Part shown: piece after piece, positions 1 to 64,000 of the stretch
Layout: each line of letters opens with the position of its first letter
Position numbering within the stretch: position 1 is the stretch's first letter
DNA from: a virus
DNA length: 64,000 nucleotides
Strand: one strand, 5' to 3'
Virus record (IMG/VR): IMGVR_UViG_3300030101_004160
Location: 774-64,773 of that record
Position numbers and translations under genes: made by a program
The notes under the pieces: generated by a model
What the model saw: only the letters and a program-made list of their open reading frames with translations
The model's database searches: none
Told to the model about the DNA's origin: nothing

Positions 1-3000
1 CAAAATTTATGCTATTTTGTATTTCTCCTTGTTTTTCTTTTTTACTTACCAAAGCAACGTAAGAATCAAAAAATTCATTAGATAGTTTTCTCCAAGACTT
101 TTCTTGTACTTCTTGTTGTGTGTATTTGAAATTCATATGCACACTATCTCCGTCTAAATCTGCCCCCCAGTATTTACTTACCCAAGAAGGTATTGTTATG
201 TTTGATGTAGGAGTGTCTCCAATTTTTTTATGAAATCCTTTTACAATAAATACCGCGCTACTAACTTTACCATGCGCAGGAACTCTTGTTCCAATAAACA
301 AATCTCCTACTTTTACGCCCTGGTCTTGCATATAGCCTGGAATAATAGCCTCAGAAGCTACTATATTTTCGTTACTTATGCCTTCTATTGCAGGCCCTGT
401 GTACAACCCTTTTTGATAAAACTTAAGACCTACACCTAAGCTAGCGGATTGATAAGCTATGGAGCCTTTAGTATACATTTTTGTACCCTTGTGTGTTATT
501 CTACCTATAGCTACTGAATTATATATTGCGTTAAGATATGGGTATCTTGGATCTAATTTATCAAAAGTATTGTCTACTAATACGTCATACACTTCAGAAG
601 ATACAGATGATTTAAAAGAGTCTCTTTCTTTTATTACATCAGCCTCAGTAGAAGAGTCGTTAGCAATCAGAGCTCCACTTCTTTGGGTTTTGTTTTCTTC
701 CATAACGGTCTTACGCTTTTCAAGCATACCAGCTGCAATAGCCTGATCTTCTGTAGAAAGATTAGTAACTAAGTTGTAAAACAATTGTGAAGGAAAAAAC
801 CTTTCGTCTGTTTCTTTGTCTAACTCCAACTGTATACCTAAGCCTTCACCAGACAAACCTATATACTTACCATCACCCCTGTAAAGCTTGTCTTGGGCAG
901 CCATAATTTTATCCATGTCAAAACCATCTTTTATGTCATGTATAACCTCGTCACCTCCCGAATATAATTTAGCAGCAGACTGACTTGCAGCTATGACTAA
1001 ACCACCTTTGCTTCCGTCATCTTTTATTTGACTTCTTCTTGTTCTTAATACTTCTGCAATGTTTTTAAAGTATGGACTAAGCGCTTCTATTTCAGGAGTT
1101 AAGGTGTGTACTGCAAACTTCATGTATGTAGTTCTGCCTTTTAACGAACCCTCAAGTTGTGTATAATGGTATACAAATTTAAATACATTTCCAACTTTTT
1201 GTGTTGTTCCGTATTTTCTTCTAATCATCTCAGCTTCCTCTGGTAAGACATATCCCATAGCATCATTTTCTATAGCTGTTTCATCCTCCCATTTATCTTT
1301 ACCTAAAGTTTCTTCTGCTTCTTTTTCTGTATATATTTCTCCGTCTTTTGTTTCATAATAATCGTTAGTAACAACAAACTCTACCGTAGTGTTTCTATCA
1401 AAGACAGTATGACTAGCGATAGCTCCAGCAGCACGCTTTATATAATCTATCTCGCTGTTTGACTGCCTGTGATCATGCACAAATAATTGTTGTGCCATAA
1501 ACTTATTTGCTATATATGAAGTTAAGAAAGCCTCTACCGCTCCATCTTGATAGTTTTTAATATCTCTATTGTTAACTATTAAATCTTTATTCAACTTTAG
1601 ATAGTCAGTAAATCTTTTACTAATTTCTTTTATTTCAGCTATCTTACCGTTTTTTATAGTATATGGAAATACTAATTTTTTACTCTTTTTATACACATCT
1701 TTATTACGATAAGCAGGGTTGTTTTCTATCTTAGACAATATAAGTTTTGTAATTTTAGGATTGTGTGCCGCTATGCTTTCTACATAATACCTTCTACTTT
1801 TATCAGCAAACACAGCAATAGGTTGCGGGTATCTGATAACAGGTAAATTATCTTTTATACCCTGATTGTAGTTTTTAAGAAATATAAAAAAGTCTGTTAT
1901 AGTTAATTCGTTAAAATTAACATCAGTAAACTTTCTAGTTCTATGGTCTTTGTTTTGTAGTCCACTGGCTTTTTCTACAAAACGCCTCATAAGGCCTGAA
2001 TGTACAGTAAAGTTAAAAGTTTTCTTACCTTCTGTGTTACTGTTTTTCAAAGCCATAGCGCTATATATATTGTTGTCCTGATGCATAATATCGTTCTTAT
2101 CTAGCTCTACACCTTCGTTAAATATACGCTCTACATTATCAGCTCTATTTCTTAACCCGTTTTCTTTATTAAATATACTAACACCGTCCATATCTACATC
2201 GTTAACCATAGATAAATAATTTGACGCTCTAGACATTATTACACCATGATTTAGTATGGTTCTAATATCTCTTTGTTTTCCATAAAAAGTACCTAAAACT
2301 TTTTTCTCACCAAAGTTGTCTTCAAAGCCTTTTTCAACTCCACGATGCACCATCATTATAACGTTGTCTAGTGCTGGATTTCCAAACTTATTTATCTTAT
2401 GATCAAAAAGTATATTAGGAACTGACTGTCTTTTACCTTTATATATCATTGTTTGATTTAACATAGCATCTATGTTTATCAATTCTTTTTTACTGCTTGC
2501 TGATAACAATCTTTCAAACACAGTCCTAGCGGCTTTGTATTTAGCAGTATCGCTAAAGTTTTTCTTTTTAAAGAAACTGTCATAAACTTCTTTTACTTGA
2601 TCAGATATTTCTTGATTATTTTCTAAAGAAGATACTATATTATCTACTACCATTTTCTCTACAGTAACATTTGTGCTTTCGTATCTAGTCCAAAATCTAT
2701 CTTTTTCATTTGATATTGTCAACACGTTATGCGCTAAAGTTTCTATAGTTATTCCCTCTAAAGAACTTTTTATTTCTAATAACTTTGCGTTTGTTAACAC
2801 TTGATCCCCACCATATACTCTATCTAATATATTGACCACAGCTAGTACTGCGTCGTTTTTAGATTTTCTTACTTCTTGCGGAAAGTCAAATGGGTTTTCT
2901 TTTGTTTGTTTTGCTAACTGCATTAGCGGTGCTAAAACTTTTTTTGCATCTATTCTTCCGTTTTCTTCAACACCATTATTGTACACCTCTACTATCTTTC

Positions 3001-6000
3001 TAACAAACAAAGACGTTGTGCTAGGCAGGCCTATATCTTTTTCTTCTATGTTGTTAATATCGTTTTGTATTTCCGACTCGCCCTCTACGTCTTCTTTTTT
3101 TCTTAAGTCTACGCCTATTGCTTTCAAGTCTTTATCTAAAACAGAATCAGCCTTTGCTATATCTTGCGGTCTTGTAGTTTGTAGTATAGCTGCCTTTACA
3201 CCTGCTCTTATGCTTTCTATATCTGCATCCTGGACAGTTAAGTTAGAATCATCTGCTATAGATTTCATTACTAAATCTGTGACCTGATCTGCATTCCTAC
3301 CTTCTCCTATATTTTCAGATATGTAAAAAGAAACTGCTGAAAAAGATGAGTTTTTAACTAATTGTTTTTTTGACGCCCTACTGATTGCTCCGTATGCAGA
3401 ATTTCTCATTTTAGGCATAGTGCTTCTTTCTGATCTAAAGTTTAGCAACACTGCTTTAATAGCGTTTTCTAAATCTAGGCTAGCTATATCTTTTACAGAT
3501 AAATTTAATATCTCTCTAGCGTCTTCGTCATTAGTTATACCTTTTACTTCTTTATAAAAGCTTATTAAATCTTGTTCTAACTTCTTTTGTGCAGCACTAC
3601 CTTCTATAACTGTGTCAGGATTACCATTACTATACGCCTCTAATGTTCTTGTAAAAGTCTCTTCTAATATATGTTTTTGTTGACTATCTTTTATATCTTT
3701 TGCTCCTTTTGCTTTTAGTTGTGTTCTTAAAGATAAAAACAAATCGTTTATTTTAGCATTGTCTTTTATTTTTATTGCTTGACTGATATTGTTAGCTATA
3801 CTAACTAAATCATTGTCTGAATTTATATCACTGTTATTGATAATATTTCTATAAAACTCACCTAATGTTAAAGTTTTGTTTTTATATTTTAATAATATCA
3901 ATTCTGGATAATCTTGCTTGGTCCTATTATATAAACTAGTTTTGGGTAAAAGTTTTTTTATTCTTTTCATTAATGGAGTATCCTCCATCATTCCATAATA
4001 TATGTGCCCTGCCTCATGTACAATGTCGCCTTGGAGTACAGAATCTGCGTTTATAAATACAGTAGATCCAATAGCCAACGAAGTTGCCTCCTGACCATAA
4101 TCATCAAATAATTTGTTGTACACTAATACCCCTTTTGCTCCTGGAAACTTTTTGTTTACAATCTCTCTTATATAAGAAGACATTATAACACCAGAACCAT
4201 ATTGATATTCTGGACTTATGTTTAATTGAGTAGGTTCAAACCCGTCTAATTCTTTTTGTGTTTTTGTAAAATATTTTAGTATATTGTTTTTTGTATCTTT
4301 TATGCCTTTTACTATTTGATCAATTTTACGTTGGTCTTTTTTCTTGGCTTTTACTGTGGTCTTTTCTGCCTTAAAATCTCTTTGAGCAAGCTTACCTACC
4401 ACCTCGTCATTTATTACAACCTCTATTTCGCTTTCGTATAATAAGTCGTTAAATTCAAAAAACAGCTTACCGTTTTCTTCTACCACATTTTCTTGACCAG
4501 CTACTGGTTTTTTAAGTTTTAATTGAACGTTAACATTGTCTTCAAAAATGTATTTATCTGATTTGCCTTCAAAGTCTCTATATCTTATTGTTTCACCGTC
4601 TTCTGTTTTGACTGTGTAGTTCGCACCCTGACCCTTTTCTACGCTTGGTTTGCTTAATACTCTAGGGCCTTTTTCTAAAGATTCTTCGGTTGATTTATAC
4701 GACTTAGTTTTAGGAACTACTCTGGGCTGTTCTTTTTTTTTTACGTCTTCTTGAGACGTTTCTGTTTTTTCTGCTTTTGCTTTTCTGATTGCCGTATTGA
4801 CATCCCTTGTGTTAATAGTGCCACCTCTGCCCGATCCTTTTATGTTTGTTGCTTGCTCTGGTGTTAGCTCTTCATTTTCTACCGCTTGAACTAATTTTTC
4901 TTTTGCCGTACTTGTTATATTTGCTATATTGTTTACGTCTTCTATTGTTTTTGCTGGCGCTTCGGCAGGCTTTCTTACTCTGTCTACCACCCCTTTAACT
5001 CCTGCCACTGCAGCTGTTCCTAAATCTTTGGCTGCTTGAAGGGCTTTTGTTCCTACTTCTGTTACCCTTTCTGTTATAGTTGGTTTTGGTTTTGCAGCTT
5101 CTTCTTGAGCTTTGGCTTCAACCTCTGCTGCTTCTCTAGTTTCTTTTTGTTTTGCCCCTTCTTGTGTAAAAGCTTCAAAGTCTCCTTTTTTCAAACCTTT
5201 TTCTTTAAACCTTTTATCTCTTTGACCTGTTGCTTTTGCAGTTGGAGCTTTGTCTATTTCTGCTGTGTATAGGTTTTCTAATCTTAACTCTTCTGCCTTA
5301 AGTTCGTTTTGTAATCGTTCTAGTGTTTTGTTATGTTCATCTTCTAGTAAAGCTAATTTTTTATCTAACTTTGTTTTATCTGATTTAATTATGTTTTTCT
5401 GATTTTGCATCCTTTCTTCGTGCTGCTCTATTTCGTCAGCTATCTCACCTTCTTTACGAGATTTTCTCATTTCTATGTAAAAAGCTTGCTCTGCTCCTGC
5501 CTGTGTTAAGGTTGAATTGACATGATGTTTCTCATAATTTTTTTCTGCTTGTTCTATTTTTGTTTTGTATTCTAGACCGTTTTCCTCTGATATTTTACCA
5601 TCAGATACAAGATTATCTACTATAGACATAGCTACAGAGCCATCGCCTTCATAAAACCATATTTCGTTTGCTAATAAGTTGTCCACAGCGTTCTGCATTA
5701 CCATTCTTTGATCTGCGTTTTGATTGGCTGCAGCTTCTTTTATCATGTCTATAGCGTTAGTATAGCCGTCATTTTTTTTGTCTAACATTGCTTGCCTCTC
5801 TGCAACTCCATCAAAGTATCCTCTTATACCACCTGCGGCTCCACCCATACCAACAGAAGACCAAAATATATCTCTTATTTCAGGCTTGATTCCATCAGCA
5901 TTCTTCACCCATTGGGTCATTGTTTTGTAGTCTTTTCCTTTTGCCTCTTCTATTGCTTTGTATTTTATCCACTCTTGATAAACCTCTTGTACACCTTCTG

Positions 6001-7189
6001 TAACACCTTCCACACCAGCATAAGCCCCCACGGCAGTCAGATTCGGAGCTGCTTTTCTTAATAAAGAACTTACAAGCGGCCTAGACGCATTTTTAATATT
6101 TGTTTTTGTTACAGGCGCTCTTAATATTCTTCCCATTAGACCTCTACCAGCGCCTCCAAATAATATTCCATATTGAAGCGCGTCTACACCAGCATAATAA
6201 AAATTATCTTTTATTACGCCTGCAGCTGATTGCGCTGCTTCTTCAGGCGTGAAACGTGGCTGACCTGTGTCTTCATCTATATCGTTTATCATTTCTTGAT
6301 ACGTTTCACCAGCCAAATATAATCCTTCTGCACGGTTTGCTGTAATACCTCCACCTATAAAACCAGATACGTTTCTTGCTAATTTTGTTGGCGCTATACC
6401 TTTTTTTCCTGCGTCTACTCCTAAATACTGTAGTGCTCCGCTTCCCTTTTTTCCTTTTTTACCTGCTTTTAATAAAGTAGCCCCTTTACTCATCGTGCCT
6501 AATGTGCCAGATGTTTGCAAACCTCTAAGTGTGCCTTGTCCATACTTAAAAGCTCCTTTTAGTATTAAGTTACCAAATCTTGTACCTGCAGTATAAGGTA
6601 TTACGAACGAAGCAGAGTAGGGTGCTAGCCTAGAGGCTTTTGATGTCCAAAATTCAGGTTTGAATAAATCATCCCAATTAAAATCTTTTAAATCTTCAGA
6701 TAATACAACTAAATTTTCTTGCTGTAACTCTGTACCTATTTTTTTAAAATAGTCGCCCATTGGTGTGGTCCCGTCGGTTTCTTTAGGAAATAATCTTGCG
6801 TTTACATAATTCAACGCGTCACCTGTTCCTACGGCTAAATCTCCTACACCTGCAGCTAACCCTCTAGCTACATTTTGTCCTGGCGAACTAATTAAGGCTG
6901 CTGGGTCCATAAACTGTTGTTGTGGAGCATCACCAAATCTAATTCTGTCTGAAGCAGCAAAAGTATCATCTTGTATGTCGGCAGCAGCAGCACCCCTATA
7001 ATAACTTTCAGTAGCTGGATCTAATTGTGGCTTCATATTAACGCCAGACAATAAATCATCAAAAGACATTGTTTTCTTTGTCATCTGCTCGTCATACTGC
7101 CCTATTGCTTCTTCTGGGGAAGGAACATCAGGCTTAATAGCCTCTTCACCAAAGAATCCTCTAAATCCAAATTTATCTTCTTCAGCCAT
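1..7189 (-). CDS. giant multidomain virion protein, putative virion RNA polymerase (partial, runs off left edge)
   Basis: An uninterrupted frame of 2396 codons starts at ATG 7189, overlapping the stop of the preceding gene by one base, and continues past base 1. Seen: a Gly/Ala-rich hydrophobic N-terminal part (about residues 60-420), a charged coiled-coil stretch (about 530-650), the zinc-peptidase-like motif HEAGH at 1058-1062, a conserved-looking DYIKRAAGA stretch near 1915, then RVPAHGKVSS (2302-2311) and GADLDGDSVHM with DLDGD at 2344-2348. Family knowledge: multisubunit-type RNA polymerases have an Arg-x-Pro motif about 40 residues before the Mg-binding AD[FL]DGD loop, and crAss-like phages package a single-chain polymerase of this class in the virion. 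The position after internal virion protein genes fits an ejected protein. Inference: virion RNA polymerase fused to other ejected domains. Alternative: a large polyvalent phage protein with a chance or inactive DxDGD. The C-terminal part is outside the window. Confidence 0.6.
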   Translation of the reverse strand, partial: MAEEDKFGFRGFFGEEAIKPDVPSPEEAIGQYDEQMTKKTMSFDDLLSGVNMKPQLDPATESYYRGAAAADIQDDTFAASDRIRFGDAPQQQFMDPAALISSPGQNVARGLAAGVGDLAVGTGDALNYVNARLFPKETDGTTPMGDYFKKIGTELQQENLVVLSEDLKDFNWDDLFKPEFWTSKASRLAPYSASFVIPYTAGTRFGNLILKGAFKYGQGTLRGLQTSGTLGTMSKGATLLKAGKKGKKGSGALQYLGVDAGKKGIAPTKLARNVSGFIGGGITANRAEGLYLAGETYQEMINDIDEDTGQPRFTPEEAAQSAAGVIKDNFYYAGVDALQYGILFGGAGRGLMGRILRAPVTKTNIKNASRPLVSSLLRKAAPNLTAVGAYAGVEGVTEGVQEVYQEWIKYKAIEEAKGKDYKTMTQWVKNADGIKPEIRDIFWSSVGMGGAAGGIRGYFDGVAERQAMLDKKNDGYTNAIDMIKEAAANQNADQRMVMQNAVDNLLANEIWFYEGDGSVAMSIVDNLVSDGKISEENGLEYKTKIEQAEKNYEKHHVNSTLTQAGAEQAFYIEMRKSRKEGEIADEIEQHEERMQNQKNIIKSDKTKLDKKLALLEDEHNKTLERLQNELKAEELRLENLYTAEIDKAPTAKATGQRDKRFKEKGLKKGDFEAFTQEGAKQKETREAAEVEAKAQEEAAKPKPTITERVTEVGTKALQAAKDLGTAAVAGVKGVVDRVRKPAEAPAKTIEDVNNIANITSTAKEKLVQAVENEELTPEQATNIKGSGRGGTINTRDVNTAIRKAKAEKTETSQEDVKKKEQPRVVPKTKSYKSTEESLEKGPRVLSKPSVEKGQGANYTVKTEDGETIRYRDFEGKSDKYIFEDNVNVQLKLKKPVAGQENVVEENGKLFFEFNDLLYESEIEVVINDEVVGKLAQRDFKAEKTTVKAKKKDQRKIDQIVKGIKDTKNNILKYFTKTQKELDGFEPTQLNISPEYQYGSGVIMSSYIREIVNKKFPGAKGVLVYNKLFDDYGQEATSLAIGSTVFINADSVLQGDIVHEAGHIYYGMMEDTPLMKRIKKLLPKTSLYNRTKQDYPELILLKYKNKTLTLGEFYRNIINNSDINSDNDLVSIANNISQAIKIKDNAKINDLFLSLRTQLKAKGAKDIKDSQQKHILEETFTRTLEAYSNGNPDTVIEGSAAQKKLEQDLISFYKEVKGITNDEDAREILNLSVKDIASLDLENAIKAVLLNFRSERSTMPKMRNSAYGAISRASKKQLVKNSSFSAVSFYISENIGEGRNADQVTDLVMKSIADDSNLTVQDADIESIRAGVKAAILQTTRPQDIAKADSVLDKDLKAIGVDLRKKEDVEGESEIQNDINNIEEKDIGLPSTTSLFVRKIVEVYNNGVEENGRIDAKKVLAPLMQLAKQTKENPFDFPQEVRKSKNDAVLAVVNILDRVYGGDQVLTNAKLLEIKSSLEGITIETLAHNVLTISNEKDRFWTRYESTNVTVEKMVVDNIVSSLENNQEISDQVKEVYDSFFKKKNFSDTAKYKAARTVFERLLSASSKKELINIDAMLNQTMIYKGKRQSVPNILFDHKINKFGNPALDNVIMMVHRGVEKGFEDNFGEKKVLGTFYGKQRDIRTILNHGVIMSRASNYLSMVNDVDMDGVSIFNKENGLRNRADNVERIFNEGVELDKNDIMHQDNNIYSAMALKNSNTEGKKTFNFTVHSGLMRRFVEKASGLQNKDHRTRKFTDVNFNELTITDFFIFLKNYNQGIKDNLPVIRYPQPIAVFADKSRRYYVESIAAHNPKITKLILSKIENNPAYRNKDVYKKSKKLVFPYTIKNGKIAEIKEISKRFTDYLKLNKDLIVNNRDIKNYQDGAVEAFLTSYIANKFMAQQLFVHDHRQSNSEIDYIKRAAGAIASHTVFDRNTTVEFVVTNDYYETKDGEIYTEKEAEETLGKDKWEDETAIENDAMGYVLPEEAEMIRRKYGTTQKVGNVFKFVYHYTQLEGSLKGRTTYMKFAVHTLTPEIEALSPYFKNIAEVLRTRRSQIKDDGSKGGLVIAASQSAAKLYSGGDEVIHDIKDGFDMDKIMAAQDKLYRGDGKYIGLSGEGLGIQLELDKETDERFFPSQLFYNLVTNLSTEDQAIAAGMLEKRKTVMEENKTQRSGALIANDSSTEADVIKERDSFKSSVSSEVYDVLVDNTFDKLDPRYPYLNAIYNSVAIGRITHKGTKMYTKGSIAYQSASLGVGLKFYQKGLYTGPAIEGISNENIVASEAIIPGYMQDQGVKVGDLFIGTRVPAHGKVSSAVFIVKGFHKKIGDTPTSNITIPSWVSKYWGADLDGDSVHMNFKYTQQEVQEKSWRKLSNEFFDSYVALVSKKEKQGEIQNSINF

Positions 7190-9237
7190 TATTTTAAATT
7201 AATATATTGTGATATTCTTCTTCCTAGTCCTTTTGAAGCCTTATAAGACTGTGGGTCTAAAGATCCTTTTCTATAAGCATCATAATTACCTTGTTTGATT
7301 GCTTCTAACATTAAATCAAATCCCTCCATTCTATTTATTAATCCATATTTTAATTGCTGAGCCTGGAAGGCCATTAATTGATATGGATTTGTAGCCTGTT
7401 TTGTTGGGTTGCCCTGCGCATCTCTTTCTAAAACCACTGGAAAATCTTTTTGTTTTTGCGAATTTACATATAAGTCTGCAATTATCATAGGAATTGCTTG
7501 TTGAATTTTATTTGTAGGCACACCTGCAGTAGAAAGACCTATTCCTAATGAATTGTCATATCTTGCTACTATTTCGTCTAATTCGTTTTGACTGTCTAGC
7601 TTCATTTGTTTTAACAGAACCGACTTACGAGAATCTAGTTGTTTTTGCTGATAACCTCTTTGTGTTACTTTTTCTTCATATGTAGCCATCTGATTTAAAG
7701 TTTTACTTAGCGCATCTGAATCCAGCTTACTGTTAATAGCCGTTCTTATGCTTGGTATACCCATATCAACTTTTTTATAGTAAGGGTCGTCTGGACCTAA
7801 ATCTTTATCTATTAACTCTGCAACTAAAGTTGGCTTGAAAACTACATCTCCATACTCATCCTTAAGTTTTTGTTTTTCTTTTTCGTTTGCAACATCTACT
7901 AGCAGAAAACTATCTCCTTCTGCATTAGTTGCTTCTAGTGCAACAAAATATCCGTTTAAATTCAAGTCCATTGTTTCTGACTCTTGCCATAAATCTTTAC
8001 CTCCAAGCCATGTAGAGGCTATATCTTGATCTGTTATTTTATGCCCTCTTCTGTCGTATGTATCTTTCATTTGTACACCATAAATCTTTCTGTCTGACGA
8101 ATTGTATCTTGGCGTTTTACCATCATCATATGTACCTGCCCATGAATTTGTAAATGCTGTTTCAAGATTACGGTCGTTTACTAATACTTGGCCTCCAGCT
8201 ACTAGCTGATATCCTTTAGATACAGGTGACCGCATCGTACTGTGTGGCGCGCTACTTCTGTCATACCCTCCAAGTCTATCCCAATTTTGACCTGATTCGC
8301 TGTCAAATACATCTTTGTATGATATCCCTTGATCTTGCAGTCTAAAGTAATCACTACCTGTACTTATTCCGTTTTTCCTAGTAGCATCTATTGCTGTCTG
8401 AACTTCTGTAGCATAATCTGTTTCTACATCCTTTGCGCCGAACATTGATTGTCCTGCAAAAGTTTTATTGGCTGCATTGTAATTTAATTCTTTTCCTAAC
8501 CAATTTAACATATCTTGTGTACTAAAAGAATTTGCAGGCCTTCCTAAATCATTTACCATATCTGCTTGCACGGAAGAAAAATTTTCAGATAACACGGTTT
8601 CTAAATCAACTTGTTGTGATTTATCCATTTCTTTTGCTACATTGTCTAAATAAGGACCTCTAACGCCTGTGTATATAAAATTATCAGTTTCTCCATTTTT
8701 CCAAGCTTGATATCTGGAGTGCGAATTACTTGTAAGATATTTTTTGTTTTTACCATCCATCGCATACCTTTTATAAAGTTCCAAAGCTTGAAAGTTTCTT
8801 TGAGCTCTAAAAAGTATAGGGTTTCCTTTTGTTGGGTCTTCGCTAGGTGTTGACACTCTTTGTTTGTATGTGTTCAACGCTTCTTGTAGTCTAGGGTCAC
8901 GATAAGCCTGCGCTAGCGACCCATACTGTTTTAAAATTTGCTCTATGTCTGTATATCCAGAATAATCGTGATACCACTTAGCATAATCTTGCGCATCCTT
9001 TTCTCTTGTAAATTTATGAGATGGTGTAAATATATCTGCGTGTGCCGCTTTTGAAAACTCCATCATCTGTTGCGCTAATGCGTTTTGCCTATCTGTCTCT
9101 CTTTGCTGTAAAGCAAATTCCTGTTCCTGCAACTGTAAGTTTCTTAACCTTTCTTGATCACGGTTTTGACTTATTTCATTTGCAGATTGTAGCGGTCCAG
9201 TTAACGCTTCAAAAAATCCATAATCTATTGTTGACAT
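7189..9237 (-). CDS. putative internal virion (ejection) protein, 682 aa
   Basis: I do not recognise a named family. The N-terminus is rich in Gln, Glu and Arg (residues about 20-65, with LQLQEQEFALQQRETDRQ) and should form a coiled coil; the rest is hydrophilic and mixed alpha/beta, with no signal peptide or membrane segment. It lies between the 521-residue protein (6 bases upstream) and the giant protein (one-base start/stop overlap downstream), in the slot where podoviruses keep proteins that sit inside the capsid and are ejected with DNA. Length, Gln-rich helices and position support an internal virion protein; this is inference from context. Confidence 0.5.
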   Translation of the reverse strand: MSTIDYGFFEALTGPLQSANEISQNRDQERLRNLQLQEQEFALQQRETDRQNALAQQMMEFSKAAHADIFTPSHKFTREKDAQDYAKWYHDYSGYTDIEQILKQYGSLAQAYRDPRLQEALNTYKQRVSTPSEDPTKGNPILFRAQRNFQALELYKRYAMDGKNKKYLTSNSHSRYQAWKNGETDNFIYTGVRGPYLDNVAKEMDKSQQVDLETVLSENFSSVQADMVNDLGRPANSFSTQDMLNWLGKELNYNAANKTFAGQSMFGAKDVETDYATEVQTAIDATRKNGISTGSDYFRLQDQGISYKDVFDSESGQNWDRLGGYDRSSAPHSTMRSPVSKGYQLVAGGQVLVNDRNLETAFTNSWAGTYDDGKTPRYNSSDRKIYGVQMKDTYDRRGHKITDQDIASTWLGGKDLWQESETMDLNLNGYFVALEATNAEGDSFLLVDVANEKEKQKLKDEYGDVVFKPTLVAELIDKDLGPDDPYYKKVDMGIPSIRTAINSKLDSDALSKTLNQMATYEEKVTQRGYQQKQLDSRKSVLLKQMKLDSQNELDEIVARYDNSLGIGLSTAGVPTNKIQQAIPMIIADLYVNSQKQKDFPVVLERDAQGNPTKQATNPYQLMAFQAQQLKYGLINRMEGFDLMLEAIKQGNYDAYRKGSLDPQSYKASKGLGRRISQYINLK

Positions 9238-9243
9238 ATTTCT

Positions 9244-10809
9244 TTAATTATTTTTGTTTTGTAACCCTTGAAAAAACTTTCCTGCTGCCGTATAATCAAT
9301 AGGATTTACTTGATTTATTTTATTTGTATTTGGGTTTGCGCCAAGAAAAGTGTTTACTATAGCTCCCACGTTTGTTTTTTTCAAACCAGACAAAGCGTTT
9401 GTAAATGCTGCTGAAGTAAATTTTGCAGCTGCTGATTTATTAGCTTCTTGTCTTTTTATGTCTTCTAGTCTATCTTGTTCTGTTTTTTGTATATCAAAAT
9501 TTTCTTTAAACAGCATCATTTTTTCATATTTATCTGCATTTTTTCTTTGTATCTCATTGTCTCTTACCGCAAAGTCTAATAAGGCTGAAGACCTTTGTGC
9601 GTCTAGCACTCCTGATTGCGCTAGAAACCTAGCCCTTTGCCCAGCTGATCCTCTTACCGCGTTTTCTAAGCCTATTTGATAACTCTTATCTAACTCTTTT
9701 CTAAATGCAACCTCTTCATCTGGATGAAATCCTTGTTTTGCTAATTCTTTTGTTTGTCTTAAATGCTGCATAAATGCTGGAGACAACTCTGGCCTTGCTT
9801 GTGGCTCTATTTGCTTCATAGCTGCTTTTAACCCTTTTTTACCCATAACATATGATATTATAGCTCCTGGGCCTCCTATATTATCTATAATAGAAGCAGC
9901 TCCTTGTAACAAAGATTTACCAGCATTGCCTATTGTTTTTGCTCTATTTTGTGGCGTGTCCTCAACCTTTTTTTGTTTAGTTACTACTGTCTTATCTGTT
10001 CCAGTACCAGCGTCAATGTCTACAGTATCAGGAATAGCGTCTTCATCTTGATCTATAATAGGTTGTTCTCCTACTGGCCGTACATCTTCTCTTTCATCTA
10101 AAGGAAGTGTTGGCTGTTCAGTAACTACTTCTTCTTCTTGTGGAAAATAAATAGACCTAAATTTTTTTACTTTGTCTTCAGGTGCAAATTTTAAAAACCC
10201 AGCTAGAGTCCCTCTACCCTCATCAGTTAGCGGTAATTTGTTATCTATTATTATATCAATAGCTTTTGTGCTGTCTAAAGCGTTAATAGCATCCTCATCT
10301 AAAGGTATTGTTTTGTCACCTCCCTGAAACCTTTCTGTTATTTGTTCTAAAGTTATATCTTGATTGGGTAGTTCTGTTCTTTCTGGCACCGAGTCTTTGT
10401 GTTTAGAATATAAGTCTGCTACATTAGTAAACAAAGATGTTGTAATAGACCCTTGTTCGTCTCTTTTTATTTTTGAATACTCCCTACCCTCGTCAATTAA
10501 ATCTAACTCTAGTAAAGACTTGTTAGGATTTTCTTTTCTTAATTCATCAAACCTATCTTGTAATCTCTGCTGGCCAGTAAACTCTCCTTTCAATGTAGTC
10601 TCTATTCCAGTTTTGTATATCTGCTCATATGCAGATTCAAGTAAATCTAAATCAGCAGAATCTTTGTATTTTTTTATAATTTTTTTTAATTCAACTACAG
10701 TATTTCCTTTTTCTCCTGTAGTAACCCAGCCTGAACCTGTAAATCTTCCAATAGAGTCAAATAACTTTTGGGCATCTTTTTTTGCTATTTCTTTAGTTAT
10801 TTCCGCCAT
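9244..10809 (-). CDS. putative internal virion (ejection) protein, 521 aa
   Basis: No named family recognised. The N-terminal half is highly charged and helical, the centre (about residues 225-290) is acidic and linker-like (PTLPLDEREDVRPVGEQP, then IDQDEDAIPDTVDIDAG), and a Gly-rich segment (about 295-330) precedes a long Gln/Arg-rich helical C-terminal half. It shares a one-base start/stop overlap with the upstream 381-residue gene, so the two are probably translationally coupled. The helix-linker-helix composition and position among tail and giant genes match proteins ejected from the capsid in podoviruses. That function is inferred. Confidence 0.45.
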   Translation of the reverse strand: MAEITKEIAKKDAQKLFDSIGRFTGSGWVTTGEKGNTVVELKKIIKKYKDSADLDLLESAYEQIYKTGIETTLKGEFTGQQRLQDRFDELRKENPNKSLLELDLIDEGREYSKIKRDEQGSITTSLFTNVADLYSKHKDSVPERTELPNQDITLEQITERFQGGDKTIPLDEDAINALDSTKAIDIIIDNKLPLTDEGRGTLAGFLKFAPEDKVKKFRSIYFPQEEEVVTEQPTLPLDEREDVRPVGEQPIIDQDEDAIPDTVDIDAGTGTDKTVVTKQKKVEDTPQNRAKTIGNAGKSLLQGAASIIDNIGGPGAIISYVMGKKGLKAAMKQIEPQARPELSPAFMQHLRQTKELAKQGFHPDEEVAFRKELDKSYQIGLENAVRGSAGQRARFLAQSGVLDAQRSSALLDFAVRDNEIQRKNADKYEKMMLFKENFDIQKTEQDRLEDIKRQEANKSAAAKFTSAAFTNALSGLKKTNVGAIVNTFLGANPNTNKINQVNPIDYTAAGKFFQGLQNKNN

Positions 10810-11954
10810 TATGCCATATTATTTTTTCTCCATTTTTTCATATTCTTTTTTACAACTTCTGTTATTTCGTTATCGGTCATATCCATTTTGAATTGATCGG
10901 TAGCATGATCATATACGCCTGCTCCCTTACCTACCTTAAATGACAAAGGGCCTCCCTTTGTATACATAGTTCCGTCTTTTCCGACAGGTATAGGGTTTTT
11001 CTTATGTGTTTCTTTGCCTGGTGTTATCCTTCCGCCTTTCATAGCTTTTCTTATTCTATTAGCTACACGAGCATTGTTTCCTTGCGCTAAATCTTGTTCT
11101 AAAGCATCTTGATCATTTACTATTAATTCATTTCCTGTAAACTCTGCCACAATATCAGAATTCATTTTCATTCCCTCTTCTCCTCTAATATTACCCCCAT
11201 ATTGATTATCATAGCGGCCTACTTTTTCTTCATACATTCTTTTTTGCTGTTCGGCTAACATGTCTTCACGACCCTCAGCTACCTGTCTTGCCCTTGTATC
11301 ATAAATTTCATCTGTTTGTTCCTTTATATCAGCAAAAGCCTGTTTTCTTAATCTTTTTGCTTTTTTCTTTTTCTTTCTTCCAAATATACTTCCTAATAAT
11401 ACACCCCCAAGTAAAACGGCTGGGTGTACACCTAATGCTGCTCCTAGCGCGCTTCCTCCAGATCCTATGCCAGCTAATTTTGCTAACTGGCCAGCTGCCA
11501 TTGCTGTTGACGCAATAGTACCTAGCTGTTCAGTTCTTGTAAAATCGTATGGATTTTGATTTTGTGTTAAACCATATACCGTTGCGGCAGGACCTAAATT
11601 AAAACTTTCTGCGCCTGGAAAACTTTTCTTAGCCAGATTAGAGGCAGCAGTTTTTATAAATGGAGAAACTTGTTTTGCAATATTTCCGTATTGTAACCCC
11701 TGAATTCCTTGATTAATTAAATTTACTCCTGAATAGGGTTTGTATTCATTAAAAGCATCCATTGGATTTTGAACGTTTGTAAAAGAGTTATATATGTTTC
11801 TTGCTGACCTGTTTGTAAAAGCCCCAGAAGAGTACGGGTTTATTGGTGCGCTATCAAATCTTACATTAGCCATATTATTGGCTTTATTTGCCATATCTAG
11901 ATTTCCTAATATATCTCTGTACCTAAATGTATTTATGATATCTTGTGCGCTCAT
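10809..11954 (-). CDS. putative internal virion protein with hydrophobic segment, 381 aa
   Basis: Unrecognised family. The N-terminal 130 residues are Asn/Ser/Tyr-rich. Residues about 145-195 are Gly/Ala/Leu-rich (IASTAMAAGQLAKLAGIG, then VLLGGVLLGSIFG) and could insert into a membrane; they are followed at once by the basic run FGRKKKKKAKRLRKQ. The C-terminal part includes the phrase EFTGNELIVNDQ, which I associate with ejection-type proteins of crAss-like and other Bacteroidetes phages, though I cannot verify this here. A hydrophobic segment followed by a Lys/Arg cluster suits a protein that crosses or opens the inner membrane during DNA delivery. It ends by one-base overlap into the 521-residue gene. 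Confidence 0.45.
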   Translation of the reverse strand: MSAQDIINTFRYRDILGNLDMANKANNMANVRFDSAPINPYSSGAFTNRSARNIYNSFTNVQNPMDAFNEYKPYSGVNLINQGIQGLQYGNIAKQVSPFIKTAASNLAKKSFPGAESFNLGPAATVYGLTQNQNPYDFTRTEQLGTIASTAMAAGQLAKLAGIGSGGSALGAALGVHPAVLLGGVLLGSIFGRKKKKKAKRLRKQAFADIKEQTDEIYDTRARQVAEGREDMLAEQQKRMYEEKVGRYDNQYGGNIRGEEGMKMNSDIVAEFTGNELIVNDQDALEQDLAQGNNARVANRIRKAMKGGRITPGKETHKKNPIPVGKDGTMYTKGGPLSFKVGKGAGVYDHATDQFKMDMTDNEITEVVKKNMKKWRKNNMA

Positions 11955-11965
11955 ATTGTGTAAAT

Positions 11966-14900
11966 CTATAAAGTTTTTCTATACTTTGCAAGTATTGCAA
12001 AGATATTAAATTTTTCTGTTGTTCGTGCAGTATATTTTATTTTTGCATACGTACCTCTTGTTCTTTTTGTACTTTTTTCTGTTCTAAGCGGTAATCTCAA
12101 TGTGCCGTCTATATATTTATCAGCTTTCAGGCCGCCTATTTCTATCCACTCTATTTCAAATACAGCGGTGCCAGTTACTAACATAAATTTGAGCATCATT
12201 ATTATACAATCTTTATAATCCGCTCCATCAGTTGCCCCAAATGGTCCTGAATGATTTTTTGCCCCCGACGCAGGATTGGTTGATAATCCTCCTACTTCAG
12301 ACATATCCCATTCTGCTATTACAAAATCGTTGTCTATTCCTTCTGGTTCAGGTATAGTTGCCTCTCTGCTAGAATGAAAATTGGCACGTAAATAGTCCCC
12401 TCTTTTTGACCTAACTGGATCGTATCCTATAAATTGTACTTTTCCAAGCCAACCAGAACCTGAATTTCTTTTTAATTTCATTCTTACGATATTGTTGTAT
12501 TTACCTGGAAGATTAATAGCCCTTGCCCCATTAGGAGTAAACAATTGACTCGTTCCACCAGAGGATGGTAGCGTCATACTATTTACTCCTAGCATACTTG
12601 TTGCCGTGAGCGCAGTTCCGCTATCTACTGCGCCGAAACCATGCAGTGTAGAATTAAACTCGTATCTTCTATTTATAATCAACTGTTCAGTTTCATCTAA
12701 CAATTCAGTTTTTTCATCTAAATTACTAGTTGCTTTTATTGTGTCATGCGTGATATCTGTAGTGTAATCAATGAAAGAAAAATCTACATGTTTAGGCGTC
12801 ATAACTATTTTTGCGTTGTCAAAAACCTTGCTGTTTGCTGCCTCGCTGTTAATAACTTTTTCTATGTAAGCCTCATCTGCAAATGGCTGCACGTCTAAGT
12901 CTCCCTGTGCAACTACTTTTTGTACAGTAGAATTTCCGTTAAAATCTGTAACAGGCAGTCTCCTTATGTTAGATCTATTTGCACCAAAAAAATGTGTTTT
13001 GTTTTGCTGACCATGATAATCCCATAACCATAGCTTAAGAGGATTAATTCTTAAATCTTGAATAAATTGACTGTCTATACTCTTATGTATATGATATGGC
13101 CTGTGTGGATATCCTGATGTAAAACTATCGTCGTTCATTCCTACATTATTCAACTCGTTTACAGTGGCTTGGTTTTCTGGGCATAATATGAACGACCCCT
13201 TACCTCCTGCTAACCATTGTGGAGGCGTAACTGTGTATCTAGAGGTGAAAGAATTTATAGCCTCGCTATAGACTAATGTCTGTGATATAGTGGCTGGCTC
13301 CCCGTTTACAGTGCTTCCCACATAATGATTATCTATTTTCCTAGCAAAAATTCTTCTTTGATTGAAGCCTCCTCCCCATGCAGAATTATGAAAAGTAACC
13401 ATCAATTCTTTGTTTTTATAATCATAGATAGAAGTAACTCCTAAAAACTTTAGAGGATTATCTGCTAAATAATTTCTGGATTGTGTCTTTTTTTCAAAAC
13501 TATCAAGCTTACCAGTAAGAGGGCCGTGCACCGAAGTTCCTGAACTATGTGCTGTTGAAGCTCCAAATAATGATGGTCCGCCACCTGAGGTTGATGGACA
13601 TATCCTTGAGGATCTATGTTCCCAATCTTTCATTATATACTTCAAGTAATTTCTTTGCCCAAAAGCATCTCCTAATGAAATTAATTTTTCTGTATCATAT
13701 TTAAAAAGCCTTCCATAATTAGTGTCTACAAAATACAATGATTTTTCACTCATAGTTACACTAAATCTTTGATTAGAGCCATATTTAGTTGATATATAAA
13801 TATGATTTTCTACCGTTTCTCCTGTTCCTGTAAACAATGAAGTACCTGCATCATCACTTAGCATAGACAATGGATTTACCAAAAGTTTTGCAAAAGCATG
13901 ATCTTGCAGTACATATAGTTCATTTTTAAAATTAACAATACTATTAATTTCTCCGTATAAACCTTCCATATCGTGAAATTGATTTATAGGAAACTGTCTA
14001 AATGCATCTGACTTTTGACCAAGTATTTTTGTGTTTGAGTATGCTATTTCGTAAGGTAAATTTAAGCTGTCATCTATTGTTTCCTCATCAATCATTATTC
14101 CAGACTTAACTGTATTTTCTTGAGAATAAACACTGTTATAAAGCCAATCATTACTAAATGGTGGCTCATTCATACTTTTACCTACAACTGTGTCACCTGA
14201 ATTTAAAGTTAATCCACTTCGCATATCAGTATTAACATATGATTCCACTGGAAATACCTGAAACCTAGATGCAGAATGTTTCATATAAGGTGAAGATGTT
14301 TTTTGATGCGAATATAGATTTACAAAGGTGTCACCTCCAAACACCTGCGAACCATGGCCTTGCCGAGTCCCTGTTCCTGGACCTACTGGATGAAAATTAC
14401 CACACGGTATATATCTAGTTTTTTCTATACTTGATTTATTGTATCCTCCATAAGGCGTTATTTGTCTTATTATAGAACATAAATGCTTAAAAGGAACGTA
14501 ACTTTTTCCTTCTACATTGAAATCATGCTGACCCTGGTCGTGAGTCTCATTACCGTGACCCGAATGCCAATTTCCGCCATGTTGCTTGTCAGTAATGTAT
14601 CCCGACCATATCGGGTTTCTATAAGCAGGGCTACCTATATAGCCACCATTTGCGTTTTCCCCTCTCCACCTGCTGTGTTCAAACAATGCTGAAATATTTA
14701 ACGGCGCAAACCATGAGTCCATATTTTGATACGCCTGATTCACAAAATAAGAATCGGTACGGCCTGGACCATATTTTCTAGCTTCACTTGCCCTGTTGTT
14801 TACCTCAATAATTATTGACCTTAAGCCCATTTGCATAGTGGAGACAGTGTCATAATTATAGTCTTCTTTTAAAGGGTCTTGTGTTGTTAATATTTCTCCA

Positions 14901-17900
14901 CTAGAGTTTACATCAAAAATATGCGCTACTTTTTTATTTACAGATCCAAAAACCCAATATCTTTTTTGAAATCTACTATCTACTCCGCCGCCAGGCTCTG
15001 TATATCGTGCGCCTTTCACAAAGCCCAGGGTATTGTTAGAAAAACCATTTACATAACCTTGGGTTATTCTAGTTGATATACTAAAAAAACCACTAGGTAT
15101 AATTTCACCATCTGTTATTTCTTTTGCATTAGCTATAGGTAACTGCCATCCATATGCTCTTCTCGGTTGTTGCCAATAGGGTGAGCTTAAACCTTCGTTA
15201 ACATTCCCAAAAGACTCTCCTCCCTCTAGCTCCATACCTATTCCGAAATAAGGCTCGTAACAATAATACTTGCCAATTAAAACTTTGTAATACTCGTCAA
15301 CTTCTTTTTCGGTTGAGAATTGTAAAGAATTAAATCTAGTTTCAGTATGGAGATGTGGTTCCCATAATTGTGTTCCAGCTGTGGAACCGCCATCAGTCCA
15401 GTCTCCTGTTTGATTTTGCACCTGATTTGTTGAGGCTTGAGACTTTATATTACCGACTCCGTGTACATAACTCATATAGGACCTTTGCTGCATGTTGTCT
15501 TTAGGGTTTGGGTCATTTAAATATCTTACTTCATTTGTAAGTTTCATCGTGCAGTCAATTCTTAACATATCCCCCTCTCTATAAACATAAGGTCTTATAC
15601 CAAAAGCACTATCTGGCGCGTCTAACGTAAACACAGAGCCGCTTATTTGAGAATGATTTACGCTATAATTAGATTGTGATCCTAAATTTGATTGACTAAA
15701 TTGATATTTTGCTCTTTTGTCGTAACTTCCAAAATGTGCAGTGTGTCTTCTATGTCTACCTGCAGTTCCTGGACCACCTCTCGGTGTATTATTTTTTAAT
15801 CTAGCGTGATATCTTTGGGCAGTGTCTAGATGTTTTCTTACGTCTTCCCTTTCAGGCCAAAAAAACGTCTTTCCTCCTAAGTTTCCTCCAACTGTTGCTT
15901 TTCCATCAGAAATAGTATCGTTAAAAAAACATAAATGAGAGTTCTCTGCCAAACCTAAATATCCATTCAAATAAACATTATATTCAGGCTGTTCTGGCAA
16001 AGTTCTTGTAGCTCCAGCAGACAGACTTTGATTTACAAACACAGGGTCGTCGTCAAACATTTCATTATCTTTTTGAGAAAATGCAGTATTATCATAACCA
16101 TACTTTTGTCCTAATTGTGCATTACCATATTGAGCTGTTTGATTTAAAAGTCCTTGTTGCACTATCCTTCTATCCTCTTCTGTTCTTTTTGCTCTTACTA
16201 CCCTAAATCCTGATATTTTATCACACACATCACTAGGTATCATAAATTCAAAATAAACATACATGTCAAATAAATGATGTGCATCATCATGATTATTAGC
16301 TACGGTAAAGTGATTTAAAAAGTCTCCAGTCCAAGGTTGTGCTGCAAAATAATAATCGTAATCAGCTGGCGTAGCTTTTATTAGGCCACCAAAAAACTTT
16401 ACATTACTATCGTTACCTGCTGGATTATAGTTTAAGCTTAACGTTCGGCCATCAAATCCAACATACGCATCCTTGTTTGTGTGAGTTCCATTTTTTCTAT
16501 CGTTAAACCACTCTACACTCACAGGCGGCACTGTGTGTCCATATACAAAAGACAATCTATGATCTTGTATTTTTTTGTGACTTATTATGTTTCTTGTACC
16601 CGTCAAGCCTGAAGTTGTAAGTGTCGGTAAATTTGGACTATAATTTATTGTATTGGCTACCTCGCTTTTATTTTTGAAATTAATCATCCTAAGCACATCA
16701 TGCTGATGAGGTGTTTCTATATCGCCTATCCATAATACATTTCCTGGCGCTCCATTTAAATCATAAATTTGAACACCAAATCTATATATGTCTCCCCTTT
16801 GATATCCTCTTCTATCACCAGCAAGATGCGGGTCTTTTGACCCCCCTAAATTCATTGAAGTTTTAAATACCGTATTGCCTGTAGGAAACTCTGTGTTTAA
16901 TTGTTCTCCATTAGATGTAGAAGATATAAAAGGGGCGTTGTAAGCGTTTTGTGATATATCTGCTACCTTTTCTTCTACTCCAAATGTTACCCTACAGCCA
17001 CCAAGTGTGTTTTGTGTGTAATTAAAACTTTCGGCGCCTAAAGTTGCCCTGTCTGGCAGGAACCTGTAAGTTAAAAGTTGCGGGTAAGCATTACGATTGG
17101 TACCTACTGCGCCAGCTGATAATCTTTGGTTGGCTAATGCTGTTGTCCACATAGGAACGTTTAATGTTCCGTTATATTGGAAGTAAGTATATGCGGTTGA
17201 AGTAGATTCATACATAGTACCTGGGGCGCCCAATAACTGGCCGTGACCACAAGAATGGCCATAATTGTTTATAGTATAGTCTGTTATTTCAACTCCACCA
17301 TCATAATGCTTTACCTCCTTATCATCTGTTGTAAGCATAGCATCTAGCCTGTTTGTAGTGTTTCCTGGTTCTATTCTCCATCGCATAACTTTTACATTCC
17401 ACTCCTTTTCTGAAATAAAATTTCTTTTTTGTCTTAAGTTCGCAGCAAACAAAATATTATCTTTGATGGCTATATCTTTACATACATCAAAAGTATTAGA
17501 CTCTATAAGTATTTCTTCAAGACCGTTATCTACTTCGTTATTCCATACAGTGTGTTGAAAGGTAGATGTTGCTCCCGATATAGTGTTTCTTCCTACTACC
17601 GCAACCCTTGGTGCGTTTTCTAAATCATCATAAAACAAAGAATACAGCTCTATGTATGCAAAGTTTTGATCTATGTCCTCAACATTTATTTGAAAGCCCT
17701 GTGTTCCTAAATTACCTTTGGGTCCACCTGCATATGTTTGAGAATTACTAAAAGATTGATCAGAAACATGATACATGTTACTTAAAGGAGAAAAAGTAGA
17801 CTCTCCTCCGTTTTCTGATATATATTTATAGGAATATTGATAAACCCCTACTGGTAGAGAACCAAATAACGTTAAACCAAGAACAGGCTGTGACGCATTC

Positions 17901-18607
17901 ATTAAAGGAGTTATATCTAAAGAGGTGGGCTGTATACTGTCTAAACGCCTTTGTTTTATATTAAGGGTTCGTAATGGATTTTTGTTGTCTGTCCAATAAA
18001 CCCTAGATATACTTTCGTTTTCAACTATATGTTCTATTTTTATTGGCATATCTAAATCCATGTTCAAGTCTGGATAATTACCATCAGAGCCCTGCGCGTT
18101 GTAACAAACCCTTAAGTCAGTAACTTTTTGAACTCGCATTTCGTGATCAAAATCTATTAATAAAAATATAGTTCTGTTTTTTTGCTCTGAAACAATAGTT
18201 GTTTTAATATTAGTATATTCAAACACACCCACTATAACCAACAATAATTGATTTGCATAAGACACGTGTCCCACTATTGAACATCTTTGTGACAATTCTT
18301 GGTTATTAGTGATAGTTGCATTAGGGCCTCTATCATAAAACGTTGGATAATCATTATCTGTACCTTGATCCGTAGGTATTGATTTTGGATAATTAGACAA
18401 ATCTACAAATAAACTATTACCCTCTATATTTTCTACGGTAAACGTGTCTCCTTCTGAATTAGTAAGCCTTATGTTTTGTGCATCGCTATAACTTCCTTCT
18501 AATTGAAAATGAGGATCCAAGTCGCTAATCATACCATGCGTAAAGCTTTCTGGCTTTGATATGCCTGGTCTAACTGGAGGTCTATTTGGTTTGTTTTTTT
18601 TGGCCAT
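11966..18607 (-). CDS. very large tail/neck protein, stabilization- or tail-tube-like (2213 aa)
   Basis: The N-terminus (FTHGMISDLDPHFQLEGSY followed by AQNIRLTNSEGD) resembles the start of short-tail tube and stabilization proteins such as T7 gp12 and P22 gp10, which open with a 'Gly-Met-x-x-Asp ... Gly-x-Tyr-x-x-Ala-x-Asn' pattern. The rest is Gly/Asn/Thr-rich and beta-dominated, as expected for a propeller-type tail nozzle, but the protein is several times longer than the 470-800 residues usual for those families, so extra tail or receptor-contact domains are probably fused. It follows the neck-protein genes directly (one base after 18609) and precedes the internal virion genes. The structural role is well supported; the exact assignment is by position and N-terminal resemblance. 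Confidence 0.65.
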   Translation of the reverse strand: MAKKNKPNRPPVRPGISKPESFTHGMISDLDPHFQLEGSYSDAQNIRLTNSEGDTFTVENIEGNSLFVDLSNYPKSIPTDQGTDNDYPTFYDRGPNATITNNQELSQRCSIVGHVSYANQLLLVIVGVFEYTNIKTTIVSEQKNRTIFLLIDFDHEMRVQKVTDLRVCYNAQGSDGNYPDLNMDLDMPIKIEHIVENESISRVYWTDNKNPLRTLNIKQRRLDSIQPTSLDITPLMNASQPVLGLTLFGSLPVGVYQYSYKYISENGGESTFSPLSNMYHVSDQSFSNSQTYAGGPKGNLGTQGFQINVEDIDQNFAYIELYSLFYDDLENAPRVAVVGRNTISGATSTFQHTVWNNEVDNGLEEILIESNTFDVCKDIAIKDNILFAANLRQKRNFISEKEWNVKVMRWRIEPGNTTNRLDAMLTTDDKEVKHYDGGVEITDYTINNYGHSCGHGQLLGAPGTMYESTSTAYTYFQYNGTLNVPMWTTALANQRLSAGAVGTNRNAYPQLLTYRFLPDRATLGAESFNYTQNTLGGCRVTFGVEEKVADISQNAYNAPFISSTSNGEQLNTEFPTGNTVFKTSMNLGGSKDPHLAGDRRGYQRGDIYRFGVQIYDLNGAPGNVLWIGDIETPHQHDVLRMINFKNKSEVANTINYSPNLPTLTTSGLTGTRNIISHKKIQDHRLSFVYGHTVPPVSVEWFNDRKNGTHTNKDAYVGFDGRTLSLNYNPAGNDSNVKFFGGLIKATPADYDYYFAAQPWTGDFLNHFTVANNHDDAHHLFDMYVYFEFMIPSDVCDKISGFRVVRAKRTEEDRRIVQQGLLNQTAQYGNAQLGQKYGYDNTAFSQKDNEMFDDDPVFVNQSLSAGATRTLPEQPEYNVYLNGYLGLAENSHLCFFNDTISDGKATVGGNLGGKTFFWPEREDVRKHLDTAQRYHARLKNNTPRGGPGTAGRHRRHTAHFGSYDKRAKYQFSQSNLGSQSNYSVNHSQISGSVFTLDAPDSAFGIRPYVYREGDMLRIDCTMKLTNEVRYLNDPNPKDNMQQRSYMSYVHGVGNIKSQASTNQVQNQTGDWTDGGSTAGTQLWEPHLHTETRFNSLQFSTEKEVDEYYKVLIGKYYCYEPYFGIGMELEGGESFGNVNEGLSSPYWQQPRRAYGWQLPIANAKEITDGEIIPSGFFSISTRITQGYVNGFSNNTLGFVKGARYTEPGGGVDSRFQKRYWVFGSVNKKVAHIFDVNSSGEILTTQDPLKEDYNYDTVSTMQMGLRSIIIEVNNRASEARKYGPGRTDSYFVNQAYQNMDSWFAPLNISALFEHSRWRGENANGGYIGSPAYRNPIWSGYITDKQHGGNWHSGHGNETHDQGQHDFNVEGKSYVPFKHLCSIIRQITPYGGYNKSSIEKTRYIPCGNFHPVGPGTGTRQGHGSQVFGGDTFVNLYSHQKTSSPYMKHSASRFQVFPVESYVNTDMRSGLTLNSGDTVVGKSMNEPPFSNDWLYNSVYSQENTVKSGIMIDEETIDDSLNLPYEIAYSNTKILGQKSDAFRQFPINQFHDMEGLYGEINSIVNFKNELYVLQDHAFAKLLVNPLSMLSDDAGTSLFTGTGETVENHIYISTKYGSNQRFSVTMSEKSLYFVDTNYGRLFKYDTEKLISLGDAFGQRNYLKYIMKDWEHRSSRICPSTSGGGPSLFGASTAHSSGTSVHGPLTGKLDSFEKKTQSRNYLADNPLKFLGVTSIYDYKNKELMVTFHNSAWGGGFNQRRIFARKIDNHYVGSTVNGEPATISQTLVYSEAINSFTSRYTVTPPQWLAGGKGSFILCPENQATVNELNNVGMNDDSFTSGYPHRPYHIHKSIDSQFIQDLRINPLKLWLWDYHGQQNKTHFFGANRSNIRRLPVTDFNGNSTVQKVVAQGDLDVQPFADEAYIEKVINSEAANSKVFDNAKIVMTPKHVDFSFIDYTTDITHDTIKATSNLDEKTELLDETEQLIINRRYEFNSTLHGFGAVDSGTALTATSMLGVNSMTLPSSGGTSQLFTPNGARAINLPGKYNNIVRMKLKRNSGSGWLGKVQFIGYDPVRSKRGDYLRANFHSSREATIPEPEGIDNDFVIAEWDMSEVGGLSTNPASGAKNHSGPFGATDGADYKDCIIMMLKFMLVTGTAVFEIEWIEIGGLKADKYIDGTLRLPLRTEKSTKRTRGTYAKIKYTARTTEKFNIFAILAKYRKTL

Positions 18608-18608
18608 A

Positions 18609-19715
18609 TTATAAATCTAATAAACTATTAGAATCATTGCTTATAGGAACCAAAGTATTCCAAAGCTTGCCTATTTGTTTAATTTCTTGTGACGTAGGCA
18701 TGCTGTCATCTCCTCTTGCTTTGCCACACAGAAAATACCATCTTTTTTCTAATTCTTTGGTAATATATTGTGGTATTTTTCCATTGTAAAATTCTATTAA
18801 TTTCATTTGCCACATAATGTATTGAGCTACAGCAGTTTCGTGACCTTCTTTTACCATAGGATAGCCTCTAGGGTCTGTCGGGTATTTTAAATACGATATA
18901 GTTATCTCTTGTAAATTATCATGTGTAATATTTAATCTATTTCCTTCTAAATAATACCTAAATGCTCTTTGTAAATTATTTGACTGTACACCCACTCTGC
19001 CTCTGTGCACTGACGAGGTTTTTCTTATATCAGAATTTTTATTCAAAGCATCTCCCGCACCAACTCTTACGCTTAAAAGTTTTATATTGTCTTCTGGTAA
19101 TACGAGTTGTTGGTTGCTGTATTTACCTTTACCCCCCGTTAAGGTGTTTGAACTTACCTCTATATTTTCGCCATCACAGGCTAATGTATAGTCATTACCC
19201 TCATGTCCAATTTCTTTTGCAGTTATTGTCAAAACTCCAGTTGTTGTGTCCACACTATATTCAGCTATATCTAATAGTTCTGGGTAGTTATATATTGCTG
19301 ATTTCATGTGTTTACCTGTTGTTCCTCCTGATCCACTTCCTCCTTTTAAACTTTGTATCAAACCATAAGGCTGTGCGGCTAAATCTAACGTAGAGGACAA
19401 ACTACCTGCTTGAATAGTCAATTCATTAGGCAAATAAGCCTGACCTATATTACTAGAGCTTTTAAAATACAATTTTACACCATTAAGAGTTATTGAGTCT
19501 CCTTCTGCTGGAACATCGCTAAATGTTATTGTAGCGCTTGCTTTTGCTCCTGTTGAATTATACGTAGCTTCTTTCTGTAAAAAAGTGTCTCTACTTCCTA
19601 TTAATTTTTCTGCCTCATACGTCCATTCTACAAAATCTTGTATATGATTAGCATAATCTATTAAGCCTAAATTTCTAGATACAGTAGTAAATATTCTATC
19701 AATGTTTATGTGCAT
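18609..19715 (-). CDS. neck/tail adaptor protein with inserted beta domain (368 aa)
   Basis: Residues 1-50 (helical, DYANHIQDFVEWTYEAEKLI) and about 205-368 resemble head-tail adaptor proteins of large podovirus-type phages. Between them, at about residues 58-200, sits a Gly/Thr/Ser-rich module with the pattern ATITFSDVPAEGDSITLNG, later GHEGNDYTLA and LTGGKG. This matches the small beta module seen in many phage sheath and baseplate proteins ('G-D-x-I-T-x-N-G ... G-N-x-[IY] ... L-x-G-G'). It therefore looks like a core adaptor with a surface insertion. Upstream is a small beta-protein gene; downstream, after one base, is the giant tail protein. Function is inferred from position and fold-like patterns. 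Confidence 0.5.
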   Translation of the reverse strand: MHINIDRIFTTVSRNLGLIDYANHIQDFVEWTYEAEKLIGSRDTFLQKEATYNSTGAKASATITFSDVPAEGDSITLNGVKLYFKSSSNIGQAYLPNELTIQAGSLSSTLDLAAQPYGLIQSLKGGSGSGGTTGKHMKSAIYNYPELLDIAEYSVDTTTGVLTITAKEIGHEGNDYTLACDGENIEVSSNTLTGGKGKYSNQQLVLPEDNIKLLSVRVGAGDALNKNSDIRKTSSVHRGRVGVQSNNLQRAFRYYLEGNRLNITHDNLQEITISYLKYPTDPRGYPMVKEGHETAVAQYIMWQMKLIEFYNGKIPQYITKELEKRWYFLCGKARGDDSMPTSQEIKQIGKLWNTLVPISNDSNSLLDL

Positions 19716-19725
19716 AATTTAATTT

Positions 19726-20190
19726 TTATACTGAAGCAATAAATACTTCTAGTGTATGTCCAGCCACTCCTTTTACTTTCAAAGCGGTTGCATTATCAAG
19801 TGTAGACCCTCCATTTCCTCCTTCTACTTTTGTGCCTGTATACATTATGCTAGAAGCAGGAGCTACTTCAGTGTATGCAGCATCAGAATCTTCGTCATCT
19901 AGGCCTACTTGCAGAGCATCTGTACCATCTAAATTTGTTACTCTTATGTATTTTACAGAGGCTCTTTTAAATGTTCCTACCGATTCTCCAGTAGAAAATG
20001 TTGCTACTTCTGTTAGGTTTGTATTCTCTAATTTTAACACGCGCTTAGAAACGTTTGCAATAGAAGCAAATGTGTGTGTACAGGTTTGCGCAAAATCTCT
20101 TGCATCGGATGTTCCTACATCATGCCCTACGGATAGAGCTTCTGTTATTGTAACGGTTAAGGATGATGCATTAATATCAGTATCTGCCAT
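19726..20190 (-). CDS. small beta-rich virion protein (154 aa)
   Basis: A Thr/Ala/Ser-rich, beta-predicted protein without signal peptide. It contains KYIRVTNLDGTDALQVGL followed by an acidic turn and VAPASSIMY. The same 'V-x-N-[LV]-D ... x-P-[GA]-[ES]' layout appears in the two proteins at 52201-52617 and 52642-53025, so the three are probably paralogous structural modules. It lies between two neck-region genes. It is likely a decoration, neck or fibre-attachment protein; no named family is recognised. Confidence 0.45.
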   Translation of the reverse strand: MADTDINASSLTVTITEALSVGHDVGTSDARDFAQTCTHTFASIANVSKRVLKLENTNLTEVATFSTGESVGTFKRASVKYIRVTNLDGTDALQVGLDDEDSDAAYTEVAPASSIMYTGTKVEGGNGGSTLDNATALKVKGVAGHTLEVFIASV

Positions 20191-20195
20191 ATTTT

Positions 20196-20588
20196 TTAAT
20201 TTTTATTTATTATTTTTTTTGCATAACTTAGCGGTAAAACCTTACAGTGTCTGTATTTGGGTGGTCTTATCCACATTAATTTTTTGTAGTAATCATTTAA
20301 TATTGGTACCTTAAAAAAAACCGTTTCTCCTTTTTCTTTTGTAGCATGATTGTCTACCCTTATGTGAAACGCCCTGGTATGTAATTTTTCTTCCAAAGTT
20401 AAATATCCTAATTTTTTAGGTAAAACAACTTGACGACTTCTTTCTACTACATCTCTTATTGTAATTTCAAAAAACTTTGTTATTATGCTGTAATAAGTTT
20501 TGTAGCTAATTTTTTTTGAAAATTTACCTTTTATACTTTTAAATATATCTTTAATTGATACGTATTTATCTTTGTACTCGTGCCCCAC
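20196..20588 (-). CDS. conserved phage structural-region protein (130 aa)
   Basis: A basic protein with helical N-terminus (YKTYYSIITKFFEITIRDVV) and the phrase VVLPKKLGYLTLEEK, a 'hydrophobic-Leu-Pro-x-x-Leu-Gly' pattern that I associate with a family encoded beside portal and neck genes in crAss-like and cyanophage-type genomes. I cannot name its function. Its start lies inside the 3' end of the upstream 369-residue gene (23-base overlap), implying translational coupling with neck assembly genes. Confidence 0.4.
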   Translation of the reverse strand: MGHEYKDKYVSIKDIFKSIKGKFSKKISYKTYYSIITKFFEITIRDVVERSRQVVLPKKLGYLTLEEKLHTRAFHIRVDNHATKEKGETVFFKVPILNDYYKKLMWIRPPKYRHCKVLPLSYAKKIINKN

Positions 20589-21675
20589 TTTTTTTCATTT
20601 TTTCGTTATCATCTTGACCGTCAACAATCATATCAGGCATAGTTTTAAGTTCTGTTTGGATTTCTATTTGTAATACTCTTTGAATTAAATCACTAACATA
20701 TTCTAAAGGTATTGGATAAATCGTTTCTGCGTCATCAAATTTTTCTTCATTACTCCAAATAAAATTTTTCATAAAACTAATTTCTGTTGGATTTTCTAAA
20801 ACCATTTGTGCATCACATGAGTATTTCCAAAATATTTTCTTTTCACCTGGACTGTGTAAATCTCCATGATAATTAGGTGATATTTCTAAATTGTTTAATT
20901 TTATGAAATATTGAGGATTTTTACGATTATAACTATTCCAATGTGTTGGTAAAGTAAAGAAGCTTGATCTCGCAGAATGTAAAGAATAAAATGGATCATT
21001 ACTACCTGTAAATTTATTACTTCTGTAAAATAAATCTTCATTGCTTCTTTGATATAAGGATAAAGTCCTGGTAGTTGCGCCGCCTGCAGCTTCGTTTTGT
21101 GCCGTTGTAAAATCATCAGGAAAATGAGTTGATCTTTGTATTTTAACTACCTTTACTAGATCTTTGCCTGGTAAAATTATAGGCTTTGGTATAAAGCCCT
21201 GAAATATACCGAAATTTCTAAAATCACCTTTATATTTTTTTGTACCCCTCAGTTCTCGTCCATATACATCTAGGTTTTGAGCTTCCCTCCAAGTCTGCGA
21301 TGATATGTCTGCAGATATACTACCTAACGCTATAAATTGTCCTGACAATTCACCTGAACTGTCTTTTGGTAAATTTTGTACATATGTGGATGCTGTTGAT
21401 GGCGGACTAGACGCTATATTTTTGTTGTATATATCCCATGCGTTGTCATACACGGCTACGTCACTTAAAGCTGCATTACGAGTTGTTACACTTAGTGATT
21501 GTGTCCATCCATCGTAACGAAATTGATTTTTATTTACTAAATCAATACAAAGTTTTGCTCTATGATAGTGTATCCAGTGTTTAATTTGCTGTATGCTTAT
21601 TTTGTTTTCTAAACTGCTTTGCCCTCCGTAAGCTAGGTTTTTTATATTGTAGGCTATTTCGTTTAATGTAATCAT
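20566..21675 (-). CDS. head-tail connector/neck protein (369 aa)
   Basis: The N-terminus MITLNEIAYNIKNLAYGGQ followed by IQQIKHWIHYHRAKL is a pattern I know from neck or tail-adaptor proteins encoded downstream of capsid genes in Bacteroidetes phages. The rest is mixed alpha/beta, with no membrane segment. It is the first gene after a clear terminator hairpin (21726-21767) and a strong host-type promoter (21698-21731), so it probably opens a neck-tail transcription unit separate from the capsid unit. The start at ATG 21675 gives a leader of roughly 20 bases from that promoter. Confidence 0.5.
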   Translation of the reverse strand: MITLNEIAYNIKNLAYGGQSSLENKISIQQIKHWIHYHRAKLCIDLVNKNQFRYDGWTQSLSVTTRNAALSDVAVYDNAWDIYNKNIASSPPSTASTYVQNLPKDSSGELSGQFIALGSISADISSQTWREAQNLDVYGRELRGTKKYKGDFRNFGIFQGFIPKPIILPGKDLVKVVKIQRSTHFPDDFTTAQNEAAGGATTRTLSLYQRSNEDLFYRSNKFTGSNDPFYSLHSARSSFFTLPTHWNSYNRKNPQYFIKLNNLEISPNYHGDLHSPGEKKIFWKYSCDAQMVLENPTEISFMKNFIWSNEEKFDDAETIYPIPLEYVSDLIQRVLQIEIQTELKTMPDMIVDGQDDNEKMKKSGARVQR

Positions 21676-21697
21676 TAGGCGCAGTTTTAGGTGTTTA

Positions 21698-21731
21698 CAA
21701 AATTAATTAATTTTTCTGTATAAAACAAAAA
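21698..21731 (-). promoter_or_regulatory. Bacteroidetes-type promoter for the neck/tail operon
   Basis: Read on the minus strand: TTTTTG (bases 21731-21726), 20 bases, then TAATTTTG (21705-21698), matching the Bacteroidetes housekeeping consensus TTG...TAnnTTTG with its usual spacer near 19-21. It lies about 20 bases before ATG 21675. The -33 element overlaps one arm of the terminator hairpin described next. Confidence 0.6.
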
Positions 21732-21767
21732 TAGGCCTCAACTATTTCTAGTATTAACCTATTTTTG
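21726..21767 (-). terminator. intrinsic terminator between capsid-side and neck-tail operons
   Basis: CAAAAATAGG (21726-21735) and CCTATTTTTG (21758-21767) form a perfect 10-bp stem with a 22-base loop. On the minus strand the downstream arm runs into a T-rich tract (TTTTTGTTTTAT). It follows the stop of the 266-residue gene at 21799 by about 30 bases. Confidence 0.6.
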
Positions 21768-21798
21768 CAGCAGGGAGCAAAAGAACTCTCTATTTACT

Positions 21799-22599
21799 TT
21801 AATTTGGACCAGTCATCATTCCAACATCCGTTCTTGTCATTTTAAGCACAGCGTCCTCTATTATTTGATTTTGATAATGTAAAGGTATCGCCATGCTTCC
21901 TTGTACTGCAGAGGCATCTTCAGTAACATCAGTAAAAGCTTGTTCTAATAAAGGCAGCAATATAGTTTGCATGTATAAGCTACGGATCGCTCCCGCAAAG
22001 CTAAAAATTATTCTGTTTTCTATATATGCCCATTGTAAATTTTCAGAACCGCCGCCAGCTCTTGGGTCACGTGATGAGTTAAAAGGGTCTGGTGTATGTC
22101 GGTTATGATAGAAATCTCTAATATCTACATTCTTTACTGGCATAGCCTCAGACGTCTTTATATCGCTAGTTGTTACATTAGAATAAGGCAGTCCTGTTGT
22201 TAAATCAATAATTTCATTAACATTATAAGTATGAGCACTAATATTTAAAACATATAAGTGTTGTTTTGGCACCATATATTGATTTCCATATTTAAAATAG
22301 CCCCTTTCGCCAGTAGAACTAGTGTCTAAATATTTTTCAGAAAAAGCGGGATATCTATTATTATATATAAATGATCCTCCTAATATTTCAGCCTTACTCA
22401 AAGTAAAACCATTATAATCTATAAACGGAGCCATAGCCTTTCTTGAATCTTCATCAATTAGCATCTTGTCATAATGAAAGTTTATAAAATCAGATATTGC
22501 TAATTTTAAAAATTCGTTTTTTTCTTCATTTGTAAAATAAGGTTGATCAGCCTTGTCTAAAAGGAGATCCATTAATTTATGAGCCTCGTCTAAATTCAT
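21799..22599 (-). CDS. putative head-tail connector protein (266 aa)
   Basis: Not assignable to a named family from sequence alone. The N-terminal 45 residues are helical and acidic (MNLDEAHKLMDLLLDKADQ, then FTNEEKNEFLKLAISDF), a common start for head-completion proteins; the rest is mixed, with Tyr/Asn-rich beta segments and a helical C-terminus (YQNQIIEDAVLKMTRTD). It sits three bases after the 258-residue gene and ends the transcription unit that includes capsid genes, just before a terminator. Its role is inferred from position and architecture. Confidence 0.4.
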   Translation of the reverse strand: MNLDEAHKLMDLLLDKADQPYFTNEEKNEFLKLAISDFINFHYDKMLIDEDSRKAMAPFIDYNGFTLSKAEILGGSFIYNNRYPAFSEKYLDTSSTGERGYFKYGNQYMVPKQHLYVLNISAHTYNVNEIIDLTTGLPYSNVTTSDIKTSEAMPVKNVDIRDFYHNRHTPDPFNSSRDPRAGGGSENLQWAYIENRIIFSFAGAIRSLYMQTILLPLLEQAFTDVTEDASAVQGSMAIPLHYQNQIIEDAVLKMTRTDVGMMTGPN

Positions 22600-22602
22600 T
22601 TA

Positions 22603-23379
22603 TTACTTTTTTTTACTACCAAACCAACCCTTTGGTTTTTCTTCTGTAGTTTCCATTTCTTTTATAATACTACTTGACAATGTTTGTGGTTTTTGATCAT
22701 TATCTTTTTCTACAAAAGTCTTTTCTGTTTTTTCTTCTACAGCAGGTTTTCCTGTTCTTAGCTGTCTTCTAAGTAACGCGTATACATCTGCGTTATCTTT
22801 TAACCAAACTATAGCTTGATCATCAGAAAGCCCTATATTCAAAGAACCGTGTTTCCAAACTCCATTTATTCTTGATAATACTTTTTTGTGTTCTGCTTTT
22901 TTTAGAAAAACTCTATACTCTTGATCTATATCATTAGTAAGCTCTAAAAATTTTTCTGGCGTAGTATTCGCGTATTGTATTATTTTTGCTCTTAACATTA
23001 TTTCGTCTACGTCTGGATCTAGACCCATAAGAACAGCTATATCATTCATAGCCGTCATAGATAAACTGGTTGCTTTTGTGATTGCCTCTGCGCTTTTTAA
23101 CGCACCTTCTGCGTTTTTTTCTTCGTTAGCTCTAACATCCTCAACAATAAACTTACCTATTAACGGATGGTTTTTTAAAAACTCATAAGATCTTTTGTCT
23201 TGTTTTTTTGTTATATCTAAAGATACTAGCGGCTGAAACATTTCAAACCCGTCAGTTTTTTGATCGTTTATATCTATCAGCTCTATATTTCTACCTGATT
23301 TGTCTTTGTAATTTCCAAACTTACAATAATTAAATTTTCCAGCATTTTTTGCTTTAATGTGTACTATGTGTCTTTTCAT
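22603..23379 (-). CDS. hypothetical capsid-region protein (258 aa)
   Basis: Unrecognised. It has a basic N-terminus (MKRHIVHIKAKNAGKFNY), a helical Ala-rich centre (about residues 85-135), and a low-complexity Lys/Glu/Thr C-terminal tail ending PKGWFGSKKK. There is no signal peptide or membrane segment. It lies between a small basic protein and a putative connector. A role in head completion or packaging regulation is possible but not shown. Confidence 0.35.
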   Translation of the reverse strand: MKRHIVHIKAKNAGKFNYCKFGNYKDKSGRNIELIDINDQKTDGFEMFQPLVSLDITKKQDKRSYEFLKNHPLIGKFIVEDVRANEEKNAEGALKSAEAITKATSLSMTAMNDIAVLMGLDPDVDEIMLRAKIIQYANTTPEKFLELTNDIDQEYRVFLKKAEHKKVLSRINGVWKHGSLNIGLSDDQAIVWLKDNADVYALLRRQLRTGKPAVEEKTEKTFVEKDNDQKPQTLSSSIIKEMETTEEKPKGWFGSKKK

Positions 23380-23407
23380 TTTCTTTCTTTTTAGTTATTA
23401 CTCCCTG

Positions 23408-23605
23408 TTAATTATTTACTTTTTTTCCCTTTTTTTCTCTAATTACATTTCCGTTCTCTATCCATGTTTTATTAGATGATTTTTTCGCCCATTTAAAACC
23501 TGATCTATTCCCTATTGAAAATACTTGTTTACCTTTAGGCTTTTGTATTTCATTTTCTTTTTGCTCTATTACTTTCCCGTTTCTGTATACTAGTCTTGTT
23601 CTCAT
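23408..23605 (-). CDS. small basic hypothetical protein (65 aa), probably leaderless mRNA
   Basis: Lys/Arg/Gly/Asn-rich, with two similar halves: NGKVIEQKENEI near residue 9 and NGNVIREKKGKK near residue 52, suggesting a short internal repeat around a central KGKQVFSIGNRSGFKW. Function unknown. Its ATG lies only four bases after a perfect TATATTTG -7 box, so its transcript would begin at or next to the start codon. Confidence 0.5.
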   Translation of the reverse strand: MRTRLVYRNGKVIEQKENEIQKPKGKQVFSIGNRSGFKWAKKSSNKTWIENGNVIREKKGKKVNN

Positions 23606-23609
23606 TTTA

Positions 23610-23617
23610 CAAATATA
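23610..23617 (-). promoter_or_regulatory. TATATTTG -7 box, start-codon proximal
   Basis: The forward bases CAAATATA read TATATTTG on the minus strand, the Bacteroidetes -7 consensus. ATG 23605 follows after four bases. No convincing -33 TTG is visible at the expected distance. Confidence 0.5.
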
Positions 23618-23625
23618 AGAATTTT

Positions 23626-23645
23626 GGGGGAACCGAAGCTCCCCC
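23626..23645 (-). terminator. GC-rich hairpin between structural genes
   Basis: GGGGGA (23626-23631) pairs with TCCCCC (23640-23645) around an 8-base loop, striking in such AT-rich DNA. It follows the 186-residue capsid-region gene. The downstream tract (AAAATTCTTAT on the minus strand) is not U-rich, so it may be a weak terminator or an mRNA 3'-end stabiliser. Confidence 0.4.
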
Positions 23646-23671
23646 GAAACTCTAATTTAATCTACATACAA

Positions 23672-24232
23672 TTATGCAGATGCACCACCAACTAAATGAA
23701 CTGTTGCTATTGCAGTTGGTATTTGTCCTTGTAAGTGCCAGTTTACACCGTCACATAAAACACCAAGTCTTAACCCTTCTGCTGATTGAGCTACTGATCC
23801 ATCAACGGTAATTTTTGAAACACCATTAAATGCATCAACATCATCATTAGCAGCAGTAGAAATAATACCACCGAATATATCAGTTGCATCAAGTCCTGTT
23901 GTCAAGATAAAATCTGCATCGTCATCAGAATCAACTGTAAAACAAAAGTCAAAATATACTCCAGCAGAATTTGCTGCTGTTGGTAAAGTTATTGTAACAT
24001 TATTGTCTACAGCCGCCATACTGACAGCAAATAAAGTTCCTGATTCTGCTGTAGTCAATGTTCTTGTAACAGCAGAGCTGTTAGAGATTTCTTCAACAGG
24101 CCTAGCTATTTGCATGTGAGGAGCAAATTTTGCTTGCTCTCCTGCAGATAATGTACCGTTTGACGTGTCTACTCCAGTTGTGAACTTTTTAATTGCAGTT
24201 CTTAGTTTGTTAAAATCAAATTTTATTGCCAT
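23672..24232 (-). CDS. putative capsid decoration/minor head protein (186 aa)
   Basis: A helical N-terminus (FDFNKLRTAIKKFTTGVD) is followed by a Thr/Ala/Asp-rich beta domain (about residues 50-186) typical of surface decoration or minor head proteins; no Cys-based or catalytic motifs are seen. It is two genes downstream of the major capsid gene and is flanked on both sides by stable hairpins, as expected for an abundant structural product. The family is unnamed; decoration is inferred. Confidence 0.45.
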   Translation of the reverse strand: MAIKFDFNKLRTAIKKFTTGVDTSNGTLSAGEQAKFAPHMQIARPVEEISNSSAVTRTLTTAESGTLFAVSMAAVDNNVTITLPTAANSAGVYFDFCFTVDSDDDADFILTTGLDATDIFGGIISTAANDDVDAFNGVSKITVDGSVAQSAEGLRLGVLCDGVNWHLQGQIPTAIATVHLVGGASA

Positions 24233-24261
24233 TTTTCTAAATTTTTTAAAGTTTATAAATA

Positions 24262-24299
24262 GGAGGCCTGCATAAAGGCACTATCTTCTACAGACCTCC
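24262..24299 (-). terminator. stable hairpin between two capsid-region genes
   Basis: GGAGGCCTG (24262-24270) pairs with CAGACCTCC (24291-24299) with one mismatch. On the minus strand the following sequence is TATTTATAAAC, only moderately U-rich, so partial termination or mRNA stabilisation is more likely than full termination. Confidence 0.4.
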
Positions 24300-24314
24300 G
24301 TTAATTAATTATTA

Positions 24315-24617
24315 TTACGCGTGCGTGATTGAGTCTACTTCTTCAATTCCGTCAATACCATATATAGAATTAACATCGTCAGCTAAAGTAACAATTCCTC
24401 GTCCAGCTAAAACTAGCCTTCCAATATTTTGTACAACTGAAGCTGTTTTTGCTTCTGTCGTACCTAAAGTAATTGCTTTAGCAGCACCACCTGAATCTGT
24501 ATAGTCAATTACTACAGTAGTTGAATCTGTTGTTCTAATTGACATAACTTTATCAGTGTCTAGTGCAATTGAGTCTGCAGCTGAATCAGCAGCGTAAAAA
24601 AAACATCTATTTGCCAT
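24315..24617 (-). CDS. small capsid-associated beta protein (100 aa)
   Basis: An acidic, Thr/Ala/Asp-rich, beta-predicted protein (ALDTDKVMSIRTTDSTTVVI, then a Gly/Ala turn) encoded immediately downstream of the major capsid gene (27-base gap). The composition and slot match small decoration or cement proteins. No family name is recognised and no catalytic motif is present. Confidence 0.45.
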   Translation of the reverse strand: MANRCFFYAADSAADSIALDTDKVMSIRTTDSTTVVIDYTDSGGAAKAITLGTTEAKTASVVQNIGRLVLAGRGIVTLADDVNSIYGIDGIEEVDSITHA

Positions 24618-24643
24618 ATTTTCTAATTTTTAAAGGTTAATAA

Positions 24644-26182
24644 TTACGATGCACTTAAGATACCACAAGACAATGGGTTTCTAACAATGATTCCAGTTTC
24701 TGAAAGCACGTGTGCTTCAAATTTGTCATCAGCATTAGCAGCCAATATTGCTTGTTGGTCATAAGGATTCACCATTCCAGCTACATACTTCTTGATCATA
24801 CTTCTGTTAACTCCTTCAGCTCCTTTTGTAATTAACTCTACGTTAGATACACCAGTAGACTTACCGAAGTCCATAAATACCATCTTTGCAGATTCTCTTA
24901 ATCTGTTGTCACCAAATGAATTAGTTCCACCAGCTACAGAATGCAAGTTAGGATCATCAAACACAGGGCAGTGAGCAATAGTAATTTTATTACCTAGCGC
25001 GCTGTATGATACGAAGTTAGCTCCTAAGTCAACATCTCCATTTACACCTGACATAGATCCTCCTGTAAACGCGCCCGCAGGTGCAACAATAAGATCTTTC
25101 ATAGCTCTATGGAATGCTAACCTACCTTCAGTTCCAGTAAATACAACAAACTCATTTCCTTCAGCTGATTGTGTATTTAATGAAATTTTAGCAATAAACT
25201 CAGTAATGATATCCTCAGTTAATGAACCATAAGAGTAAGTTGCTTGGTTAGCAGAATCAATCTGAGCCAATAAACCATCTCCTGTAATAATTGATGAAGC
25301 TTGAGTTCCTGAAGTACCTAGTGCAGAAGAAGAATAAGCTCCTGGTCTCTGAATAGTTGTGTCAGTTACCGACTTTCTTCCGTACCATCTTTGCAATTCT
25401 TGTTGATACATAAACTCATCCATCATCATTTGTTCTCTTGTAAAGTACCATAATCTTGAACCGTTATTTTCAATCCAAGTTACATCAGTAAGGTCTTTAC
25501 CTGTAACAGAACACTTTTTACGCATTGTAGTCAACCAGTTAGTATGCGTTGCAGGGTACATAAAGTTTTCACCCACATCAGCACCGTCTGATCCATTAGG
25601 GAATGCAGAACCAATAGATGCTACTATAGCTTCGTCAGCAATATCACTTGGTAATAAAGCCTGTGCTGTTGCGTCTATCATTTCAAATTGTATGATATGA
25701 TCTGTTGCAGCTCCACTTGAAGAAGTGTTAGCTACTGGATCAGCAATAACGATTGCTGTAGCTCCAGATTGGAATCTAACCATATCAAATTTATTTAAGA
25801 AGTTACCTGTTCTATCATTAGATCCAGTATCACCTTCTATAATTAAGAAGAACTTATCACCATTAGCATCTGCATCATCTATTGTTCCGCCTGTTGCAGT
25901 AACAGATCCAGAAGCTGTAAATGAAGTTCCATTAGTTGAGAAAAACCCAACATTAAAACTTGGACGATTATATCTTCCCATAACCTTCCATTCAAAAGAG
26001 TTGTCACCTAAGACTTTCTCTGTAGCGAAACGACCTGTTCTTTCTAAAAGATATGTCGCCGCATAACGAGGAAACTGTTGAATAAGCGTTCTTGCAATCT
26101 CTGGGTATTGCATAAGTGCTGTATTCAAAGCATTCTCGGCTGTTGTTCCAGAACCATAAGTTCCTTTAAATAATTTAGCCAT
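24644..26182 (-). CDS. major capsid protein (HK97-fold expected)
   Basis: 512 residues. The N-terminal region (TALMQYPEIARTLIQQFPRY then LLERTGRFATEKVLG) is followed by an Ala/Gly/Thr-rich body and repeated order of beta and helical segments, as in the large capsid proteins of crAss-like and Cellulophaga podoviruses. Position is decisive: portal, acidic scaffold, this gene, then decoration-like genes, all co-oriented. The gene has the most regular, fully spelled codon pattern of the window and is flanked by a leader and hairpins, consistent with high expression. No prohead-protease gene was identified nearby. Confidence 0.75.
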   Translation of the reverse strand: MAKLFKGTYGSGTTAENALNTALMQYPEIARTLIQQFPRYAATYLLERTGRFATEKVLGDNSFEWKVMGRYNRPSFNVGFFSTNGTSFTASGSVTATGGTIDDADANGDKFFLIIEGDTGSNDRTGNFLNKFDMVRFQSGATAIVIADPVANTSSSGAATDHIIQFEMIDATAQALLPSDIADEAIVASIGSAFPNGSDGADVGENFMYPATHTNWLTTMRKKCSVTGKDLTDVTWIENNGSRLWYFTREQMMMDEFMYQQELQRWYGRKSVTDTTIQRPGAYSSSALGTSGTQASSIITGDGLLAQIDSANQATYSYGSLTEDIITEFIAKISLNTQSAEGNEFVVFTGTEGRLAFHRAMKDLIVAPAGAFTGGSMSGVNGDVDLGANFVSYSALGNKITIAHCPVFDDPNLHSVAGGTNSFGDNRLRESAKMVFMDFGKSTGVSNVELITKGAEGVNRSMIKKYVAGMVNPYDQQAILAANADDKFEAHVLSETGIIVRNPLSCGILSAS

Positions 26183-26267
26183 TTTTTTATATTTTATTAA
26201 TTAAACATTTTACCATTTTGTTCAATTAACTTTCAACTATGAGCAGACTTTGTCTTACCGTATAAGC

Positions 26268-27323
26268 TTACTCGCTCATGAACGCTTTTGGATCAAACTT
26301 ACTAGACTTCACTTTGAAGTTAGCTTTGCCCTTTCCAGTGTTAAGGCTTGGCGAGACTATGCTATCCATAATAGCGGCTTTGCCGTCTTCTAAACCTTGA
26401 GAACGAAGAATTTTTTCAATTTGCTTACGATAGAGCATAAACATAGCAACATCCGCAACATTGGCATGATTTGCATATATTTCATTCATCATATCGCCTG
26501 TAGCATACCGATATACTTCTTCTTTCTGTTTTTTTGTAACCTTACCGCCCATGAATTCGTTCATACCTTTGATTTGATTTTTTAATTCTTTTTTTGCTCT
26601 TTCTGTTTGCTCTTTTCTTTCTTGTGCTGCCTTTTTTTCTTGTTGTTTTACTGCAGTGGTCTGCTGATCTATTGCGTTATTTATTGTTCTTCTGATGCTT
26701 TTAGCTTTCATTTTCATCATGCCTGAATCCTCTAACTTGTCTAGTGATTCTTCTATTTCTGAATCTTCAATACCGTCTGCTTTTAATTCTTCAGCTACTA
26801 AATCTCTGTCAGAAAAGTTAAGATAAGTTCTTAGCTCCGCTACTTGATTATTGACTGGCGCTTGCTCTTGTTGAGCTTGCTGTTGTAGTTTTTCCGTGTA
26901 AGAATTTAGCGTATTAACAAACTCGTCTCTTGAGTTTATCTCTATACCTAATTCTTTACCTACCTTAGCCCAAGTAAGAGCCTCTTCAGTTGTTGGTGCT
27001 TCTTCTTTTGTTTCTCCAGCGCCTTCCCAGTCATAGTCTTCTTCTTTTTCCGCTTGCTCTTCCTCGGTTTTACTATCCCAAGACCAACCCTCTTCTTTTT
27101 CTTCCTCTTCTGTCTTTTCTTCAGTCTTTTCTTCTGTTACCTCGTCAACTAATTTAGACTCTTCTGCTTCTTCTGTTTCTTCTTCTTTTTTTTCATTGTT
27201 TACCCCATATGTATCGCTAGCAAACGCAAGAGGATTAAAACTATCTTTATTTTCTGTAGTTTCTTTTGTTGATTCTGTTGTGTTTTCTACAACTTCATCT
27301 ACTAATTTTGATTCTTCTGCCAT
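26268..27323 (-). CDS. capsid scaffolding protein
   Basis: 351 residues, extremely acidic in the first 130 (long Glu/Lys/Thr tracts), with a duplicated ESKLVDEV segment at residues 4-11 and about 55-62, then coiled-coil helices rich in Gln, Lys and Glu. The C-terminus (about 320-351, NTGKGKANFKVKSSKFDPKA) is basic, as in scaffolds that dock on the capsid inner wall. It lies between portal and major capsid genes, the standard scaffold slot. No protease motif is seen, so it is a scaffold rather than a protease-scaffold fusion. Confidence 0.65.
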   Translation of the reverse strand: MAEESKLVDEVVENTTESTKETTENKDSFNPLAFASDTYGVNNEKKEEETEEAEESKLVDEVTEEKTEEKTEEEEKEEGWSWDSKTEEEQAEKEEDYDWEGAGETKEEAPTTEEALTWAKVGKELGIEINSRDEFVNTLNSYTEKLQQQAQQEQAPVNNQVAELRTYLNFSDRDLVAEELKADGIEDSEIEESLDKLEDSGMMKMKAKSIRRTINNAIDQQTTAVKQQEKKAAQERKEQTERAKKELKNQIKGMNEFMGGKVTKKQKEEVYRYATGDMMNEIYANHANVADVAMFMLYRKQIEKILRSQGLEDGKAAIMDSIVSPSLNTGKGKANFKVKSSKFDPKAFMSE

Positions 27324-27357
27324 TTTTTATTTTATTTTAATTAATACTCCCAGCTTG

Positions 27358-27365
27358 CAAATATA
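27358..27365 (-). promoter_or_regulatory. TATATTTG -7 box upstream of scaffold and capsid genes
   Basis: Forward CAAATATA reads TATATTTG on the minus strand, 34 bases before the scaffold ATG (27323), in the short gap after the portal gene. It would boost scaffold and capsid expression over portal. No clear -33 element is seen. Confidence 0.5.
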
Positions 27366-27377
27366 CAAAAATTTTTG

Positions 27378-29687
27378 CTATAGCTTTTCTGCTGCTCTTT
27401 TGATGTCTGCTGCTGTTGTTCCTGCGCCTTTTGCAACCGCCGCGCTATCTTCTTCTTTTTTAGCGTCTTCTTCTCTATTTTTTCTATCTATGTAATAATC
27501 TGCTGCTTTTTTATCCATATCTAAACGCTGTTTAGTATCATGCATATCTCTATTAGCATCTGCCTGAATTTTAGCAACTTCAAGTCTTGAATTAGCGCTT
27601 ATCTCAGCCACTTGTAATTTGCCTTTATTTTCTAACTCTTTAAGCTGTGCTTCGGCTTGGAATTTTTGTTGAGCTGCTTCAGCTGCCGCTTGTTGGGCCT
27701 GCACCTGCTCTTGCATTTTTTGCTGTTGTTGTTTTTGCATTTCAGTCATAGCTTGTTCTAAGACTTTTTCTGCCTCAGTCATGGTGTCTGACTTAAGAAC
27801 TTTAATTACACCTAACATATCTATATTTCCTGCCTGTAAGGCTGCTTGTGCTAATTGTTGTACTACTTGTTTCATAGAATCATCCTTACCACTATCTCCT
27901 ACATAAACACCAAAATCTTGTAAAGCAATATCAGGCATAATATTTAAAAATTTATAAGCTCCATCTCCTAAAATCATACCAGCTTTCTTACCTCCTGCCC
28001 AACAAACTTTCATAAGATTACATACCCTCTCCATTACTCTTTGTTTTGTTTCTGAGTGCGAATAAAACCAACTTTCGGTAATAGTTGCTGACTGAACAAC
28101 ACTTCTTTGTACATTACCAACGTATTCATACTGACCAACAGCCCCTTCTCTTTGTCTTGACACTCCAGATATCTGTCCTGCCATTTCTTCCAACATTAAT
28201 TTTAAATTAATTAACTGCTGTACAGATTGTGACAAAGTAAAATCTATCTGCTGGAACTGATTAAAAGTTTGTATTTGGTTTCCTTCATCTTTAGAATTTA
28301 TAGGTATTATACCGTCTGTTTTTAAGTGATAAAGAACTTGCTGTATGTCCATACCTACATTAGTTGGTAATTGTGAAACATCGTAAACTACCGCCTTACC
28401 ACCAGAACGAGCCATAGCTAATTCTATTTGATAAACCACTATGTTATACAGCATTTGTATGTTGTCTAACATGTCTACCATAGACATACTATTTCCTGTT
28501 GTGTTATTATGTATACATCCCACGTATGATAAACCAGTTTTTCCTGGATCATCTACGCTTCTTACTTGGTTGTCTCTTCTGTTTGCGTTTACAAGTATTT
28601 TTCCGCCTATCATTGTTGCCTCCCATATATCATCAACCCATTTTGTTTCTATAGTCTCCCCTTTTCTTGGCTTGTAAGTATCTTTTACCATTTTTCTAAA
28701 AGGTTTATTTGGGTTGTATTTGTTTTCAGATAGTTTAAATTTAATTGCACGTAAAGATTTCCATTCTGCTGTTAAAACTCTAATTCTTGACTCTTTTCCG
28801 TGTGAAACATCTACCCATTCAAAAGTGCTGCTGTTGTAGTCAGACAAATCGCCACCATGGTATAAGTTTCTCATTTTATCTAGCTCCATTAAATCATCGG
28901 TTGTCAGGCTATCTTTAAATTCATCGTTTATTTCGTTCAGAGAAAGGTATCTCTCTTCTCCAACCCAACAAGCGTCATCAAGATAGTCTGAATGTATAGA
29001 ATCATCGTAAACTATAGTTCTAGGGTCTACTCTTCTTACAAAAGGATCTCCATTTTGTATATCAACTTTATAAAATGATTTACCTGTTACTAACAAATCT
29101 CTGAAGCCCTCTTTATAAACGTCTTTTAAATTATATCTATTTGTAACATACTCTAATCCGTCTTGTGCTGTTTCCTCTACCATTTCACGGTAGTTATATT
29201 TCATATACGTTTCTATATCCTCTGGTATAGGCAACCCTGAGTCGCCCTGAGCCACAATGTCAAAACTCATTTTTTCTTTCATCTCTTTGTGAAATTCATC
29301 TAACAAGTGATGCATCATTAATTTTACTTTATGATCATGTTTTCTTATAACCGCAGATTTATTAACTGTAGTTACCTTCATATCTAAAGGTCTTCTTAAT
29401 TCTTCACCTACAAGTAAGTCTATTTTAGGTGTGATAATGGGATAATTAACCAATCTAGCTGGATATGTGAGCCCGTATTGCTCTGTTATGTATTTATAAT
29501 CACCTTGACTTAAAATACCATTATATATTTGGTAGTTTCTTATATCTTTAGATCTTGAAGTGGCGTAAGAACCACCTTCAGCGCCCATATAGCTAGTTAT
29601 AGCTAATAATACTGATCTACACCAATCTTGTGTTTTTTCGTTCTCTGGCAAAACCATTGAAGGCATTGTGCTGTACGTATATTCCAT
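27378..29687 (-). CDS. portal protein
   Basis: 769 residues. The N-terminal third carries the portal-like core LVNYPIITPKIDLLVGEELR, a conserved segment VTGKSFYKVDIQNGDPFVRR with VDPRTIVYDD, and a long helical region near 440-520 (MLDNIQMLYNIVVYQIELA). The last 130 residues form a Gln/Ala/Lys-rich coiled coil, matching the barrel or crown extension of large portals. It sits directly after the terminase gene (4-base gap) and before scaffold and capsid, the canonical packaging order. It forms the dodecameric ring at the capsid vertex through which DNA is packaged. Confidence 0.8.
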   Translation of the reverse strand: MEYTYSTMPSMVLPENEKTQDWCRSVLLAITSYMGAEGGSYATSRSKDIRNYQIYNGILSQGDYKYITEQYGLTYPARLVNYPIITPKIDLLVGEELRRPLDMKVTTVNKSAVIRKHDHKVKLMMHHLLDEFHKEMKEKMSFDIVAQGDSGLPIPEDIETYMKYNYREMVEETAQDGLEYVTNRYNLKDVYKEGFRDLLVTGKSFYKVDIQNGDPFVRRVDPRTIVYDDSIHSDYLDDACWVGEERYLSLNEINDEFKDSLTTDDLMELDKMRNLYHGGDLSDYNSSTFEWVDVSHGKESRIRVLTAEWKSLRAIKFKLSENKYNPNKPFRKMVKDTYKPRKGETIETKWVDDIWEATMIGGKILVNANRRDNQVRSVDDPGKTGLSYVGCIHNNTTGNSMSMVDMLDNIQMLYNIVVYQIELAMARSGGKAVVYDVSQLPTNVGMDIQQVLYHLKTDGIIPINSKDEGNQIQTFNQFQQIDFTLSQSVQQLINLKLMLEEMAGQISGVSRQREGAVGQYEYVGNVQRSVVQSATITESWFYSHSETKQRVMERVCNLMKVCWAGGKKAGMILGDGAYKFLNIMPDIALQDFGVYVGDSGKDDSMKQVVQQLAQAALQAGNIDMLGVIKVLKSDTMTEAEKVLEQAMTEMQKQQQQKMQEQVQAQQAAAEAAQQKFQAEAQLKELENKGKLQVAEISANSRLEVAKIQADANRDMHDTKQRLDMDKKAADYYIDRKNREEDAKKEEDSAAVAKGAGTTAADIKRAAEKL

Positions 29688-29691
29688 AATT

Positions 29692-31509
29692 TTAATTTAT
29701 TTGTGTAGGTATTCCGTTATATCCCATTTTATAATACCTAAATCCTATATCTTTTATCTCCTCATCTCTTTCGCTTACTTGCATTCTATAATTATCTATG
29801 TTATGTATTAAACAAAGTCCAAACGCAATAGCGCGGTCAGTATTCTGTAAGCCATAATTAGCTAATTCATCTATTAAATCCAAGAACCATATATCTTCGG
29901 CGCTTTCTCTTAAATAATCATCTATTAAATCTTCCATTAATGCCTTTACTTGTTTGTTCATATGCACACCATATCTGTTTCTTGTTTTTGTACCAGGATT
30001 ATGTGCGCTCTCTGGCTTGTGTTTTAGGTACTTCAACGCATTCATACGTTTAAAATAGTCTAAAATACCTATCTTTGTATATTCTACTAGCATTTTTGCA
30101 TTATAATAAACTGCTAGCTTCAAACAACCGTCCCAAAAATCTTCTTTTTTTTCTGGTCTATCTGTATATTCTGCAATTACGTAATCGCTTGACATTTCAG
30201 TATTTGCAAATCTACGATAAATTATTGCACTACCCAAAGAATCTGATGCTCCAGCCTTATCTTGATCATAAGAGTCAATACCGCCTATGTCTAAATTTTT
30301 ATAGTCCAGTTCTGGATGTGCTAAAATTTTGTACGGTCCATTTGGATCTGGCCTCCATCTTACAGTAGGCTCTTCTTCTCCTAGCTCCCACTCTAAATAT
30401 CCTTTTTGTATTTGACTTCTATGATCTTTACTAGACAATATTCTTGATCTTTGTGCGTTAAGTAAAGATATGTCAAATCTTGCCGAATGGGTATTTAAAA
30501 AAGCTTCTTCTATTGTAAGAGGATAGTTTTGTATGTGCAGATTGTACGCTTCATTGTCCCCACTTACTTGTATATCTTCTCTATCATTTATTAATTTTTC
30601 TTTAGCAGCTTTTTCGTTTTCTTTACCATTTTCTATATCAAAAAAACCGTAATAAGCTCTAGATGCTGGTATAAACATAGGTATTAGATTGTAAGCGTCA
30701 TGACTGTAGTACATGTCCATAAAATCTTTACTTGCTTTAGATATGTCGCCACCTGTTCCTCCAACTATAGGTATTCCAAATTGCAAATCACCATCCATAA
30801 AACAAGCTTTGGAGGACATGTAAGCGTTCTTAAGCTTTTTAAACTCTCCAGCTTCTTCAAACACCATCAGCGATACCCTTTCTCCTTTAAATACTTCTGG
30901 ATTATCCATCGTCCTGCAGATTATAGTAGATTGATAGCCGCCTATCTCCCACTTACCATCTTTATTCTTTTGTTTATATCCAGAACGCATAATACCGTCA
31001 GTGTCTTTTAGTACTGAATGTTTAAAGTTAGGATGTATACCGTTTAATCCTTTTTTAGTTTTGTCAAAGAACGCATCTGCCGTTGCTTGTAGTCCTGCTG
31101 CCACACCGACATCATTAAACGGAAAGAAAGTGTATTCGTGTGCTACCGCTCCAGAATTCATGTAAGAAAAGCCTTTATCTCTGGCCTTAATAACAATCAT
31201 TCCTTTACCCTCAGCTTTACAAGTTTCTATGGTATCAAAATATTCATGGTCCATAGCTCTATACCAGGGGTGTATCAATGTTTTACGATTACCTGACGTA
31301 CCGTCATTACCTAATATCTTGTAATAGTTTAAATAAAAATAATACTTACCAGATATTTTTTTCATTCCTTTAGGCTTGAAACCCTCTATACATCTTTGTG
31401 TCTCTTGAGCCCAATACTCTTGATATGCAACTGAATCTGTATTTAAATCTGGGTGTCCATTGTTAGGTACAGGTCTGTATTTTTGTGGATTAAATTTAAT
31501 TTTACCCAT
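29692..31509 (-). CDS. terL: terminase large subunit
   Basis: 605 residues. An ATPase domain is visible: the Walker-A-like loop IVIKARDKGFSYMN at about 105-118, Walker B SLMVFEE at 213-219 with the catalytic Glu, and a following GGTGG coupling-type motif. The C-terminal nuclease domain starts near residue 405 with IGGIDSYDQDKAGASDS, whose first Asp is the expected metal ligand. The Walker A departs from the GxGKS form (Lys is displaced, GFS replaces GKS), a variant I associate with crAss-like terminases. It is the motor and headful nuclease for DNA packaging. The start at 31509 overlaps the upstream gene by 8 bases. No small subunit was recognised. Confidence 0.85.
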   Translation of the reverse strand: MGKIKFNPQKYRPVPNNGHPDLNTDSVAYQEYWAQETQRCIEGFKPKGMKKISGKYYFYLNYYKILGNDGTSGNRKTLIHPWYRAMDHEYFDTIETCKAEGKGMIVIKARDKGFSYMNSGAVAHEYTFFPFNDVGVAAGLQATADAFFDKTKKGLNGIHPNFKHSVLKDTDGIMRSGYKQKNKDGKWEIGGYQSTIICRTMDNPEVFKGERVSLMVFEEAGEFKKLKNAYMSSKACFMDGDLQFGIPIVGGTGGDISKASKDFMDMYYSHDAYNLIPMFIPASRAYYGFFDIENGKENEKAAKEKLINDREDIQVSGDNEAYNLHIQNYPLTIEEAFLNTHSARFDISLLNAQRSRILSSKDHRSQIQKGYLEWELGEEEPTVRWRPDPNGPYKILAHPELDYKNLDIGGIDSYDQDKAGASDSLGSAIIYRRFANTEMSSDYVIAEYTDRPEKKEDFWDGCLKLAVYYNAKMLVEYTKIGILDYFKRMNALKYLKHKPESAHNPGTKTRNRYGVHMNKQVKALMEDLIDDYLRESAEDIWFLDLIDELANYGLQNTDRAIAFGLCLIHNIDNYRMQVSERDEEIKDIGFRYYKMGYNGIPTQIN

Positions 31510-31720
31510 ACTTTAATTTTTTTGACTTACCTAAACCAAAAGGCCCAGCATTAAGTTCTTTTCTTTCTTCTTTTTCAAAAAACCTTTGTCTAAGATCTAC
31601 ATTATGCAACTTCATAGCCATATCATTATATTGATTTGCTTTTTCTATATCTAAAGCTTTATATTTTTTTTTATAAGAATCATATAAATATTGCAATGTA
31701 TACTTATTTTTTTTAGCCAT
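31502..31720 (-). CDS. small charged hypothetical protein upstream of terminase (72 aa)
   Basis: Basic and helical with a Tyr-rich N-terminus (YTLQYLYDSYKKKYKALD) and a C-terminal FGLGKSKKLKYG. It overlaps the terminase start by 8 bases and abuts the upstream gene (stop and start share one base). The position immediately before the terminase large subunit is where small terminase subunits often lie, but 72 residues and the sequence do not let me assign that role. Confidence 0.45.
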   Translation of the reverse strand: MAKKNKYTLQYLYDSYKKKYKALDIEKANQYNDMAMKLHNVDLRQRFFEKEERKELNAGPFGLGKSKKLKYG

Positions 31721-32052
31721 TAATCTAATTGTCTAAACAGGTTACTCGGCATTTTACCACCATCGGCGCACTTCCATCTTCTTCTAGCTTGTCTTATTCT
31801 AGAATTTGGATCGTTTTGCGTTTTTTTACTACTTCTTTTTAATTGACCCAAACTTCTAGCGCAGTATGACTTTCTACGTTTTGCGGCTTTACTTCCTGGT
31901 TTAACCTTGCCTGTTACAGCAGTTTTAAGTTTTGAACCAGGATTTTTAGCCCTATAAGCCTTTACGCCTTTTTTGGTCATTCCTGCGCCTTTTTTAGTAG
32001 GTCGGTAGTTACCACCTTTACCAGTAGTTCTTCTGATGGTTTTTTCCGCCAT
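31720..32052 (-). CDS. small basic phage protein with C-terminal FRQLD tag (110 aa)
   Basis: Strongly basic, with the phrases GAGMTKKGVKAYRAKNPGS, VTGKVKPGSKAAKRRKSYC and RQARRRWKC, a widely distributed small-protein family of marine phages (I recall a DUF assignment but am not sure of its number). The pattern suggests nucleic-acid or DNA-packaging association in the virion. It ends FRQLD, a tag nearly identical to the tails of the next three upstream genes. Start and stop codons overlap its neighbours by one base. Confidence 0.6.
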   Translation of the reverse strand: MAEKTIRRTTGKGGNYRPTKKGAGMTKKGVKAYRAKNPGSKLKTAVTGKVKPGSKAAKRRKSYCARSLGQLKRSSKKTQNDPNSRIRQARRRWKCADGGKMPSNLFRQLD

Positions 32053-32510
32053 TAGTCTAATTGTCTATAAGTTCCAGCATTACCTTTTTTCATTTTCATA
32101 CCCATACCAGCTTTTTGCATAGACATACCATTTAGCATTTTACCACCGCCAGCATAATTCATCATGTCTTTTTTCATACCCATTTTCATTCCACCTGGAG
32201 CTTTTTTCATTTTACCACCATACATCATGTACCCCATGTTGTTTCTTACGTCAGTAGGAAGCTTTGCTAATCCTGGATTTTTTTGTTTGTCAACTGGCTT
32301 TAAGTTTTTACCACCCATAGCCATATTTTTCATCTTCATCCCATAAGCAGCTTTTGGTTTAGTGTGAGTATATCCCATTTTATCCATTCTATTGTGATCT
32401 GCCATAGTGTTAGCTTTGTACCCTTTTCCAGTTTTTGGATCGTACATCATGTGCGGCTTGAATGGTTTTGCCTTACCACCTTTTTTGTACATTTTCTTTT
32501 TTTTCATCAT
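32052..32510 (-). CDS. Met/Lys/Gly-rich low-complexity protein with YRQLD tag (152 aa)
   Basis: About 27 of 152 residues are Met, with many Lys and Gly, in recurring GGKM, MGMKM and GMKM phrases; predicted disordered and very basic. No family recognised. It ends TYRQLD, matching its neighbours. It is the third of four consecutive small basic genes upstream of terminase. A structural or DNA-condensing virion component is plausible but unproven; the Met density is exceptional. Confidence 0.55.
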   Translation of the reverse strand: MMKKKKMYKKGGKAKPFKPHMMYDPKTGKGYKANTMADHNRMDKMGYTHTKPKAAYGMKMKNMAMGGKNLKPVDKQKNPGLAKLPTDVRNNMGYMMYGGKMKKAPGGMKMGMKKDMMNYAGGGKMLNGMSMQKAGMGMKMKKGNAGTYRQLD

Positions 32511-32526
32511 TTTTTTAAATTTTTAA

Positions 32527-32784
32527 TTAATCATGTTGTTTATAATACTTACCTCCTTTCTTATATTTGCTTACACGACCTTTTTTGTTTTTTTCTCTTG
32601 CAGCTGCACGTTTTTCGCCAGCCGTTAATTCTGACCAAGTCTTTGGTGTATCTTTTGTTATTTTTTTTGTAGGTCTAAAAGTGTTTTCACCACCACTATA
32701 ATCTTTTTTACCAGAAGGGGTTCTCCAATCTTCTTTAAACCATCTTTTTAGGGCTAGACCTTTTTTTGTTTTACGTACTGCCAT
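32527..32784 (-). CDS. small basic phage protein with YKQHD tag (85 aa)
   Basis: The start at ATG 32784 is chosen because it lies one base after the upstream stop; a longer reading to 32835 would overlap that gene by 50 bases. The sequence has KRWFKEDWRTPSGKKDYSGG, FRPTKKITKDTPKTWSELT and KGRVSKYKKGGKYYKQHD, a conserved small-protein layout found in marine phages and large viruses. It is very basic, with no Cys ligands. The C-terminal YKQHD parallels the neighbouring tails. Function unknown; a virion DNA-binding role is inferred from charge and operon. Confidence 0.55.
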   Translation of the reverse strand: MAVRKTKKGLALKRWFKEDWRTPSGKKDYSGGENTFRPTKKITKDTPKTWSELTAGEKRAAAREKNKKGRVSKYKKGGKYYKQHD

Positions 32785-32785
32785 A

Positions 32786-33004
32786 TTAATCGTGTTGATA
32801 TATTTGACGTCCGCACTTATCAAAAGAGTAAGCAAACTTACCTCCTGTTTTATATTTCATTCCGCTAGCACCTTTCTTTTTACTTTTGTTTCCCCAGTTG
32901 GCAGCTCCAACTTTTCTACATTTGGCCATAGCCCCGCTTCTATACGCTGAGGTTTTTGGTCCGTATCTAGCAACTACTTTGTGATAACACGCATCTTTTG
33001 GCAT
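32786..33004 (-). CDS. small basic phage protein with IYQHD tag (72 aa)
   Basis: It carries DACYHKVVARYGPKTSAYRS followed by GAMAKCRKVGAANWG, a conserved small phage-protein signature with spaced Cys residues (positions 5 and 29 of that core, plus a C-terminal Cys). Basic and soluble. It ends CGRQIYQHD, sharing the tail of the next three genes. Function unknown; the co-conserved cluster upstream of terminase suggests packaging or virion interior. Confidence 0.6.
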   Translation of the reverse strand: MPKDACYHKVVARYGPKTSAYRSGAMAKCRKVGAANWGNKSKKKGASGMKYKTGGKFAYSFDKCGRQIYQHD

Positions 33005-33015
33005 AACTTTAATTT

Positions 33016-33549
33016 TTAATTCATTTCTTTAATTTCTTTCCTTCTTTCCAAAAACGACAGACCTTTGTTTCCTACTATCTGTTTTCTTTCTCCTCGTCTG
33101 TCAATTGCGTCCAACAATGATTGTCTTGTTTTTAATATTTTTTCTACACCTATCATAAGTTTTTGTAACATTTCTGCGTTTTCTTCATCAAGGTGCATCT
33201 TATCTATGAGGTTTGTAAACTGATTAATTTTATTGTTAAAGGCTAAAAGTTGTTCGTCTAACGGATCAAATTGTAGCTCATTATATTTTTCTGCTGCTGC
33301 TTTCAGTGTAGCATCCTCGCTTCCCTTCCATTTATACGTATCGTACAAATCTTTAGACACAGCTTTTATTCTTTCTGCTTCACTGTAATGTCTATATGGG
33401 CTTTCGTAGTCGTAGACTAACGCAACCCATTTGAGGGCCGTAGGCCCGAACTTTTCCTTATGGATAAGTGATAAAAATTCTGGCACGGCAGTTACCCCGT
33501 CATCATCCCTAAATATGTCTCCCTTTTTATTTAATTTTAACAAATACAT
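33016..33549 (-). CDS. hypothetical packaging-region protein (177 aa)
   Basis: Helical and charged. The centre includes LVYDYESPYRHYSEAERI, and residues about 90-150 form a coiled coil (LLAFNNKINQFTNLIDKMHL). I recognise this only as a type often seen upstream of terminase in Bacteroidetes phages, not as a named family. It overlaps the upstream gene by one base. Confidence 0.45.
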   Translation of the reverse strand: MYLLKLNKKGDIFRDDDGVTAVPEFLSLIHKEKFGPTALKWVALVYDYESPYRHYSEAERIKAVSKDLYDTYKWKGSEDATLKAAAEKYNELQFDPLDEQLLAFNNKINQFTNLIDKMHLDEENAEMLQKLMIGVEKILKTRQSLLDAIDRRGERKQIVGNKGLSFLERRKEIKEMN

Positions 33550-33818
33550 TATTTCGTGTATTTTAATTTTAATCTACAAACATATCTTAATTCATCTATA
33601 CCTTTCTTGCTATCGTTAACTATTGTCTGAATGTAATAATATGGATTATCTTCCATGTGCCAGCTAGATTTTACAACCTTAAAGCCATATGATTTTGCTC
33701 TCTTTTTAATTATAGGCTCTTCATCAATTAATTGTCCTAGTTTTTCATATATTTTTTCTAGATAATAATAATTATCTTTCGTATATACCTTTCCTAAATC
33801 TTTGTCTATTTTTTTCAT
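33549..33818 (-). CDS. hypothetical protein (89 aa)
   Basis: A basic protein with helical N-terminus and beta C-terminal half (SSWHMEDNPYYYIQTIVND, then RYVCRLKLKYTK). No signature recognised. It overlaps upstream by 4 bases and downstream by one, so it belongs to the same transcript. Confidence 0.4.
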   Translation of the reverse strand: MKKIDKDLGKVYTKDNYYYLEKIYEKLGQLIDEEPIIKKRAKSYGFKVVKSSWHMEDNPYYYIQTIVNDSKKGIDELRYVCRLKLKYTK

Positions 33819-34492
33819 TTTACTAATGAAGTTTGTTTAGGTCCAAATATAATATTTAATATGTTATTTTCGGTAGGTAATTTATTAATATTATTACTAT
33901 CTGATAAATAAGGGGCTGTATTCTCTTTAATCATTAATTGTTCTTTTTTTTCTTTTAATGCATCAGTAGAATCTTTAGCTATTATGTTTTTATTAAACAG
34001 ATCATATTTTTCTTGCGGCTTGTCTTTACCAGCCCAGTGATACTTAAACCAAAAATCTGTAATTGATTCTTCTCCAGACCAAACTTTACTAAAGTTAGCC
34101 TTGGGGTGCATTCTATGAAAACCTAAGAATAACATTTTTTGTTGATCTGGACTTAAGTCTTTTACATCAACACTTTTAGATTCTTTACTACCAAGGCTCA
34201 AATCTCGCAACCAGTTAGGTAAAGGTAAGTTTTTTTCTTTAAAGTAATTTACAGTTCTGTTAACAGCTGTGTTTCCTCCTTTCTTCTCTCCCTTCTCAAA
34301 CATAAACAAACCTCTTCCTGCTCCGTCTTTTTTACCATCATCTGTTATTTGTACTGCGTTAGGTTTCATTCTTTGCTCTGCTCCTGTTTCGTGGAAAGCA
34401 ATATAATCCATTAGTTTTTCATATTGATCAGGCGTGCCTCCTTTGTCTCCAATGATTATTTGTAGTAATTCGTTATAATTTATTTCGTCCAT
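33815..34492 (-). CDS. putative lysozyme/transglycosylase-like virion protein (225 aa)
   Basis: Residues 30-75 contain YIAFHETGAEQRMKPNAVQ followed by GRGLFMFEKGEKKGG, the arrangement (early Glu, then a Gln or Phe-Glu strand and a Gly turn) seen in small phage peptidoglycan hydrolases of marine phages. The rest is helical with Trp-rich segments (FWFKYHWAGKD). Most likely it opens the cell wall locally during DNA entry; a purely structural role is the alternative, since catalytic residues cannot be proved here. It overlaps both neighbours by 1-4 bases. Confidence 0.45.
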   Translation of the reverse strand: MDEINYNELLQIIIGDKGGTPDQYEKLMDYIAFHETGAEQRMKPNAVQITDDGKKDGAGRGLFMFEKGEKKGGNTAVNRTVNYFKEKNLPLPNWLRDLSLGSKESKSVDVKDLSPDQQKMLFLGFHRMHPKANFSKVWSGEESITDFWFKYHWAGKDKPQEKYDLFNKNIIAKDSTDALKEKKEQLMIKENTAPYLSDSNNINKLPTENNILNIIFGPKQTSLVK

Positions 34493-35634
34493 TAAAATCT
34501 GCCTCCGTTTGTAAAGTTACGTTTTTTTATTCTTCCTCCGTTTTCCATTTTTTGCATAGCCATAGAATTAATAGACTCTTGTGAAGCCTTACTGAATATA
34601 TTGCCTATTTGTTTCATGGTTGCTGCTTCATTTATAAGCTGCATCATGTCCTTTCCGCTACCAAACTTCATTCCCTCTTCAGCATAATCTAACTCTTCTT
34701 CAACATTTTCTGTTAAATATGGATTAGGTTTATTTCCAACAAAATCTCCTTGGTCTATAATAGGCTTATTTGTTTTTCTAATATCTAATTTGGGTTTAAT
34801 TCCTGAGGCTACAGTTGTTCTAGGCGTTCCTTCTACTTGTCTTTGGCTTTCTCCTCTTTGTATTTTTTGTGCTTGTGGTGTCATCATCGGCCCAGCTGAA
34901 CCTTCTCCTCTACCCATAATTAAATTCATTAAAGGGCTTACAGTCATATCAACTACAGGTCTAACGATATTTTCTGCAATAGGTCTAGCAACTGCTTCAA
35001 ATGCTGGCATTACTACATCAAAACCAGCGCTTTTTACTAAATCAGCACCACCTCTAACACCTTGATCTATTACGTCAAGTCCTGCCTCTACTCCTTGACC
35101 AGCTACATCAACAACAGGAGCTACTACATTTTCAACTACATTACCAGCGGCATCAAAAACAGGCTGTGTTATTGGGTTAACAACATTTGCTGCAGTACCA
35201 AGAACGTTTCCTGCTACATTTCCTAGACTTCTTACGAATCTCCTAAAGCCTCTAAAGTTTTCACGTAGTCCTGTATACGGGTTAATAGTACCACTACCAC
35301 CCATAGCTCTTAACATATTTGCTTCTTCTGGTGTAACATGGGCTAGTTGCGTGTCTCCAAACCTACCAAGACTAGCTACCTTTTTATATTCAGCTGGAGA
35401 TAATTGACCACCTTTATTAAAACTTGTAACATTTTTATCCATATAAGGATTTAGTCCTATCAATCTATTAGCATCCATGTTTCCTTCCAATGCTTCACTA
35501 CCACCACCTGTAGTACCCATAGCTCTATTGCTTTGTGATATAGTGTTTAGATTTGTAAATAAAGATTGTAAGTTTTGTTCATCTGACATATTAGTAGATG
35601 ACATCATGTTGTTTTGCATATCTGGAAAGGCCAT
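34492..35634 (-). CDS. putative virion structural protein (380 aa), first late gene
   Basis: Gly/Asn/Met-rich with a hydrophobic Val/Ala region (about residues 135-245: repeats of ENVVAPVVDVAGQG type) that may be membrane-active. The phrase LAHVTPEEANMLRAMGGSG then INPYTGLREN is a conserved signature I associate with marine phage virion proteins. The C-terminus is basic (KKRNFTNGGRF). It is the first gene of the minus-strand late block, beside the divergent control region, so its start may be driven by the -7 box at 35665-35672. Confidence 0.5.
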   Translation of the reverse strand: MAFPDMQNNMMSSTNMSDEQNLQSLFTNLNTISQSNRAMGTTGGGSEALEGNMDANRLIGLNPYMDKNVTSFNKGGQLSPAEYKKVASLGRFGDTQLAHVTPEEANMLRAMGGSGTINPYTGLRENFRGFRRFVRSLGNVAGNVLGTAANVVNPITQPVFDAAGNVVENVVAPVVDVAGQGVEAGLDVIDQGVRGGADLVKSAGFDVVMPAFEAVARPIAENIVRPVVDMTVSPLMNLIMGRGEGSAGPMMTPQAQKIQRGESQRQVEGTPRTTVASGIKPKLDIRKTNKPIIDQGDFVGNKPNPYLTENVEEELDYAEEGMKFGSGKDMMQLINEAATMKQIGNIFSKASQESINSMAMQKMENGGRIKKRNFTNGGRF

Positions 35635-35664
35635 AGTGAAATTGTATTAAATTTATAATAACTA

Positions 35665-35672
35665 CAAAGATA
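35665..35672 (-). promoter_or_regulatory. -7 box of putative main late promoter
   Basis: Forward CAAAGATA reads TATCTTTG on the minus strand, matching TAnnTTTG, 30 bases before ATG 35634. A -33 TTG at the expected distance is not evident. Confidence 0.45.
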
Positions 35673-35715
35673 TAAAAAAAAATTATGTTTAGTTGTGAGA
35701 GAGTGATACTATATG

Positions 35716-35790
35716 CTTACTTCCCCCCTCCCCTTTCTATTTTTTTCTACACCCCACCCTACTTTTACTTTCTATTTTTTTTTCTGACTT
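35716..35790 (+). other. strand-biased pyrimidine tract with C runs
   Basis: Almost all bases are pyrimidines, including CCCCCC, CCCC, CCCC and CCC runs, against an AT-rich background; the phrase CTTTCTATTTTTTT occurs twice. The minus strand therefore has four G runs (3, 4, 4 and 6 G), enough for a G-quadruplex. Confidence 0.5.
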
Positions 35791-35830
35791 TATTACAGAT
35801 ATATATATTTACTAACTTAAACTTATAACT

Positions 35831-35992
35831 ATGGACTACATACTATGGCTCGTCTTAATCTTCCTTGCTTCATTTCTTAAATGCTTAGGCTTCTTACTTG
35901 CACTTGCAGTTGCTTACTACATCTTTCTAAAGATTGTAACTGGTAACGATAAAGTAATGGATTTAGTCAAGGATAAACTAAAGAACTCTTAA
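35831..35992 (+). CDS. small membrane protein (53 aa), first early gene
   Basis: ATG 35831 opens a 53-codon frame beginning MDYILWLVLIFLASFLKCLG, continuing with another hydrophobic run to about residue 32, then a charged tail ending KDKLKNS. One long or two short membrane spans are expected. It is preceded by the shared early leader motif (35779-35795) and followed immediately by its own terminator, so it is a monocistronic early unit. Small inner-membrane proteins in this position often act on the host during takeover; here that is only a possibility. Confidence 0.6.
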   Translation: MDYILWLVLIFLASFLKCLGFLLALAVAYYIFLKIVTGNDKVMDLVKDKLKNS

Positions 35993-36009
35993 TCGGGTTC
36001 TTTTTTTTT
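35981..36009 (+). terminator. intrinsic terminator of the first early gene
   Basis: AAGAACTC (35981-35988) pairs with GGGTTCTT (35995-36002) around a 6-base loop, one G-U pair, and is followed by T residues to 36009. The stem includes the end of the 53-codon gene and its stop codon. Confidence 0.7.
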
Positions 36010-36176
36010 ATTTATATATAAAATATGCGTATTTATGCGACAGTATGATATAGTCTAACAACCCCTATATTCACTATATTATTACTATAATTTGTGTAAT
36101 GTAATACTTAAGTTATTGATAATCAATCAGTTATTGTTTTTTTATTATTTATTAATAAAATATACTATACTTTCTA

Positions 36177-36307
36177 ATATATTTAGCTGATTAAACAAAT
36201 AACTAACTAATGAGTTTGCGAAGTTATACAATTTAATTGACATTGTCAAGTCCTGTAACTATTATTTACAACAAATAATATTTTACTATATATATTTAGC
36301 TGATTAA
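36177..36307 (+). repeat. 18-bp direct repeat pair, 113 bp apart
   Basis: ATATATTTAGCTGATTAA occurs exactly at 36177-36194 and 36290-36307. Between them lies TTGACATTGTCAA (36237-36249), a perfect 6+1+6 palindrome. The second copy runs directly into the leader motif of the 88-residue gene. Confidence 0.6.
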
Positions 36308-36355
36308 TTTTTCTACTTTATTATAAACTAATTATTAATTTAAATCAAAACTACT

Positions 36356-36622
36356 ATGGAAACTATAGGAATCAATTGCTCATGCGGTAATCAACATGGG
36401 TTTGTTCTGTCAAGAAAACTTGCAGAATGTACACAGTGTGTATCACTACACAACATTGAAGAATCACAGTCATACTCTACGTATGATATTATACCTTTAC
36501 ACGTAATAGAACAACGTGCTAAAGAACAAGCAGTAATAGATATGTGGCTTAATGATATGCCATATATTGATTGGAATACCTGCTTTCAAACAGAACATGA
36601 ACAATTTGGAGTGCCATTCTAG
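36356..36622 (+). CDS. small zinc-ribbon-like early protein with VPF tail (88 aa)
   Basis: CSCGNQHG near residues 8-15 and CTQC near 26-29 give a CxC...CxxC arrangement suitable for one zinc. The rest is acidic and helical. The last residues are QFGVPF; a terminal Pro-Phe also ends the 113-residue protein at 36996 and the SSB at 44217. It has its own upstream leader motif (36308-36323) and a terminator that includes its stop codon. Function unknown; an early host-interaction role would fit its size and position. Confidence 0.55.
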   Translation: METIGINCSCGNQHGFVLSRKLAECTQCVSLHNIEESQSYSTYDIIPLHVIEQRAKEQAVIDMWLNDMPYIDWNTCFQTEHEQFGVPF

Positions 36623-36636
36623 GCATTCCATTTTTT
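36608..36636 (+). terminator. intrinsic terminator overlapping the end of the 88-residue gene
   Basis: GGAGTGCC (36608-36615) pairs with GGCATTCC (36622-36629) with one G-U pair, loop of 6, then six T residues. The codons for the last residues and the stop lie inside the hairpin. Confidence 0.7.
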
Positions 36637-36675
36637 CAACTTAACAATAAATATTAATCTAATAAATATAAAACT

Positions 36676-36840
36676 ATGGATAGAAAAACTTATGAATCTT
36701 TACAAAAGGTAGTTAATTACCTTTATGAATCAGAACAAAAACATTATGAAGAAGAAAACAAACCAAAAGGTCACATAATGAATGATGTAATATGTCTTGG
36801 AGAATATTGCGCAAAACGTTATATAAAAGAAAATAAATAA
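36676..36840 (+). CDS. small charged early protein (54 aa)
   Basis: ATG 36676 opens a 54-codon frame, MDRKTYESLQKVVNYLYES then an acidic run and GHIMNDVICLGEYCAKRY. Helical and charged, no membrane segment. It follows the leader motif (36632-36647) and is followed within 16 bases by a structured RNA that ends in a U tract. Function unknown; the start fits the local AAAACTATGG context. Confidence 0.5.
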   Translation: MDRKTYESLQKVVNYLYESEQKHYEEENKPKGHIMNDVICLGEYCAKRYIKENK

Positions 36841-36855
36841 AACTTAATAAGAATT

Positions 36856-36957
36856 AACATTAAAGAAATGACTCAAGCAATACCACAGATTACAGAGTAA
36901 TGACACTGACAAATAGTTTTCTATTTGGATAAGCACTTTAATGTTTTTTCTTTTTTT
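36856..36957 (+). ncRNA. candidate structured RNA/attenuator between early genes
   Basis: Outer helix AACATTAAAG (36856-36865) with CTTTAATGTT (36936-36945), 10 perfect pairs; inside it a 5-bp hairpin ATTAC/GTAAT (36889-36893, 36897-36901) and a 7-bp hairpin CAAATAG/CTATTTG with TTTT loop (36910-36927). The U-rich tract to 36957 follows directly. A 10-codon frame (36868-36900, MTQAIPQITE) starts just inside the outer helix, so either a terminator with a leader peptide or a stable small RNA is possible. Confidence 0.55.
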
Positions 36958-36995
36958 CAACTTAATAATAACTATTAACTATAAATAATTAAATC

Positions 36996-37337
36996 ATGCA
37001 AAAACAAGAAAACAAATTAGCAAACGGTATGTTTATTAAAGAACATACTTTCAAATCAGGTACAACTATTTACAACGTACAAATTAAATGTACAGACTTC
37101 ATTAAAATGATGAAAGATAATGCAAAAGGTGACCGTAAAGGTGGCCAGTGGCTTAACCTAAAGCTTATACCTAACAAAAATACAACTAAGTATTCGCATA
37201 CACCTGTTGTAGATACGTGGGTGCCTAAGAATGCAGATTCAGCTATAAACAATCTGTCCTTAGATGTGCTACATAAACCTAGTGTACAAGAAAGAGCCAT
37301 AGTAGAAACTCCTGAAAAAGCTGAATTACCATTCTAA
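36996..37337 (+). CDS. early protein with SSB-like LPF tail (113 aa)
   Basis: Beta-rich and basic (FIKEHTFKSGTTIYNVQIK, then GGQWLNLKLIPNKNTTK), with a C-terminal tail TPEKAELPF resembling the acidic-hydrophobic Pro-Phe tip of single-stranded DNA-binding proteins. It may be an OB-fold-like ssDNA binder or may compete for SSB-tail partners; neither is proved. It follows the leader motif at 36953-36968, and its stop overlaps the next start by one base. Confidence 0.5.
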   Translation: MQKQENKLANGMFIKEHTFKSGTTIYNVQIKCTDFIKMMKDNAKGDRKGGQWLNLKLIPNKNTTKYSHTPVVDTWVPKNADSAINNLSLDVLHKPSVQERAIVETPEKAELPF

Positions 37338-37564
37338 TGGGTATTCTAGGTATATCATTCTTCGCTGCCATTGGCTACTACATTATTGTGTACAAAGCCA
37401 TTGGTAGGCGTAGACTGGTTAAAACACAGACATTTTGGGACATTATATTTACAGTCCTAATGCCACTACTATTTATTGGTACGTTCAGCGGTATGGCTAC
37501 TGCGGCTATCGCAGGCGTATTCTTTTCTATATTTACAGCACTTACGCCATCAGTAGAAGAATAA
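37337..37564 (+). CDS. two-pass membrane protein (75 aa)
   Basis: The N-terminal span (ILGISFFAAIGYYIIVYKAI) and the second span (IIFTVLMPLLFIGTFSGMA, continuing hydrophobic) are separated by the basic loop GRRRLVKTQ, so both ends probably face the same side. The start codon shares one base with the previous stop, showing coupling. Function unknown; early phage membrane proteins often affect host membrane or superinfection. Confidence 0.55.
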   Translation: MGILGISFFAAIGYYIIVYKAIGRRRLVKTQTFWDIIFTVLMPLLFIGTFSGMATAAIAGVFFSIFTALTPSVEE

Positions 37565-37568
37565 AACT

Positions 37569-37595
37569 AAAGAGTCTTTATGGCTCTTTTTTTTT
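37569..37595 (+). terminator. intrinsic terminator after the two-gene early unit
   Basis: AAAGAGTC (37569-37576) pairs with GGCTCTTT (37582-37589) around TTTAT, with one G-U pair, followed by T residues to 37595 that merge into the next leader motif. Confidence 0.75.
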
Positions 37596-37631
37596 CTACT
37601 TTATTATTACTAACTATAAAATACTTTTATT

Positions 37632-38018
37632 ATGAAAAAAGAAATCACAAACATACAATCTTACGAGTATGTAAAACAATTGAAAAAACAATTGTTCAAC
37701 AAAGAAATATCTAAATACGATATTGCACACAAAATGTTCAGAAGAGCAAATGCAGACTGGATTATTAAGCATGTTAATAAAGCTAAGCTTACTATTACAT
37801 ATCTTAATGGTAAAACCAGAAAGCTACCTACTTACAATGAACTAATGAAACGTGTAAAATGGTCCAATGCAGATCACTACAAACACAAAAGAAGAGAATA
37901 CATTAAAAAGTATTACAAAGTAATTAATGCCTTTACAAAACATAGAGCAAAATTTAAAACTAATACTTTAGGTAACGTCTTCAACAACTTAAAAATTAAC
38001 GTGTTAAAAACACAATAA
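37632..38018 (+). CDS. basic early protein (128 aa)
   Basis: Lys/Asn/Tyr-rich, mostly helical, very basic (KHKRREYIKKYYKVINAFTK). No motif or membrane segment is recognised; nucleic-acid binding is possible from charge alone. It is preceded by the leader motif (37591-37606), identical over 16 bases to that of the 88-residue gene, and followed by a structured RNA. Confidence 0.5.
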   Translation: MKKEITNIQSYEYVKQLKKQLFNKEISKYDIAHKMFRRANADWIIKHVNKAKLTITYLNGKTRKLPTYNELMKRVKWSNADHYKHKRREYIKKYYKVINAFTKHRAKFKTNTLGNVFNNLKINVLKTQ

Positions 38019-38021
38019 ACA

Positions 38022-38161
38022 TAGAACGTTGGTTGTAATCACCTTCCAGACATAGATGGAAAAATAATGCGTTCTAATATAGAAAGGAGGTTAGTAAACA
38101 TGACAAATAATAATTCAGCGGTTATACTTTGTGTGTATTTACAATTCCTCCTTTCTTTTTT
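38022..38161 (+). ncRNA. candidate structured RNA with SD/anti-SD hairpin and terminator
   Basis: Helix 1 is TAGAACG/CGTTCTA (38022-38028, 38070-38076) enclosing TTCCA/TGGAA (38044-38048, 38057-38061). Helix 2 is AGAAAGGAGG/CCTCCTTTCT (38081-38090, 38147-38156), 10 perfect pairs, followed by a T tract to 38161. The 5' arm contains a full Shine-Dalgarno AAAGGAGG nine bases before ATG 38100, which opens a 21-codon frame; the 3' arm matches the 16S rRNA anti-SD tail. No other gene nearby uses a Shine-Dalgarno. Confidence 0.55.
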
Positions 38162-38182
38162 CTAACTTTTAAATAAATAATT

Positions 38183-38404
38183 ATGCGTAAATTGTCTTAC
38201 GAAGATTGGAAACAATATGTACATGATACTGTACAAAAAAATAAACTTAATAAAATACCTTTAAAAATAAAAAAACTAGAAAATGAACTAAATAAAATAG
38301 ATAGTAAATTTCTAGGTAAACACAATCTCTTTATGGATATAAAATACATAAAAAGAAAAACAGAAGAAATATATAAACGCAGTCAAGAAATTATAAATAA
38401 ATAA
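38183..38404 (+). CDS. small coiled-coil protein (73 aa)
   Basis: Lys/Glu/Asn-rich and almost wholly helical (NKIPLKIKKLENELNKIDS). No family recognised. It is the first of a run of tightly packed small genes with AAATAATTATG-type starts, and it directly follows the structured RNA terminator. Confidence 0.45.
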   Translation: MRKLSYEDWKQYVHDTVQKNKLNKIPLKIKKLENELNKIDSKFLGKHNLFMDIKYIKRKTEEIYKRSQEIINK

Positions 38405-38405
38405 T

Positions 38406-38681
38406 ATGGAATATGCAAGAAAATGTTCAGTTACAGGCGAAGGAATGAATAACGGCTGGATAAATGAACAAACTTATGAATATTTTAAATACAAGAAAGA
38501 TGTAATAAATTATATTAAAAGTATTATGAAAAAAGACCCTATGATTACTTATGGTGGCAAAAGATCAGATGATGATATTCTAGAGGTAGGATATAATTAT
38601 TATGATGTATACTATACAGAATGGGAATACTCAGAAGATATGCAATATATAGAAATAAATGGAGTACTAACAGAAATTTAA
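38406..38681 (+). CDS. conserved small phage protein with CSVTGEGM signature (91 aa)
   Basis: The N-terminus MEYARKCSVTGEGMNNGW matches a small conserved protein of Bacteroidetes phages and plasmids ('CxVTGEGMNxGW'), of unknown function. The rest is Tyr/Asp-rich. No zinc pair can be made from its single Cys. It starts one base after the previous stop. Confidence 0.5.
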   Translation: MEYARKCSVTGEGMNNGWINEQTYEYFKYKKDVINYIKSIMKKDPMITYGGKRSDDDILEVGYNYYDVYYTEWEYSEDMQYIEINGVLTEI

Positions 38682-38689
38682 AATAAATT

Positions 38690-38938
38690 ATGGAAACAAA
38701 TACAATATCATTTAATGTCAGCAAAACTATTAACATCGGTAACTTTGAAGCTATTAAGATTAATTACGGCCAAAGTATTACTGTGGATCCTACAAGACCT
38801 ATTAAAGAACAAAGGCAAGAACTTATACAGGAATGCTACGCTACTGTTAAGGAAGAAACGGCGTTATGGACGCTTAAAAGCGTTGTACACGTTGACTCTA
38901 AAAAGAATAGAACTACTTATAAAAGTAAAGTAAAATGA
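38690..38938 (+). CDS. hypothetical protein (82 aa)
   Basis: Beta-rich N-terminus (SFNVSKTINIGNFEAIKIN) and helical middle, basic C-terminus. Unrecognised. The frame from ATG 38690 is preferred over an overlapping alternate frame starting at 38715 because it begins in the standard AAATTATGG context and ends in a four-base overlap with the next start. Confidence 0.45.
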   Translation: METNTISFNVSKTINIGNFEAIKINYGQSITVDPTRPIKEQRQELIQECYATVKEETALWTLKSVVHVDSKKNRTTYKSKVK

Positions 38939-39114
38939 AAATAACAGAATTAATTGACGAATTAGAAGAGTTAAAAAAACAAGGTAAAACACATTTAACA
39001 TTATTAGGCAACTCTAGTAATGGAGAAGATGATGACTTTGATATACATTTTAATAATTTAGAAGTGTGGAATGATGGAGAAACTACTGCAACTTTATTTT
39101 TGAGTATAATATGA
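38935..39114 (+). CDS. small acidic protein (59 aa)
   Basis: ATG 38935 overlaps the previous stop (ATGA). The frame, MKITELIDELEELKKQGKT then an acidic Gly/Asn turn GEDDDFDIHFNN, ends at an ATGA overlap with the next gene. The helical N-terminus plus acidic turn resembles small phage proteins found in many genomes (sometimes called DUF-type), but I cannot name it. Confidence 0.5.
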   Translation: MKITELIDELEELKKQGKTHLTLLGNSSNGEDDDFDIHFNNLEVWNDGETTATLFLSII

Positions 39115-39377
39115 AATCTTACTTACTTAAAAAACTTATACCAGGCTACAGGCTAGGTCCAGAACACAAGGACAAACAGCTTGTGGCTCTGCCGTATAAA
39201 TACAATGGTACAAAAATACTTGTCAAGCATAGTGACAAGAAAATGATTATAGATCAAGACACTCCATTACTTGGAGAACAAACGTTTCCTGATAAGTTTG
39301 GTAGAGATAAAACATATACTCTTTACTATTACGAATGGGATACAGAATCGCATAAACAAATAAAATTAGAATTATGA
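39111..39377 (+). CDS. hypothetical protein (88 aa)
   Basis: Basic, Tyr/Lys-rich, probably mostly beta (ALPYKYNGTKILVKHSDKK; TYTLYYYEWD). No motif recognised. Overlaps of four bases at both ends place it in a translationally coupled string of small genes. Confidence 0.4.
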   Translation: MKSYLLKKLIPGYRLGPEHKDKQLVALPYKYNGTKILVKHSDKKMIIDQDTPLLGEQTFPDKFGRDKTYTLYYYEWDTESHKQIKLEL

Positions 39378-39589
39378 ATAGAGATAAACATATATGGGAG
39401 GGTTGGACAGTAGGTGATTTTATAGATGAATTAGAACCTATATTTAATATGATTACAAAAAATCAATCTCATATAAACCCTTTTGTTGATAAACAAGACT
39501 TAAGGAATTGGATTAAAGATAATCAACCTTACTATAAAAAACATATACCAGAAGTATATAAATACTTTTTAAAAAAATTAACATTATGA
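39374..39589 (+). CDS. hypothetical protein (71 aa)
   Basis: Mostly helical and acidic/aromatic in the first half (WEGWTVGDFIDELEPIFNM), basic at the C-terminus. Four-base overlaps with both neighbours. No family recognised. Confidence 0.4.
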   Translation: MNRDKHIWEGWTVGDFIDELEPIFNMITKNQSHINPFVDKQDLRNWIKDNQPYYKKHIPEVYKYFLKKLTL

Positions 39590-39807
39590 AAGAATATCAA
39601 GTAACAATGAGTAGAACATACACTACATATATTACATTAAAATTTCCAGATGATGGTAGAAATCATATGGATATTATTGATGATAGAATTACATCTTGTG
39701 ACGAGGACATATGGGGCCTTATAAATGATTTAGAAAGAAAACAAATGGATGTGTCTAACGATAATTGGGAAATACATGAACTTACTAACACAGAACAGCA
39801 AGCTTAA
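39586..39807 (+). CDS. hypothetical protein (73 aa)
   Basis: The N-terminal half is beta-like (YQVTMSRTYTTYITLKFPDD), the rest acidic and helical (IDDRITSCDEDIWGLINDL). Its end overlaps the gp88-like gene start by 32 bases in another frame. Unrecognised. Confidence 0.4.
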   Translation: MKEYQVTMSRTYTTYITLKFPDDGRNHMDIIDDRITSCDEDIWGLINDLERKQMDVSNDNWEIHELTNTEQQA

Positions 39808-40381
39808 AAAAACATCTAAAGAGCTTGGTGTTAAAGTATACAACTTTGGTATACCTGCATACAAATCTGCTAGTGGCAAGCTAACTTGTCCTTTTGCGGA
39901 CGAGTGTGTAGCGTTTTGTTACGCAAAGAAAGGCGCATACATATGGAGTAATGTGCAGCCTGCCTTTGAAAAACGTTACCAGCTTACACTTACAGATCAA
40001 TTTGTAGAAGCTATGTCTAAAGAAATTCTAAAAAAACAACCAGACTTTGTACGTGTACATGACTCTGGCGATTACTATTCACCTAAGTATTTACAAAAGT
40101 GGATAGATCTTGCAATAATACATCACGCAGTTAAGTTCTACAGCTATACAAATTGCGTAAAAATGCTTAAAGAAGCAAAACTACCAGATAACTATGATAT
40201 TATATTTTCTGATAGTGGTAAACAAAAACACCTGATTAACAGGAAAATAGATAGGCATACAAAAATATTTGATAATTATCAAGAACTATTAGATAATAAT
40301 TATATCAATGCATCTAAAATAGATTTGTATGCTACAAAATGGTTTAATAAAAATAATAAAGTAGGACTAATAAAACATTAA
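39776..40381 (+). CDS. gp88-like Cys-cluster protein (201 aa)
   Basis: LTCPFADECVAFCYAKKG near residues 30-47 gives C-x5-C-x3-C ligands, followed by VRVHDSGDYYSPKYLQKW and FYSYTNC. This is the pattern of the phage 'gene product 88' family, proteins of unknown function whose clustered Cys suggest an Fe-S site; catalysis is not established. The start at ATG 39776 is preferred to an upstream ATG because the conserved region begins with NSKLKKTSKEL soon after it; it lies inside the end of the previous gene. A radical-SAM-like role is only a possibility. Confidence 0.6.
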   Translation: MNLLTQNSKLKKTSKELGVKVYNFGIPAYKSASGKLTCPFADECVAFCYAKKGAYIWSNVQPAFEKRYQLTLTDQFVEAMSKEILKKQPDFVRVHDSGDYYSPKYLQKWIDLAIIHHAVKFYSYTNCVKMLKEAKLPDNYDIIFSDSGKQKHLINRKIDRHTKIFDNYQELLDNNYINASKIDLYATKWFNKNNKVGLIKH

Positions 40382-40383
40382 CT

Positions 40384-40623
40384 ATGAAAGAAAATGAATA
40401 TGAAATTGATGGAGTTTGGCATCAAATAAAACCAAATGAAATGGAATTTATAGATGAAATTGCCACTCAATTAACAGAACTTAACTTTCATGAAAATACA
40501 TTTGTGCCAACACCAGTAGGTTTGTTGCAATTACCAAAATTTACTGAAGAAGCACAAGATTTCTACAACGAAAGATATGATGAAGTAGAAAGTCTATTTA
40601 TTAACTTAATAAAAACAAAATAA
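40384..40623 (+). CDS. hypothetical acidic protein (79 aa)
   Basis: Acidic and helical with a central PTPVGLLQLPKFTEEAQDF turn. No motif recognised. It follows the gp88-like gene by two bases and precedes a 37-codon gene by two bases. Confidence 0.4.
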   Translation: MKENEYEIDGVWHQIKPNEMEFIDEIATQLTELNFHENTFVPTPVGLLQLPKFTEEAQDFYNERYDEVESLFINLIKTK

Positions 40624-40625
40624 TT

Positions 40626-40739
40626 ATGGACGAATTATCACAAAGATATTTTGGTATAATTACTAAAATGATTAAAGAAAACAAAACAACAAAAGAATTA
40701 GAAAACGAATTAAAAAAAACTAAAACTAAAACAAAATAA
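40626..40739 (+). CDS. very small charged peptide (37 aa)
   Basis: ATG 40626 in the AAATAATTATGG start context opens a 37-codon helical, Lys-rich frame (MDELSQRYFGIITKMIKEN, then Lys/Thr tail). The conserved start context and exact packing between flanking genes (two-base gaps on both sides) support it despite its length. Confidence 0.4.
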   Translation: MDELSQRYFGIITKMIKENKTTKELENELKKTKTKTK

Positions 40740-40741
40740 TT

Positions 40742-41188
40742 ATGGGAACAAGAAGCTTAACTTATATAGAAGAATCATATGAAACTGCAGTTGCAGATGA
40801 AGAAAATAATAATGGAGTATATGAAGAAAAACAAAACATATTTTGTATGTATCGTCAGTTTGATGGTTATCTTAGCGGTCATGGTGCAGAGCTTGCTGAG
40901 TTTTTGCAAGATTTTAATGTTGTTAATGGTTACAATTCTGATACTCCTAAGCGTTCTGCGAATGGTATGGGATGTCTGGCAGCGCAACTAATTAGTCACT
41001 TCAAAGATGGTATTGGAAATATATACATACATCATCCTGATGACAAAGATTGCGGTGAAGAATACACTTACACTATTTATGAAAAAGACGGTAAAGTTCG
41101 TATCCGTGCATATGATGTTTGGGCAAAAGAGATTATATTTGACGGTACGCCTGAATATATGCTTGCATTAGCAGAATCACAAGTATGA
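40742..41188 (+). CDS. conserved phage protein, MGTRSLTYI family (148 aa)
   Basis: The N-terminus MGTRSLTYIEE, then MYRQFDGYLSGHGAELAEF and NGMGCLAAQLISHFKDG, is a widely spread phage and plasmid protein family of unknown function that I recognise by these phrases. Acidic, alpha/beta, no known catalytic motif. It starts in the AAATAATTATGG context and overlaps the next start by four bases. Confidence 0.55.
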   Translation: MGTRSLTYIEESYETAVADEENNNGVYEEKQNIFCMYRQFDGYLSGHGAELAEFLQDFNVVNGYNSDTPKRSANGMGCLAAQLISHFKDGIGNIYIHHPDDKDCGEEYTYTIYEKDGKVRIRAYDVWAKEIIFDGTPEYMLALAESQV

Positions 41189-41346
41189 AATTAGTAGTAT
41201 TAAATTTTCTAAAAAACATATCTTATATTTATACAATAGATAGAAGAATCAGTGATGATGAGGTAGGTGACCTATTATTAGAAATGGGTCATCGCCCTGA
41301 ACACTGTCAATGGATGTTAACTAAAAATGAAATAATAATAAAATAA
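41185..41346 (+). CDS. hypothetical protein (53 aa)
   Basis: ATG 41185 overlaps the previous stop (ATGA). 53 codons, MKLVVLNFLKNISYIYTID then RRISDDEVGDLLLEMGH. A short beta strand followed by an acidic helix. No family recognised; the overlap and standard spacing support translation. Confidence 0.45.
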   Translation: MKLVVLNFLKNISYIYTIDRRISDDEVGDLLLEMGHRPEHCQWMLTKNEIIIK

Positions 41347-41348
41347 TT

Positions 41349-41537
41349 ATGGAATATACAAATACAGAAAAAATAAGTAATATTTTAAATAAAACTAAAG
41401 CTTATATTGAAATAGGAAAAGCTTTAAAAATAGAAATTGATTCTGATAGTCAAATATTTCACGAAATAGAGGAATATATATATGAAAAATATAAAGAAAT
41501 GGAAAATGAAAAAATCAACCAACTCTACATAATATGA
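41349..41537 (+). CDS. hypothetical helical protein (62 aa)
   Basis: Lys/Glu/Ile-rich and helical, starting in the AAATAATTATGG context and overlapping the next gene by four bases. No motif recognised. Confidence 0.4.
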   Translation: MEYTNTEKISNILNKTKAYIEIGKALKIEIDSDSQIFHEIEEYIYEKYKEMENEKINQLYII

Positions 41538-41767
41538 ACTATGATAAATGGAAACTGAGTAACCCAGTAGATGATGGTTACGGATACGACATGGTAAGTA
41601 GTTGCTGTGGAGCAAACTTGTACAATCATGATGATACAGACGAGTGTGATATTTGTTCTAATTGCGATGATGAATGTGAACCTATAGAAGACTACGAGTA
41701 CAAAGCTATACAAAGAGAAAATTATTTGGAAGAAAGAGCAGATGCTAGACGAAAATATGGAGAATAA
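41534..41767 (+). CDS. small acidic zinc-finger protein (77 aa)
   Basis: Residues 23-49 carry SSCCGANLYNHDD followed by CDICSNCDDECEP, giving CC...CxxC plus CxxxC, consistent with one zinc ribbon. Very acidic. It resembles the small zinc-ribbon proteins common beside replication genes in phages; no target is known. It ends four bases before a TATATTTG promoter box. Confidence 0.55.
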   Translation: MNYDKWKLSNPVDDGYGYDMVSSCCGANLYNHDDTDECDICSNCDDECEPIEDYEYKAIQRENYLEERADARRKYGE

Positions 41768-41770
41768 TTA

Positions 41771-41778
41771 TATATTTG
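41771..41778 (+). promoter_or_regulatory. TATATTTG -7 box for the helicase gene
   Basis: A perfect TATATTTG, 21 bases before the helicase ATG at 41800. A -33 TTG at the expected distance is not evident. Confidence 0.5.
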
Positions 41779-41799
41779 TCAGTTCAAACGAAAACCAAC

Positions 41800-43089
41800 A
41801 TGACTAATTATGATATAGCACAAACTCTGCTAGGTAAACTTATTGTAGAGCCAAAACTAATAGGTAAGTACCAACAACTACTACATAAAGATTTATTTGA
41901 GTGTGATATGCATCAATCTGTGTATCACGCTCTTATAAATTTACATGAAAATAATAGAACAATAGATTTATTATCAGTTTCAAAATTAATAAAAGGGGAA
42001 AACATTGTTCTTGAATTGTCACAAATGACAGATAAGGCATTTGATTTTACAGAAGCATTTACCTGTATTGGTGTTCTTACAGAAGATTTTCAAAAAAGAG
42101 TATTGTTTGGTATTGTACATGAAGTTAATAATCAATTAAGCAATCATGAAGAATTAGAGCTAATAGTTGGAAAGTTAAGTTCTGAAATGTCAAAATTGCA
42201 AATAGGACAACCAGAACAACTTGGAAATATACAAAAACAAATTAAAGATTTCTTACAAGATGTTGAAACAAGAATTAATACAGAGGGTTTACTTGGTATT
42301 TCATCTGGTTTTAGAGATATTGACAGGTTTACTGGTGGTTGGCAAGAAACAGATTTAATTATAGTTGGTGGGGCATCATCTATGGGTAAGACAAGCTTTG
42401 CGCTTGCTCTTGCCTATAATGCTGCTTTGCGCACAAACACACCTACTGTAATTTTTTCATATGAAATGTCAGCACTACAGTTAATTAGACGTTTAGCTTC
42501 AATGGAGTCAGAAATAAGTAACAAATACATAACAAATGGCGCTTTAAATCAAGACGAATTAAAAAAGATACATGAATCTATTGGAAAAATAGAAAATATA
42601 CCAATAAATATAGACGAAGGTAGTCTTACATCATTGTCTTATTTAGTTCACAGAATTAAAGAGTATGTAAAAACAAAAAAAGTTAAATTAGTAATGGTAG
42701 ATTACTTACAGTTAGTTAGTTCAAAAAATAAAGCAGGAAGTCGTGAACAAGAAGTAAGTAAAGTGGCAAGAACATTAAAAAATTTAGCAAAAGAGTTAAA
42801 TATTACCGTAATTGCGTTAAGTCAATTAAATAGAGGTGTGGGTATGCGTAATAATAGCAAACCAACACTAGCAGATTTAAGAGAATCAGGTGAAATAGAA
42901 CAAGCAGCAGATATAGTTATGCTTATTTACCGACCTGAATACTATGGAATTGAATTTAATGATGACGGAAAAGAAAGTAAGGGCACTGCCAATATAATAT
43001 TTGCTAAGGGCAGAAATATTGGGGTAGGTGAAGTTACTTTAAGATTTAAAAGTGAAATAACAAAATTTATAGATTATGAAAAAATATAA
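41800..43089 (+). CDS. dnaB: replicative DNA helicase, DnaB family
   Basis: 429 residues from ATG 41800. A TTG eight codons upstream (41776) would put the start inside the promoter box, so the ATG is preferred. The N-terminal domain (NYDIAQTLLGKLIVEPKLI) is the DnaB N-terminal helical domain; a linker leads to the RecA-like domain with Walker A GASSMGKTSF at about residues 191-200, motif SYEMSALQLIRRL and LVMVDYLQLVS (Walker B). It also has SQLNRGVGMR and ADIVMLIYRPEYYG near the end. This hexameric helicase unwinds the phage fork. No primase domain is fused. Confidence 0.9.
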   Translation: MTNYDIAQTLLGKLIVEPKLIGKYQQLLHKDLFECDMHQSVYHALINLHENNRTIDLLSVSKLIKGENIVLELSQMTDKAFDFTEAFTCIGVLTEDFQKRVLFGIVHEVNNQLSNHEELELIVGKLSSEMSKLQIGQPEQLGNIQKQIKDFLQDVETRINTEGLLGISSGFRDIDRFTGGWQETDLIIVGGASSMGKTSFALALAYNAALRTNTPTVIFSYEMSALQLIRRLASMESEISNKYITNGALNQDELKKIHESIGKIENIPINIDEGSLTSLSYLVHRIKEYVKTKKVKLVMVDYLQLVSSKNKAGSREQEVSKVARTLKNLAKELNITVIALSQLNRGVGMRNNSKPTLADLRESGEIEQAADIVMLIYRPEYYGIEFNDDGKESKGTANIIFAKGRNIGVGEVTLRFKSEITKFIDYEKI

Positions 43090-43234
43090 AATTATAAAAC
43101 ATTATCCAATAGCAACTATAATGGCTTTTACACTTATAGTTTATTTTGCTTGGAAAATAATATTTTCATTAATCATAGCTATAGCATTATTTTTACCTAT
43201 ATATTTAGCTGTTCAAGTGCTTAATGATAACTAA
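43076..43234 (+). CDS. small membrane protein (52 aa)
   Basis: ATG 43076 lies inside the end of the helicase gene (14-base overlap, different frame). 52 codons: MKKYKIIKHYPIATIMAFT, then two near-continuous hydrophobic spans to residue 47 (WKIIFSLIIAIALFLPIYL). Two short spans separated by WK are expected. Hydropathy and exact length support it as a real small membrane protein. Confidence 0.45.
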   Translation: MKKYKIIKHYPIATIMAFTLIVYFAWKIIFSLIIAIALFLPIYLAVQVLNDN

Positions 43235-43241
43235 AAAATTG

Positions 43242-43249
43242 TATATTTG
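43242..43249 (+). promoter_or_regulatory. TATATTTG -7 box, start-codon proximal
   Basis: A perfect TATATTTG ends three bases before ATG 43253, so the transcript would begin at or beside the start codon. No clear -33 TTG. Confidence 0.5.
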
Positions 43250-43252
43250 CTA

Positions 43253-43522
43253 ATGAACAAGGAAAAAAAACAACAATCTAAGTTTGTTTCTATAGTAAAA
43301 GAAATAGCTTATGACCTTGGAATAGACAAACAACTTGTCAAACAAGTTTTGATTCTAACGTTTAAAGAAATAGCAATAACTTTAATACTTAGAGGAAAAA
43401 ATGTAATGATAAGAAGATTTGTAAAATTTGTAGTTGCAGCTTCAGCTATAAGAAAAATGAAAAAACAAAATAAAGAAAACAAAAATGAATCTAAACGAAC
43501 TAAAGAAAGAACTACCGTATAA
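43253..43522 (+). CDS. putative HU/IHF-like DNA-binding protein, leaderless (89 aa)
   Basis: From ATG 43253: IVKEIAYDLGIDKQLVKQVL then FKEIAITLILRGKNVMIRRF and a Lys/Arg-rich C-terminus. The succession 'x-x-I-A-x-D-x-G-[IL] ... V ... [IL]-x-x-[IL]-L-x-G-x-x-[VI]-x-[IL]-[RK]' resembles the N-terminal half of HU/IHF proteins, without a complete DNA arm. Basicity and proximity to replication genes suit an architectural DNA-binding protein. The end overlaps the next gene by 38 bases in another frame. Confidence 0.45.
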   Translation: MNKEKKQQSKFVSIVKEIAYDLGIDKQLVKQVLILTFKEIAITLILRGKNVMIRRFVKFVVAASAIRKMKKQNKENKNESKRTKERTTV

Positions 43523-43976
43523 GTGGCGTGTACAGTCCACTAAATATGGAAAAACTACCTGTGTAGCGTATATAGACGCTAGAGATTGCCAAGACTTATT
43601 AGACGAAGTATGCGGTCCAGAAAACTGGCAAAGTATATTCTATGAAGAGAATGGCTTACTGTTCTGTAAAGTAGGCATTTGCTGTGATGCAAAAGATAAT
43701 GAATCTGAAGTAGCATATCACCAATGGGTATGGAAATCAGACACAGGATCAGAATCTAATGTAGAAAAAGACAAAGGTCATGTATCAGATGCATTTAAAC
43801 GTGCATGTGTATCATGGGGTATAGGTAGATTTTTATACAGACTACCAATACAGACGCTACAAACTAAACAATGGAAAGGGAAGGATTATCCTTATGCTCC
43901 AGAAAAAGATAAAATTATATTTGATGGCGATACGCTAACCAAATATATTAATTGGAAAATCAAAAACAATAAATAA
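43485..43976 (+). CDS. Rad52-type single-strand annealing protein
   Basis: 163 residues: YIDARDCQDLLDEVCGPENW, then WVWKSDTGSESNVEKDKGHV, AFKRACVSWGIGRFLY and a C-terminal beta strand. This is the Rad52/Rad22-like family signature (conserved ARD...DEVxGPENWQ and AFKRAAxxxGIGRYLY patterns). It anneals complementary single strands during phage recombination, normally beside an SSB and exonuclease, both present here. The start at 43485 gives a 38-base overlap with the previous gene; no nearer ATG keeps the conserved N-terminus. Confidence 0.8.
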   Translation: MNLNELKKELPYKWRVQSTKYGKTTCVAYIDARDCQDLLDEVCGPENWQSIFYEENGLLFCKVGICCDAKDNESEVAYHQWVWKSDTGSESNVEKDKGHVSDAFKRACVSWGIGRFLYRLPIQTLQTKQWKGKDYPYAPEKDKIIFDGDTLTKYINWKIKNNK

Positions 43977-44233
43977 TGGAAAACGAAGAAATAAGACATG
44001 GTACTGTAGAGATACATCAAGATAGACCAGAGAGCTACATACCTAAAAACATTATCAATACTCCTCATTTACAAGAGCAAATAGATATTCAACAAAAGTA
44101 TAATGATTTAAAAAAAGATAATGAAAGATTAAGAGAAAATAATACAAATTACAAATTACAATTAATAGCAGTAAAAGAAAAATTGTATAAAATAACTAAA
44201 ATAATAGAACAAGAAAATGGCACTACCTTTTAA
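43976..44233 (+). CDS. small coiled-coil protein between annealing protein and SSB (85 aa)
   Basis: An acidic N-terminus, then Asn/Lys/Glu helices (YNDLKKDNERLRENNTNYK). No motif. It overlaps the previous gene by one base and the SSB start by 17 bases, so it is part of the recombination operon. Function unknown. Confidence 0.4.
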   Translation: MENEEIRHGTVEIHQDRPESYIPKNIINTPHLQEQIDIQQKYNDLKKDNERLRENNTNYKLQLIAVKEKLYKITKIIEQENGTTF

Positions 44234-44795
44234 TTTAAATACAACAACAACAACTAGAGCGCAAGGAGAAAAAATAGAATACATTCAGCCTGGAGCTCAT
44301 CATTGTAAAATAACTGGCCTTACAACATCTGATAGTTTAGATAATTATAATGGATCGCCTTTTATACAGTATACCGTTAAGAGTACTGATGGTAAAATAG
44401 GCAGATGTAGATTTTGGGTTGTAAAAGAATCTGACAAACCGTCTACAAAAGAATGGAAAACTAAACAAATTAAAGACTTTCTAATTAATGCAGGCGTGAA
44501 AGACTTTAGCGATGATAGCACTGCTATGAACGCGGCTATACATCAGGATCTTATGATAGCATTTATTTCGGAAGAATATATTGGAATCAATAAAGAAAAC
44601 GAAGAGCCTGTAATTAGAAAAGCTGTTAAGTACAGATGGTCATCAAAAGTAGGCGGTAAATGCACCTACAATGACGACATGAACAAATCATTATCTGACG
44701 AAGAAATGGCTGAGTTTACAAGCAAACACGCTTCGTGGGGCAGAGCAAACGCAATAGCGCAAGACGCCTCTAGTGACGATGATATGCCATTCTAA
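44217..44795 (+). CDS. ssb: single-stranded DNA-binding protein (SSB-like)
   Basis: 192 residues. The N-terminal half is beta-rich (FIQYTVKSTDGKIGRCRFW) with Gly/Asn turns, compatible with an OB fold of the phage ssDNA-binding type. The C-terminal 25 residues are linker-like and end SSDDDMPF, the acidic tip that recruits partners in bacterial SSBs. The slot beside Rad52-like, RusA-like and exonuclease genes supports this. It does not closely resemble E. coli SSB over the core, so it is likely a phage-specific class. Confidence 0.7.
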   Translation: MALPFNLNTTTTTRAQGEKIEYIQPGAHHCKITGLTTSDSLDNYNGSPFIQYTVKSTDGKIGRCRFWVVKESDKPSTKEWKTKQIKDFLINAGVKDFSDDSTAMNAAIHQDLMIAFISEEYIGINKENEEPVIRKAVKYRWSSKVGGKCTYNDDMNKSLSDEEMAEFTSKHASWGRANAIAQDASSDDDMPF

Positions 44796-44813
44796 AGATA
44801 AGAGATAACAAAT

Positions 44814-44880
44814 CCCAAGGGTATCAGGTAAAACTACTGGTTAGTTTTTTAAGACTTAAGTGCGCCAACTTACCCTAGGG
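44814..44880 (+). promoter_or_regulatory. structured intergenic RNA element, possible terminator
   Basis: CCCAAGGGTA (44814-44823) is complementary to TACCCTAGGG (44871-44880) over 9 of 10 positions. Inside it, AAAACTA/TAGTTTT (44830-44836, 44842-44848) forms a hairpin followed by T residues, which could terminate SSB transcripts. The 24 bases just after the outer helix hold the promoter box for the next gene. Confidence 0.45.
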
Positions 44881-44903
44881 TGCAACTCTTTAATTTTTTT
44901 TAC

Positions 44904-44911
44904 TATATTTG
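44904..44911 (+). promoter_or_regulatory. TATATTTG -7 box for the resolvase operon, start-codon proximal
   Basis: A perfect TATATTTG ends four bases before ATG 44916. A GTG at 44880 would extend the protein by 12 residues but lies inside the promoter and structured element, so the ATG is preferred. Confidence 0.55.
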
Positions 44912-44915
44912 CCAG

Positions 44916-45281
44916 ATGTGTGCAATTTTTATACCAAAGAATGTGCCGTCTAGCAAAAATAGTAAACAATGGACAGGTAAATATTTAATTCATTCTAAAA
45001 CCGTTAGAAATTATATAAAAATAACAAAGCCAGATTGGATAGCAAACAAAAAAAAGTTTTTAAAATTGATAGAAAATAAACAAAAACCATATAATATAAA
45101 GTTTACATTTATTAGAGATAGTAAGCGTAAATTTGATTACATAAACCCTTGTCAAACTGTGCAAGATTTAATGGAGCAATATGGTTATATTGAAAACGAT
45201 AATTGTGAAAATATTATTCCCTGTTTTGGAAAATATATTGTAGATAAAAATAATGCAGGAGTTAAAATAGAAGTTTTATAA
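44916..45281 (+). CDS. rusA: RusA-like Holliday junction resolvase
   Basis: 121 residues: NVPSSKNSKQWTGKYLIHSK near the N-terminus, then FIRDSKRKFDYINPCQTVQD and GYIENDNCENIIP. The 'P-x-S-K-N ... D-x-x-N-x-x-K/Q ... D' arrangement with acidic Asp residues is that of RusA-type endonucleases, which resolve Holliday junctions in phage recombination. The leaderless-type promoter starts this unit. It ends by one-base overlap with the DnaA-domain gene. Confidence 0.75.
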   Translation: MCAIFIPKNVPSSKNSKQWTGKYLIHSKTVRNYIKITKPDWIANKKKFLKLIENKQKPYNIKFTFIRDSKRKFDYINPCQTVQDLMEQYGYIENDNCENIIPCFGKYIVDKNNAGVKIEVL

Positions 45282-45718
45282 TGAACGATTCGTTAAAAGA
45301 TTATTTTGAAGATTATTGCAAAGAAGTAGATATAACTGTAAATCAATTAATTTCAAAATCTAGAAAAAGAGACTTGGTAGAAAAAAGAATGGTATTAATG
45401 TATACCCTAAGAAAATCAGTAGGCATGACGTATCACAGTATTGGCGGTGCATTAAATAAAGATCATGCATCGGTCATATACGCAATCAAAACCATAGAAG
45501 ATTTTATTAAGGTGTATCCACACATACAAAGACAATACGATATTTCTGAAGAAATTCTTGTTGATCATAAAGAAAATTTAATAGAATACTACAAGTCACC
45601 AATAATATCAGATTTAGAAAGAAACAAACAACTGGTAAACATATTACTAGATAATAATGATAGATTAAAATTACAAATAAAACAATTAAAAGCAGAATTA
45701 CATGACAACAAAAACTAA
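45281..45718 (+). CDS. DnaA-domain-IV-like DNA-binding protein (145 aa)
   Basis: Residues about 25-75 match the C-terminal DNA-binding domain of DnaA: RKRDLVEKRMVLMYTLRKS, then YHSIGGALNKDHASVIYAI, i.e. the helix-turn-helix with the conserved D-H-[AS]-[ST]-V signature that reads DnaA boxes. There is no AAA+ ATPase domain. The C-terminus is a helical linker region. It could mark the phage origin, compete with host DnaA or regulate transcription; the choice is open. It overlaps the previous stop by one base and the next gene by 17 bases. Confidence 0.7.
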   Translation: MNDSLKDYFEDYCKEVDITVNQLISKSRKRDLVEKRMVLMYTLRKSVGMTYHSIGGALNKDHASVIYAIKTIEDFIKVYPHIQRQYDISEEILVDHKENLIEYYKSPIISDLERNKQLVNILLDNNDRLKLQIKQLKAELHDNKN

Positions 45719-46055
45719 AAAGGAAAAAGTTAATATTGCTGGTAAGCCTTACAAGCTAGACAAGCCAGTTGCAGACACTCTTAAAAACATGTCGGAGGCA
45801 ATTAGATCACACGAAGTTGCTTTATTGACTTGGGTGCACAAAGATTATAATGCGTCAGGAAAATTTGAAGAAGATGAAGTAAAAAGTTTTAGAAAATCAC
45901 TATATCAATATAGCTTACAAATCCCTGAAGCAAATAATATCTTATTAAAAATGTCTGAGTTAGACGATAAAACAGAAAAAGAATTAGAAGAATTAAATAA
46001 TCAAGATAAAAAAGTTCAAAACAAAGAAGAGAAAGACGCGGGGACAAAAGAATAA
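45702..46055 (+). CDS. hypothetical helical protein (117 aa)
   Basis: Lys/Glu-rich, helical (KPVADTLKNMSEAIRSHEV). No family recognised. It overlaps the previous gene by 17 bases and closes that unit, just before the promoter and hairpins at 46062-46140. Confidence 0.4.
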   Translation: MTTKTKKEKVNIAGKPYKLDKPVADTLKNMSEAIRSHEVALLTWVHKDYNASGKFEEDEVKSFRKSLYQYSLQIPEANNILLKMSELDDKTEKELEELNNQDKKVQNKEEKDAGTKE

Positions 46056-46061
46056 TTTTAC

Positions 46062-46140
46062 TACTTTTGTAGAACTTTCTTGTCCATGTTCACATGGTTT
46101 TTGTTTTGATTCATTAGGGCCCTACTTCGGTAGGGTCTTA
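46062..46140 (+). promoter_or_regulatory. promoter plus two-hairpin leader upstream of the exonuclease gene
   Basis: TACTTTTG (46062-46069) fits TAnnTTTG. The leader then has CCATG/CATGG (46084-46088, 46093-46097) followed by the T-rich TTTTTGTTTTG, and a second hairpin from TAGGGCCCTAC to GTAGGGTCTTA (46115-46125, 46130-46140) closed by a TTCG tetraloop. The first could be an attenuator; the second is very stable and sits 17 bases before ATG 46158. No -33 TTG is evident. Confidence 0.5.
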
Positions 46141-46157
46141 GTGCATTAAAAGAGCAA

Positions 46158-46967
46158 ATGAAAAAAATAAAAAATCACACTATTGACAATGACAACTACT
46201 ACATTGATACTGAGTATGTAACAAATAGTATGTTGAATAAACTAACTAGCAATTCTCCAGAGTATTTTAAATATTCTTTAGAGAATCCACAGCCGCCTTC
46301 AAGCGCAATGAAGTTTGGAACAGCTTTGCATATGCAGGTTTTACAACCTGAAGAGTACAACAAACATTATGTAGTTATGCCTAAATTTGACAAAAGAACC
46401 AAAAAAGGCAAGGAGGATTTTGAAGCATTTACTAACAAACACATGTTTAAAACTGTATTATCACAAGAAGATCATGATACTATACAGGAGATAACAAGTA
46501 AATTATTTCAAGATGGTGATGCCGTACAATTATTGTCAAACGGCTTAAAAGAACACATAGCTGTTTGGCATAATGAAGAATATAATGTAAATTGCAAAGG
46601 TATGTTAGACGTTTATAATATAGAAAATAACACTATAGTAGATTTGAAAACTACTAAGGACACGTCCTATTATGGATTTGCAAATTCTATTAAAAAGTTT
46701 AACTACCATAAACAAGCTGCATTTTACATGGATGCAGTAAAAGCTCAAGAGTATTATATTGTAGCTGTAGAAAAAACTAAACCATACAGCATTAGTATAG
46801 TGCAATTAGGAGATGATCTTATTGATAGAGGCAGAGAACTTTATAATAGGGATTTAGAAGTATACAAATATTGTGTAGACAATAATTATTGGCCTGGTAG
46901 AGGCTTTGATTATCTAGACAAAAAATCAAAACGAACTATTCACATAATGACAGAAGATATATTATGA
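46158..46967 (+). CDS. PD-(D/E)XK exonuclease (RecE/DUF3799-like)
   Basis: 269 residues: YVTNSMLNKLTSNSPEYFKY near the N-terminus, GTALHMQVLQPEEY, then the nuclease core GMLDVY with VDLKTTKD (the Asp...Asp-x-Lys of PD-(D/E)XK enzymes) and HKQAAFYMDAV. This matches phage exonucleases of the RecE/DUF3799 class, which resect ends so that the Rad52-like protein and SSB can act. It is separated from those genes by the promoter described above and overlaps the next gene by four bases. Confidence 0.75.
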   Translation: MKKIKNHTIDNDNYYIDTEYVTNSMLNKLTSNSPEYFKYSLENPQPPSSAMKFGTALHMQVLQPEEYNKHYVVMPKFDKRTKKGKEDFEAFTNKHMFKTVLSQEDHDTIQEITSKLFQDGDAVQLLSNGLKEHIAVWHNEEYNVNCKGMLDVYNIENNTIVDLKTTKDTSYYGFANSIKKFNYHKQAAFYMDAVKAQEYYIVAVEKTKPYSISIVQLGDDLIDRGRELYNRDLEVYKYCVDNNYWPGRGFDYLDKKSKRTIHIMTEDIL

Positions 46968-47356
46968 AACATTCAGTAGTATTTGAGGGTGGAATTGATA
47001 AAGTTAGCACCCTGGCTGACGGGAGCCTGCGTATATACGTAGGTACTCCTGAATTAGCAAACGAAACTATGGTTAATCTTTTTAGTTTAATCAAAAAACC
47101 AGGTTATGTATTAATATCAGCTAATAATATTAATCAAGACCAAATAGATGCAGTAGAAAAAGCTACAACAAACACAGAGTTTAGCGAAAAAACACCAAGT
47201 CAAAGGTTAAGAGGCGTACTTTACAAGTTATGGGAAAAAACACAGCCTAAAACTATGAACGGAGACACAGGCGAAATGGAGTATGTAGACTTTGATTTAT
47301 TTTACAAAAGGCAAATGAATAAAATAACTGATCACTTTAAAACAAAATTAGACTAA
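46964..47356 (+). CDS. conserved recombination-module protein of unknown function (130 aa)
   Basis: Beta N-terminus (VVFEGGIDKVSTLADGSLRI), then VGTPELANETMVNLFSLIK and a basic helical C-terminus. It directly follows the exonuclease gene with a four-base overlap, as a frequent partner gene of such modules in Bacteroidetes phages. I cannot assign a biochemical role. Confidence 0.45.
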   Translation: MKHSVVFEGGIDKVSTLADGSLRIYVGTPELANETMVNLFSLIKKPGYVLISANNINQDQIDAVEKATTNTEFSEKTPSQRLRGVLYKLWEKTQPKTMNGDTGEMEYVDFDLFYKRQMNKITDHFKTKLD

Positions 47357-47697
47357 TGACAAAACACAATAAATATTATTATGAGTTTGACAGGAATATG
47401 AGTTCAACTTATCCTGTAAAACAAGAAGAGAAAAAGGTTTCGTATAAATTTGATTGGCATTTAGAACAAGTAACTAAAGAAGTTGTAAACTTGTTAAAAG
47501 AAAAAAACAAAGCATACGGAAATACAGCATTAAATCCACCTAATATATTTAGTAAATTAGATTCAGCTGAGGCAATATGCGCAAGAATTGATGATAAATT
47601 ATCTAGAATAAAAAATAAAGGTATTAATGATCAAACAGAAGATACTATAAATGATTTAATTGGATATCTTTTATTACTAAAAATGTCAAAAGAATGA
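47356..47697 (+). CDS. putative nucleotide pyrophosphohydrolase, MazG-like (113 aa)
   Basis: Residues about 30-113: VVNLLKEKNKAYGNTALNP, AICARIDDKLSRIKNKG, then EDTINDLIGYLLLLKMS. The order 'K-N-x-x-Y-G ... R-x-x-D-K-x-x-R-[IL] ... E-D-x-x-x-D-[LI]' is typical of all-alpha MazG/DUF1599-type proteins, which hydrolyse NTPs or alter nucleotide pools. The Asp and Glu pairs could bind Mg2+. The first 30 residues are basic and look like a phage-specific extension. Confidence 0.6.
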   Translation: MTKHNKYYYEFDRNMSSTYPVKQEEKKVSYKFDWHLEQVTKEVVNLLKEKNKAYGNTALNPPNIFSKLDSAEAICARIDDKLSRIKNKGINDQTEDTINDLIGYLLLLKMSKE

Positions 47698-47903
47698 TTT
47701 ACATATCTCTTACAATAATATTTATTGTGTTTTTTTTAATAATTTTACAATCTTACGAGTTATTAACAAACGAAAACAACGAATTAATTAAAAATTTAAA
47801 TAATTATGCCGAAAAAAAAGAAGCTGAACAGTTCAAATCCCAAATACAAAAGCCAAAGCGAATTAAAGATAAAACCTATAAAAAAGAAAAAGCTAATGTG
47901 TGA
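47694..47903 (+). CDS. small N-terminally anchored protein (69 aa)
   Basis: The N-terminal span ISLTIIFIVFFLIILQSYE is followed by a charged helical, Lys-rich tail. Overlaps the previous gene by four bases. It could tether a cytoplasmic coil to the membrane. Unrecognised. Confidence 0.5.
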   Translation: MIYISLTIIFIVFFLIILQSYELLTNENNELIKNLNNYAEKKEAEQFKSQIQKPKRIKDKTYKKEKANV

Positions 47904-47943
47904 AGTTAAAGGAATAAAAATATATGGGGTTTGGTATGAATAA
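47806..47943 (+). CDS. very small basic protein (45 aa)
   Basis: ATG 47806 lies inside the previous gene in another frame, in the AAATAATTATG start context. 45 codons: MPKKKKLNSSNPKYKSQSE then Lys-rich residues and GIKIYGVWYE. Basic, no motif. The start context favours translation, but overlap and size make it uncertain. Confidence 0.35.
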   Translation: MPKKKKLNSSNPKYKSQSELKIKPIKKKKLMCEVKGIKIYGVWYE

Positions 47944-48037
47944 ACAAGACCAAATAAGATATTGGAAAAAGTATAGGGCCTATTTAATCAGATGGATAAA
48001 ACGCATTGACAAGCATATTGCAAAACTTAAACGCTAA
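47936..48037 (+). CDS. possible tiny basic protein (33 aa)
   Basis: ATG 47936 overlaps the end of the 45-codon frame; 33 codons, MNKQDQIRYWKKYRAYLIR then KRIDKHIAKLKR. Basic and amphipathic. It ends 11 bases into the convergent metallophosphoesterase gene. Overlapping start and the sharp end of plus-strand coding at the convergence give modest support. Confidence 0.3.
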   Translation: MNKQDQIRYWKKYRAYLIRWIKRIDKHIAKLKR

Positions 48038-49310
48038 CGTTATAATTTAGTATACCTTGTAATCCATTTTGTCTGTTATATATAAAAGCTTGAGCTTTCT
48101 TTATATTTCCTATAAACCCTTTACTATCGTGCCAATAGTCTGTTGCAGACATAGAGGATAAATTTCTTACAGTAATACCGTTAAGCTCTTCTATAGCTTG
48201 TAGTTTTGTCGCTTTATTAGTATGATAATGACCTCTATGAACTTCTACATAAACAGTATCACTCCATAAATTTTTAAATCTTTGAGCTATAATTCCAGGC
48301 AAATCATTTATTTTAGGGCCATCACCATGATCCGATATAATTAAATTATTACCATAAGGTATTGCTTTCATCAAACAATCATTATTATCCACTTTTACAT
48401 TCTTATTTTCTTCATAATACAATTCTAACGTGTCGCCTAAGTGCATTACAGATTCTCTATCGTGATTTCCTGGTATTACCATAACATGCACATCAGCCAC
48501 CTCTGCTAATATATCTATAGCTTTTATCATTAATCTACGAGCAAATCTATACATATCTATATGATAATTGCTGTTAAATTGCGGCGTTCCTTTTGTCGTA
48601 GATGGTATAGGCCAGTCTCCGTCTGAGTTTAATAAATCATGACCTACGATAAAAAGTATCTTATCTATATAAAACCCTTGCGCTCTGTACAAAAGATGCT
48701 CTATAGCGTTTAAAAGACGCTCTTCAGCAATCTCCATACTATATTCGTCGTTTTTGATACCAATTTTACCTAGATGTAAATCAAAAGCAGATATTTCTAA
48801 CAAATGCAAATCATTTCTATCATCAGGCCTATTTCTTTTTATTTTTGCAACCTTTGGAGATATATTACGTAAATCTTCTATAAGTTCCTGTTTGATTTTT
48901 TTTATATTTAGTTCTGGTTTTATTTTTTTTAGAAAAGCTTTAGTTCTATACATCGTTACAGTTACTGGATTTCTGTCATTATCAAAACCAGTTACTTCAT
49001 ATGTACCTATATCGTATTTTTCTACCTCCCAAAAATCTAAATCAACTTCACATGCGGCTAATAAATCTTCTAATGATTTTACTCTTGTGCAATTTTCTGC
49101 AGAAAGCACAGCATTAGATTTAGTTTCTTGAAAATTTATGACTTCTTTTTCTTTGGGTTCCGTGTCTGGATTTTTTCTTCTTAAGGCTCTTGCTAAGGTT
49201 CTTATTTGTTCATAATTGGTGCCAAATTTTTTTGCTGTATCTGCATACTTGCTACGCATTAGGTTAGGATTTTTTAACAAATATTCCCGTATCTTATCAT
49301 TTAAAGTCAT
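48027..49310 (-). CDS. metallophosphoesterase (calcineurin-like) with N-terminal DNA-binding-like region
   Basis: 427 residues from ATG 49310; an upstream ATG at 49340 would overlap the previous gene by 20 bases, so the downstream start is preferred. The first 60 residues are basic and helical (YEQIRTLARALRRKN), compatible with a small HTH. The catalytic domain shows DLHLG (177-181), VGHDLLN (about 222-228), GNHDRE (281-286), DHGD (about 327-330) and HRGHYH (358-363), the five-motif set of two-metal phosphoesterases. Substrate is unknown: nucleic acid processing (Mre11-like) or nucleotide hydrolysis are both possible. It is the last gene of the late block. Confidence 0.75.
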   Translation of the reverse strand: MTLNDKIREYLLKNPNLMRSKYADTAKKFGTNYEQIRTLARALRRKNPDTEPKEKEVINFQETKSNAVLSAENCTRVKSLEDLLAACEVDLDFWEVEKYDIGTYEVTGFDNDRNPVTVTMYRTKAFLKKIKPELNIKKIKQELIEDLRNISPKVAKIKRNRPDDRNDLHLLEISAFDLHLGKIGIKNDEYSMEIAEERLLNAIEHLLYRAQGFYIDKILFIVGHDLLNSDGDWPIPSTTKGTPQFNSNYHIDMYRFARRLMIKAIDILAEVADVHVMVIPGNHDRESVMHLGDTLELYYEENKNVKVDNNDCLMKAIPYGNNLIISDHGDGPKINDLPGIIAQRFKNLWSDTVYVEVHRGHYHTNKATKLQAIEELNGITVRNLSSMSATDYWHDSKGFIGNIKKAQAFIYNRQNGLQGILNYNVSV

Positions 49311-49320
49311 TTTAAATTTT

Positions 49321-49572
49321 TTAATTTTCTTCAACACCATATCCGTGTTGACTTAATAGTGTTAAATTTACGGGAACAAGTGCCTTTTTTGAACGACGAC
49401 CTACAATTTTATTAACAATATTATTAACAGTCTTTTTATTTGTAAATATTTCGCCTTTATTGTAGCCTTTTACAATTTGATTTTCTAATTTATAAATTTT
49501 GTTTCGGTTGTCTTTAAAGGTCCAGTTGCTTAGCCATATAGGAACTTTGTACTTGCCGTTTGGATTATGCAT
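49321..49572 (-). CDS. small basic hypothetical protein (83 aa)
   Basis: Lys/Asn-rich (KVPIWLSNWTFKDNRNKIYKL shortened here: WLSNWTFKDNRNKIY), ending LLSQHGYGVEEN. Probably RNA- or DNA-associated from charge alone; no family recognised. Its start overlaps the previous gene by 8 bases. Confidence 0.4.
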   Translation of the reverse strand: MHNPNGKYKVPIWLSNWTFKDNRNKIYKLENQIVKGYNKGEIFTNKKTVNNIVNKIVGRRSKKALVPVNLTLLSQHGYGVEEN

Positions 49573-50146
49573 CTATTTTGTATGTTATATTCAAACGAGC
49601 GCCTGCTGTAACATATATGTATAAGGGTTTTTTTAATCCCTCAAAAATAGTAGTAATGTCTGATATACTCACTGTAGTTTCTACAGGTATTGTTTCTACA
49701 TAGATAAGGTGAGGTCTATTTTTTCCATCACCAGAGGTGCCAAAAGAATCAATCTTTCCGTCGGTAACAGTATGTACATCTAAATCTGCAGGATTTCCGT
49801 ATGTTAAATAAAATGCAACTTTGCTCTCTGATACAGTGTTGTTTTGCGCAAAAATACCTTTTACAGATTGTCCAGGATTCAGCACCAAAAGTTCCTGAAG
49901 CGTATTTGCTTTAGTTTGTTTCATGTACAAAGAACCAGCTAAACTTTGTGATCTAAAATTTGAGGAGTAAACTTCACTCCTATTTCTTTCATCTGATCTA
50001 AACTCGGATGCAGCAACTTGTGCTTTTTGTTGTGATAAAACTCCAGTAGGAGCCTCTTCCATTTTAGCTCTATTTTCTTTTCTTGTTACGTATTTAGGTC
50101 GTGTTATACTACCCTTACCCGCATACTTATCTTTTATTATAGGCAT
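49565..50146 (-). CDS. hypothetical tail-region beta protein (193 aa)
   Basis: The N-terminal 60 residues are charged and disordered (RKENRAKMEEAPTGVLSQQ); the rest is a beta domain (FAQNNTVSESKVAFYLTYG, then TVSISDITTIFEG). It may be a fibre-associated or attachment protein, since it lies beside the fibre gene. No motif is recognised. Confidence 0.4.
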   Translation of the reverse strand: MPIIKDKYAGKGSITRPKYVTRKENRAKMEEAPTGVLSQQKAQVAASEFRSDERNRSEVYSSNFRSQSLAGSLYMKQTKANTLQELLVLNPGQSVKGIFAQNNTVSESKVAFYLTYGNPADLDVHTVTDGKIDSFGTSGDGKNRPHLIYVETIPVETTVSISDITTIFEGLKKPLYIYVTAGARLNITYKIDA

Positions 50147-50147
50147 A

Positions 50148-50333
50148 TTATGTGTTTATTTTATTTATTACTTCGTCTAATTTTAGCAACACTTTATTTA
50201 ATACTTCCTTTAATTCATCATGACTATTGTCATATGCAATACCGTCTAAATTTTCATTAATAGTGCTTATTGCGCTGGCTAAGTCTAAGCTAGCATCTGT
50301 TAGTTCTTGTGTGATAGTTTTAATATTAGACAT
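50148..50333 (-). CDS. small helical protein between fibre genes (61 aa)
   Basis: An acidic, coiled-coil-like protein (LASAISTINENLDGIAYDN, then VLNKVLLKLDEVINKI). The start shares one base with the preceding fibre gene's stop. A trimerisation or chaperone role for the fibre is possible from position only. Confidence 0.4.
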   Translation of the reverse strand: MSNIKTITQELTDASLDLASAISTINENLDGIAYDNSHDELKEVLNKVLLKLDEVINKINT

Positions 50334-51727
50334 TATAAAAGAGGTGTTTTAATTACTATTGTTATAGACATATATACTTTATCGTTGGCTTGTAACATGG
50401 CTGGCAATATTAAGTCTCCTGCTGTTAAATTTAAAGACCTGTCTAAATCTACACATTTTACAAAACCCATGTGATTGCTGTCAGCGCCACCCGTCAGGTC
50501 TCCTGCAGCATATGCTTGTAAAGTAAATGTAGACGCAGTAGTCTTTCCACCAAACGTAGCGTAAGTAGAATGAAACAATCCTAGCGCACCTTGAGTATTG
50601 CTTTGATTATTTCTTATCATTCCGTAAAATCCGCACAAAACAGCATCATCATAAGGAACTACAAAACCTAATTGTTTTCCTCTAGCGTTTCCAAAAGAAG
50701 TACTGCCCACAGTAGTTCCGTTAACACCAGAATTTGTGTTGTAATTGTGTGTAAATGGACCGTTTGTTCCTGCTAAAGCCCAATTTGTATCTATGTCTGA
50801 GTTACCTATAAACGTTATGTACTGATATGAAAACTTAGTGTCTACGTGTGATTTCAGACCTGCTGGCGTTACTGCTTTGTCGGTGTCAGTTCCAGTGTCA
50901 GCTTCTCCTGTTGTTGCTAACTCTACTACACCTTTGTTGCTATCTGTAGCAATTTCAGCTGTAACAGTTACATCTCCAGTAGCCCCAGAAACATCTATAC
51001 CATTACCAGCAACAATACTAGTTACCTTAGCGGCTGAGTTTGCAACAGGTAAAACACCTGTAACTTTAGTGGTCAAATCAATACCTTCACTTTTTATTGA
51101 CACAGCTCCAGACTCTACTGAAAAACTTTGTGAACTAAAGCTGGCAACACCCTTATTAGAAGTAGTAGCATCCTCTCCTGCGATTGTAATAGTTGTACTA
51201 CTTGAACTAGTATCTATGCCTTCTCCTCCCGTAATAGTAAAGTCAGCACTACCAGAAGAAACAGTAGCTACATTAGAATCATCAGTAGTCAATCTAACGC
51301 CCGTTACGTCTCCTGTGTTAGTTGTATATCCAGCACCGTTTGTTATTGCGTTGTTATTTAAAGATATATCAGCTGAACCATCAAAAGCAACGCCCGCAAT
51401 ATTTCTTGCGGTTGTAAGTGTAGCAGCAGATCCAGTTGTGTCTTGATTTAGTGTGGCTACATTTCCAGCTGCTAAAGTGCCTGTAACATCATTAGCTAAA
51501 TCAATAGCATTTCTAGTAATCTCTTGTCCTGATATAGTTATATAATCAGGCGTACCAGCTAAAGTTACTTCATCATGAGACGTTGATGTTGCTTTAACTA
51601 TTTTATTGTTAGAGTCTAATCCTAAGTTACCACCACTAGCTATAGTTCCTGATGATACGTTTTCTAAAAAAACATCATTACGAAACCTAGATACTAGGCG
51701 TTGTATGAATTGTCCTATAAATTTCAT
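50333..51727 (-). CDS. tail fibre protein
   Basis: 464 residues. The N-terminus MKFIGQFIQRLVSRFRNDVF is an attachment-type helix, followed by Ala/Ser/Thr/Gly-rich beta repeats (LTTARNIAGVAFDGSADIS, then ATTSNKGVASFSS) and the phrase SNKGVVELATTGEADTGTD with AVTPAGLKSHV, the phage tail-fibre repeat ('phage_fiber' type). The C-terminal domain (about 300-464) is beta-rich and unmatched, probably the receptor-binding head. It starts in a 4-base overlap with the DUF5675 gene. Confidence 0.75.
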   Translation of the reverse strand: MKFIGQFIQRLVSRFRNDVFLENVSSGTIASGGNLGLDSNNKIVKATSTSHDEVTLAGTPDYITISGQEITRNAIDLANDVTGTLAAGNVATLNQDTTGSAATLTTARNIAGVAFDGSADISLNNNAITNGAGYTTNTGDVTGVRLTTDDSNVATVSSGSADFTITGGEGIDTSSSSTTITIAGEDATTSNKGVASFSSQSFSVESGAVSIKSEGIDLTTKVTGVLPVANSAAKVTSIVAGNGIDVSGATGDVTVTAEIATDSNKGVVELATTGEADTGTDTDKAVTPAGLKSHVDTKFSYQYITFIGNSDIDTNWALAGTNGPFTHNYNTNSGVNGTTVGSTSFGNARGKQLGFVVPYDDAVLCGFYGMIRNNQSNTQGALGLFHSTYATFGGKTTASTFTLQAYAAGDLTGGADSNHMGFVKCVDLDRSLNLTAGDLILPAMLQANDKVYMSITIVIKTPLL

Positions 51728-52197
51728 TTACAAATTTCATCTATGTACTCTATAGTTACTTTTTCCCCTGCTTGTATTGCTTCAGAAATATCTGGATATA
51801 TTCTTTTGTACGCATTAACTGATTTGCCAATGAATCCATTTGACACCATTTTATTATTTTCTTGCGTATCACCCACAAGTAAACATCCAGCAGTGTGCTC
51901 ATCAGTATTACCAGTGTGTATAAGAATCCATTTAAAATTTGGCACATCAGTGACATGCAGCATGCCTTTATGCATACTACCATATTTTTTTTTGTATCTT
52001 TCATGAAAACCTCCTTCAGTTCTTAATTTGATTTCATAGACGCCAGACGGCACTCTAGTTTCTCCCATTACTTTATCTTCTCTATATTCATCCTCTAACG
52101 TGTAACATAGAAAATCAAGCTTATTTTCTTTTTCTAAAAAAAGTAAGCCAGAAGTACTATCCTCCTGGCTACTAAATCTAACTACTTTTAATTTCAT
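51724..52197 (-). CDS. DUF5675-like endolysin candidate
   Basis: 157 residues: FLEKENKLDFLCYTLEDEY, RVPSGVYEIKLRTEGG, then HTGN (94-97) and TAGCLLVGD (102-110). This is the DUF5675 pattern (conserved H-x-G-N and G-C-x-[LI]-[VL]-G with a histidine and cysteine close together), considered an L,D-transpeptidase/endopeptidase-like phage lysis protein. No secretion signal; it would need the holin at 53307. It is encoded between the fibre and small beta-protein genes. Confidence 0.65.
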   Translation of the reverse strand: MKLKVVRFSSQEDSTSGLLFLEKENKLDFLCYTLEDEYREDKVMGETRVPSGVYEIKLRTEGGFHERYKKKYGSMHKGMLHVTDVPNFKWILIHTGNTDEHTAGCLLVGDTQENNKMVSNGFIGKSVNAYKRIYPDISEAIQAGEKVTIEYIDEICK

Positions 52198-52200
52198 ATT

Positions 52201-52617
52201 CTAATTGTCTAATGCATCACAAATTAAATATTGTATGTGTTGATCTGCTGTAGATGCTGTAGCTTGTATACTACTTCCTGTACCATCACCATTTAATTCC
52301 ATTGGAGCAAAGAAACATTCTCCTGGTTTTAGGTCTGCTAATTCTAAAGCTGAACTTTCAGAAGCACTTGCCTCTATTTCTACTGGGTAGTCCGAATCTA
52401 CATTTTTTATAAAAACATATACTCTGTCATCATTAACGTCCGATAAAGCAAGTTCACTGCCTCCTGTTTGTGCTAAATGTTCACCTGTATATAAACACTG
52501 GGAAGTAGTATTACTTCCTGATTCAAAAGATGGACTATATGTAAATACAACTACGCCCTCTGAATCTGTTAAAGTAAAAGTTGCGCTAGCTGAAAAAGTT
52601 GTTGTCATTGTTGCCAT
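52201..52617 (-). CDS. small virion beta protein, paralogue A (138 aa)
   Basis: Thr/Ser/Glu-rich and beta-predicted: SASATFTLTDSEGVVVFTY, then YVFIKNVDSDYPVEIEA and LADLKPGECFFAP. It shares the 'V-x-[IV]-x-N-[LV]-D ... L-x-P-G-E' order with the 127-residue protein just upstream and the 154-residue protein at 19726. Probably a small attachment or decoration protein duplicated within this phage. No catalytic motif. Confidence 0.45.
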   Translation of the reverse strand: MATMTTTFSASATFTLTDSEGVVVFTYSPSFESGSNTTSQCLYTGEHLAQTGGSELALSDVNDDRVYVFIKNVDSDYPVEIEASASESSALELADLKPGECFFAPMELNGDGTGSSIQATASTADQHIQYLICDALDN

Positions 52618-52641
52618 ACGTGTATTTTTTTATTTAATTAA

Positions 52642-53025
52642 TTATGCGTTTGAATCTATTTCTACTGCAAAGTATTCTACAGTTACGGTAGCTGTATCAG
52701 CATCCCCTCTTATAACTCCAGTATCTCTTAATATTGTAAAACAAAATTCACCTGGCTCTAACACAGCAATAGTGTTGTCTGCATCATCAGCCATAGAGAT
52801 AGTAACAAAATTAGTATCATCAAGATTTCTAACATAAACAACTTTACCAAAAGTTGGAGCAGTCATTATAACCGTACCGCCTGTCGCTATGTTTTTTCTT
52901 CCTGTCTCTACTTGATCAATACCAGTTATATCAAGTTGAAATGAACCTGATTGAGATTGCGTATAACCACTGGCAGAACTTGCCGTACATGATATATCTG
53001 CATTAAATGTATAATTTTTTGCCAT
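52642..53025 (-). CDS. small virion beta protein, paralogue B (127 aa)
   Basis: Beta-rich, Thr/Ala/Gly/Asp-rich: YTQSQSGSFQLDITGID, then VVYVRNLDDTNFVTISMAD and VLEPGEFCFTILRD. The layout matches the next gene and 19726-20190 (see paralogy finding). It is separated from the downstream paralogue by a 24-base T-rich gap. Structural role inferred from composition and paralogy. Confidence 0.45.
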   Translation of the reverse strand: MAKNYTFNADISCTASSASGYTQSQSGSFQLDITGIDQVETGRKNIATGGTVIMTAPTFGKVVYVRNLDDTNFVTISMADDADNTIAVLEPGEFCFTILRDTGVIRGDADTATVTVEYFAVEIDSNA

Positions 53026-53037
53026 TGTGTTTAATTT

Positions 53038-53304
53038 TTACAAATTTATGAAATTTTTCTTATATTTTTTAGATTCTTTTAGTTTTTTAAGCTCTGCGCA
53101 TTTCTCGTACTCCTCCGTAGTACAAAAGTAATCAATTATTTTGTCAATATCCTGATTATTAATTGTTTTTTTTGGATTGAAAGGTAAAGAACATCCGTTA
53201 TATTCAAATAAATCAGAAAAAGTTAGCTTGTCTGTTATAATCATATAAGAGTTCATCATAGACTCTCTGACTAATTCTTCTGGTGAATTTTTTTCTTCTG
53301 TCAT
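53038..53304 (-). CDS. hypothetical protein next to holin (88 aa)
   Basis: An acidic/mixed protein, FSDLFEYNGCSLPFNPKK then a short helical C-terminus rich in Lys. Two Cys pairs are not zinc-like. It is encoded between holin and a beta protein. No role can be assigned. Confidence 0.4.
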   Translation of the reverse strand: MTEEKNSPEELVRESMMNSYMIITDKLTFSDLFEYNGCSLPFNPKKTINNQDIDKIIDYFCTTEEYEKCAELKKLKESKKYKKNFINL

Positions 53305-53306
53305 AA

Positions 53307-53699
53307 TTATTTTTTTACCTTTTCAAAAGACCTTCCTCCAAAATACGCACCAATTACTGTTATTAAAACTAATTGAAGCAAATCAACCCAAGATGATTTA
53401 ACCTCAAACTGAAGAGTGCCAGCGTCTATAAATATCAACAACATAGTGCATACTATAATAAAAATTAAAACCATAGGCCTAACGTTTTTACTCAACCATG
53501 AATCTGATTTTAAATCTGCTTCCCAACGAGATGTTATGTTTTTTTCCATCTCAACTTCGTAGTTAGCAATTAGCTCTTTTATTTTTCTTTCTGCTTCTAG
53601 TTTTTCTTCATTAGAAGTATGCAGGCTATCAATAACACCGCCAACGTTTTTTACTAAATCTGAAGCGCCTGAAGAAAATATTTTACCTAAAATACTCAT
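53307..53699 (-). CDS. holin (GTA_holin_3TM-like)
   Basis: 130 residues. The N-terminal half is an amphipathic, charged coiled coil (ERKIKELIANYEVEMEK), followed by RWEADLKSDSWLSKNVRP, the signature of the GTA-type holin family, then two strong spans (MVLIFIIVCTMLLIFI, and LVLITVIGAYFGG). It would form the membrane lesion that releases the DUF5675-like endolysin. It ends with the motif FEKVKK, also found in the neighbouring 77-residue membrane protein (FEKVKT). Confidence 0.75.
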   Translation of the reverse strand: MSILGKIFSSGASDLVKNVGGVIDSLHTSNEEKLEAERKIKELIANYEVEMEKNITSRWEADLKSDSWLSKNVRPMVLIFIIVCTMLLIFIDAGTLQFEVKSSWVDLLQLVLITVIGAYFGGRSFEKVKK

Positions 53700-53701
53700 A
53701 A

Positions 53702-53962
53702 TTAATATCCTCCTGTTCCGCCTCCTGCGCTAGAATTCATCGTAGGTATTGTTGGCGCTGCGTTATTTGGTGAAAAATCCTGATCAGCATCTGCGCCAGG
53801 ATTGGCTGTAGCTTGTGTATGTGTTGCTCCGCCCATATACCCAATTTGACCTTGATATTCATGAGTATGCGTTCCTGTTAAACCTCTACTTGCACCCCAA
53901 GCAACAGCTTCTCCTACTGTTGAGTATAAAGGCACTCCATTTATTGTTGTTAATAAAGCCAT
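53702..53962 (-). CDS. conserved His/Gly-rich phage protein (86 aa)
   Basis: MALLTTINGVPLYSTVGEA, then GLTGTHTHEYQGQIGYMGG and THTQAT. I recognise this as a small conserved protein of marine Bacteroidetes and other phages (the 'TxxNGVPL ... WGASRGL ... HTHxYQGQxGYMGG' pattern), function unknown; the Gly/His/Thr composition resembles the tip of a fibre. It has no signal peptide. Confidence 0.55.
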   Translation of the reverse strand: MALLTTINGVPLYSTVGEAVAWGASRGLTGTHTHEYQGQIGYMGGATHTQATANPGADADQDFSPNNAAPTIPTMNSSAGGGTGGY

Positions 53963-53965
53963 AAT

Positions 53966-54199
53966 TTATTTTGTTTTTACTTTTTCAAAAGCACTAATAC
54001 CAAAACAACCTAATGTTACTAAAACAAAAGAGTTGTATATAGTGTCATTTATTACTAATTCTCCATCTCCTACATAGCCCATAAAAGCTATACCTGTTAC
54101 TAAATCAGCTACAGCAAAAAGAACCATTACAGTAAACGATATAAAACCTACTATATTTTTTTCGTTTATGTTATTTTTATCTTTAAAAATTTTCCACAT
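53966..54199 (-). CDS. two-span membrane protein near holin (77 aa)
   Basis: Two spans: NIVGFISFTVMVLFAVADL and YNSFVLVTLGCFGISAF, joined by a short loop with GELVINDT; the basic N-terminus (MWKIFKDKNN) should face the cytoplasm. The ending FEKVKTK resembles that of the holin. It could be a second holin or antiholin; both lie in the same unit, spaced by a 86-residue gene. Confidence 0.5.
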   Translation of the reverse strand: MWKIFKDKNNINEKNIVGFISFTVMVLFAVADLVTGIAFMGYVGDGELVINDTIYNSFVLVTLGCFGISAFEKVKTK

Positions 54200-54200
54200 A

Positions 54201-56705
54201 TTATCTCAATTTTATTTTCTTTTCTATTGTACCATCACTATATATATAAAAAAGTAATTTATTATTTTTTGTTTTTGACTTTCTTCCTAACACGTCAGTA
54301 ATCATTATTAATTTTTTTTCTATTACTCTTTTTAAAGGTGGTCCAGCCCAAGTTCCTTCGCAGTAATTATATGTAGCTTGACAAATAGTGTCCCATTGAT
54401 TTTCACAACAATATTCATCCACTTCTATTACCCAAGCATAACAAGGGTCGTTTAACCAGTAAGGTGTTCCTGGGCCTGTAATACACCCAGCATCGTACAA
54501 ACAAGAAACACTGTCATTAACATTTGCTTGTTCGTTGTAATTATAAGCGTTTACGTCCATACACCCTTCCACCACTGATATACACGAACCATTGTCAGTA
54601 TTAGCTGTCGGATCAAAATTGTAAGCAGAACTATCCATACAACCATAAACATAAGGAATACAACTAAAATTTTCTGTATTGGCCGCTGGATCGTAGTTAA
54701 GCATACTAGGATCAGTGCAACCGTAAATATAAGGAACACAAGAGTTATTGTCTGCATTTGCTAAAGGGTTATAGTTAAACATAGTGCTGTCAGTACATCC
54801 ATATACAAAAGGTATGCAATTTCCATTGTCAATATTAGCTAATGGGTTGTAATTAAAAGCAGTTGCATCCATACATCCATATATTATATCTATACAACTT
54901 CCGTCATCTACATTAGCTGTTGGATCATAATTAAAAGCGTCTGAATCCATACAGCCGTATATGACCCCAACACAACTACCATCATCAGTGTTTGCTATAG
55001 AGTCATAATTTAACGCAATCGGAGATGTGCAACCTTCTATTACTGGTATGCATGTGTCTGCTGTGTTTGCATTAGGATTATAATTGAAAGCTAAATCGTT
55101 CATACAACCTAATATAACAGGTATACATCCGCCATTATCAAGATTTGCTGCAGAATTATAGTTAAAAGCTAATTCGTCTGTGCACCCCCATATCGCTTCT
55201 GTTTCGCACGACCCATCATTATAGTCTGCTGTATAACCTTGCGTGTAATACTGTAAGTATTGTGGGTCTGTACAACCAGGATTGTAATAACAACTTCCAT
55301 CAGAAGTATTAGCGTTAATATCGTAGTTGTATGCATAAAAATCCATGCACCCATAAACATATGGATCACATATGGTAGGACAATTAGGTAATGTTATATA
55401 GTTATCTGGAAATAATTTAATTCTATTATTCCAGGGGTTTGTCCCACCTGACAATATAATATTGCCTTCTGGGTTTATTAATTTAAACCCTACTTGATCA
55501 ATAGTAGCGTCTGAACTTGTTTGGCTGTAAGCTCTTACAGTTACAGGGTGATTAGATTTTAAATTTAAATTAATAATCTCAACAGAAGAACTTATATTGG
55601 TATATGGCCCATATGTATTTCCAAGTTGAGACAATACTATATAAGCGCCATTCCATCCATCTCCACCGCCATCAGTTAAATGGAGCGAATAATTACAACT
55701 GTCTTCCATAAGAGGAACATTAGCTGCAGGATCAAAATCAAACATAGTTGTATCCATACAGCCTATTACTCTAGGTGTTGTACATAAGGCTGGGTTCATT
55801 ATGTCTGCGGCTGGATTAAATTCTAAATACCCTGGGTTTGGACAGCCTACAACAGGTATCCAACTACAATCTTTCATAACAAACAAGTCTGATGTGTCTG
55901 CGTCACCAAAGTTCAAATTATCACCAGGCGTTAAACTGTATATTGTGTCACCGCATTCATCTGTAATCATCACTCTTCCGTCTATACCTCCAAAACAAGA
56001 CCCGCATATTCCGTCTCCGTATGAGTCGTATATTATAAACTGAACTGTATCATCAATCGGAACACATATTGTTTGACTATATATATTTCCTGAACCTGTG
56101 CTTGAAAAAAATCCTTGTGGTAAAAACAATAAAGAACTATCATTTTGGTTTACAATACGCATAGAAGTTTCGCTAGCATATGTATCTGGCGTAAACTCTA
56201 TTGTAATAGAAGTATTTGTACTGTCTTCACAATCATCTTGTGGAGGTGGTATAGCTAAACAAACATCTGGCAAGTTAGCTAAAGGATTATAATTGTCAAA
56301 GAATGGATCCATGCAACCCTCTATACAGGTAAATTCATTAGCAAATATCGTGTCAGTAAAACTACTATCATTCATTTCTAATACCACCCAAAAACCTTCT
56401 GAGCTAGCAAAAGGATCGCCAGGACTATAATTATTAATAAACATATAGTTCGTGTCTAACTGATTACTCCAATTCCAAGAGTATGTATTATATGGCGTTC
56501 CTCTGTGTATGGTTTGTATTGCGCATCCACTATCTAATGCATTCCACTCCATCCAAGTTCTAGCGTAACCAAACATGCATGTGTCTTTTACTGTTAAGTT
56601 TGGAGCACAATTAGGCTGCGGAGATTGTTGTGCAAGGAGAGCGTTCAAGCCAAAAACCAAACACATCAATAACACATATACAAATTTTGAAATATCTTTT
56701 TTCAT
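54201..56705 (-). CDS. secreted multi-repeat surface protein with T9SS C-terminal sorting domain
   Basis: 834 residues. A signal peptide (FVYVLLMCLVFGLNALLAQ, cut after Ala) is followed by a lectin- or CUB-like N-terminal part with DSYGDGICGSC (about 227-237) and DGGGDGWNGAY (about 345-355), then eleven 26-residue Cys repeats (452 to about 739; GCxD, FNYxPxAN, DxGSC), a CC-WD-C module (YCCENQWDTICQATYNYC, 765-782), and a C-terminal segment 791-834 with KKLIMITDVLGRKS and LLFYIYSDGTIEKKIKLR. That ending matches the type A T9SS sorting domain of Flavobacteriia. All features are those of host surface proteins, not of phage virions. Probably exported to the host surface; target unknown. Confidence 0.85.
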   Translation of the reverse strand: MKKDISKFVYVLLMCLVFGLNALLAQQSPQPNCAPNLTVKDTCMFGYARTWMEWNALDSGCAIQTIHRGTPYNTYSWNWSNQLDTNYMFINNYSPGDPFASSEGFWVVLEMNDSSFTDTIFANEFTCIEGCMDPFFDNYNPLANLPDVCLAIPPPQDDCEDSTNTSITIEFTPDTYASETSMRIVNQNDSSLLFLPQGFFSSTGSGNIYSQTICVPIDDTVQFIIYDSYGDGICGSCFGGIDGRVMITDECGDTIYSLTPGDNLNFGDADTSDLFVMKDCSWIPVVGCPNPGYLEFNPAADIMNPALCTTPRVIGCMDTTMFDFDPAANVPLMEDSCNYSLHLTDGGGDGWNGAYIVLSQLGNTYGPYTNISSSVEIINLNLKSNHPVTVRAYSQTSSDATIDQVGFKLINPEGNIILSGGTNPWNNRIKLFPDNYITLPNCPTICDPYVYGCMDFYAYNYDINANTSDGSCYYNPGCTDPQYLQYYTQGYTADYNDGSCETEAIWGCTDELAFNYNSAANLDNGGCIPVILGCMNDLAFNYNPNANTADTCIPVIEGCTSPIALNYDSIANTDDGSCVGVIYGCMDSDAFNYDPTANVDDGSCIDIIYGCMDATAFNYNPLANIDNGNCIPFVYGCTDSTMFNYNPLANADNNSCVPYIYGCTDPSMLNYDPAANTENFSCIPYVYGCMDSSAYNFDPTANTDNGSCISVVEGCMDVNAYNYNEQANVNDSVSCLYDAGCITGPGTPYWLNDPCYAWVIEVDEYCCENQWDTICQATYNYCEGTWAGPPLKRVIEKKLIMITDVLGRKSKTKNNKLLFYIYSDGTIEKKIKLR
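54489..55352 (-). repeat. eleven tandem 26-codon Cys repeats
   Basis: Coding repeats of about 78 bp in the T9SS-type gene, each encoding GCxD, FN[YF][DN]P.AN and D.[GN]SC or variants. Three further diverged units lie upstream in the protein (around residues 130, 287 and 315). The copies are diverged in DNA, so an expansion is old. The second unit is the most degenerate. Confidence 0.8.
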
Positions 56706-57062
56706 TTAAAAATCACTCATAAGTTGGTTATCAATCTCTTCTTGCACTTCTTCTTTTGTTGCTACCATTTTAAAACTCAAATCAGCTTGAAACCTAGCAA
56801 CCTCTTCTCCGTCCTTTAATATTATAATAGTAGGTATAACTGCTATTTTATGTTTTTTTTGTGCTTCTTGATTTTTTGCTATGTCCACGTAGGATATAGT
56901 TTTTATTTCTTGCAGTTCTTGAGCCCAGCTAACTTGATTTGCTGAATTCCATTCGGCATTAAATATAACTATCGCCATCTGAGAATATGCATTTGTACAA
57001 GGCATAAATAAAAACGAAACAAATAAAACCTTGCCAAATATATTCCATAATAGGGTTTTCAT
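56706..57062 (-). CDS. secreted thioredoxin-fold protein without catalytic cysteines
   Basis: 118 residues: a signal peptide (VLFVSFLFMPCTNAYSQ, cut near residue 28), then IVIFNAEWNSANQVSW where thioredoxins have a Trp-Cys-x-x-Cys site. Here Trp38 is kept but the Cys positions are Asn39 and Asn42. The cis-Pro loop is retained (AVIPTIIILKDGEEVARF, Pro77). The remaining fold should be periplasmic and redox-inactive; a chaperone or decoy role is inferred. It shares one base with the gene upstream and starts two bases before the T9SS gene. Confidence 0.7.
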   Translation of the reverse strand: MKTLLWNIFGKVLFVSFLFMPCTNAYSQMAIVIFNAEWNSANQVSWAQELQEIKTISYVDIAKNQEAQKKHKIAVIPTIIILKDGEEVARFQADLSFKMVATKEEVQEEIDNQLMSDF

Positions 57063-57343
57063 TATCTATTATAAAGCTTATCCTCTATTTTTTCAAGAGT
57101 CTTTTTTATTTCTTCAACATCTTTTTGTGTATCTAAAATAGTGTTACGAATCATTTGGTCTTTCATGTCAAACTCCATGCGTGTAACTTCTGGACTTGGA
57201 GGCGCGGGCAGCTCTTTAGCCTCTGCTATGTCTGCCTGTAGAGTAAACCACATACCCACTAAAGTAAAAATTAAAACAGCTATACCCCCTAATGTTTTAA
57301 GGCTTACTTTAAAAGACGTGTCTTCGTTTAACTCTTTAGTCAT
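57062..57343 (-). CDS. membrane-anchored coiled-coil protein, spanin-like (93 aa)
   Basis: A single N-terminal span (LGGIAVLIFTLVGMWFTLQ, residues about 18-36) follows a charged N-terminus; the rest is a Pro-rich linker (LPAPPSPEVTR) and a coiled coil (TILDTQKDVEEIKKTLEKI). This is the shape of an inner-membrane spanin subunit, but no partner lipoprotein is obvious, so attachment of envelope proteins is the alternative. It starts about 45 bases from the tandem promoter boxes. Confidence 0.5.
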   Translation of the reverse strand: MTKELNEDTSFKVSLKTLGGIAVLIFTLVGMWFTLQADIAEAKELPAPPSPEVTRMEFDMKDQMIRNTILDTQKDVEEIKKTLEKIEDKLYNR

Positions 57344-57387
57344 TTTTTACAATTATTTTCACAACCCCAGTTTAAACATACTTTATT

Positions 57388-57416
57388 CAAAGTTATTATT
57401 TTTACAAATTTACAAA
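57388..57416 (-). promoter_or_regulatory. tandem promoter boxes for the secretion cassette
   Basis: On the minus strand TTTG (57416-57413), 17 bases, then TAACTTTG (57395-57388), a full -33/-7 pair. A second -7 box TAAATTTG lies at 57412-57405. Both precede the spanin-like gene (ATG 57343), giving a leader of about 40-60 bases. Confidence 0.5.
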
Positions 57417-57431
57417 TTATTTCTTTCATTT

Positions 57432-58559
57432 TTAAAATATTATATAATTAACACCAAATTTAAAATCATACCACTCTCTATTCCAATATTTGTTGTATTT
57501 TCCTTCAGCAAAATATCCTAGACTTTTGTTGATTTTTATTCCATATATTACCCCTGCCGAATAATCATACCACTGGTCATCTTCAATGTAATTATGATAT
57601 GTAAATTTATTACCGTCGTTATAATGATAAGGTAAAAGATTACCCCAGGCATGCAGCCATGTTTTTTTATTATACTTGTAATAATCAAAACCTATAACTA
57701 TTGAATGCTGTATAATACGACTTAATTGATTTCTTTTTTTGTCGGTGTAATCTGCTATAACTTGAGGAATTACGTTTTCCTTCCACACCTCAGGACTAGT
57801 AGCAACTATTTTTCCGCTAGGGTCTTTATACAAACTGTTTGCTACATCTACAGAATACCCTTCTTGTATAGCTAAGTATGTGTAATGTAAATTACCATTA
57901 TCCAAGATCCATTCTTCTAGCGGATTATATCCATAAGGCTCTGCTAATCTATGTGTTAAGCCCACGCTTATAGCTAGGTCTCTATTTTTTTTATGTCTAT
58001 ACCTTTCAGACAATTCAAAATATTCTACATCTGCAAAACCATCTTTTACATATTCAACCTTTGCGGCAAAATGATCTACACATAAAGGCCCATCGCAATC
58101 ATCATCCGAGCTGTATCTTATAAAATGATGCTGGTCTATAAAGTCTACACCCTGCTGTCTAGCATAGTCTACTTCAAACAAATACTCAAAACCCTGTACT
58201 TTTCCAACTGTAGCAGCATCAGTGTAGTTAGATTCACTACCGTCATAAAAAGTTTGTGCTTTATTTTCGTATCCAAACCTAGCTATCTTTCTTATGCCAA
58301 CGGTGACAGAATAATCGTAAGGCGTTTCTATAATTGATTCTTTTAGTTGGCCGCTGGTAATTGAATAATTTTTTACATCACTTACAGATGTTCCTCCATT
58401 TACTGCAGCATACACAGTAGAAAATTTTAAATGTTTTTTTAGTTGTTTTTGTAAGTCGTAATTTTTTATGTAATCTATAGTTAGTTGTTGCGCACAACAT
58501 TTTTTTGGCGCAGTGCAACTAATTAATACAGACAATATTATAAATATAATTTTTTTCAT
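57432..58559 (-). CDS. outer-membrane beta-barrel protein with lipobox-like signal (375 aa)
   Basis: The N-terminus MKKIIFIILSVLISCTAPKK carries a lipobox-like L-I-S-C at residues 12-15, though a signal peptidase I site after CCA is also possible. The mature part is dominated by alternating aromatic and polar beta strands (VDYARQQGVDFIDQHHFIR; SIVIGFDYYKYNKK) and ends FKFGVNYIIF, the aromatic C-terminus typical of outer-membrane barrels. It does not match a porin family I can name. Unusual in a phage; it may change host surface properties (superinfection exclusion) or serve the secreted neighbours. Confidence 0.6.
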   Translation of the reverse strand: MKKIIFIILSVLISCTAPKKCCAQQLTIDYIKNYDLQKQLKKHLKFSTVYAAVNGGTSVSDVKNYSITSGQLKESIIETPYDYSVTVGIRKIARFGYENKAQTFYDGSESNYTDAATVGKVQGFEYLFEVDYARQQGVDFIDQHHFIRYSSDDDCDGPLCVDHFAAKVEYVKDGFADVEYFELSERYRHKKNRDLAISVGLTHRLAEPYGYNPLEEWILDNGNLHYTYLAIQEGYSVDVANSLYKDPSGKIVATSPEVWKENVIPQVIADYTDKKRNQLSRIIQHSIVIGFDYYKYNKKTWLHAWGNLLPYHYNDGNKFTYHNYIEDDQWYDYSAGVIYGIKINKSLGYFAEGKYNKYWNREWYDFKFGVNYIIF

Positions 58560-58561
58560 TT

Positions 58562-59566
58562 TTAATAATTTCCTCCTAACCCTGTTACGTCTAGGCTTGG
58601 TGTAATTGTAGTAATTGTTGGTCCATTAGATAAAGTTGCATTGTTTCCTACGGTAGCAGCAATACTTGTTCCTGCCGCGTCATTTGCTTTCCAATAACCT
58701 CTTAAATTGGCTGACTCTATGATTGACATGTCCATAGGACGATGATTATTGTAAATAGTATTAATTTGGGTATCTGTTAATGCTTTGTCCCAAATAGCTA
58801 CATCTCCTACAAAGCCTTCAAATTCAGAGCCAATATTTGTTGTTAACCCTGTTCCTATGTTGAAACGAGGTGAAGCTCCAATTAGCACATCTACTCGGTG
58901 ACTGTTAAGGTTTACTTCGTCATATTTTACAAACCATTTATTTTCTCCTAAAGCATTATTACCTGAGGGTGAAGGTGCTGTAGTGTGTGACTTATCTGTT
59001 CCTGTTGAGGTACTTGTAATTTCAGGAGCTGAGCCAAAATTTGTAGAAGATGTACCGTTTTTGTCACCAGCCACAGATCTACCACCATCTAAAAATATTT
59101 GTTTTATTCTATTTCCATCCCAAGTGCCTACAGCTAAATGCCATCCGTCACTTCTATATAAATATCTCTTGAAATCTGTTGCGCTTGTCGGCTCCCTTCC
59201 CATGGCAAATTCTGTGGTTGGATTTATAGCGCTAAAATTTCCAGCTCCGTCTGTAAGTTTTACACCGAATTGTACTCTTTTATTTGTAAATTGTAAGAAC
59301 CACCCACCGTTGGCTGCGCAACTTACTATCATATGATTGGTTGTAGCGTTATAAGGACCCCCTGAAGAGGTAGATACATCTAATTTAAACCATGCAGCCA
59401 CCGTCAATCCCCCGTGAAGCATTTTGATTGTACCGTCTGCTGGAACATCACCATTTACGCCTAAGCCAGCAAAATCATCATTACCGTCATATTGCACAGA
59501 ACCTGTCATTTCGTATGGAGGAAACGCTTGATATTTTGTTGTGCTTAGTCCTATTCCTAGTGCCAT
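58562..59566 (-). CDS. LamG/concanavalin-like attachment protein (334 aa)
   Basis: SVQYDGNDDFAGLGVNG, then GLTVAAWFKLDVSTSSGG, WHLAVGTWDGNRIKQIFLDG and FEGFVGDVAIWDKALTDTQ: this is the jelly-roll order of LamG/concanavalin-A lectin domains (strand-WFK ... WHxVxxTWDG ... G-x-[IV]-xxVxIWD). No signal peptide, so it is probably a virion glycan-binding protein rather than a host secreted one. It adjoins the beta-barrel gene (two-base gap) and the small tail genes above it. Confidence 0.7.
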   Translation of the reverse strand: MALGIGLSTTKYQAFPPYEMTGSVQYDGNDDFAGLGVNGDVPADGTIKMLHGGLTVAAWFKLDVSTSSGGPYNATTNHMIVSCAANGGWFLQFTNKRVQFGVKLTDGAGNFSAINPTTEFAMGREPTSATDFKRYLYRSDGWHLAVGTWDGNRIKQIFLDGGRSVAGDKNGTSSTNFGSAPEITSTSTGTDKSHTTAPSPSGNNALGENKWFVKYDEVNLNSHRVDVLIGASPRFNIGTGLTTNIGSEFEGFVGDVAIWDKALTDTQINTIYNNHRPMDMSIIESANLRGYWKANDAAGTSIAATVGNNATLSNGPTITTITPSLDVTGLGGNY

Positions 59567-59567
59567 A

Positions 59568-59819
59568 TTACTCTTCAGTTAAAGGTCTGTACCAAATATC
59601 ATTTTCGTCTTGCATTTTTTCTCTAATTTCGTAATGAGTGTAAGTTTGTTTTCCATCTAAAAATGAAGGAGTATCTCCCTCATACTTTACAAAAAAATAA
59701 TTATTATCTACACTATATCTTACAGTTTCTTTACTGTCCTCAAAAACCAAATTAAAGTCTACACTGTCTATCTCTGAAGACTCTAATATTACATAATATC
59801 TACCAGGATATTCTGCCAT
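59568..59819 (-). CDS. hypothetical protein (83 aa)
   Basis: Acidic and beta-like (RYYVILESSEIDSVDFNLV), Tyr/Asp/Glu-rich, no motif. It starts with a one-base overlap from the small Lys-rich gene and ends one base before the LamG gene. Unassigned. Confidence 0.4.
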   Translation of the reverse strand: MAEYPGRYYVILESSEIDSVDFNLVFEDSKETVRYSVDNNYFFVKYEGDTPSFLDGKQTYTHYEIREKMQDENDIWYRPLTEE

Positions 59820-59974
59820 TATTTCCAGTTTTTTCTGTTAAGAACGTACTTCCAAGTTAGTTTTGGTATTTTTACATTGTAATAAAAACGACAATCGCAA
59901 TCTTTAGAATAATTTTCTTTTGGCTTTACTTTAACCCTATTACTTCTTTTTGCTAGTTTTTGTATAAAGCCCAT
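59819..59974 (-). CDS. small basic protein (51 aa)
   Basis: Starting at ATG 59974, two bases after the upstream stop; a longer frame to 60010 would overlap the neighbouring gene by 34 bases, so the shorter start is preferred. MGFIQKLAKRSNRVKVKPK then CDCRFYYNVKIPKLTWKY. Basic. No family recognised. Confidence 0.45.
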   Translation of the reverse strand: MGFIQKLAKRSNRVKVKPKENYSKDCDCRFYYNVKIPKLTWKYVLNRKNWK

Positions 59975-59976
59975 TT

Positions 59977-60354
59977 TTAATGGCCTTTTGGTGCAAAATA
60001 AACTACACATGCTCCACTTGCCATAGTTACTTTATCCCATTTACCATAAATAGTAGTTCCTGCGGCAAAAAGTATACTGTCGGTTAAATCAACCCCATTA
60101 CCTCCAGCTCCTATTCCGTTTGCCCCGTCTAAATCATTTTCTGCAGTTACGCTACTTATACAACCTACCTCGCCATTTAAAGATTCCATAGCACTAAAAG
60201 TTGAGTCAGCGTCATCGGAATTTAATATTGTAATAGCACAAACATAAACTTTTGCGCTTGATCCTGTTAAATCTATTCCAGCTGTTCCTGATAATAACGT
60301 AGAACCAAAAGCTCCTAAACGGTATTTATTGTGATCAATGTTTTTAAAACTCAT
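59977..60354 (-). CDS. small virion beta protein, TIYGKWD paralogue 1 (125 aa)
   Basis: Gly/Ala/Asp-rich beta protein: AFGSTLLSGTAGIDLTGSS, then AAGTTIYGKWDKVTMASGA and CVVYFAPKGH. It is a tandem paralogue of the gene just upstream, with TIYGKWD, a Gly/Cys-containing C-terminal strand and the same length. Probably a minor virion surface or fibre-base protein; no name. Confidence 0.5.
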   Translation of the reverse strand: MSFKNIDHNKYRLGAFGSTLLSGTAGIDLTGSSAKVYVCAITILNSDDADSTFSAMESLNGEVGCISSVTAENDLDGANGIGAGGNGVDLTDSILFAAGTTIYGKWDKVTMASGACVVYFAPKGH

Positions 60355-60369
60355 AATTTTTATTTTTTA

Positions 60370-60744
60370 TTAATATCCTACTGGTGCTAAATAGCATACA
60401 CACGACCCGCTATTCAACTCTACATGGTCCCACTTTCCATAAATAGTAACTCCTTTTGGAAACGTTACTGATGAGGTTATAGTGTCCATGTTTGTACTTG
60501 TTGATTCATTTGTAGTTCCACCAAAAGCCCCACCCAAATCATCTTGATCTGTAGATGTGGTAATAGAGCCTACTAGATTATCTAAGGTAAGCATTTTTTC
60601 AAAACTGCAATCCTCTAAAAAAGTTATTGCTATAATGTATCTACTTGAAGATGCTCCTTCTAGATCTAACAAAGCGCCGTCACCAGTTAAATATACAGAT
60701 CCGAATTGTCCAAATGATGCTTTAAATAAGTCGTTAACGTTCAT
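60370..60744 (-). CDS. small virion beta protein, TIYGKWD paralogue 2 (124 aa)
   Basis: It has the same layout as the next gene: SFGQFGSVYLTGDGALLDL, FPKGVTIYGKWDHVELNSG and SCVCYLAPVGY. Divergence is high elsewhere, so the duplication is old. A TATATTTG box lies 15 bases upstream of its start, so the pair may be transcribed separately from the giant gene. Confidence 0.5.
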   Translation of the reverse strand: MNVNDLFKASFGQFGSVYLTGDGALLDLEGASSSRYIIAITFLEDCSFEKMLTLDNLVGSITTSTDQDDLGGAFGGTTNESTSTNMDTITSSVTFPKGVTIYGKWDHVELNSGSCVCYLAPVGY

Positions 60745-60758
60745 GTATTATTTTTTTA

Positions 60759-60766
60759 CAAATATA
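60759..60766 (-). promoter_or_regulatory. TATATTTG -7 box for the beta-protein pair
   Basis: Forward CAAATATA reads TATATTTG on the minus strand in the 28-base gap between the giant gene's stop and ATG 60744. No -33 TTG at the usual distance. Confidence 0.45.
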
Positions 60767-60772
60767 ATGAAT

Positions 60773-63700
60773 TTAATTTAGTAAGTCTTCTCTCAATCTT
60801 AGAAATTGTTTTCTAGTCTCAGCATACGGCAGCACTTCAAACTGCAAAGTTTTTAATGCTCTTGATGTGTTTTTGTCTGCAAGCGCGCTCTTTCTTTGTG
60901 TTTTATCTCCAGACACAGCCTCGCCAACCATTCTTGTTACATTCTTTGCCGTACCATAAGAAGCTGGAACTATTGTATAATTTACAAATCTTCTTCCATC
61001 TATCATTACAAATATATCACTTGAAAACTTTTTTAATGTTTTTATTGTTGCGGTATCTGGTTCGTCTTCATCTTCTAGTATAGCTATCAATGACAGCACG
61101 GTAACACCTAAACCTAAACCAGATGCATACGCTCGCATTTCTTTCTTTCTTTGCTCGCTAGAATTGTTAAATATATCTATAATTTCTTTTTTAGTTATTT
61201 CACCTGCAAAGTACCTTTTAAATATATTAGAAGCAAATTCGTAAGAGGCTCTATAGCTACCGATTTGAACTTCACCAAATCTATCTATATCTTCTGCTTT
61301 AAATCTATCTTGGAAAAGTGTTACAAACCATTTTTTAAATTGTAACAAAGCTCTACCGTATGAATACATAGATAGTAAGCTAGCATCTAAAGCTGTATAC
61401 CCTTCACCATGTAGTGTAGATATTTTATTGTTTATTGACATAACTCGTTCTTCGGTTATAGAGTCAGGATTGTTAAACTCTTCTTCAGTTAACATACCTA
61501 GGAATGAAGCGCCTTGTATATAATTTTCTGACAAATCCATAAAACCGTAAGCCCATTGTTCTATTTTTCCTGCTAATCCTTTTTGTTTATTAAGATGCAC
61601 AAATTCATCAAAACTAAATTCAACTACTCTTTTGTCTCTTAATATTTTTTGTGAGTTTTTTAAGTTTCTCCAATATCTAGATTCTCCTAATATAAATTGC
61701 TTGCCACCACGTTTACGTAGTTCTTGATACTTACCTGCTAGTAAATTACCTATACCTACAGTCAAATTGAAACCAAGCAGCCTTAATGATGTAAGACGCA
61801 CAAAGCCATCTATAACCTTATCTCCTGTTTTACCAACAGCGCTTTCTTGTTGTTGCCTTCCTAAGAAACCTTCTTTCCACCATCCAGTTAAATACTTCAC
61901 TGCATTTTTATTATCTAGATTTTTATTAAAACCTATAATAGCATCAGTCAATACAGAAAGTTCTGCCATACCAGTAAAACGATTTTCATTTTGCACTACA
62001 TCGCCATTGTCGTTTATTGTAAATTTACCTTCACCATTATAGAATATATGTCCGCGCATAAATTCTAACATAGCATTGTGTATATCATACGATATGTTTT
62101 GTGCTTTTATACCTTTACGTCTTTCGTACTCTTTGATAAGTTCAGCGTCAAAACTAGTAATGTTATCTGACCCTATAAGTCTTCTCATCATTTGCCCGTC
62201 GTTAACAAGCGCATCGTACTCCATGTCTGATAGCATTATTTTTTTACCGTCCTCATGAACACCTTTAGCTTTTAATTGTTTTGCTTTTCTTCTTAACTTG
62301 TCAAGCTCAAATATTTGCCTACCAGAATCTAGAGTTAACTTTGCTGTTCTTCCTTTATAAACATCAAACTTCCATTCGTAGAAAGTTTTTATAGTGTCTT
62401 TACCATCTTTACCCTTACCTCTTACCCTTACCCTATAATAGTCTTGCGCGTCTATAGATGTGCTGTATAGCCCAAACAAACCACTTCTACTAATACTTTC
62501 AAGTTTACCCAACTGGTCAGCATTTATAGTAGTTTTGTCATTTTGGGACGATAGTAATATTTCACCTAATGCTTTGTATGTGTTATAGTAATCTTGCTCT
62601 TCTTTTGTAAGTTGTACGTTTCTAGCTACTATCTCTTCAGGACTAAGCAGTCTAACCTTACCGTCTTCTACAGAAGCAATGTTTCCATATATAAACCTGT
62701 ATCTAGCTTGCGTGTCAAAAGTACTACTTATTCTTTCTAGTATACTTAGCCCTTTGTTTTTAGACCTTATCAGGCTAGTTCTTTTTTCTTCTAATATACG
62801 TTTGTGTTTTTTGAATGATCTTATATAGCCTCTATATTGCTTTTGCGCCTCATTTATTAAATATTGTATTTCAGGCCTGTTAGAGGTCATATTATTTGAG
62901 CCTAGCCAAGCCTGGAAGTTAGTAAGGTCTTGCTGTGGTGTACCATCAACACCTGGTATATTGTAGGTGTACCCTTTACTTGCGCCGACATCTCTTAAAT
63001 ATTTTGCTTGTTCTTGAAATGCCTTTTCGCCTATTTCTTTTTCTATGTCGTATCTTACTCTTTTGCTAGCAGCAGCATGTAATCCACTAACATCTCGGTG
63101 TAAATCTTGCAATCCTTGTATTGTGTAAGAGCTTAAAGGTTTGTTTACAAAATCTTTTTCTAATTTTCTTATTAAATCTAAATGATTTAAATACACTGTG
63201 TATTGATCTTGTAGGTTTTTTAGAGTTTCAGAATCTTTATCAATTTTGTTTATATCAATTCCTTTATCTTTTACAAACTCGTCAAAGCTTAGCGTTTCTA
63301 CATCTCCCCCTAAATGATCATTGTTGTATGACACGTCTGGCCTAACTACCTTTTTAAGTTTTGGAATTGCTATGTTGTTGTTTGATTTACTTTCTTGTTT
63401 TATCTGTTCTTTTGTATTCAAATTTTGTTTACCCTTTACTCTTTCATTTACATCTTTTATTGCGGTAAACAGTTCTTGTGACAACGTTTTAGAAGAATAG
63501 TCAGGCTTTCTGCTTTGATTATCTTCAATGATTCTTGACATCTCATCGTTTATTTTAGCTGTATACTCTTCACTAAAGAAAGGCACAAAAGATGTAGCCT
63601 TACCTGCGCCACCCGTAAAACCATAACGATTAAAAGAAGCTTCTATTTCAAACATTAAGTCTTGGTCAGTTTCAGATAGTAAACCAAAATCTTCTTTGTA

Positions 63701-64000
63701 CTGTTCTATAGCTTTGTATGAAGTAAACTCGGTAATGTTTGCCCTGTTTATTACTATATATTTTTTTCCTGCTCTTTCACTAACCTCAACTACATTTTTT
63801 ATAAAAGAGTTTCCAGTTTCTCTTTTCTTTAAATCTTCAAACAATTTTACAAGAGTTAATTGATCTCTAGTTTCTTTTAACATTTTGAATTCGTTGTTCA
63901 AATTGTTTACTATGATTTGATTTACTATTTCGTTCTTTAATTCTTTAGCGTCTTCTAATTTTTTTACCGCATTGTCATTTTGTAATATTTTTCGCATGTA
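60773..64000 (-). CDS. giant protein, C-terminal part (open at right edge)
   Basis: The frame is open to base 64000: the codon before ATG 63997 is TAC, so the ATG is not necessarily the start. 1075 residues are visible, mostly helical and charged, with LRLLGFNLTVGIGNLLAGKY (near residue 745), a membrane-like segment ASGLGLGVTVLSLIAILED (near 965) and YEFASNIFKRYFAGEITKK. Its orientation, size and the adjoining late genes make it the likely C-terminal part of the giant protein that leaves the left edge, if the genome is circular or permuted. Alternatively it is a separate large virion protein. No named domain is recognised. Confidence 0.5.
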   Translation of the reverse strand, partial: YMRKILQNDNAVKKLEDAKELKNEIVNQIIVNNLNNEFKMLKETRDQLTLVKLFEDLKKRETGNSFIKNVVEVSERAGKKYIVINRANITEFTSYKAIEQYKEDFGLLSETDQDLMFEIEASFNRYGFTGGAGKATSFVPFFSEEYTAKINDEMSRIIEDNQSRKPDYSSKTLSQELFTAIKDVNERVKGKQNLNTKEQIKQESKSNNNIAIPKLKKVVRPDVSYNNDHLGGDVETLSFDEFVKDKGIDINKIDKDSETLKNLQDQYTVYLNHLDLIRKLEKDFVNKPLSSYTIQGLQDLHRDVSGLHAAASKRVRYDIEKEIGEKAFQEQAKYLRDVGASKGYTYNIPGVDGTPQQDLTNFQAWLGSNNMTSNRPEIQYLINEAQKQYRGYIRSFKKHKRILEEKRTSLIRSKNKGLSILERISSTFDTQARYRFIYGNIASVEDGKVRLLSPEEIVARNVQLTKEEQDYYNTYKALGEILLSSQNDKTTINADQLGKLESISRSGLFGLYSTSIDAQDYYRVRVRGKGKDGKDTIKTFYEWKFDVYKGRTAKLTLDSGRQIFELDKLRRKAKQLKAKGVHEDGKKIMLSDMEYDALVNDGQMMRRLIGSDNITSFDAELIKEYERRKGIKAQNISYDIHNAMLEFMRGHIFYNGEGKFTINDNGDVVQNENRFTGMAELSVLTDAIIGFNKNLDNKNAVKYLTGWWKEGFLGRQQQESAVGKTGDKVIDGFVRLTSLRLLGFNLTVGIGNLLAGKYQELRKRGGKQFILGESRYWRNLKNSQKILRDKRVVEFSFDEFVHLNKQKGLAGKIEQWAYGFMDLSENYIQGASFLGMLTEEEFNNPDSITEERVMSINNKISTLHGEGYTALDASLLSMYSYGRALLQFKKWFVTLFQDRFKAEDIDRFGEVQIGSYRASYEFASNIFKRYFAGEITKKEIIDIFNNSSEQRKKEMRAYASGLGLGVTVLSLIAILEDEDEPDTATIKTLKKFSSDIFVMIDGRRFVNYTIVPASYGTAKNVTRMVGEAVSGDKTQRKSALADKNTSRALKTLQFEVLPYAETRKQFLRLREDLLN

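Follow-up and report, generated by a model that had tools for sequence, protein, structure and literature searches.

In phage phi14:2 (Steigviridae), the RNA polymerase (RNAP) gp66 (g066, YP_008242290; PDB 6VR4) consists of 2180 aa and is encoded separately from gp67 (1797 aa) and gp65 (1421 aa). The g067-g066-g065 block comes after the structural genes, and the annotation of its products draws on MS/MS proteomics. For phi14:2 and crAss001, the RNAP is described as packaged with cargo proteins and as serving early-gene transcription, and ejection with partial unfolding has been proposed (PMC7886860, PMC10172136). The RNAP-associated proteins gp47, gp49, and gp50 were found in crAss001 virions (PMC10172136). 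In the p-crAssphage type of the Intestiviridae, the block is made up of two proteins (1957 and 4070 aa in CrAssphage LMMB; 2020 and 4245 aa in crAss002). Here the gp66-like and gp65-like parts are fused, and in LMMB a zincin is, by annotation, fused to the RNAP-associated N module. Suoliviridae and the Flavobacterium phage Fpv1 have a large first ORF and a smaller second one (4551 and 2007 aa in cr55_1; 4401 and 1596 aa in Fpv1). The catalytic motif lies far from the N-terminus of the first ORF, and in Suoliviridae an HExxH motif is found upstream of it.

Outside of the crAss-like phages, gp96 of phage P23-45 is an RNAP fused to the tail tape measure protein (PMC10770324). As is predicted for the protein analyzed here, gp96 is a virion-delivered two-barrel RNAP inside a giant fused chain; however, it comes from another phage group, is a clampless and more distant RNAP, and is joined to a tape measure protein rather than to the crAss block. 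The vRNAP of coliphage N4 is a T7-like single-subunit polymerase and not a two-barrel enzyme. It resembles the protein of the present lineage in being a giant single chain; one report describes the N4 vRNAP (Schitoviridae, ∼3,500 aa) as a giant single-chain RNAP that is ejected from the virion (PMC12633501).

Here, we analyze a giant gene from an uncultured crAss-like lineage. We consider it very probable that its product is a virion-packaged, single-chain, two-barrel DNA-dependent RNAP. This prediction is based on homology and fold similarity of its core to gp66, on the retained catalytic motifs, on gene order, and on a gp65-like C-terminal module in its relatives.

The giant gene, its relatives, and its neighbors

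The window, i.e., the whole stretch of DNA analyzed, is 64,000 bases long and is taken from a virus record (IMG/VR) of 65,046 bases; the window start falls inside the giant gene (Table 1). Past the window start, the record continues with a run of 10 N followed by 254 extra codons that are read in a different frame and reach the end of the record. This scaffold gap (L001:765-774, record G000) lies to the left of the window start and inside the giant gene, and the frames differ on either side of it. Because of the assembly gap, the window copy of the gene is incomplete and its C-terminal module is not seen. Two IMG/VR scans gave 24 loci with relatives, a few of which share contigs. Each complete relative is one ORF of 3698-4100 aa, and identity to the window protein ranges from 37 to 66% over the aligned part. 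No relative turned up among 84,980 genomes of bacteria and archaea, and tblastn searches of 50,697 phage records with the giant protein or with the C-terminal module of a relative found nothing.

Table 1 Features of the giant gene and of its neighbors, in window coordinates
Feature	Residues of giant protein	Window position	Strand	Basis or remark
Giant ORF		2..7189	minus	ATG 7189; first 2396 codons in window, remainder beyond window start
N-terminal module, likely gp67-like / RNAP-associated protein	1-720	5030..7189	minus	hhalign; weakest of the three modules
Zincin-like segment	∼990-1200	3590..4222	minus	motif only
HEAGH	1058-1062	4004-4018	minus	HE.GH pattern
EE-x-F motif	within 1175-1184	3638-3667	minus	conserved downstream of HEAGH
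Predicted DPBB-B, beta-like barrel	∼1927-2119	833..1411	minus	region aligned to known crAss RNAP profile
Predicted DPBB-A, beta-prime-like catalytic barrel	∼2234-2393	11..490	minus	VIA-align of window model
RVPAHGKVSS, R-x-P motif	2302-2311	257..286	minus	aligned with RIP..G..S of crAss RNAPs
DLDGD, predicted Mg-binding loop	2344-2348	146..160	minus	corresponds in alignment to DFD[IV]D of known crAss RNAPs
682-aa protein, putative virion cargo/ejection		7189..9237	minus	synteny alone
521-aa protein, putative virion cargo		9244..10809	minus	position alone
crAss muzzle protein, 2213 aa		11966..18607	minus	Pfam PF25731 E 1.1e-138
crAss ring protein 1		18609..19715	minus	PF24228 E 9.5e-24
crAss ring protein 2		20566..21675	minus	PF25702 25.7 bits, just short of the cut-off of 27; phrog_9863 E 3e-8
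crAss major capsid protein		24644..26182	minus	PF23898 E 1.1e-38; tblastn ∼27% to crAss MCPs
Portal protein, P22-like		27378..29687	minus	PF16510 E 2.2e-16; ∼30% to crAss portals

Based on the muzzle, ring, capsid, and portal matches, we assign the phage as a distant member of the crAss-like group. By tblastn, its structural genes are ∼24-31% identical to those in crAss records, and the muzzle protein matched crAss stabilization and virion structural proteins. The crAss capsid family was found in 9 of the 17 records scanned, and the remainder may be fragments. The 2213-aa muzzle protein is larger than g071, the 1340-aa virion structural protein of the phi14:2 tail region. The first-pass annotation had noted that the giant gene follows internal virion genes. 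It lies after the muzzle gene and two genes that are putative cargo genes by their position, as in crAss phages. The gene for the 682-aa protein adjoins the giant gene in the relatives as well. When the genes beside the giant gene were compared with known cargo proteins, no sequence match stood clearly above the reversed-sequence controls.

Catalytic motifs and predicted fold of the probable polymerase core

The first-pass annotation had pointed to a pair of RNAP-like motifs in the giant protein, and both RVPAHGKVSS and DLDGD were re-read from the ATG at 7189 on the minus strand exactly at the residues claimed, with 42 residues from the Arg to the first Asp. Could such a pair arise by chance in an unrelated giant protein, e.g., a tape-measure or polyvalent protein? 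The loose pattern R.P-38..42-D.D.D does turn up in 22 of 5000 shuffled versions of the ORF (∼0.4%), whereas the fuller crAss-like consensus R[VIL]P..G..S...G[AS]D[LFY]D.D appeared in none of 5000. Conservation across relatives is a stronger argument than rarity in shuffles: R-x-P and GADLDGD are found at identical spacing in every ORF that covers the site (22 IMG/VR loci, some on the same contig), with L015 as the exception. Since the motif is invariant in relatives and the profile, profile-profile, and fold evidence given below concur on a crAss RNAP, we regard a chance motif as barely credible. In L015, a frameshift or stop splits the giant gene before the catalytic region (L015:2-2227 and 2205 onward), possibly through an assembly error.

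When the giant protein and its relatives were compared with Pfam, PHROGs, and PDB sequences by plain sequence search, no polymerase family came up. A search of the source record with the cellular beta-prime family PF00623 gave no hit (14 of 14 controls positive). The placement in an RNAP family came solely from fold and from crAss-specific profiles. From the catalytic barrels of 15 known crAss RNAPs, we built an HMM, which matched residues 2300-2387 of the giant ORF with an E-value of 3.2e-6; no other ORF in the window came to a comparable level, and the next best hit, at E 0.011, was a reversed decoy. With hhalign, the family core aligned to the known cores over 611 columns (Prob 99.1, E 8.3e-19, where this and the other profile-profile E-values below refer to a single pair and are not database-wide). 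The alignment with known crAss RNAPs runs on past the barrel into a common region around LDNAK. The sequence of gp66 by itself gave a weak match to the family profile (Prob 29) that lies downstream of the motif; the 15-protein profile was needed.

We built two AlphaFold2 models, both of moderate confidence and both based on ∼20 related sequences. The first covers residues 1197-2396 of the window protein (pLDDT 70.8, pTM 0.65) and the second covers the relative L012, reaching ∼460 residues beyond the motif (pLDDT 66.1, pTM 0.57). In Foldseek, the window model matched 6VR4, the structure of phi14:2 gp66, with E 1.7e-14 and prob 1.00. This was the sole PDB match with E <0.001 and was followed by QDE-1 and RDR2, all of which are two-barrel polymerases; the match to the P23-45 RNAP was weak (E 1.2). 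VIA-align superposed the window model on 6VR4 over 726 residues with Z 12.5. Model residues 1038-1197, which include DLDGD, aligned with the catalytic barrel of the largest subunits of Pol I/II/III and archaeal RNAPs at Z ∼8. The L012 model gave a similar picture, with Foldseek E 5e-16 and TMq 0.54 against 6VR4, Z 15.2 over 830 residues at 5.0 Å, and RDR2 next at Z 6.2. Its first barrel (residues 327-519) matched DPBB designs and DPBB proteins at Z ∼3.4, which is weak alone. The same region, DPBB-B, lies inside both the 6VR4 alignments and the hhalign match to known cores. In the models, therefore, the two-barrel match with DLDGD in the catalytic barrel that the first-pass annotation had looked for is found, and homology supports its virion-RNAP-like reading as that of a two-barrel virion RNAP.

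The giant protein thus shares with phi14:2 gp66 the predicted fold over both barrels and beyond, the R-x-P and DxDxD motifs, and the genomic position behind the structural genes, at ∼12-13% identity in the structural alignment. It differs in the motif itself, which in gp66 is DFDID with a spacing of 39; most known crAss RNAPs likewise have DFD[IV]D and an R-to-D spacing of 39. This slight departure from other crAss RNAPs, together with the other roles of other parts of the block, would fit a two-barrel protein that has degenerated or been repurposed, retaining the fold for an ejection or structural role and lacking polymerase activity. Against this, R-x-P, GADLDGD, the barrel lysines, and their surroundings belong to the most strongly conserved stretches of the chain in relatives down to ∼37% overall identity, and in DPBB-B the Lys residues of VFKFVY and YMKFAV are invariant among relatives. 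Such strong conservation speaks for predicted catalysis being retained, and we judge the repurposed protein to be most unlikely.

Two-barrel polymerases that are not carried in the virion do exist in phages, as with gp64 of P23-45 (PMC10770324), and the giant protein might similarly be made only after infection. However, the structure that it matches best is that of a virion polymerase, and other two-barrel RNAPs score far lower. The gene also sits in the structural block behind the muzzle and putative cargo genes, an arrangement found in phi14:2 and other crAss phages, and homologues of the block proteins have been detected in crAss virions. We therefore hold synthesis after infection to be highly unlikely. 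As a virion RNAP, the protein would be packaged in the particle, and its chain would pass the tail partly unfolded, with or ahead of the DNA. It would then refold in the cytoplasm and transcribe early genes without the host RNAP. The two barrels would form the active site, with the catalytic Mg ions bound by the three Asp residues of DLDGD; the flanking modules would act in ejection or be associated with the polymerase. With this reading, an RNAP that Pfam and PHROGs do not recognize is placed in the crAss virion polymerase family, to which it would add a divergent set of ∼20 sequences.

Modules flanking the core

The chain runs from the N module through the zincin-like motif and the catalytic core to the gp65-like C module. 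When the N module was compared with known N modules by hhalign, we obtained Prob 96.4 and a pairwise E of 1.2e-9 over only 87 columns, and controls with swapped modules gave Prob 0.1-0.2. Because hmmsearch found nothing in either direction and the match spans just these columns, we call the gp67-like identity of the module likely.

The C-terminal part is seen in the relatives. It aligned by hhalign with the C-terminal portion of phi14:2 gp65 and related proteins over 356 columns (Prob 99.6, E 6.3e-24), and a gp65-like HMM, built without the already fused Intestiviridae, matched it with E-values of 5e-22 to 3e-12. In the relatives that cover both parts, the known-C and known-core HMMs match the same giant ORF. 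Within the loci, the gp65-like HMM hit the giant ORF only, save for one marginal 102-aa ORF (E 0.005); therefore, no separate gp65-like gene was found in them. Taken together, the giant gene appears to be a colinear fusion of gp67-like, gp66-like catalytic, and gp65-like modules, with the evidence being weaker for the first.

Between the N module and the core lies the HEAGH motif that the first-pass annotation had reported in the same chain. The motif is real and at the residues given in Table 1, and HE.GH with the downstream EE.F is present in every relative that covers them. HExxH segments occur in many large phage proteins. The zincin-like segment has no Pfam match, and known proteins score no better than reversed ones against its profile. 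What does not stand is the novelty of the join, since LMMB and ctbg_1 have annotated zincin fusions in a comparable position. It is conceivable, if rather unlikely, that the whole polymerase block is one polypeptide of ∼3,700-4,100 residues which the embedded zincin would cut into ejection and polymerase parts. If true, the cut would occur during assembly or after ejection, and the chain would be an injected transcription machine that processes itself.

The giant ORF of L003, and that of L010, carries an insert of ∼250 residues at ∼950-1200 with a second zincin-like motif, HETIH...HEFLTYSL. By eye, it is like HEIMH...HEFISEVI of phi14:2 gp65.

Arrangement of the polymerase block among crAss phages

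We surveyed the block in 16 annotated records from Steigviridae, Suoliviridae, Fpv1, and Intestiviridae. The N module was assigned by position and annotation, and one further Steigviridae record, cr116_1, was covered only to a point before the block end. With the N module, core, and C module denoted A, B, and C, Steigviridae have A + B + C, as the three genes of phi14:2 exemplify, with related arrangements in other Steigviridae. Suoliviridae and Fpv1 have AB + C, i.e., the long first ORF and a separate downstream gp65-like ORF. Intestiviridae have A + BC, where the C module of the core/C fusion was confirmed by HMM and the N module is a gene of its own, unlike in the giant gene, in which it is probably fused too. 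The block is split in all 16 records, and within this set the complete one-ORF form (predicted ABC) occurred in the present lineage alone. The states A + B + C, AB + C, A + BC, and ABC thus form a complete series in the records covered.

The first-pass annotation had held that length and the joined zincin motif set the giant protein apart from known crAss RNAPs. This cannot be upheld, because partial and zincin fusions in Crassvirales blocks are already known and annotated, and a review reports crAss RNAP genes of up to ∼6000 aa. The true difference appears to be that all three block modules lie within one ORF. We are thus dealing with what appears to be a crAss virion RNAP in one-piece form, a known family in an arrangement that is new among the 16 records. 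Given the reported gene lengths, an equivalent one-ORF fusion may occur elsewhere in crAss phages, such as in Crevaviridae, epsilon, or zeta phages. In a one-chain form, the ratio of the packaged modules would be set to 1:1:1, and the passage of a chain of >400 kDa through the tail would need to be explained.

When read with table 11, the RNAP block genes of cr6_1, cr7_1, and cr109_1 (L034, L035, and L037) contain 29-148 in-frame stops, consistent with the stop-codon reassignment reported for gut crAss phages.

Follow-up and report, generated by a model that had tools for sequence, protein, structure and literature searches.

A C-terminal Gln-x-Asp tag shared by unrelated small basic proteins of a marine crAss-like phage lineage: a possible address label for head cargo

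At least ten unrelated families of small basic proteins encoded by one lineage of uncultivated marine crAss-like phages end in a common short tag, Gln-x-Asp, which follows the protein from site to site and is absent from the homologues of these proteins outside the lineage. The sequences lead us to propose that this tag may serve the lineage as an address label that directs small basic cargo to the forming head, a reading to which we assign a probability slightly above one half. The window analysed here is a stretch of 64,000 nucleotides (positions 774 to 64,773 of IMG/VR record IMGVR_UViG_3300030101_004160) from a marine Crassvirales phage with a crassvirus capsid and a crAss-like terminase and portal (PHROGs).

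Sequence sampling

Eighty relatives of the terminase were fetched, and 61 loci (the window included) contain both of the anchor genes listed in Table 1. Small ORFs at the terminase site were picked by their Lys/Arg/Gly content and not by the tag. The within-family counts took in all homologues of genes A, B, D and family E, whatever their ends, provided that the terminase was at least 79% identical or the anchor genes were present, and a family-blind scan for end patterns was run over 2.9 million viral contigs. A per-position substitution ratio was not used as evidence of amino-acid constraint because it is partly circular, the sequences having been chosen by tag. A search of the phage collection with the terminase found no close member of the tagged lineage, and a search for the host through genome contigs found no terminase relative.

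The tagged genes and their genomic setting

Adjacent genes A, B, C and D on the minus strand of the window terminate in IYQHD, YKQHD, YRQLD and FRQLD, respectively (Table 1). All four ends are as described in an earlier sequence-only reading of this DNA, and the sharing extends further than was noted there. The matches of gene B to DUF5872 (49.1 bits; gathering cut-off 27.5) and of gene D to DUF6321 (46.8 bits; gathering cut-off 28.5) reach the Pfam thresholds; for gene C, searches of Pfam and PHROG gave no match. Homologues of gene B point to the ATG at 32784 as its most likely start, rather than the TTG at 32835. Genes A, B and D are mutually non-homologous by Pfam and PHROG models, and in phrog_727 the A-like and D-like domains occupy separate positions of one longer protein. 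No credible solved structure was found for any of these three.

Table 1. Tagged genes, their tags and neighbouring reference genes in the window
Feature	Position	Strand	Description	Match or remark
Gene A	32786..33004	minus	72 aa, PKDACYHKV domain, end ...CGRQIYQHD	phrog_727, E 9e-15
Gene A tag IYQHD	32789..32803	minus		stop TAA 32786-32788
Gene B	32527..32784	minus	85 aa, DUF5872, end ...KKGGKYYKQHD	Pfam PF19197, E 1e-12
Gene B tag YKQHD	32530..32544	minus		
Gene C	32052..32510	minus	152 aa, Met/Lys/Gly-rich, repeated GG motifs, end ...GNAGTYRQLD	
Gene C tag YRQLD	32055..32069	minus		gene C stop overlaps gene D start (TAATG)
Gene D	31720..32052	minus	110 aa, DUF6321, then 15-aa extension ADGGKMPSNLFRQLD	PF19846, E 5e-12
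Gene D tag FRQLD	31723..31737	minus		
Downstream anchor gene	31502..31720	minus	72 aa, helical, conserved, untagged, end ...KYG (LKYG)	
Upstream anchor gene	33016..33549	minus	177 aa, conserved, untagged	structural relatives in gut crAss-like phages
Terminase large subunit	29692..31509	minus		phrog_6681, E 2e-92; crAss-like matches
Crassvirus major capsid protein	24644..26182	minus		PF23898, E 1e-38; fixes the lineage

The cassette does lie upstream of the terminase, as first reported, but a fifth small gene, the untagged downstream anchor, separates gene D from it. This 72-aa gene has a kept end of its own, ..[LI][KR]YG. The 177-aa protein of the upstream anchor is predicted to be all-helical, with modest confidence (pLDDT 72); a fold search gave no PDB match at E < 0.001, the relatives being uncharacterised crAss-like phage proteins only.

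Elsewhere in the window, a large variable upstream protein (34492-35634) has its own conserved end, [YF]TNGGRF, in many relatives. The 225-aa gene at 33815-34492 encodes 550-955 aa at the same site in four relatives (L169, L173, L177 and L182) by way of added C-terminal sequence, and an 834-aa protein (54201-56705) with about ten repeats of GC[MT]DxxAxNYNPxAN is kept in relatives within the lineage. A short plus-strand ORF (41691-41807) over the start of a DnaB-like gene also ends in QHD and is probably a chance ORF. A putative scaffold gene lies at 26268-27323.

Conservation of the tag

Of the 61 loci, 25 have nothing between the 177-aa and 72-aa genes; the others have small basic genes or a few large unrelated ones there. 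The gene sets at this site vary: they comprise A-B-C-D, or family E (GLYANIHAKRKRG) with or without D, or families F (MFRKLRRK), G and H. Every distinct small ORF between the anchors (56 of 56) ends in Q-x-[D/A/S/R], and 50 of them end in Q-x-D. When the homologues of A, B, D and E within the lineage were surveyed, Gln was found at position -3 in all 65 and Asp at position -1 in 55, the remaining ten having A, S, N or V as the last residue. All 13 homologues of gene A end in Q-x-D, as do 14 of the 17 homologues of gene B, with QH[NAV] in the other three. That otherwise different small basic proteins share a selected tag is thus strongly supported. The consensus originally given, [YF]-x-Q-[HL]-D, holds for its Gln, the only near-invariant residue across relatives, but proved too narrow elsewhere: position -1 is Asp or, rarely, A, S, N, V or R, and position -2 is H, L, Y, K or F.

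Chance is ruled out by the background counts. The fetched loci contain 1,229 distinct ORFs with a length of 150 aa or more; not one of these ends in Q[HLY]D and three end in Q-x-D, so that accidental sharing by four adjacent non-homologous genes would have a probability of (3/1229)^4, or about 1e-10.

It is the amino acids of the tag that are conserved, while synonymous changes occur freely. Both codons of Gln, His and Asp and three codons of Leu are in use, and this freedom indicates that selection acts on the peptide. The window does contain about 20 identical bases over the stop and start at the ends of genes C and D, the kind of likeness expected if the shared ends were brief stretches of homology, or had arisen by gene conversion, and aided recombination of the cassettes. 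Such a cause at the DNA level is very improbable given the synonymous variation and the alternation of H, L and Y at position -2. Where tags of different families have the same peptide, 26 of 89 pairs from one locus and 1957 of 6677 pairs from different loci agree in every base of their DNA; tag DNA thus shows no greater likeness inside one genome than across genomes, and gene conversion is therefore not the cause. Tags also persist at sites away from the terminase, as in contig G010 described below, which further disfavours an effect on DNA.

The loci together yielded 148 distinct tagged basic ORFs, falling into 16 BLAST clusters and at least ten clearly unrelated families, and the tag is C-terminal in every case. 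In 118 of the 148 a Gly-Gly pair lies within 22 residues of the end. A phage protease cutting after this pair would free a Q-x-D peptide, and the targeting peptides of T4 are indeed cut by gp21 (PMC5694885). This processing signal, one of the two roles first suggested for the tag, finds little support and seems unlikely to us: Gly-Gly is absent from the other 30 proteins, the conservation falls at -3 and -1 with no single fixed cut site, no Pfam peptidase occurs among the ten proteins scanned, and the main text of the crAss001 structure paper mentions neither protease nor cleavage (PMC10172136).

Tagged genes at other genomic sites

Two nearly whole contigs, G012 and G017, carry the tag on the small basic class only, at two or three dispersed sites. 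In G005, tagged A and B lie far from the terminase and tagged F and G genes lie beside it; in G010 the terminase site is empty, and tagged A, B, C and D are found at 8359-9487. The presence of tagged genes elsewhere when the terminase site is empty shows that the tag goes with the protein and not with the locus, and the additional tagged sites in these four contigs exclude a locus-bound element. A single ancestral gene was likewise rejected, since the families are non-homologous and have untagged homologues outside the lineage; within DUF6321 itself, where the tree needs about four changes of label, one origin is still statistically compatible.

Locus L029 has seven tagged genes off the terminase site, beside a metallophosphatase gene. 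Untagged genes, among them holin-like, peptidase and small basic ones, stand between the tagged genes, an arrangement indicating that the tag is reserved for a selected set of proteins. G004 and G007, two possibly incomplete contigs with the same structural genes as their relatives, yielded no tagged gene. A tagged 117-aa protein in L383 (4359-4712; G012, 28358-28711) starts with the segment NEAFKQARESGVKTFMWKGKKYNT, which sets it apart from the tagged families described above; it represents a further tagged family and gives G012 a third tagged site.

Untagged homologues outside the lineage

The pattern scan returned six rows for GG-x-[FY]-[KR]-Q-H-D and 26 for GG-x-Y-R-Q-L-D. Of the scan loci, 27 were checked: 25 hold tagged families of the lineage described here, and two are chance matches without an ORF. 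Neither the 50-kb stretches of phi14:2 and cr1_1 nor the surroundings of the phi14:2 terminase contain a Q-x-D ORF.

Homologues of gene D in other phages match only up to about residue 95 and end in RWKC in pelagiphages; gene D shares more than 80% identity with untagged proteins of the pelagiphage type as far as residue 95, beyond which it carries its 15-aa tail; here the joining of a tag to an exchangeable protein can be seen directly. Family E has 13 tagged members, all inside the lineage, and 43 untagged members, all outside it. The DUF5872, DUF6321 and KDACYHKV proteins of cyanophages, pelagiphages and a roseophage are direct homologues of B, D and A, respectively, and are often encoded next to the terminase, but they lack the C-terminal tag and often form one fused chain (P-RSM4 PRSM4_120, S-CREM2 ORF160); where cyanophages fuse the domains, the tagged lineage has separate chains, each with its own tag. 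Untagged homologues in the same location, the finding that would have counted against the tag, do not occur in the lineage, but they do occur beside the terminase in roseophage CRP-7 (A, B and D-like genes directly upstream) and in the distant crAss-like phage L074, whose terminase is 23% identical and whose homologues are the only untagged ones near a related terminase. Since the homologues in cyanophages, pelagiphages, the roseophage and the distant crAss-like phage are all untagged, the tag is a lineage-specific C-terminal extension and not intrinsic to these proteins.

In eight further loci (L031, L032, L034-L037, L054 and L123) the A, B and D homologues are fused in other ways, all untagged, with B-D proteins of 179 aa, D-A proteins of 213-220 aa and one protein of 690 aa. 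In a sister marine clade (L017, L020, L021 and L022) the homologues of A, B and D are untagged, and a Met/Gly-rich protein and B share a different and weaker end motif, GGF[IL][EL]P. This motif was rejected as a general tag of the sister clade, being found on only two proteins per genome.

Proposed function

Two untagged homologues link this class of proteins to the virion. In Synechococcus phage S-CREM2, ORF137 (DUF6321, directly before the terminase) and ORF160 (a fusion of DUF5872-like and KDACYHKV domains) were detected in virions by mass spectrometry with four and seven peptides, respectively (PMC10665884). These detections point to a virion-associated class, subject to the caveat of those authors that some virion-associated proteins could be co-purified (PMC10665884). 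Comparison of the sequences shows that both proteins are untagged, so packaging of the class does not always depend on the tag. The charge of the tagged proteins and the virion data on their untagged homologues would be compatible with the suggestion of the sequence-only reading that they are packaged DNA-binding proteins.

Capsid loading is, in our view, the best-supported function for the tag, as judged from the untagged cyanophage homologues and by analogy with the logic of T4. The tag may be a targeting signal, its target may be the virion and its receptor may be a structural protein. In this mechanism, Gln-[His/Leu/Tyr]-Asp-COOH would act as an address tag at the protein level, attached in most cases through a flexible Gly-Gly/Lys-rich linker; different small basic accessory proteins would be acquired as cassette genes, each with the tag, and one common receptor would recognise Gln(-3) and the terminal carboxylate and recruit them all. 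Unrelated proteins would then end alike because a single receptor reads these two features. The destination would most likely be the forming head, reached via scaffold, portal or inner capsid surface, where the tagged proteins would become DNA-associated virion cargo. The cassettes are optional, as seen from the empty sites and from G004 and G007, which is as expected of accessory cargo. A search for the receptor through gene presence and absence was unsuccessful: no gene tracks the tag, and G004 and G007 share the structural genes. Against a loading label, some small basic neighbours in L029 are untagged, three to five residues make a very short sorting signal, and the final position departs from Asp in 10 of the 65 lineage homologues.

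The tag could instead be an assembly device, with Q-x-D docking the proteins, unpackaged, on one partner such as the terminase/portal complex or an intracellular nucleoprotein body formed during infection, and thereby uniting them in a single complex that works in DNA packaging or replication. The cassettes adjoin the terminase in the lineage, in cyanophages and in CRP-7, and the A, B and D domains are fused in single proteins in cyanophages and some marine phages and so probably work together. We consider this a less probable alternative, albeit the foremost one, in view of the lineage members in which the cassette lies far from the terminase and the virion detection of the cyanophage homologues. 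Docking on the outside of the capsid has a precedent in the crAss001 head fibres gp21 and gp29, which are described as binding hexon pockets through their first 38-58 residues (PMC10172136); that the tagged proteins similarly decorate the head surface is improbable, since strongly basic Gly/Met/Lys-rich proteins resemble partners of DNA and not fibres.

Proteases that read C-termini tend to favour non-polar ends, and a polar acidic terminus might shield unstructured basic proteins from such proteases of the host. As the reason for the tag, this would leave the near-invariant Gln(-3) unexplained and sits poorly with the untagged small basic proteins that coexist in the same genomes (L029), and we give it little weight.

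If capsid loading is correct, the tag would allow accessory cargo to be predicted from sequence alone across a widespread marine phage lineage, and proteins of no assigned function would fall into one functional class. How crAss-like phages select what they pack could then be approached simply, by deleting or transplanting about five residues, and the tag might also serve as a short peptide by which foreign proteins could be loaded into phage heads. More tentatively, a minimal Q-x-D code read by one crAss-like head receptor may load any small basic protein that is acquired; exchanging accessory cargo would then require only the addition of a short tail to a gene. Such a code would be, to our knowledge, the first C-terminal, uncleaved cargo code of its kind described for tailed phages.

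Comparison with known systems

Encapsulin cargo is recruited in a comparable manner, a short C-terminal peptide on a flexible linker bringing unrelated proteins into the shell; the shell, host and sequence all differ from those of the tagged lineage, and the likeness is one of principle only. Within the phage order to which the window belongs, crAss001 is described as storing protein cargo in both capsid (head) and tail (PMC10172136). Judged by the description in that paper, its cargo proteins gp45, gp46, gp47, gp49 and gp50 are large, and no common short tag is described for them. The precedent is found in the internal proteins of T4, diverse cargo in which only a short targeting sequence is common to all (PMC3012670, PMC5694885). 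IPI-III and Alt of the T-even phages are variable small accessory proteins sharing a short terminal sequence, and the tagged lineage presents the same picture from its genes alone. In T4 the capsid targeting sequence stands at the N-terminus, has about 10-20 residues and is cleaved by gp21, whereas the tag is C-terminal and comprises 3-5 residues, and the ten-protein Pfam scan yielded no peptidase to set beside the T4 prohead protease. By this analogy, the Q-x-D pattern would copy the logic of the T4 capsid targeting sequence.
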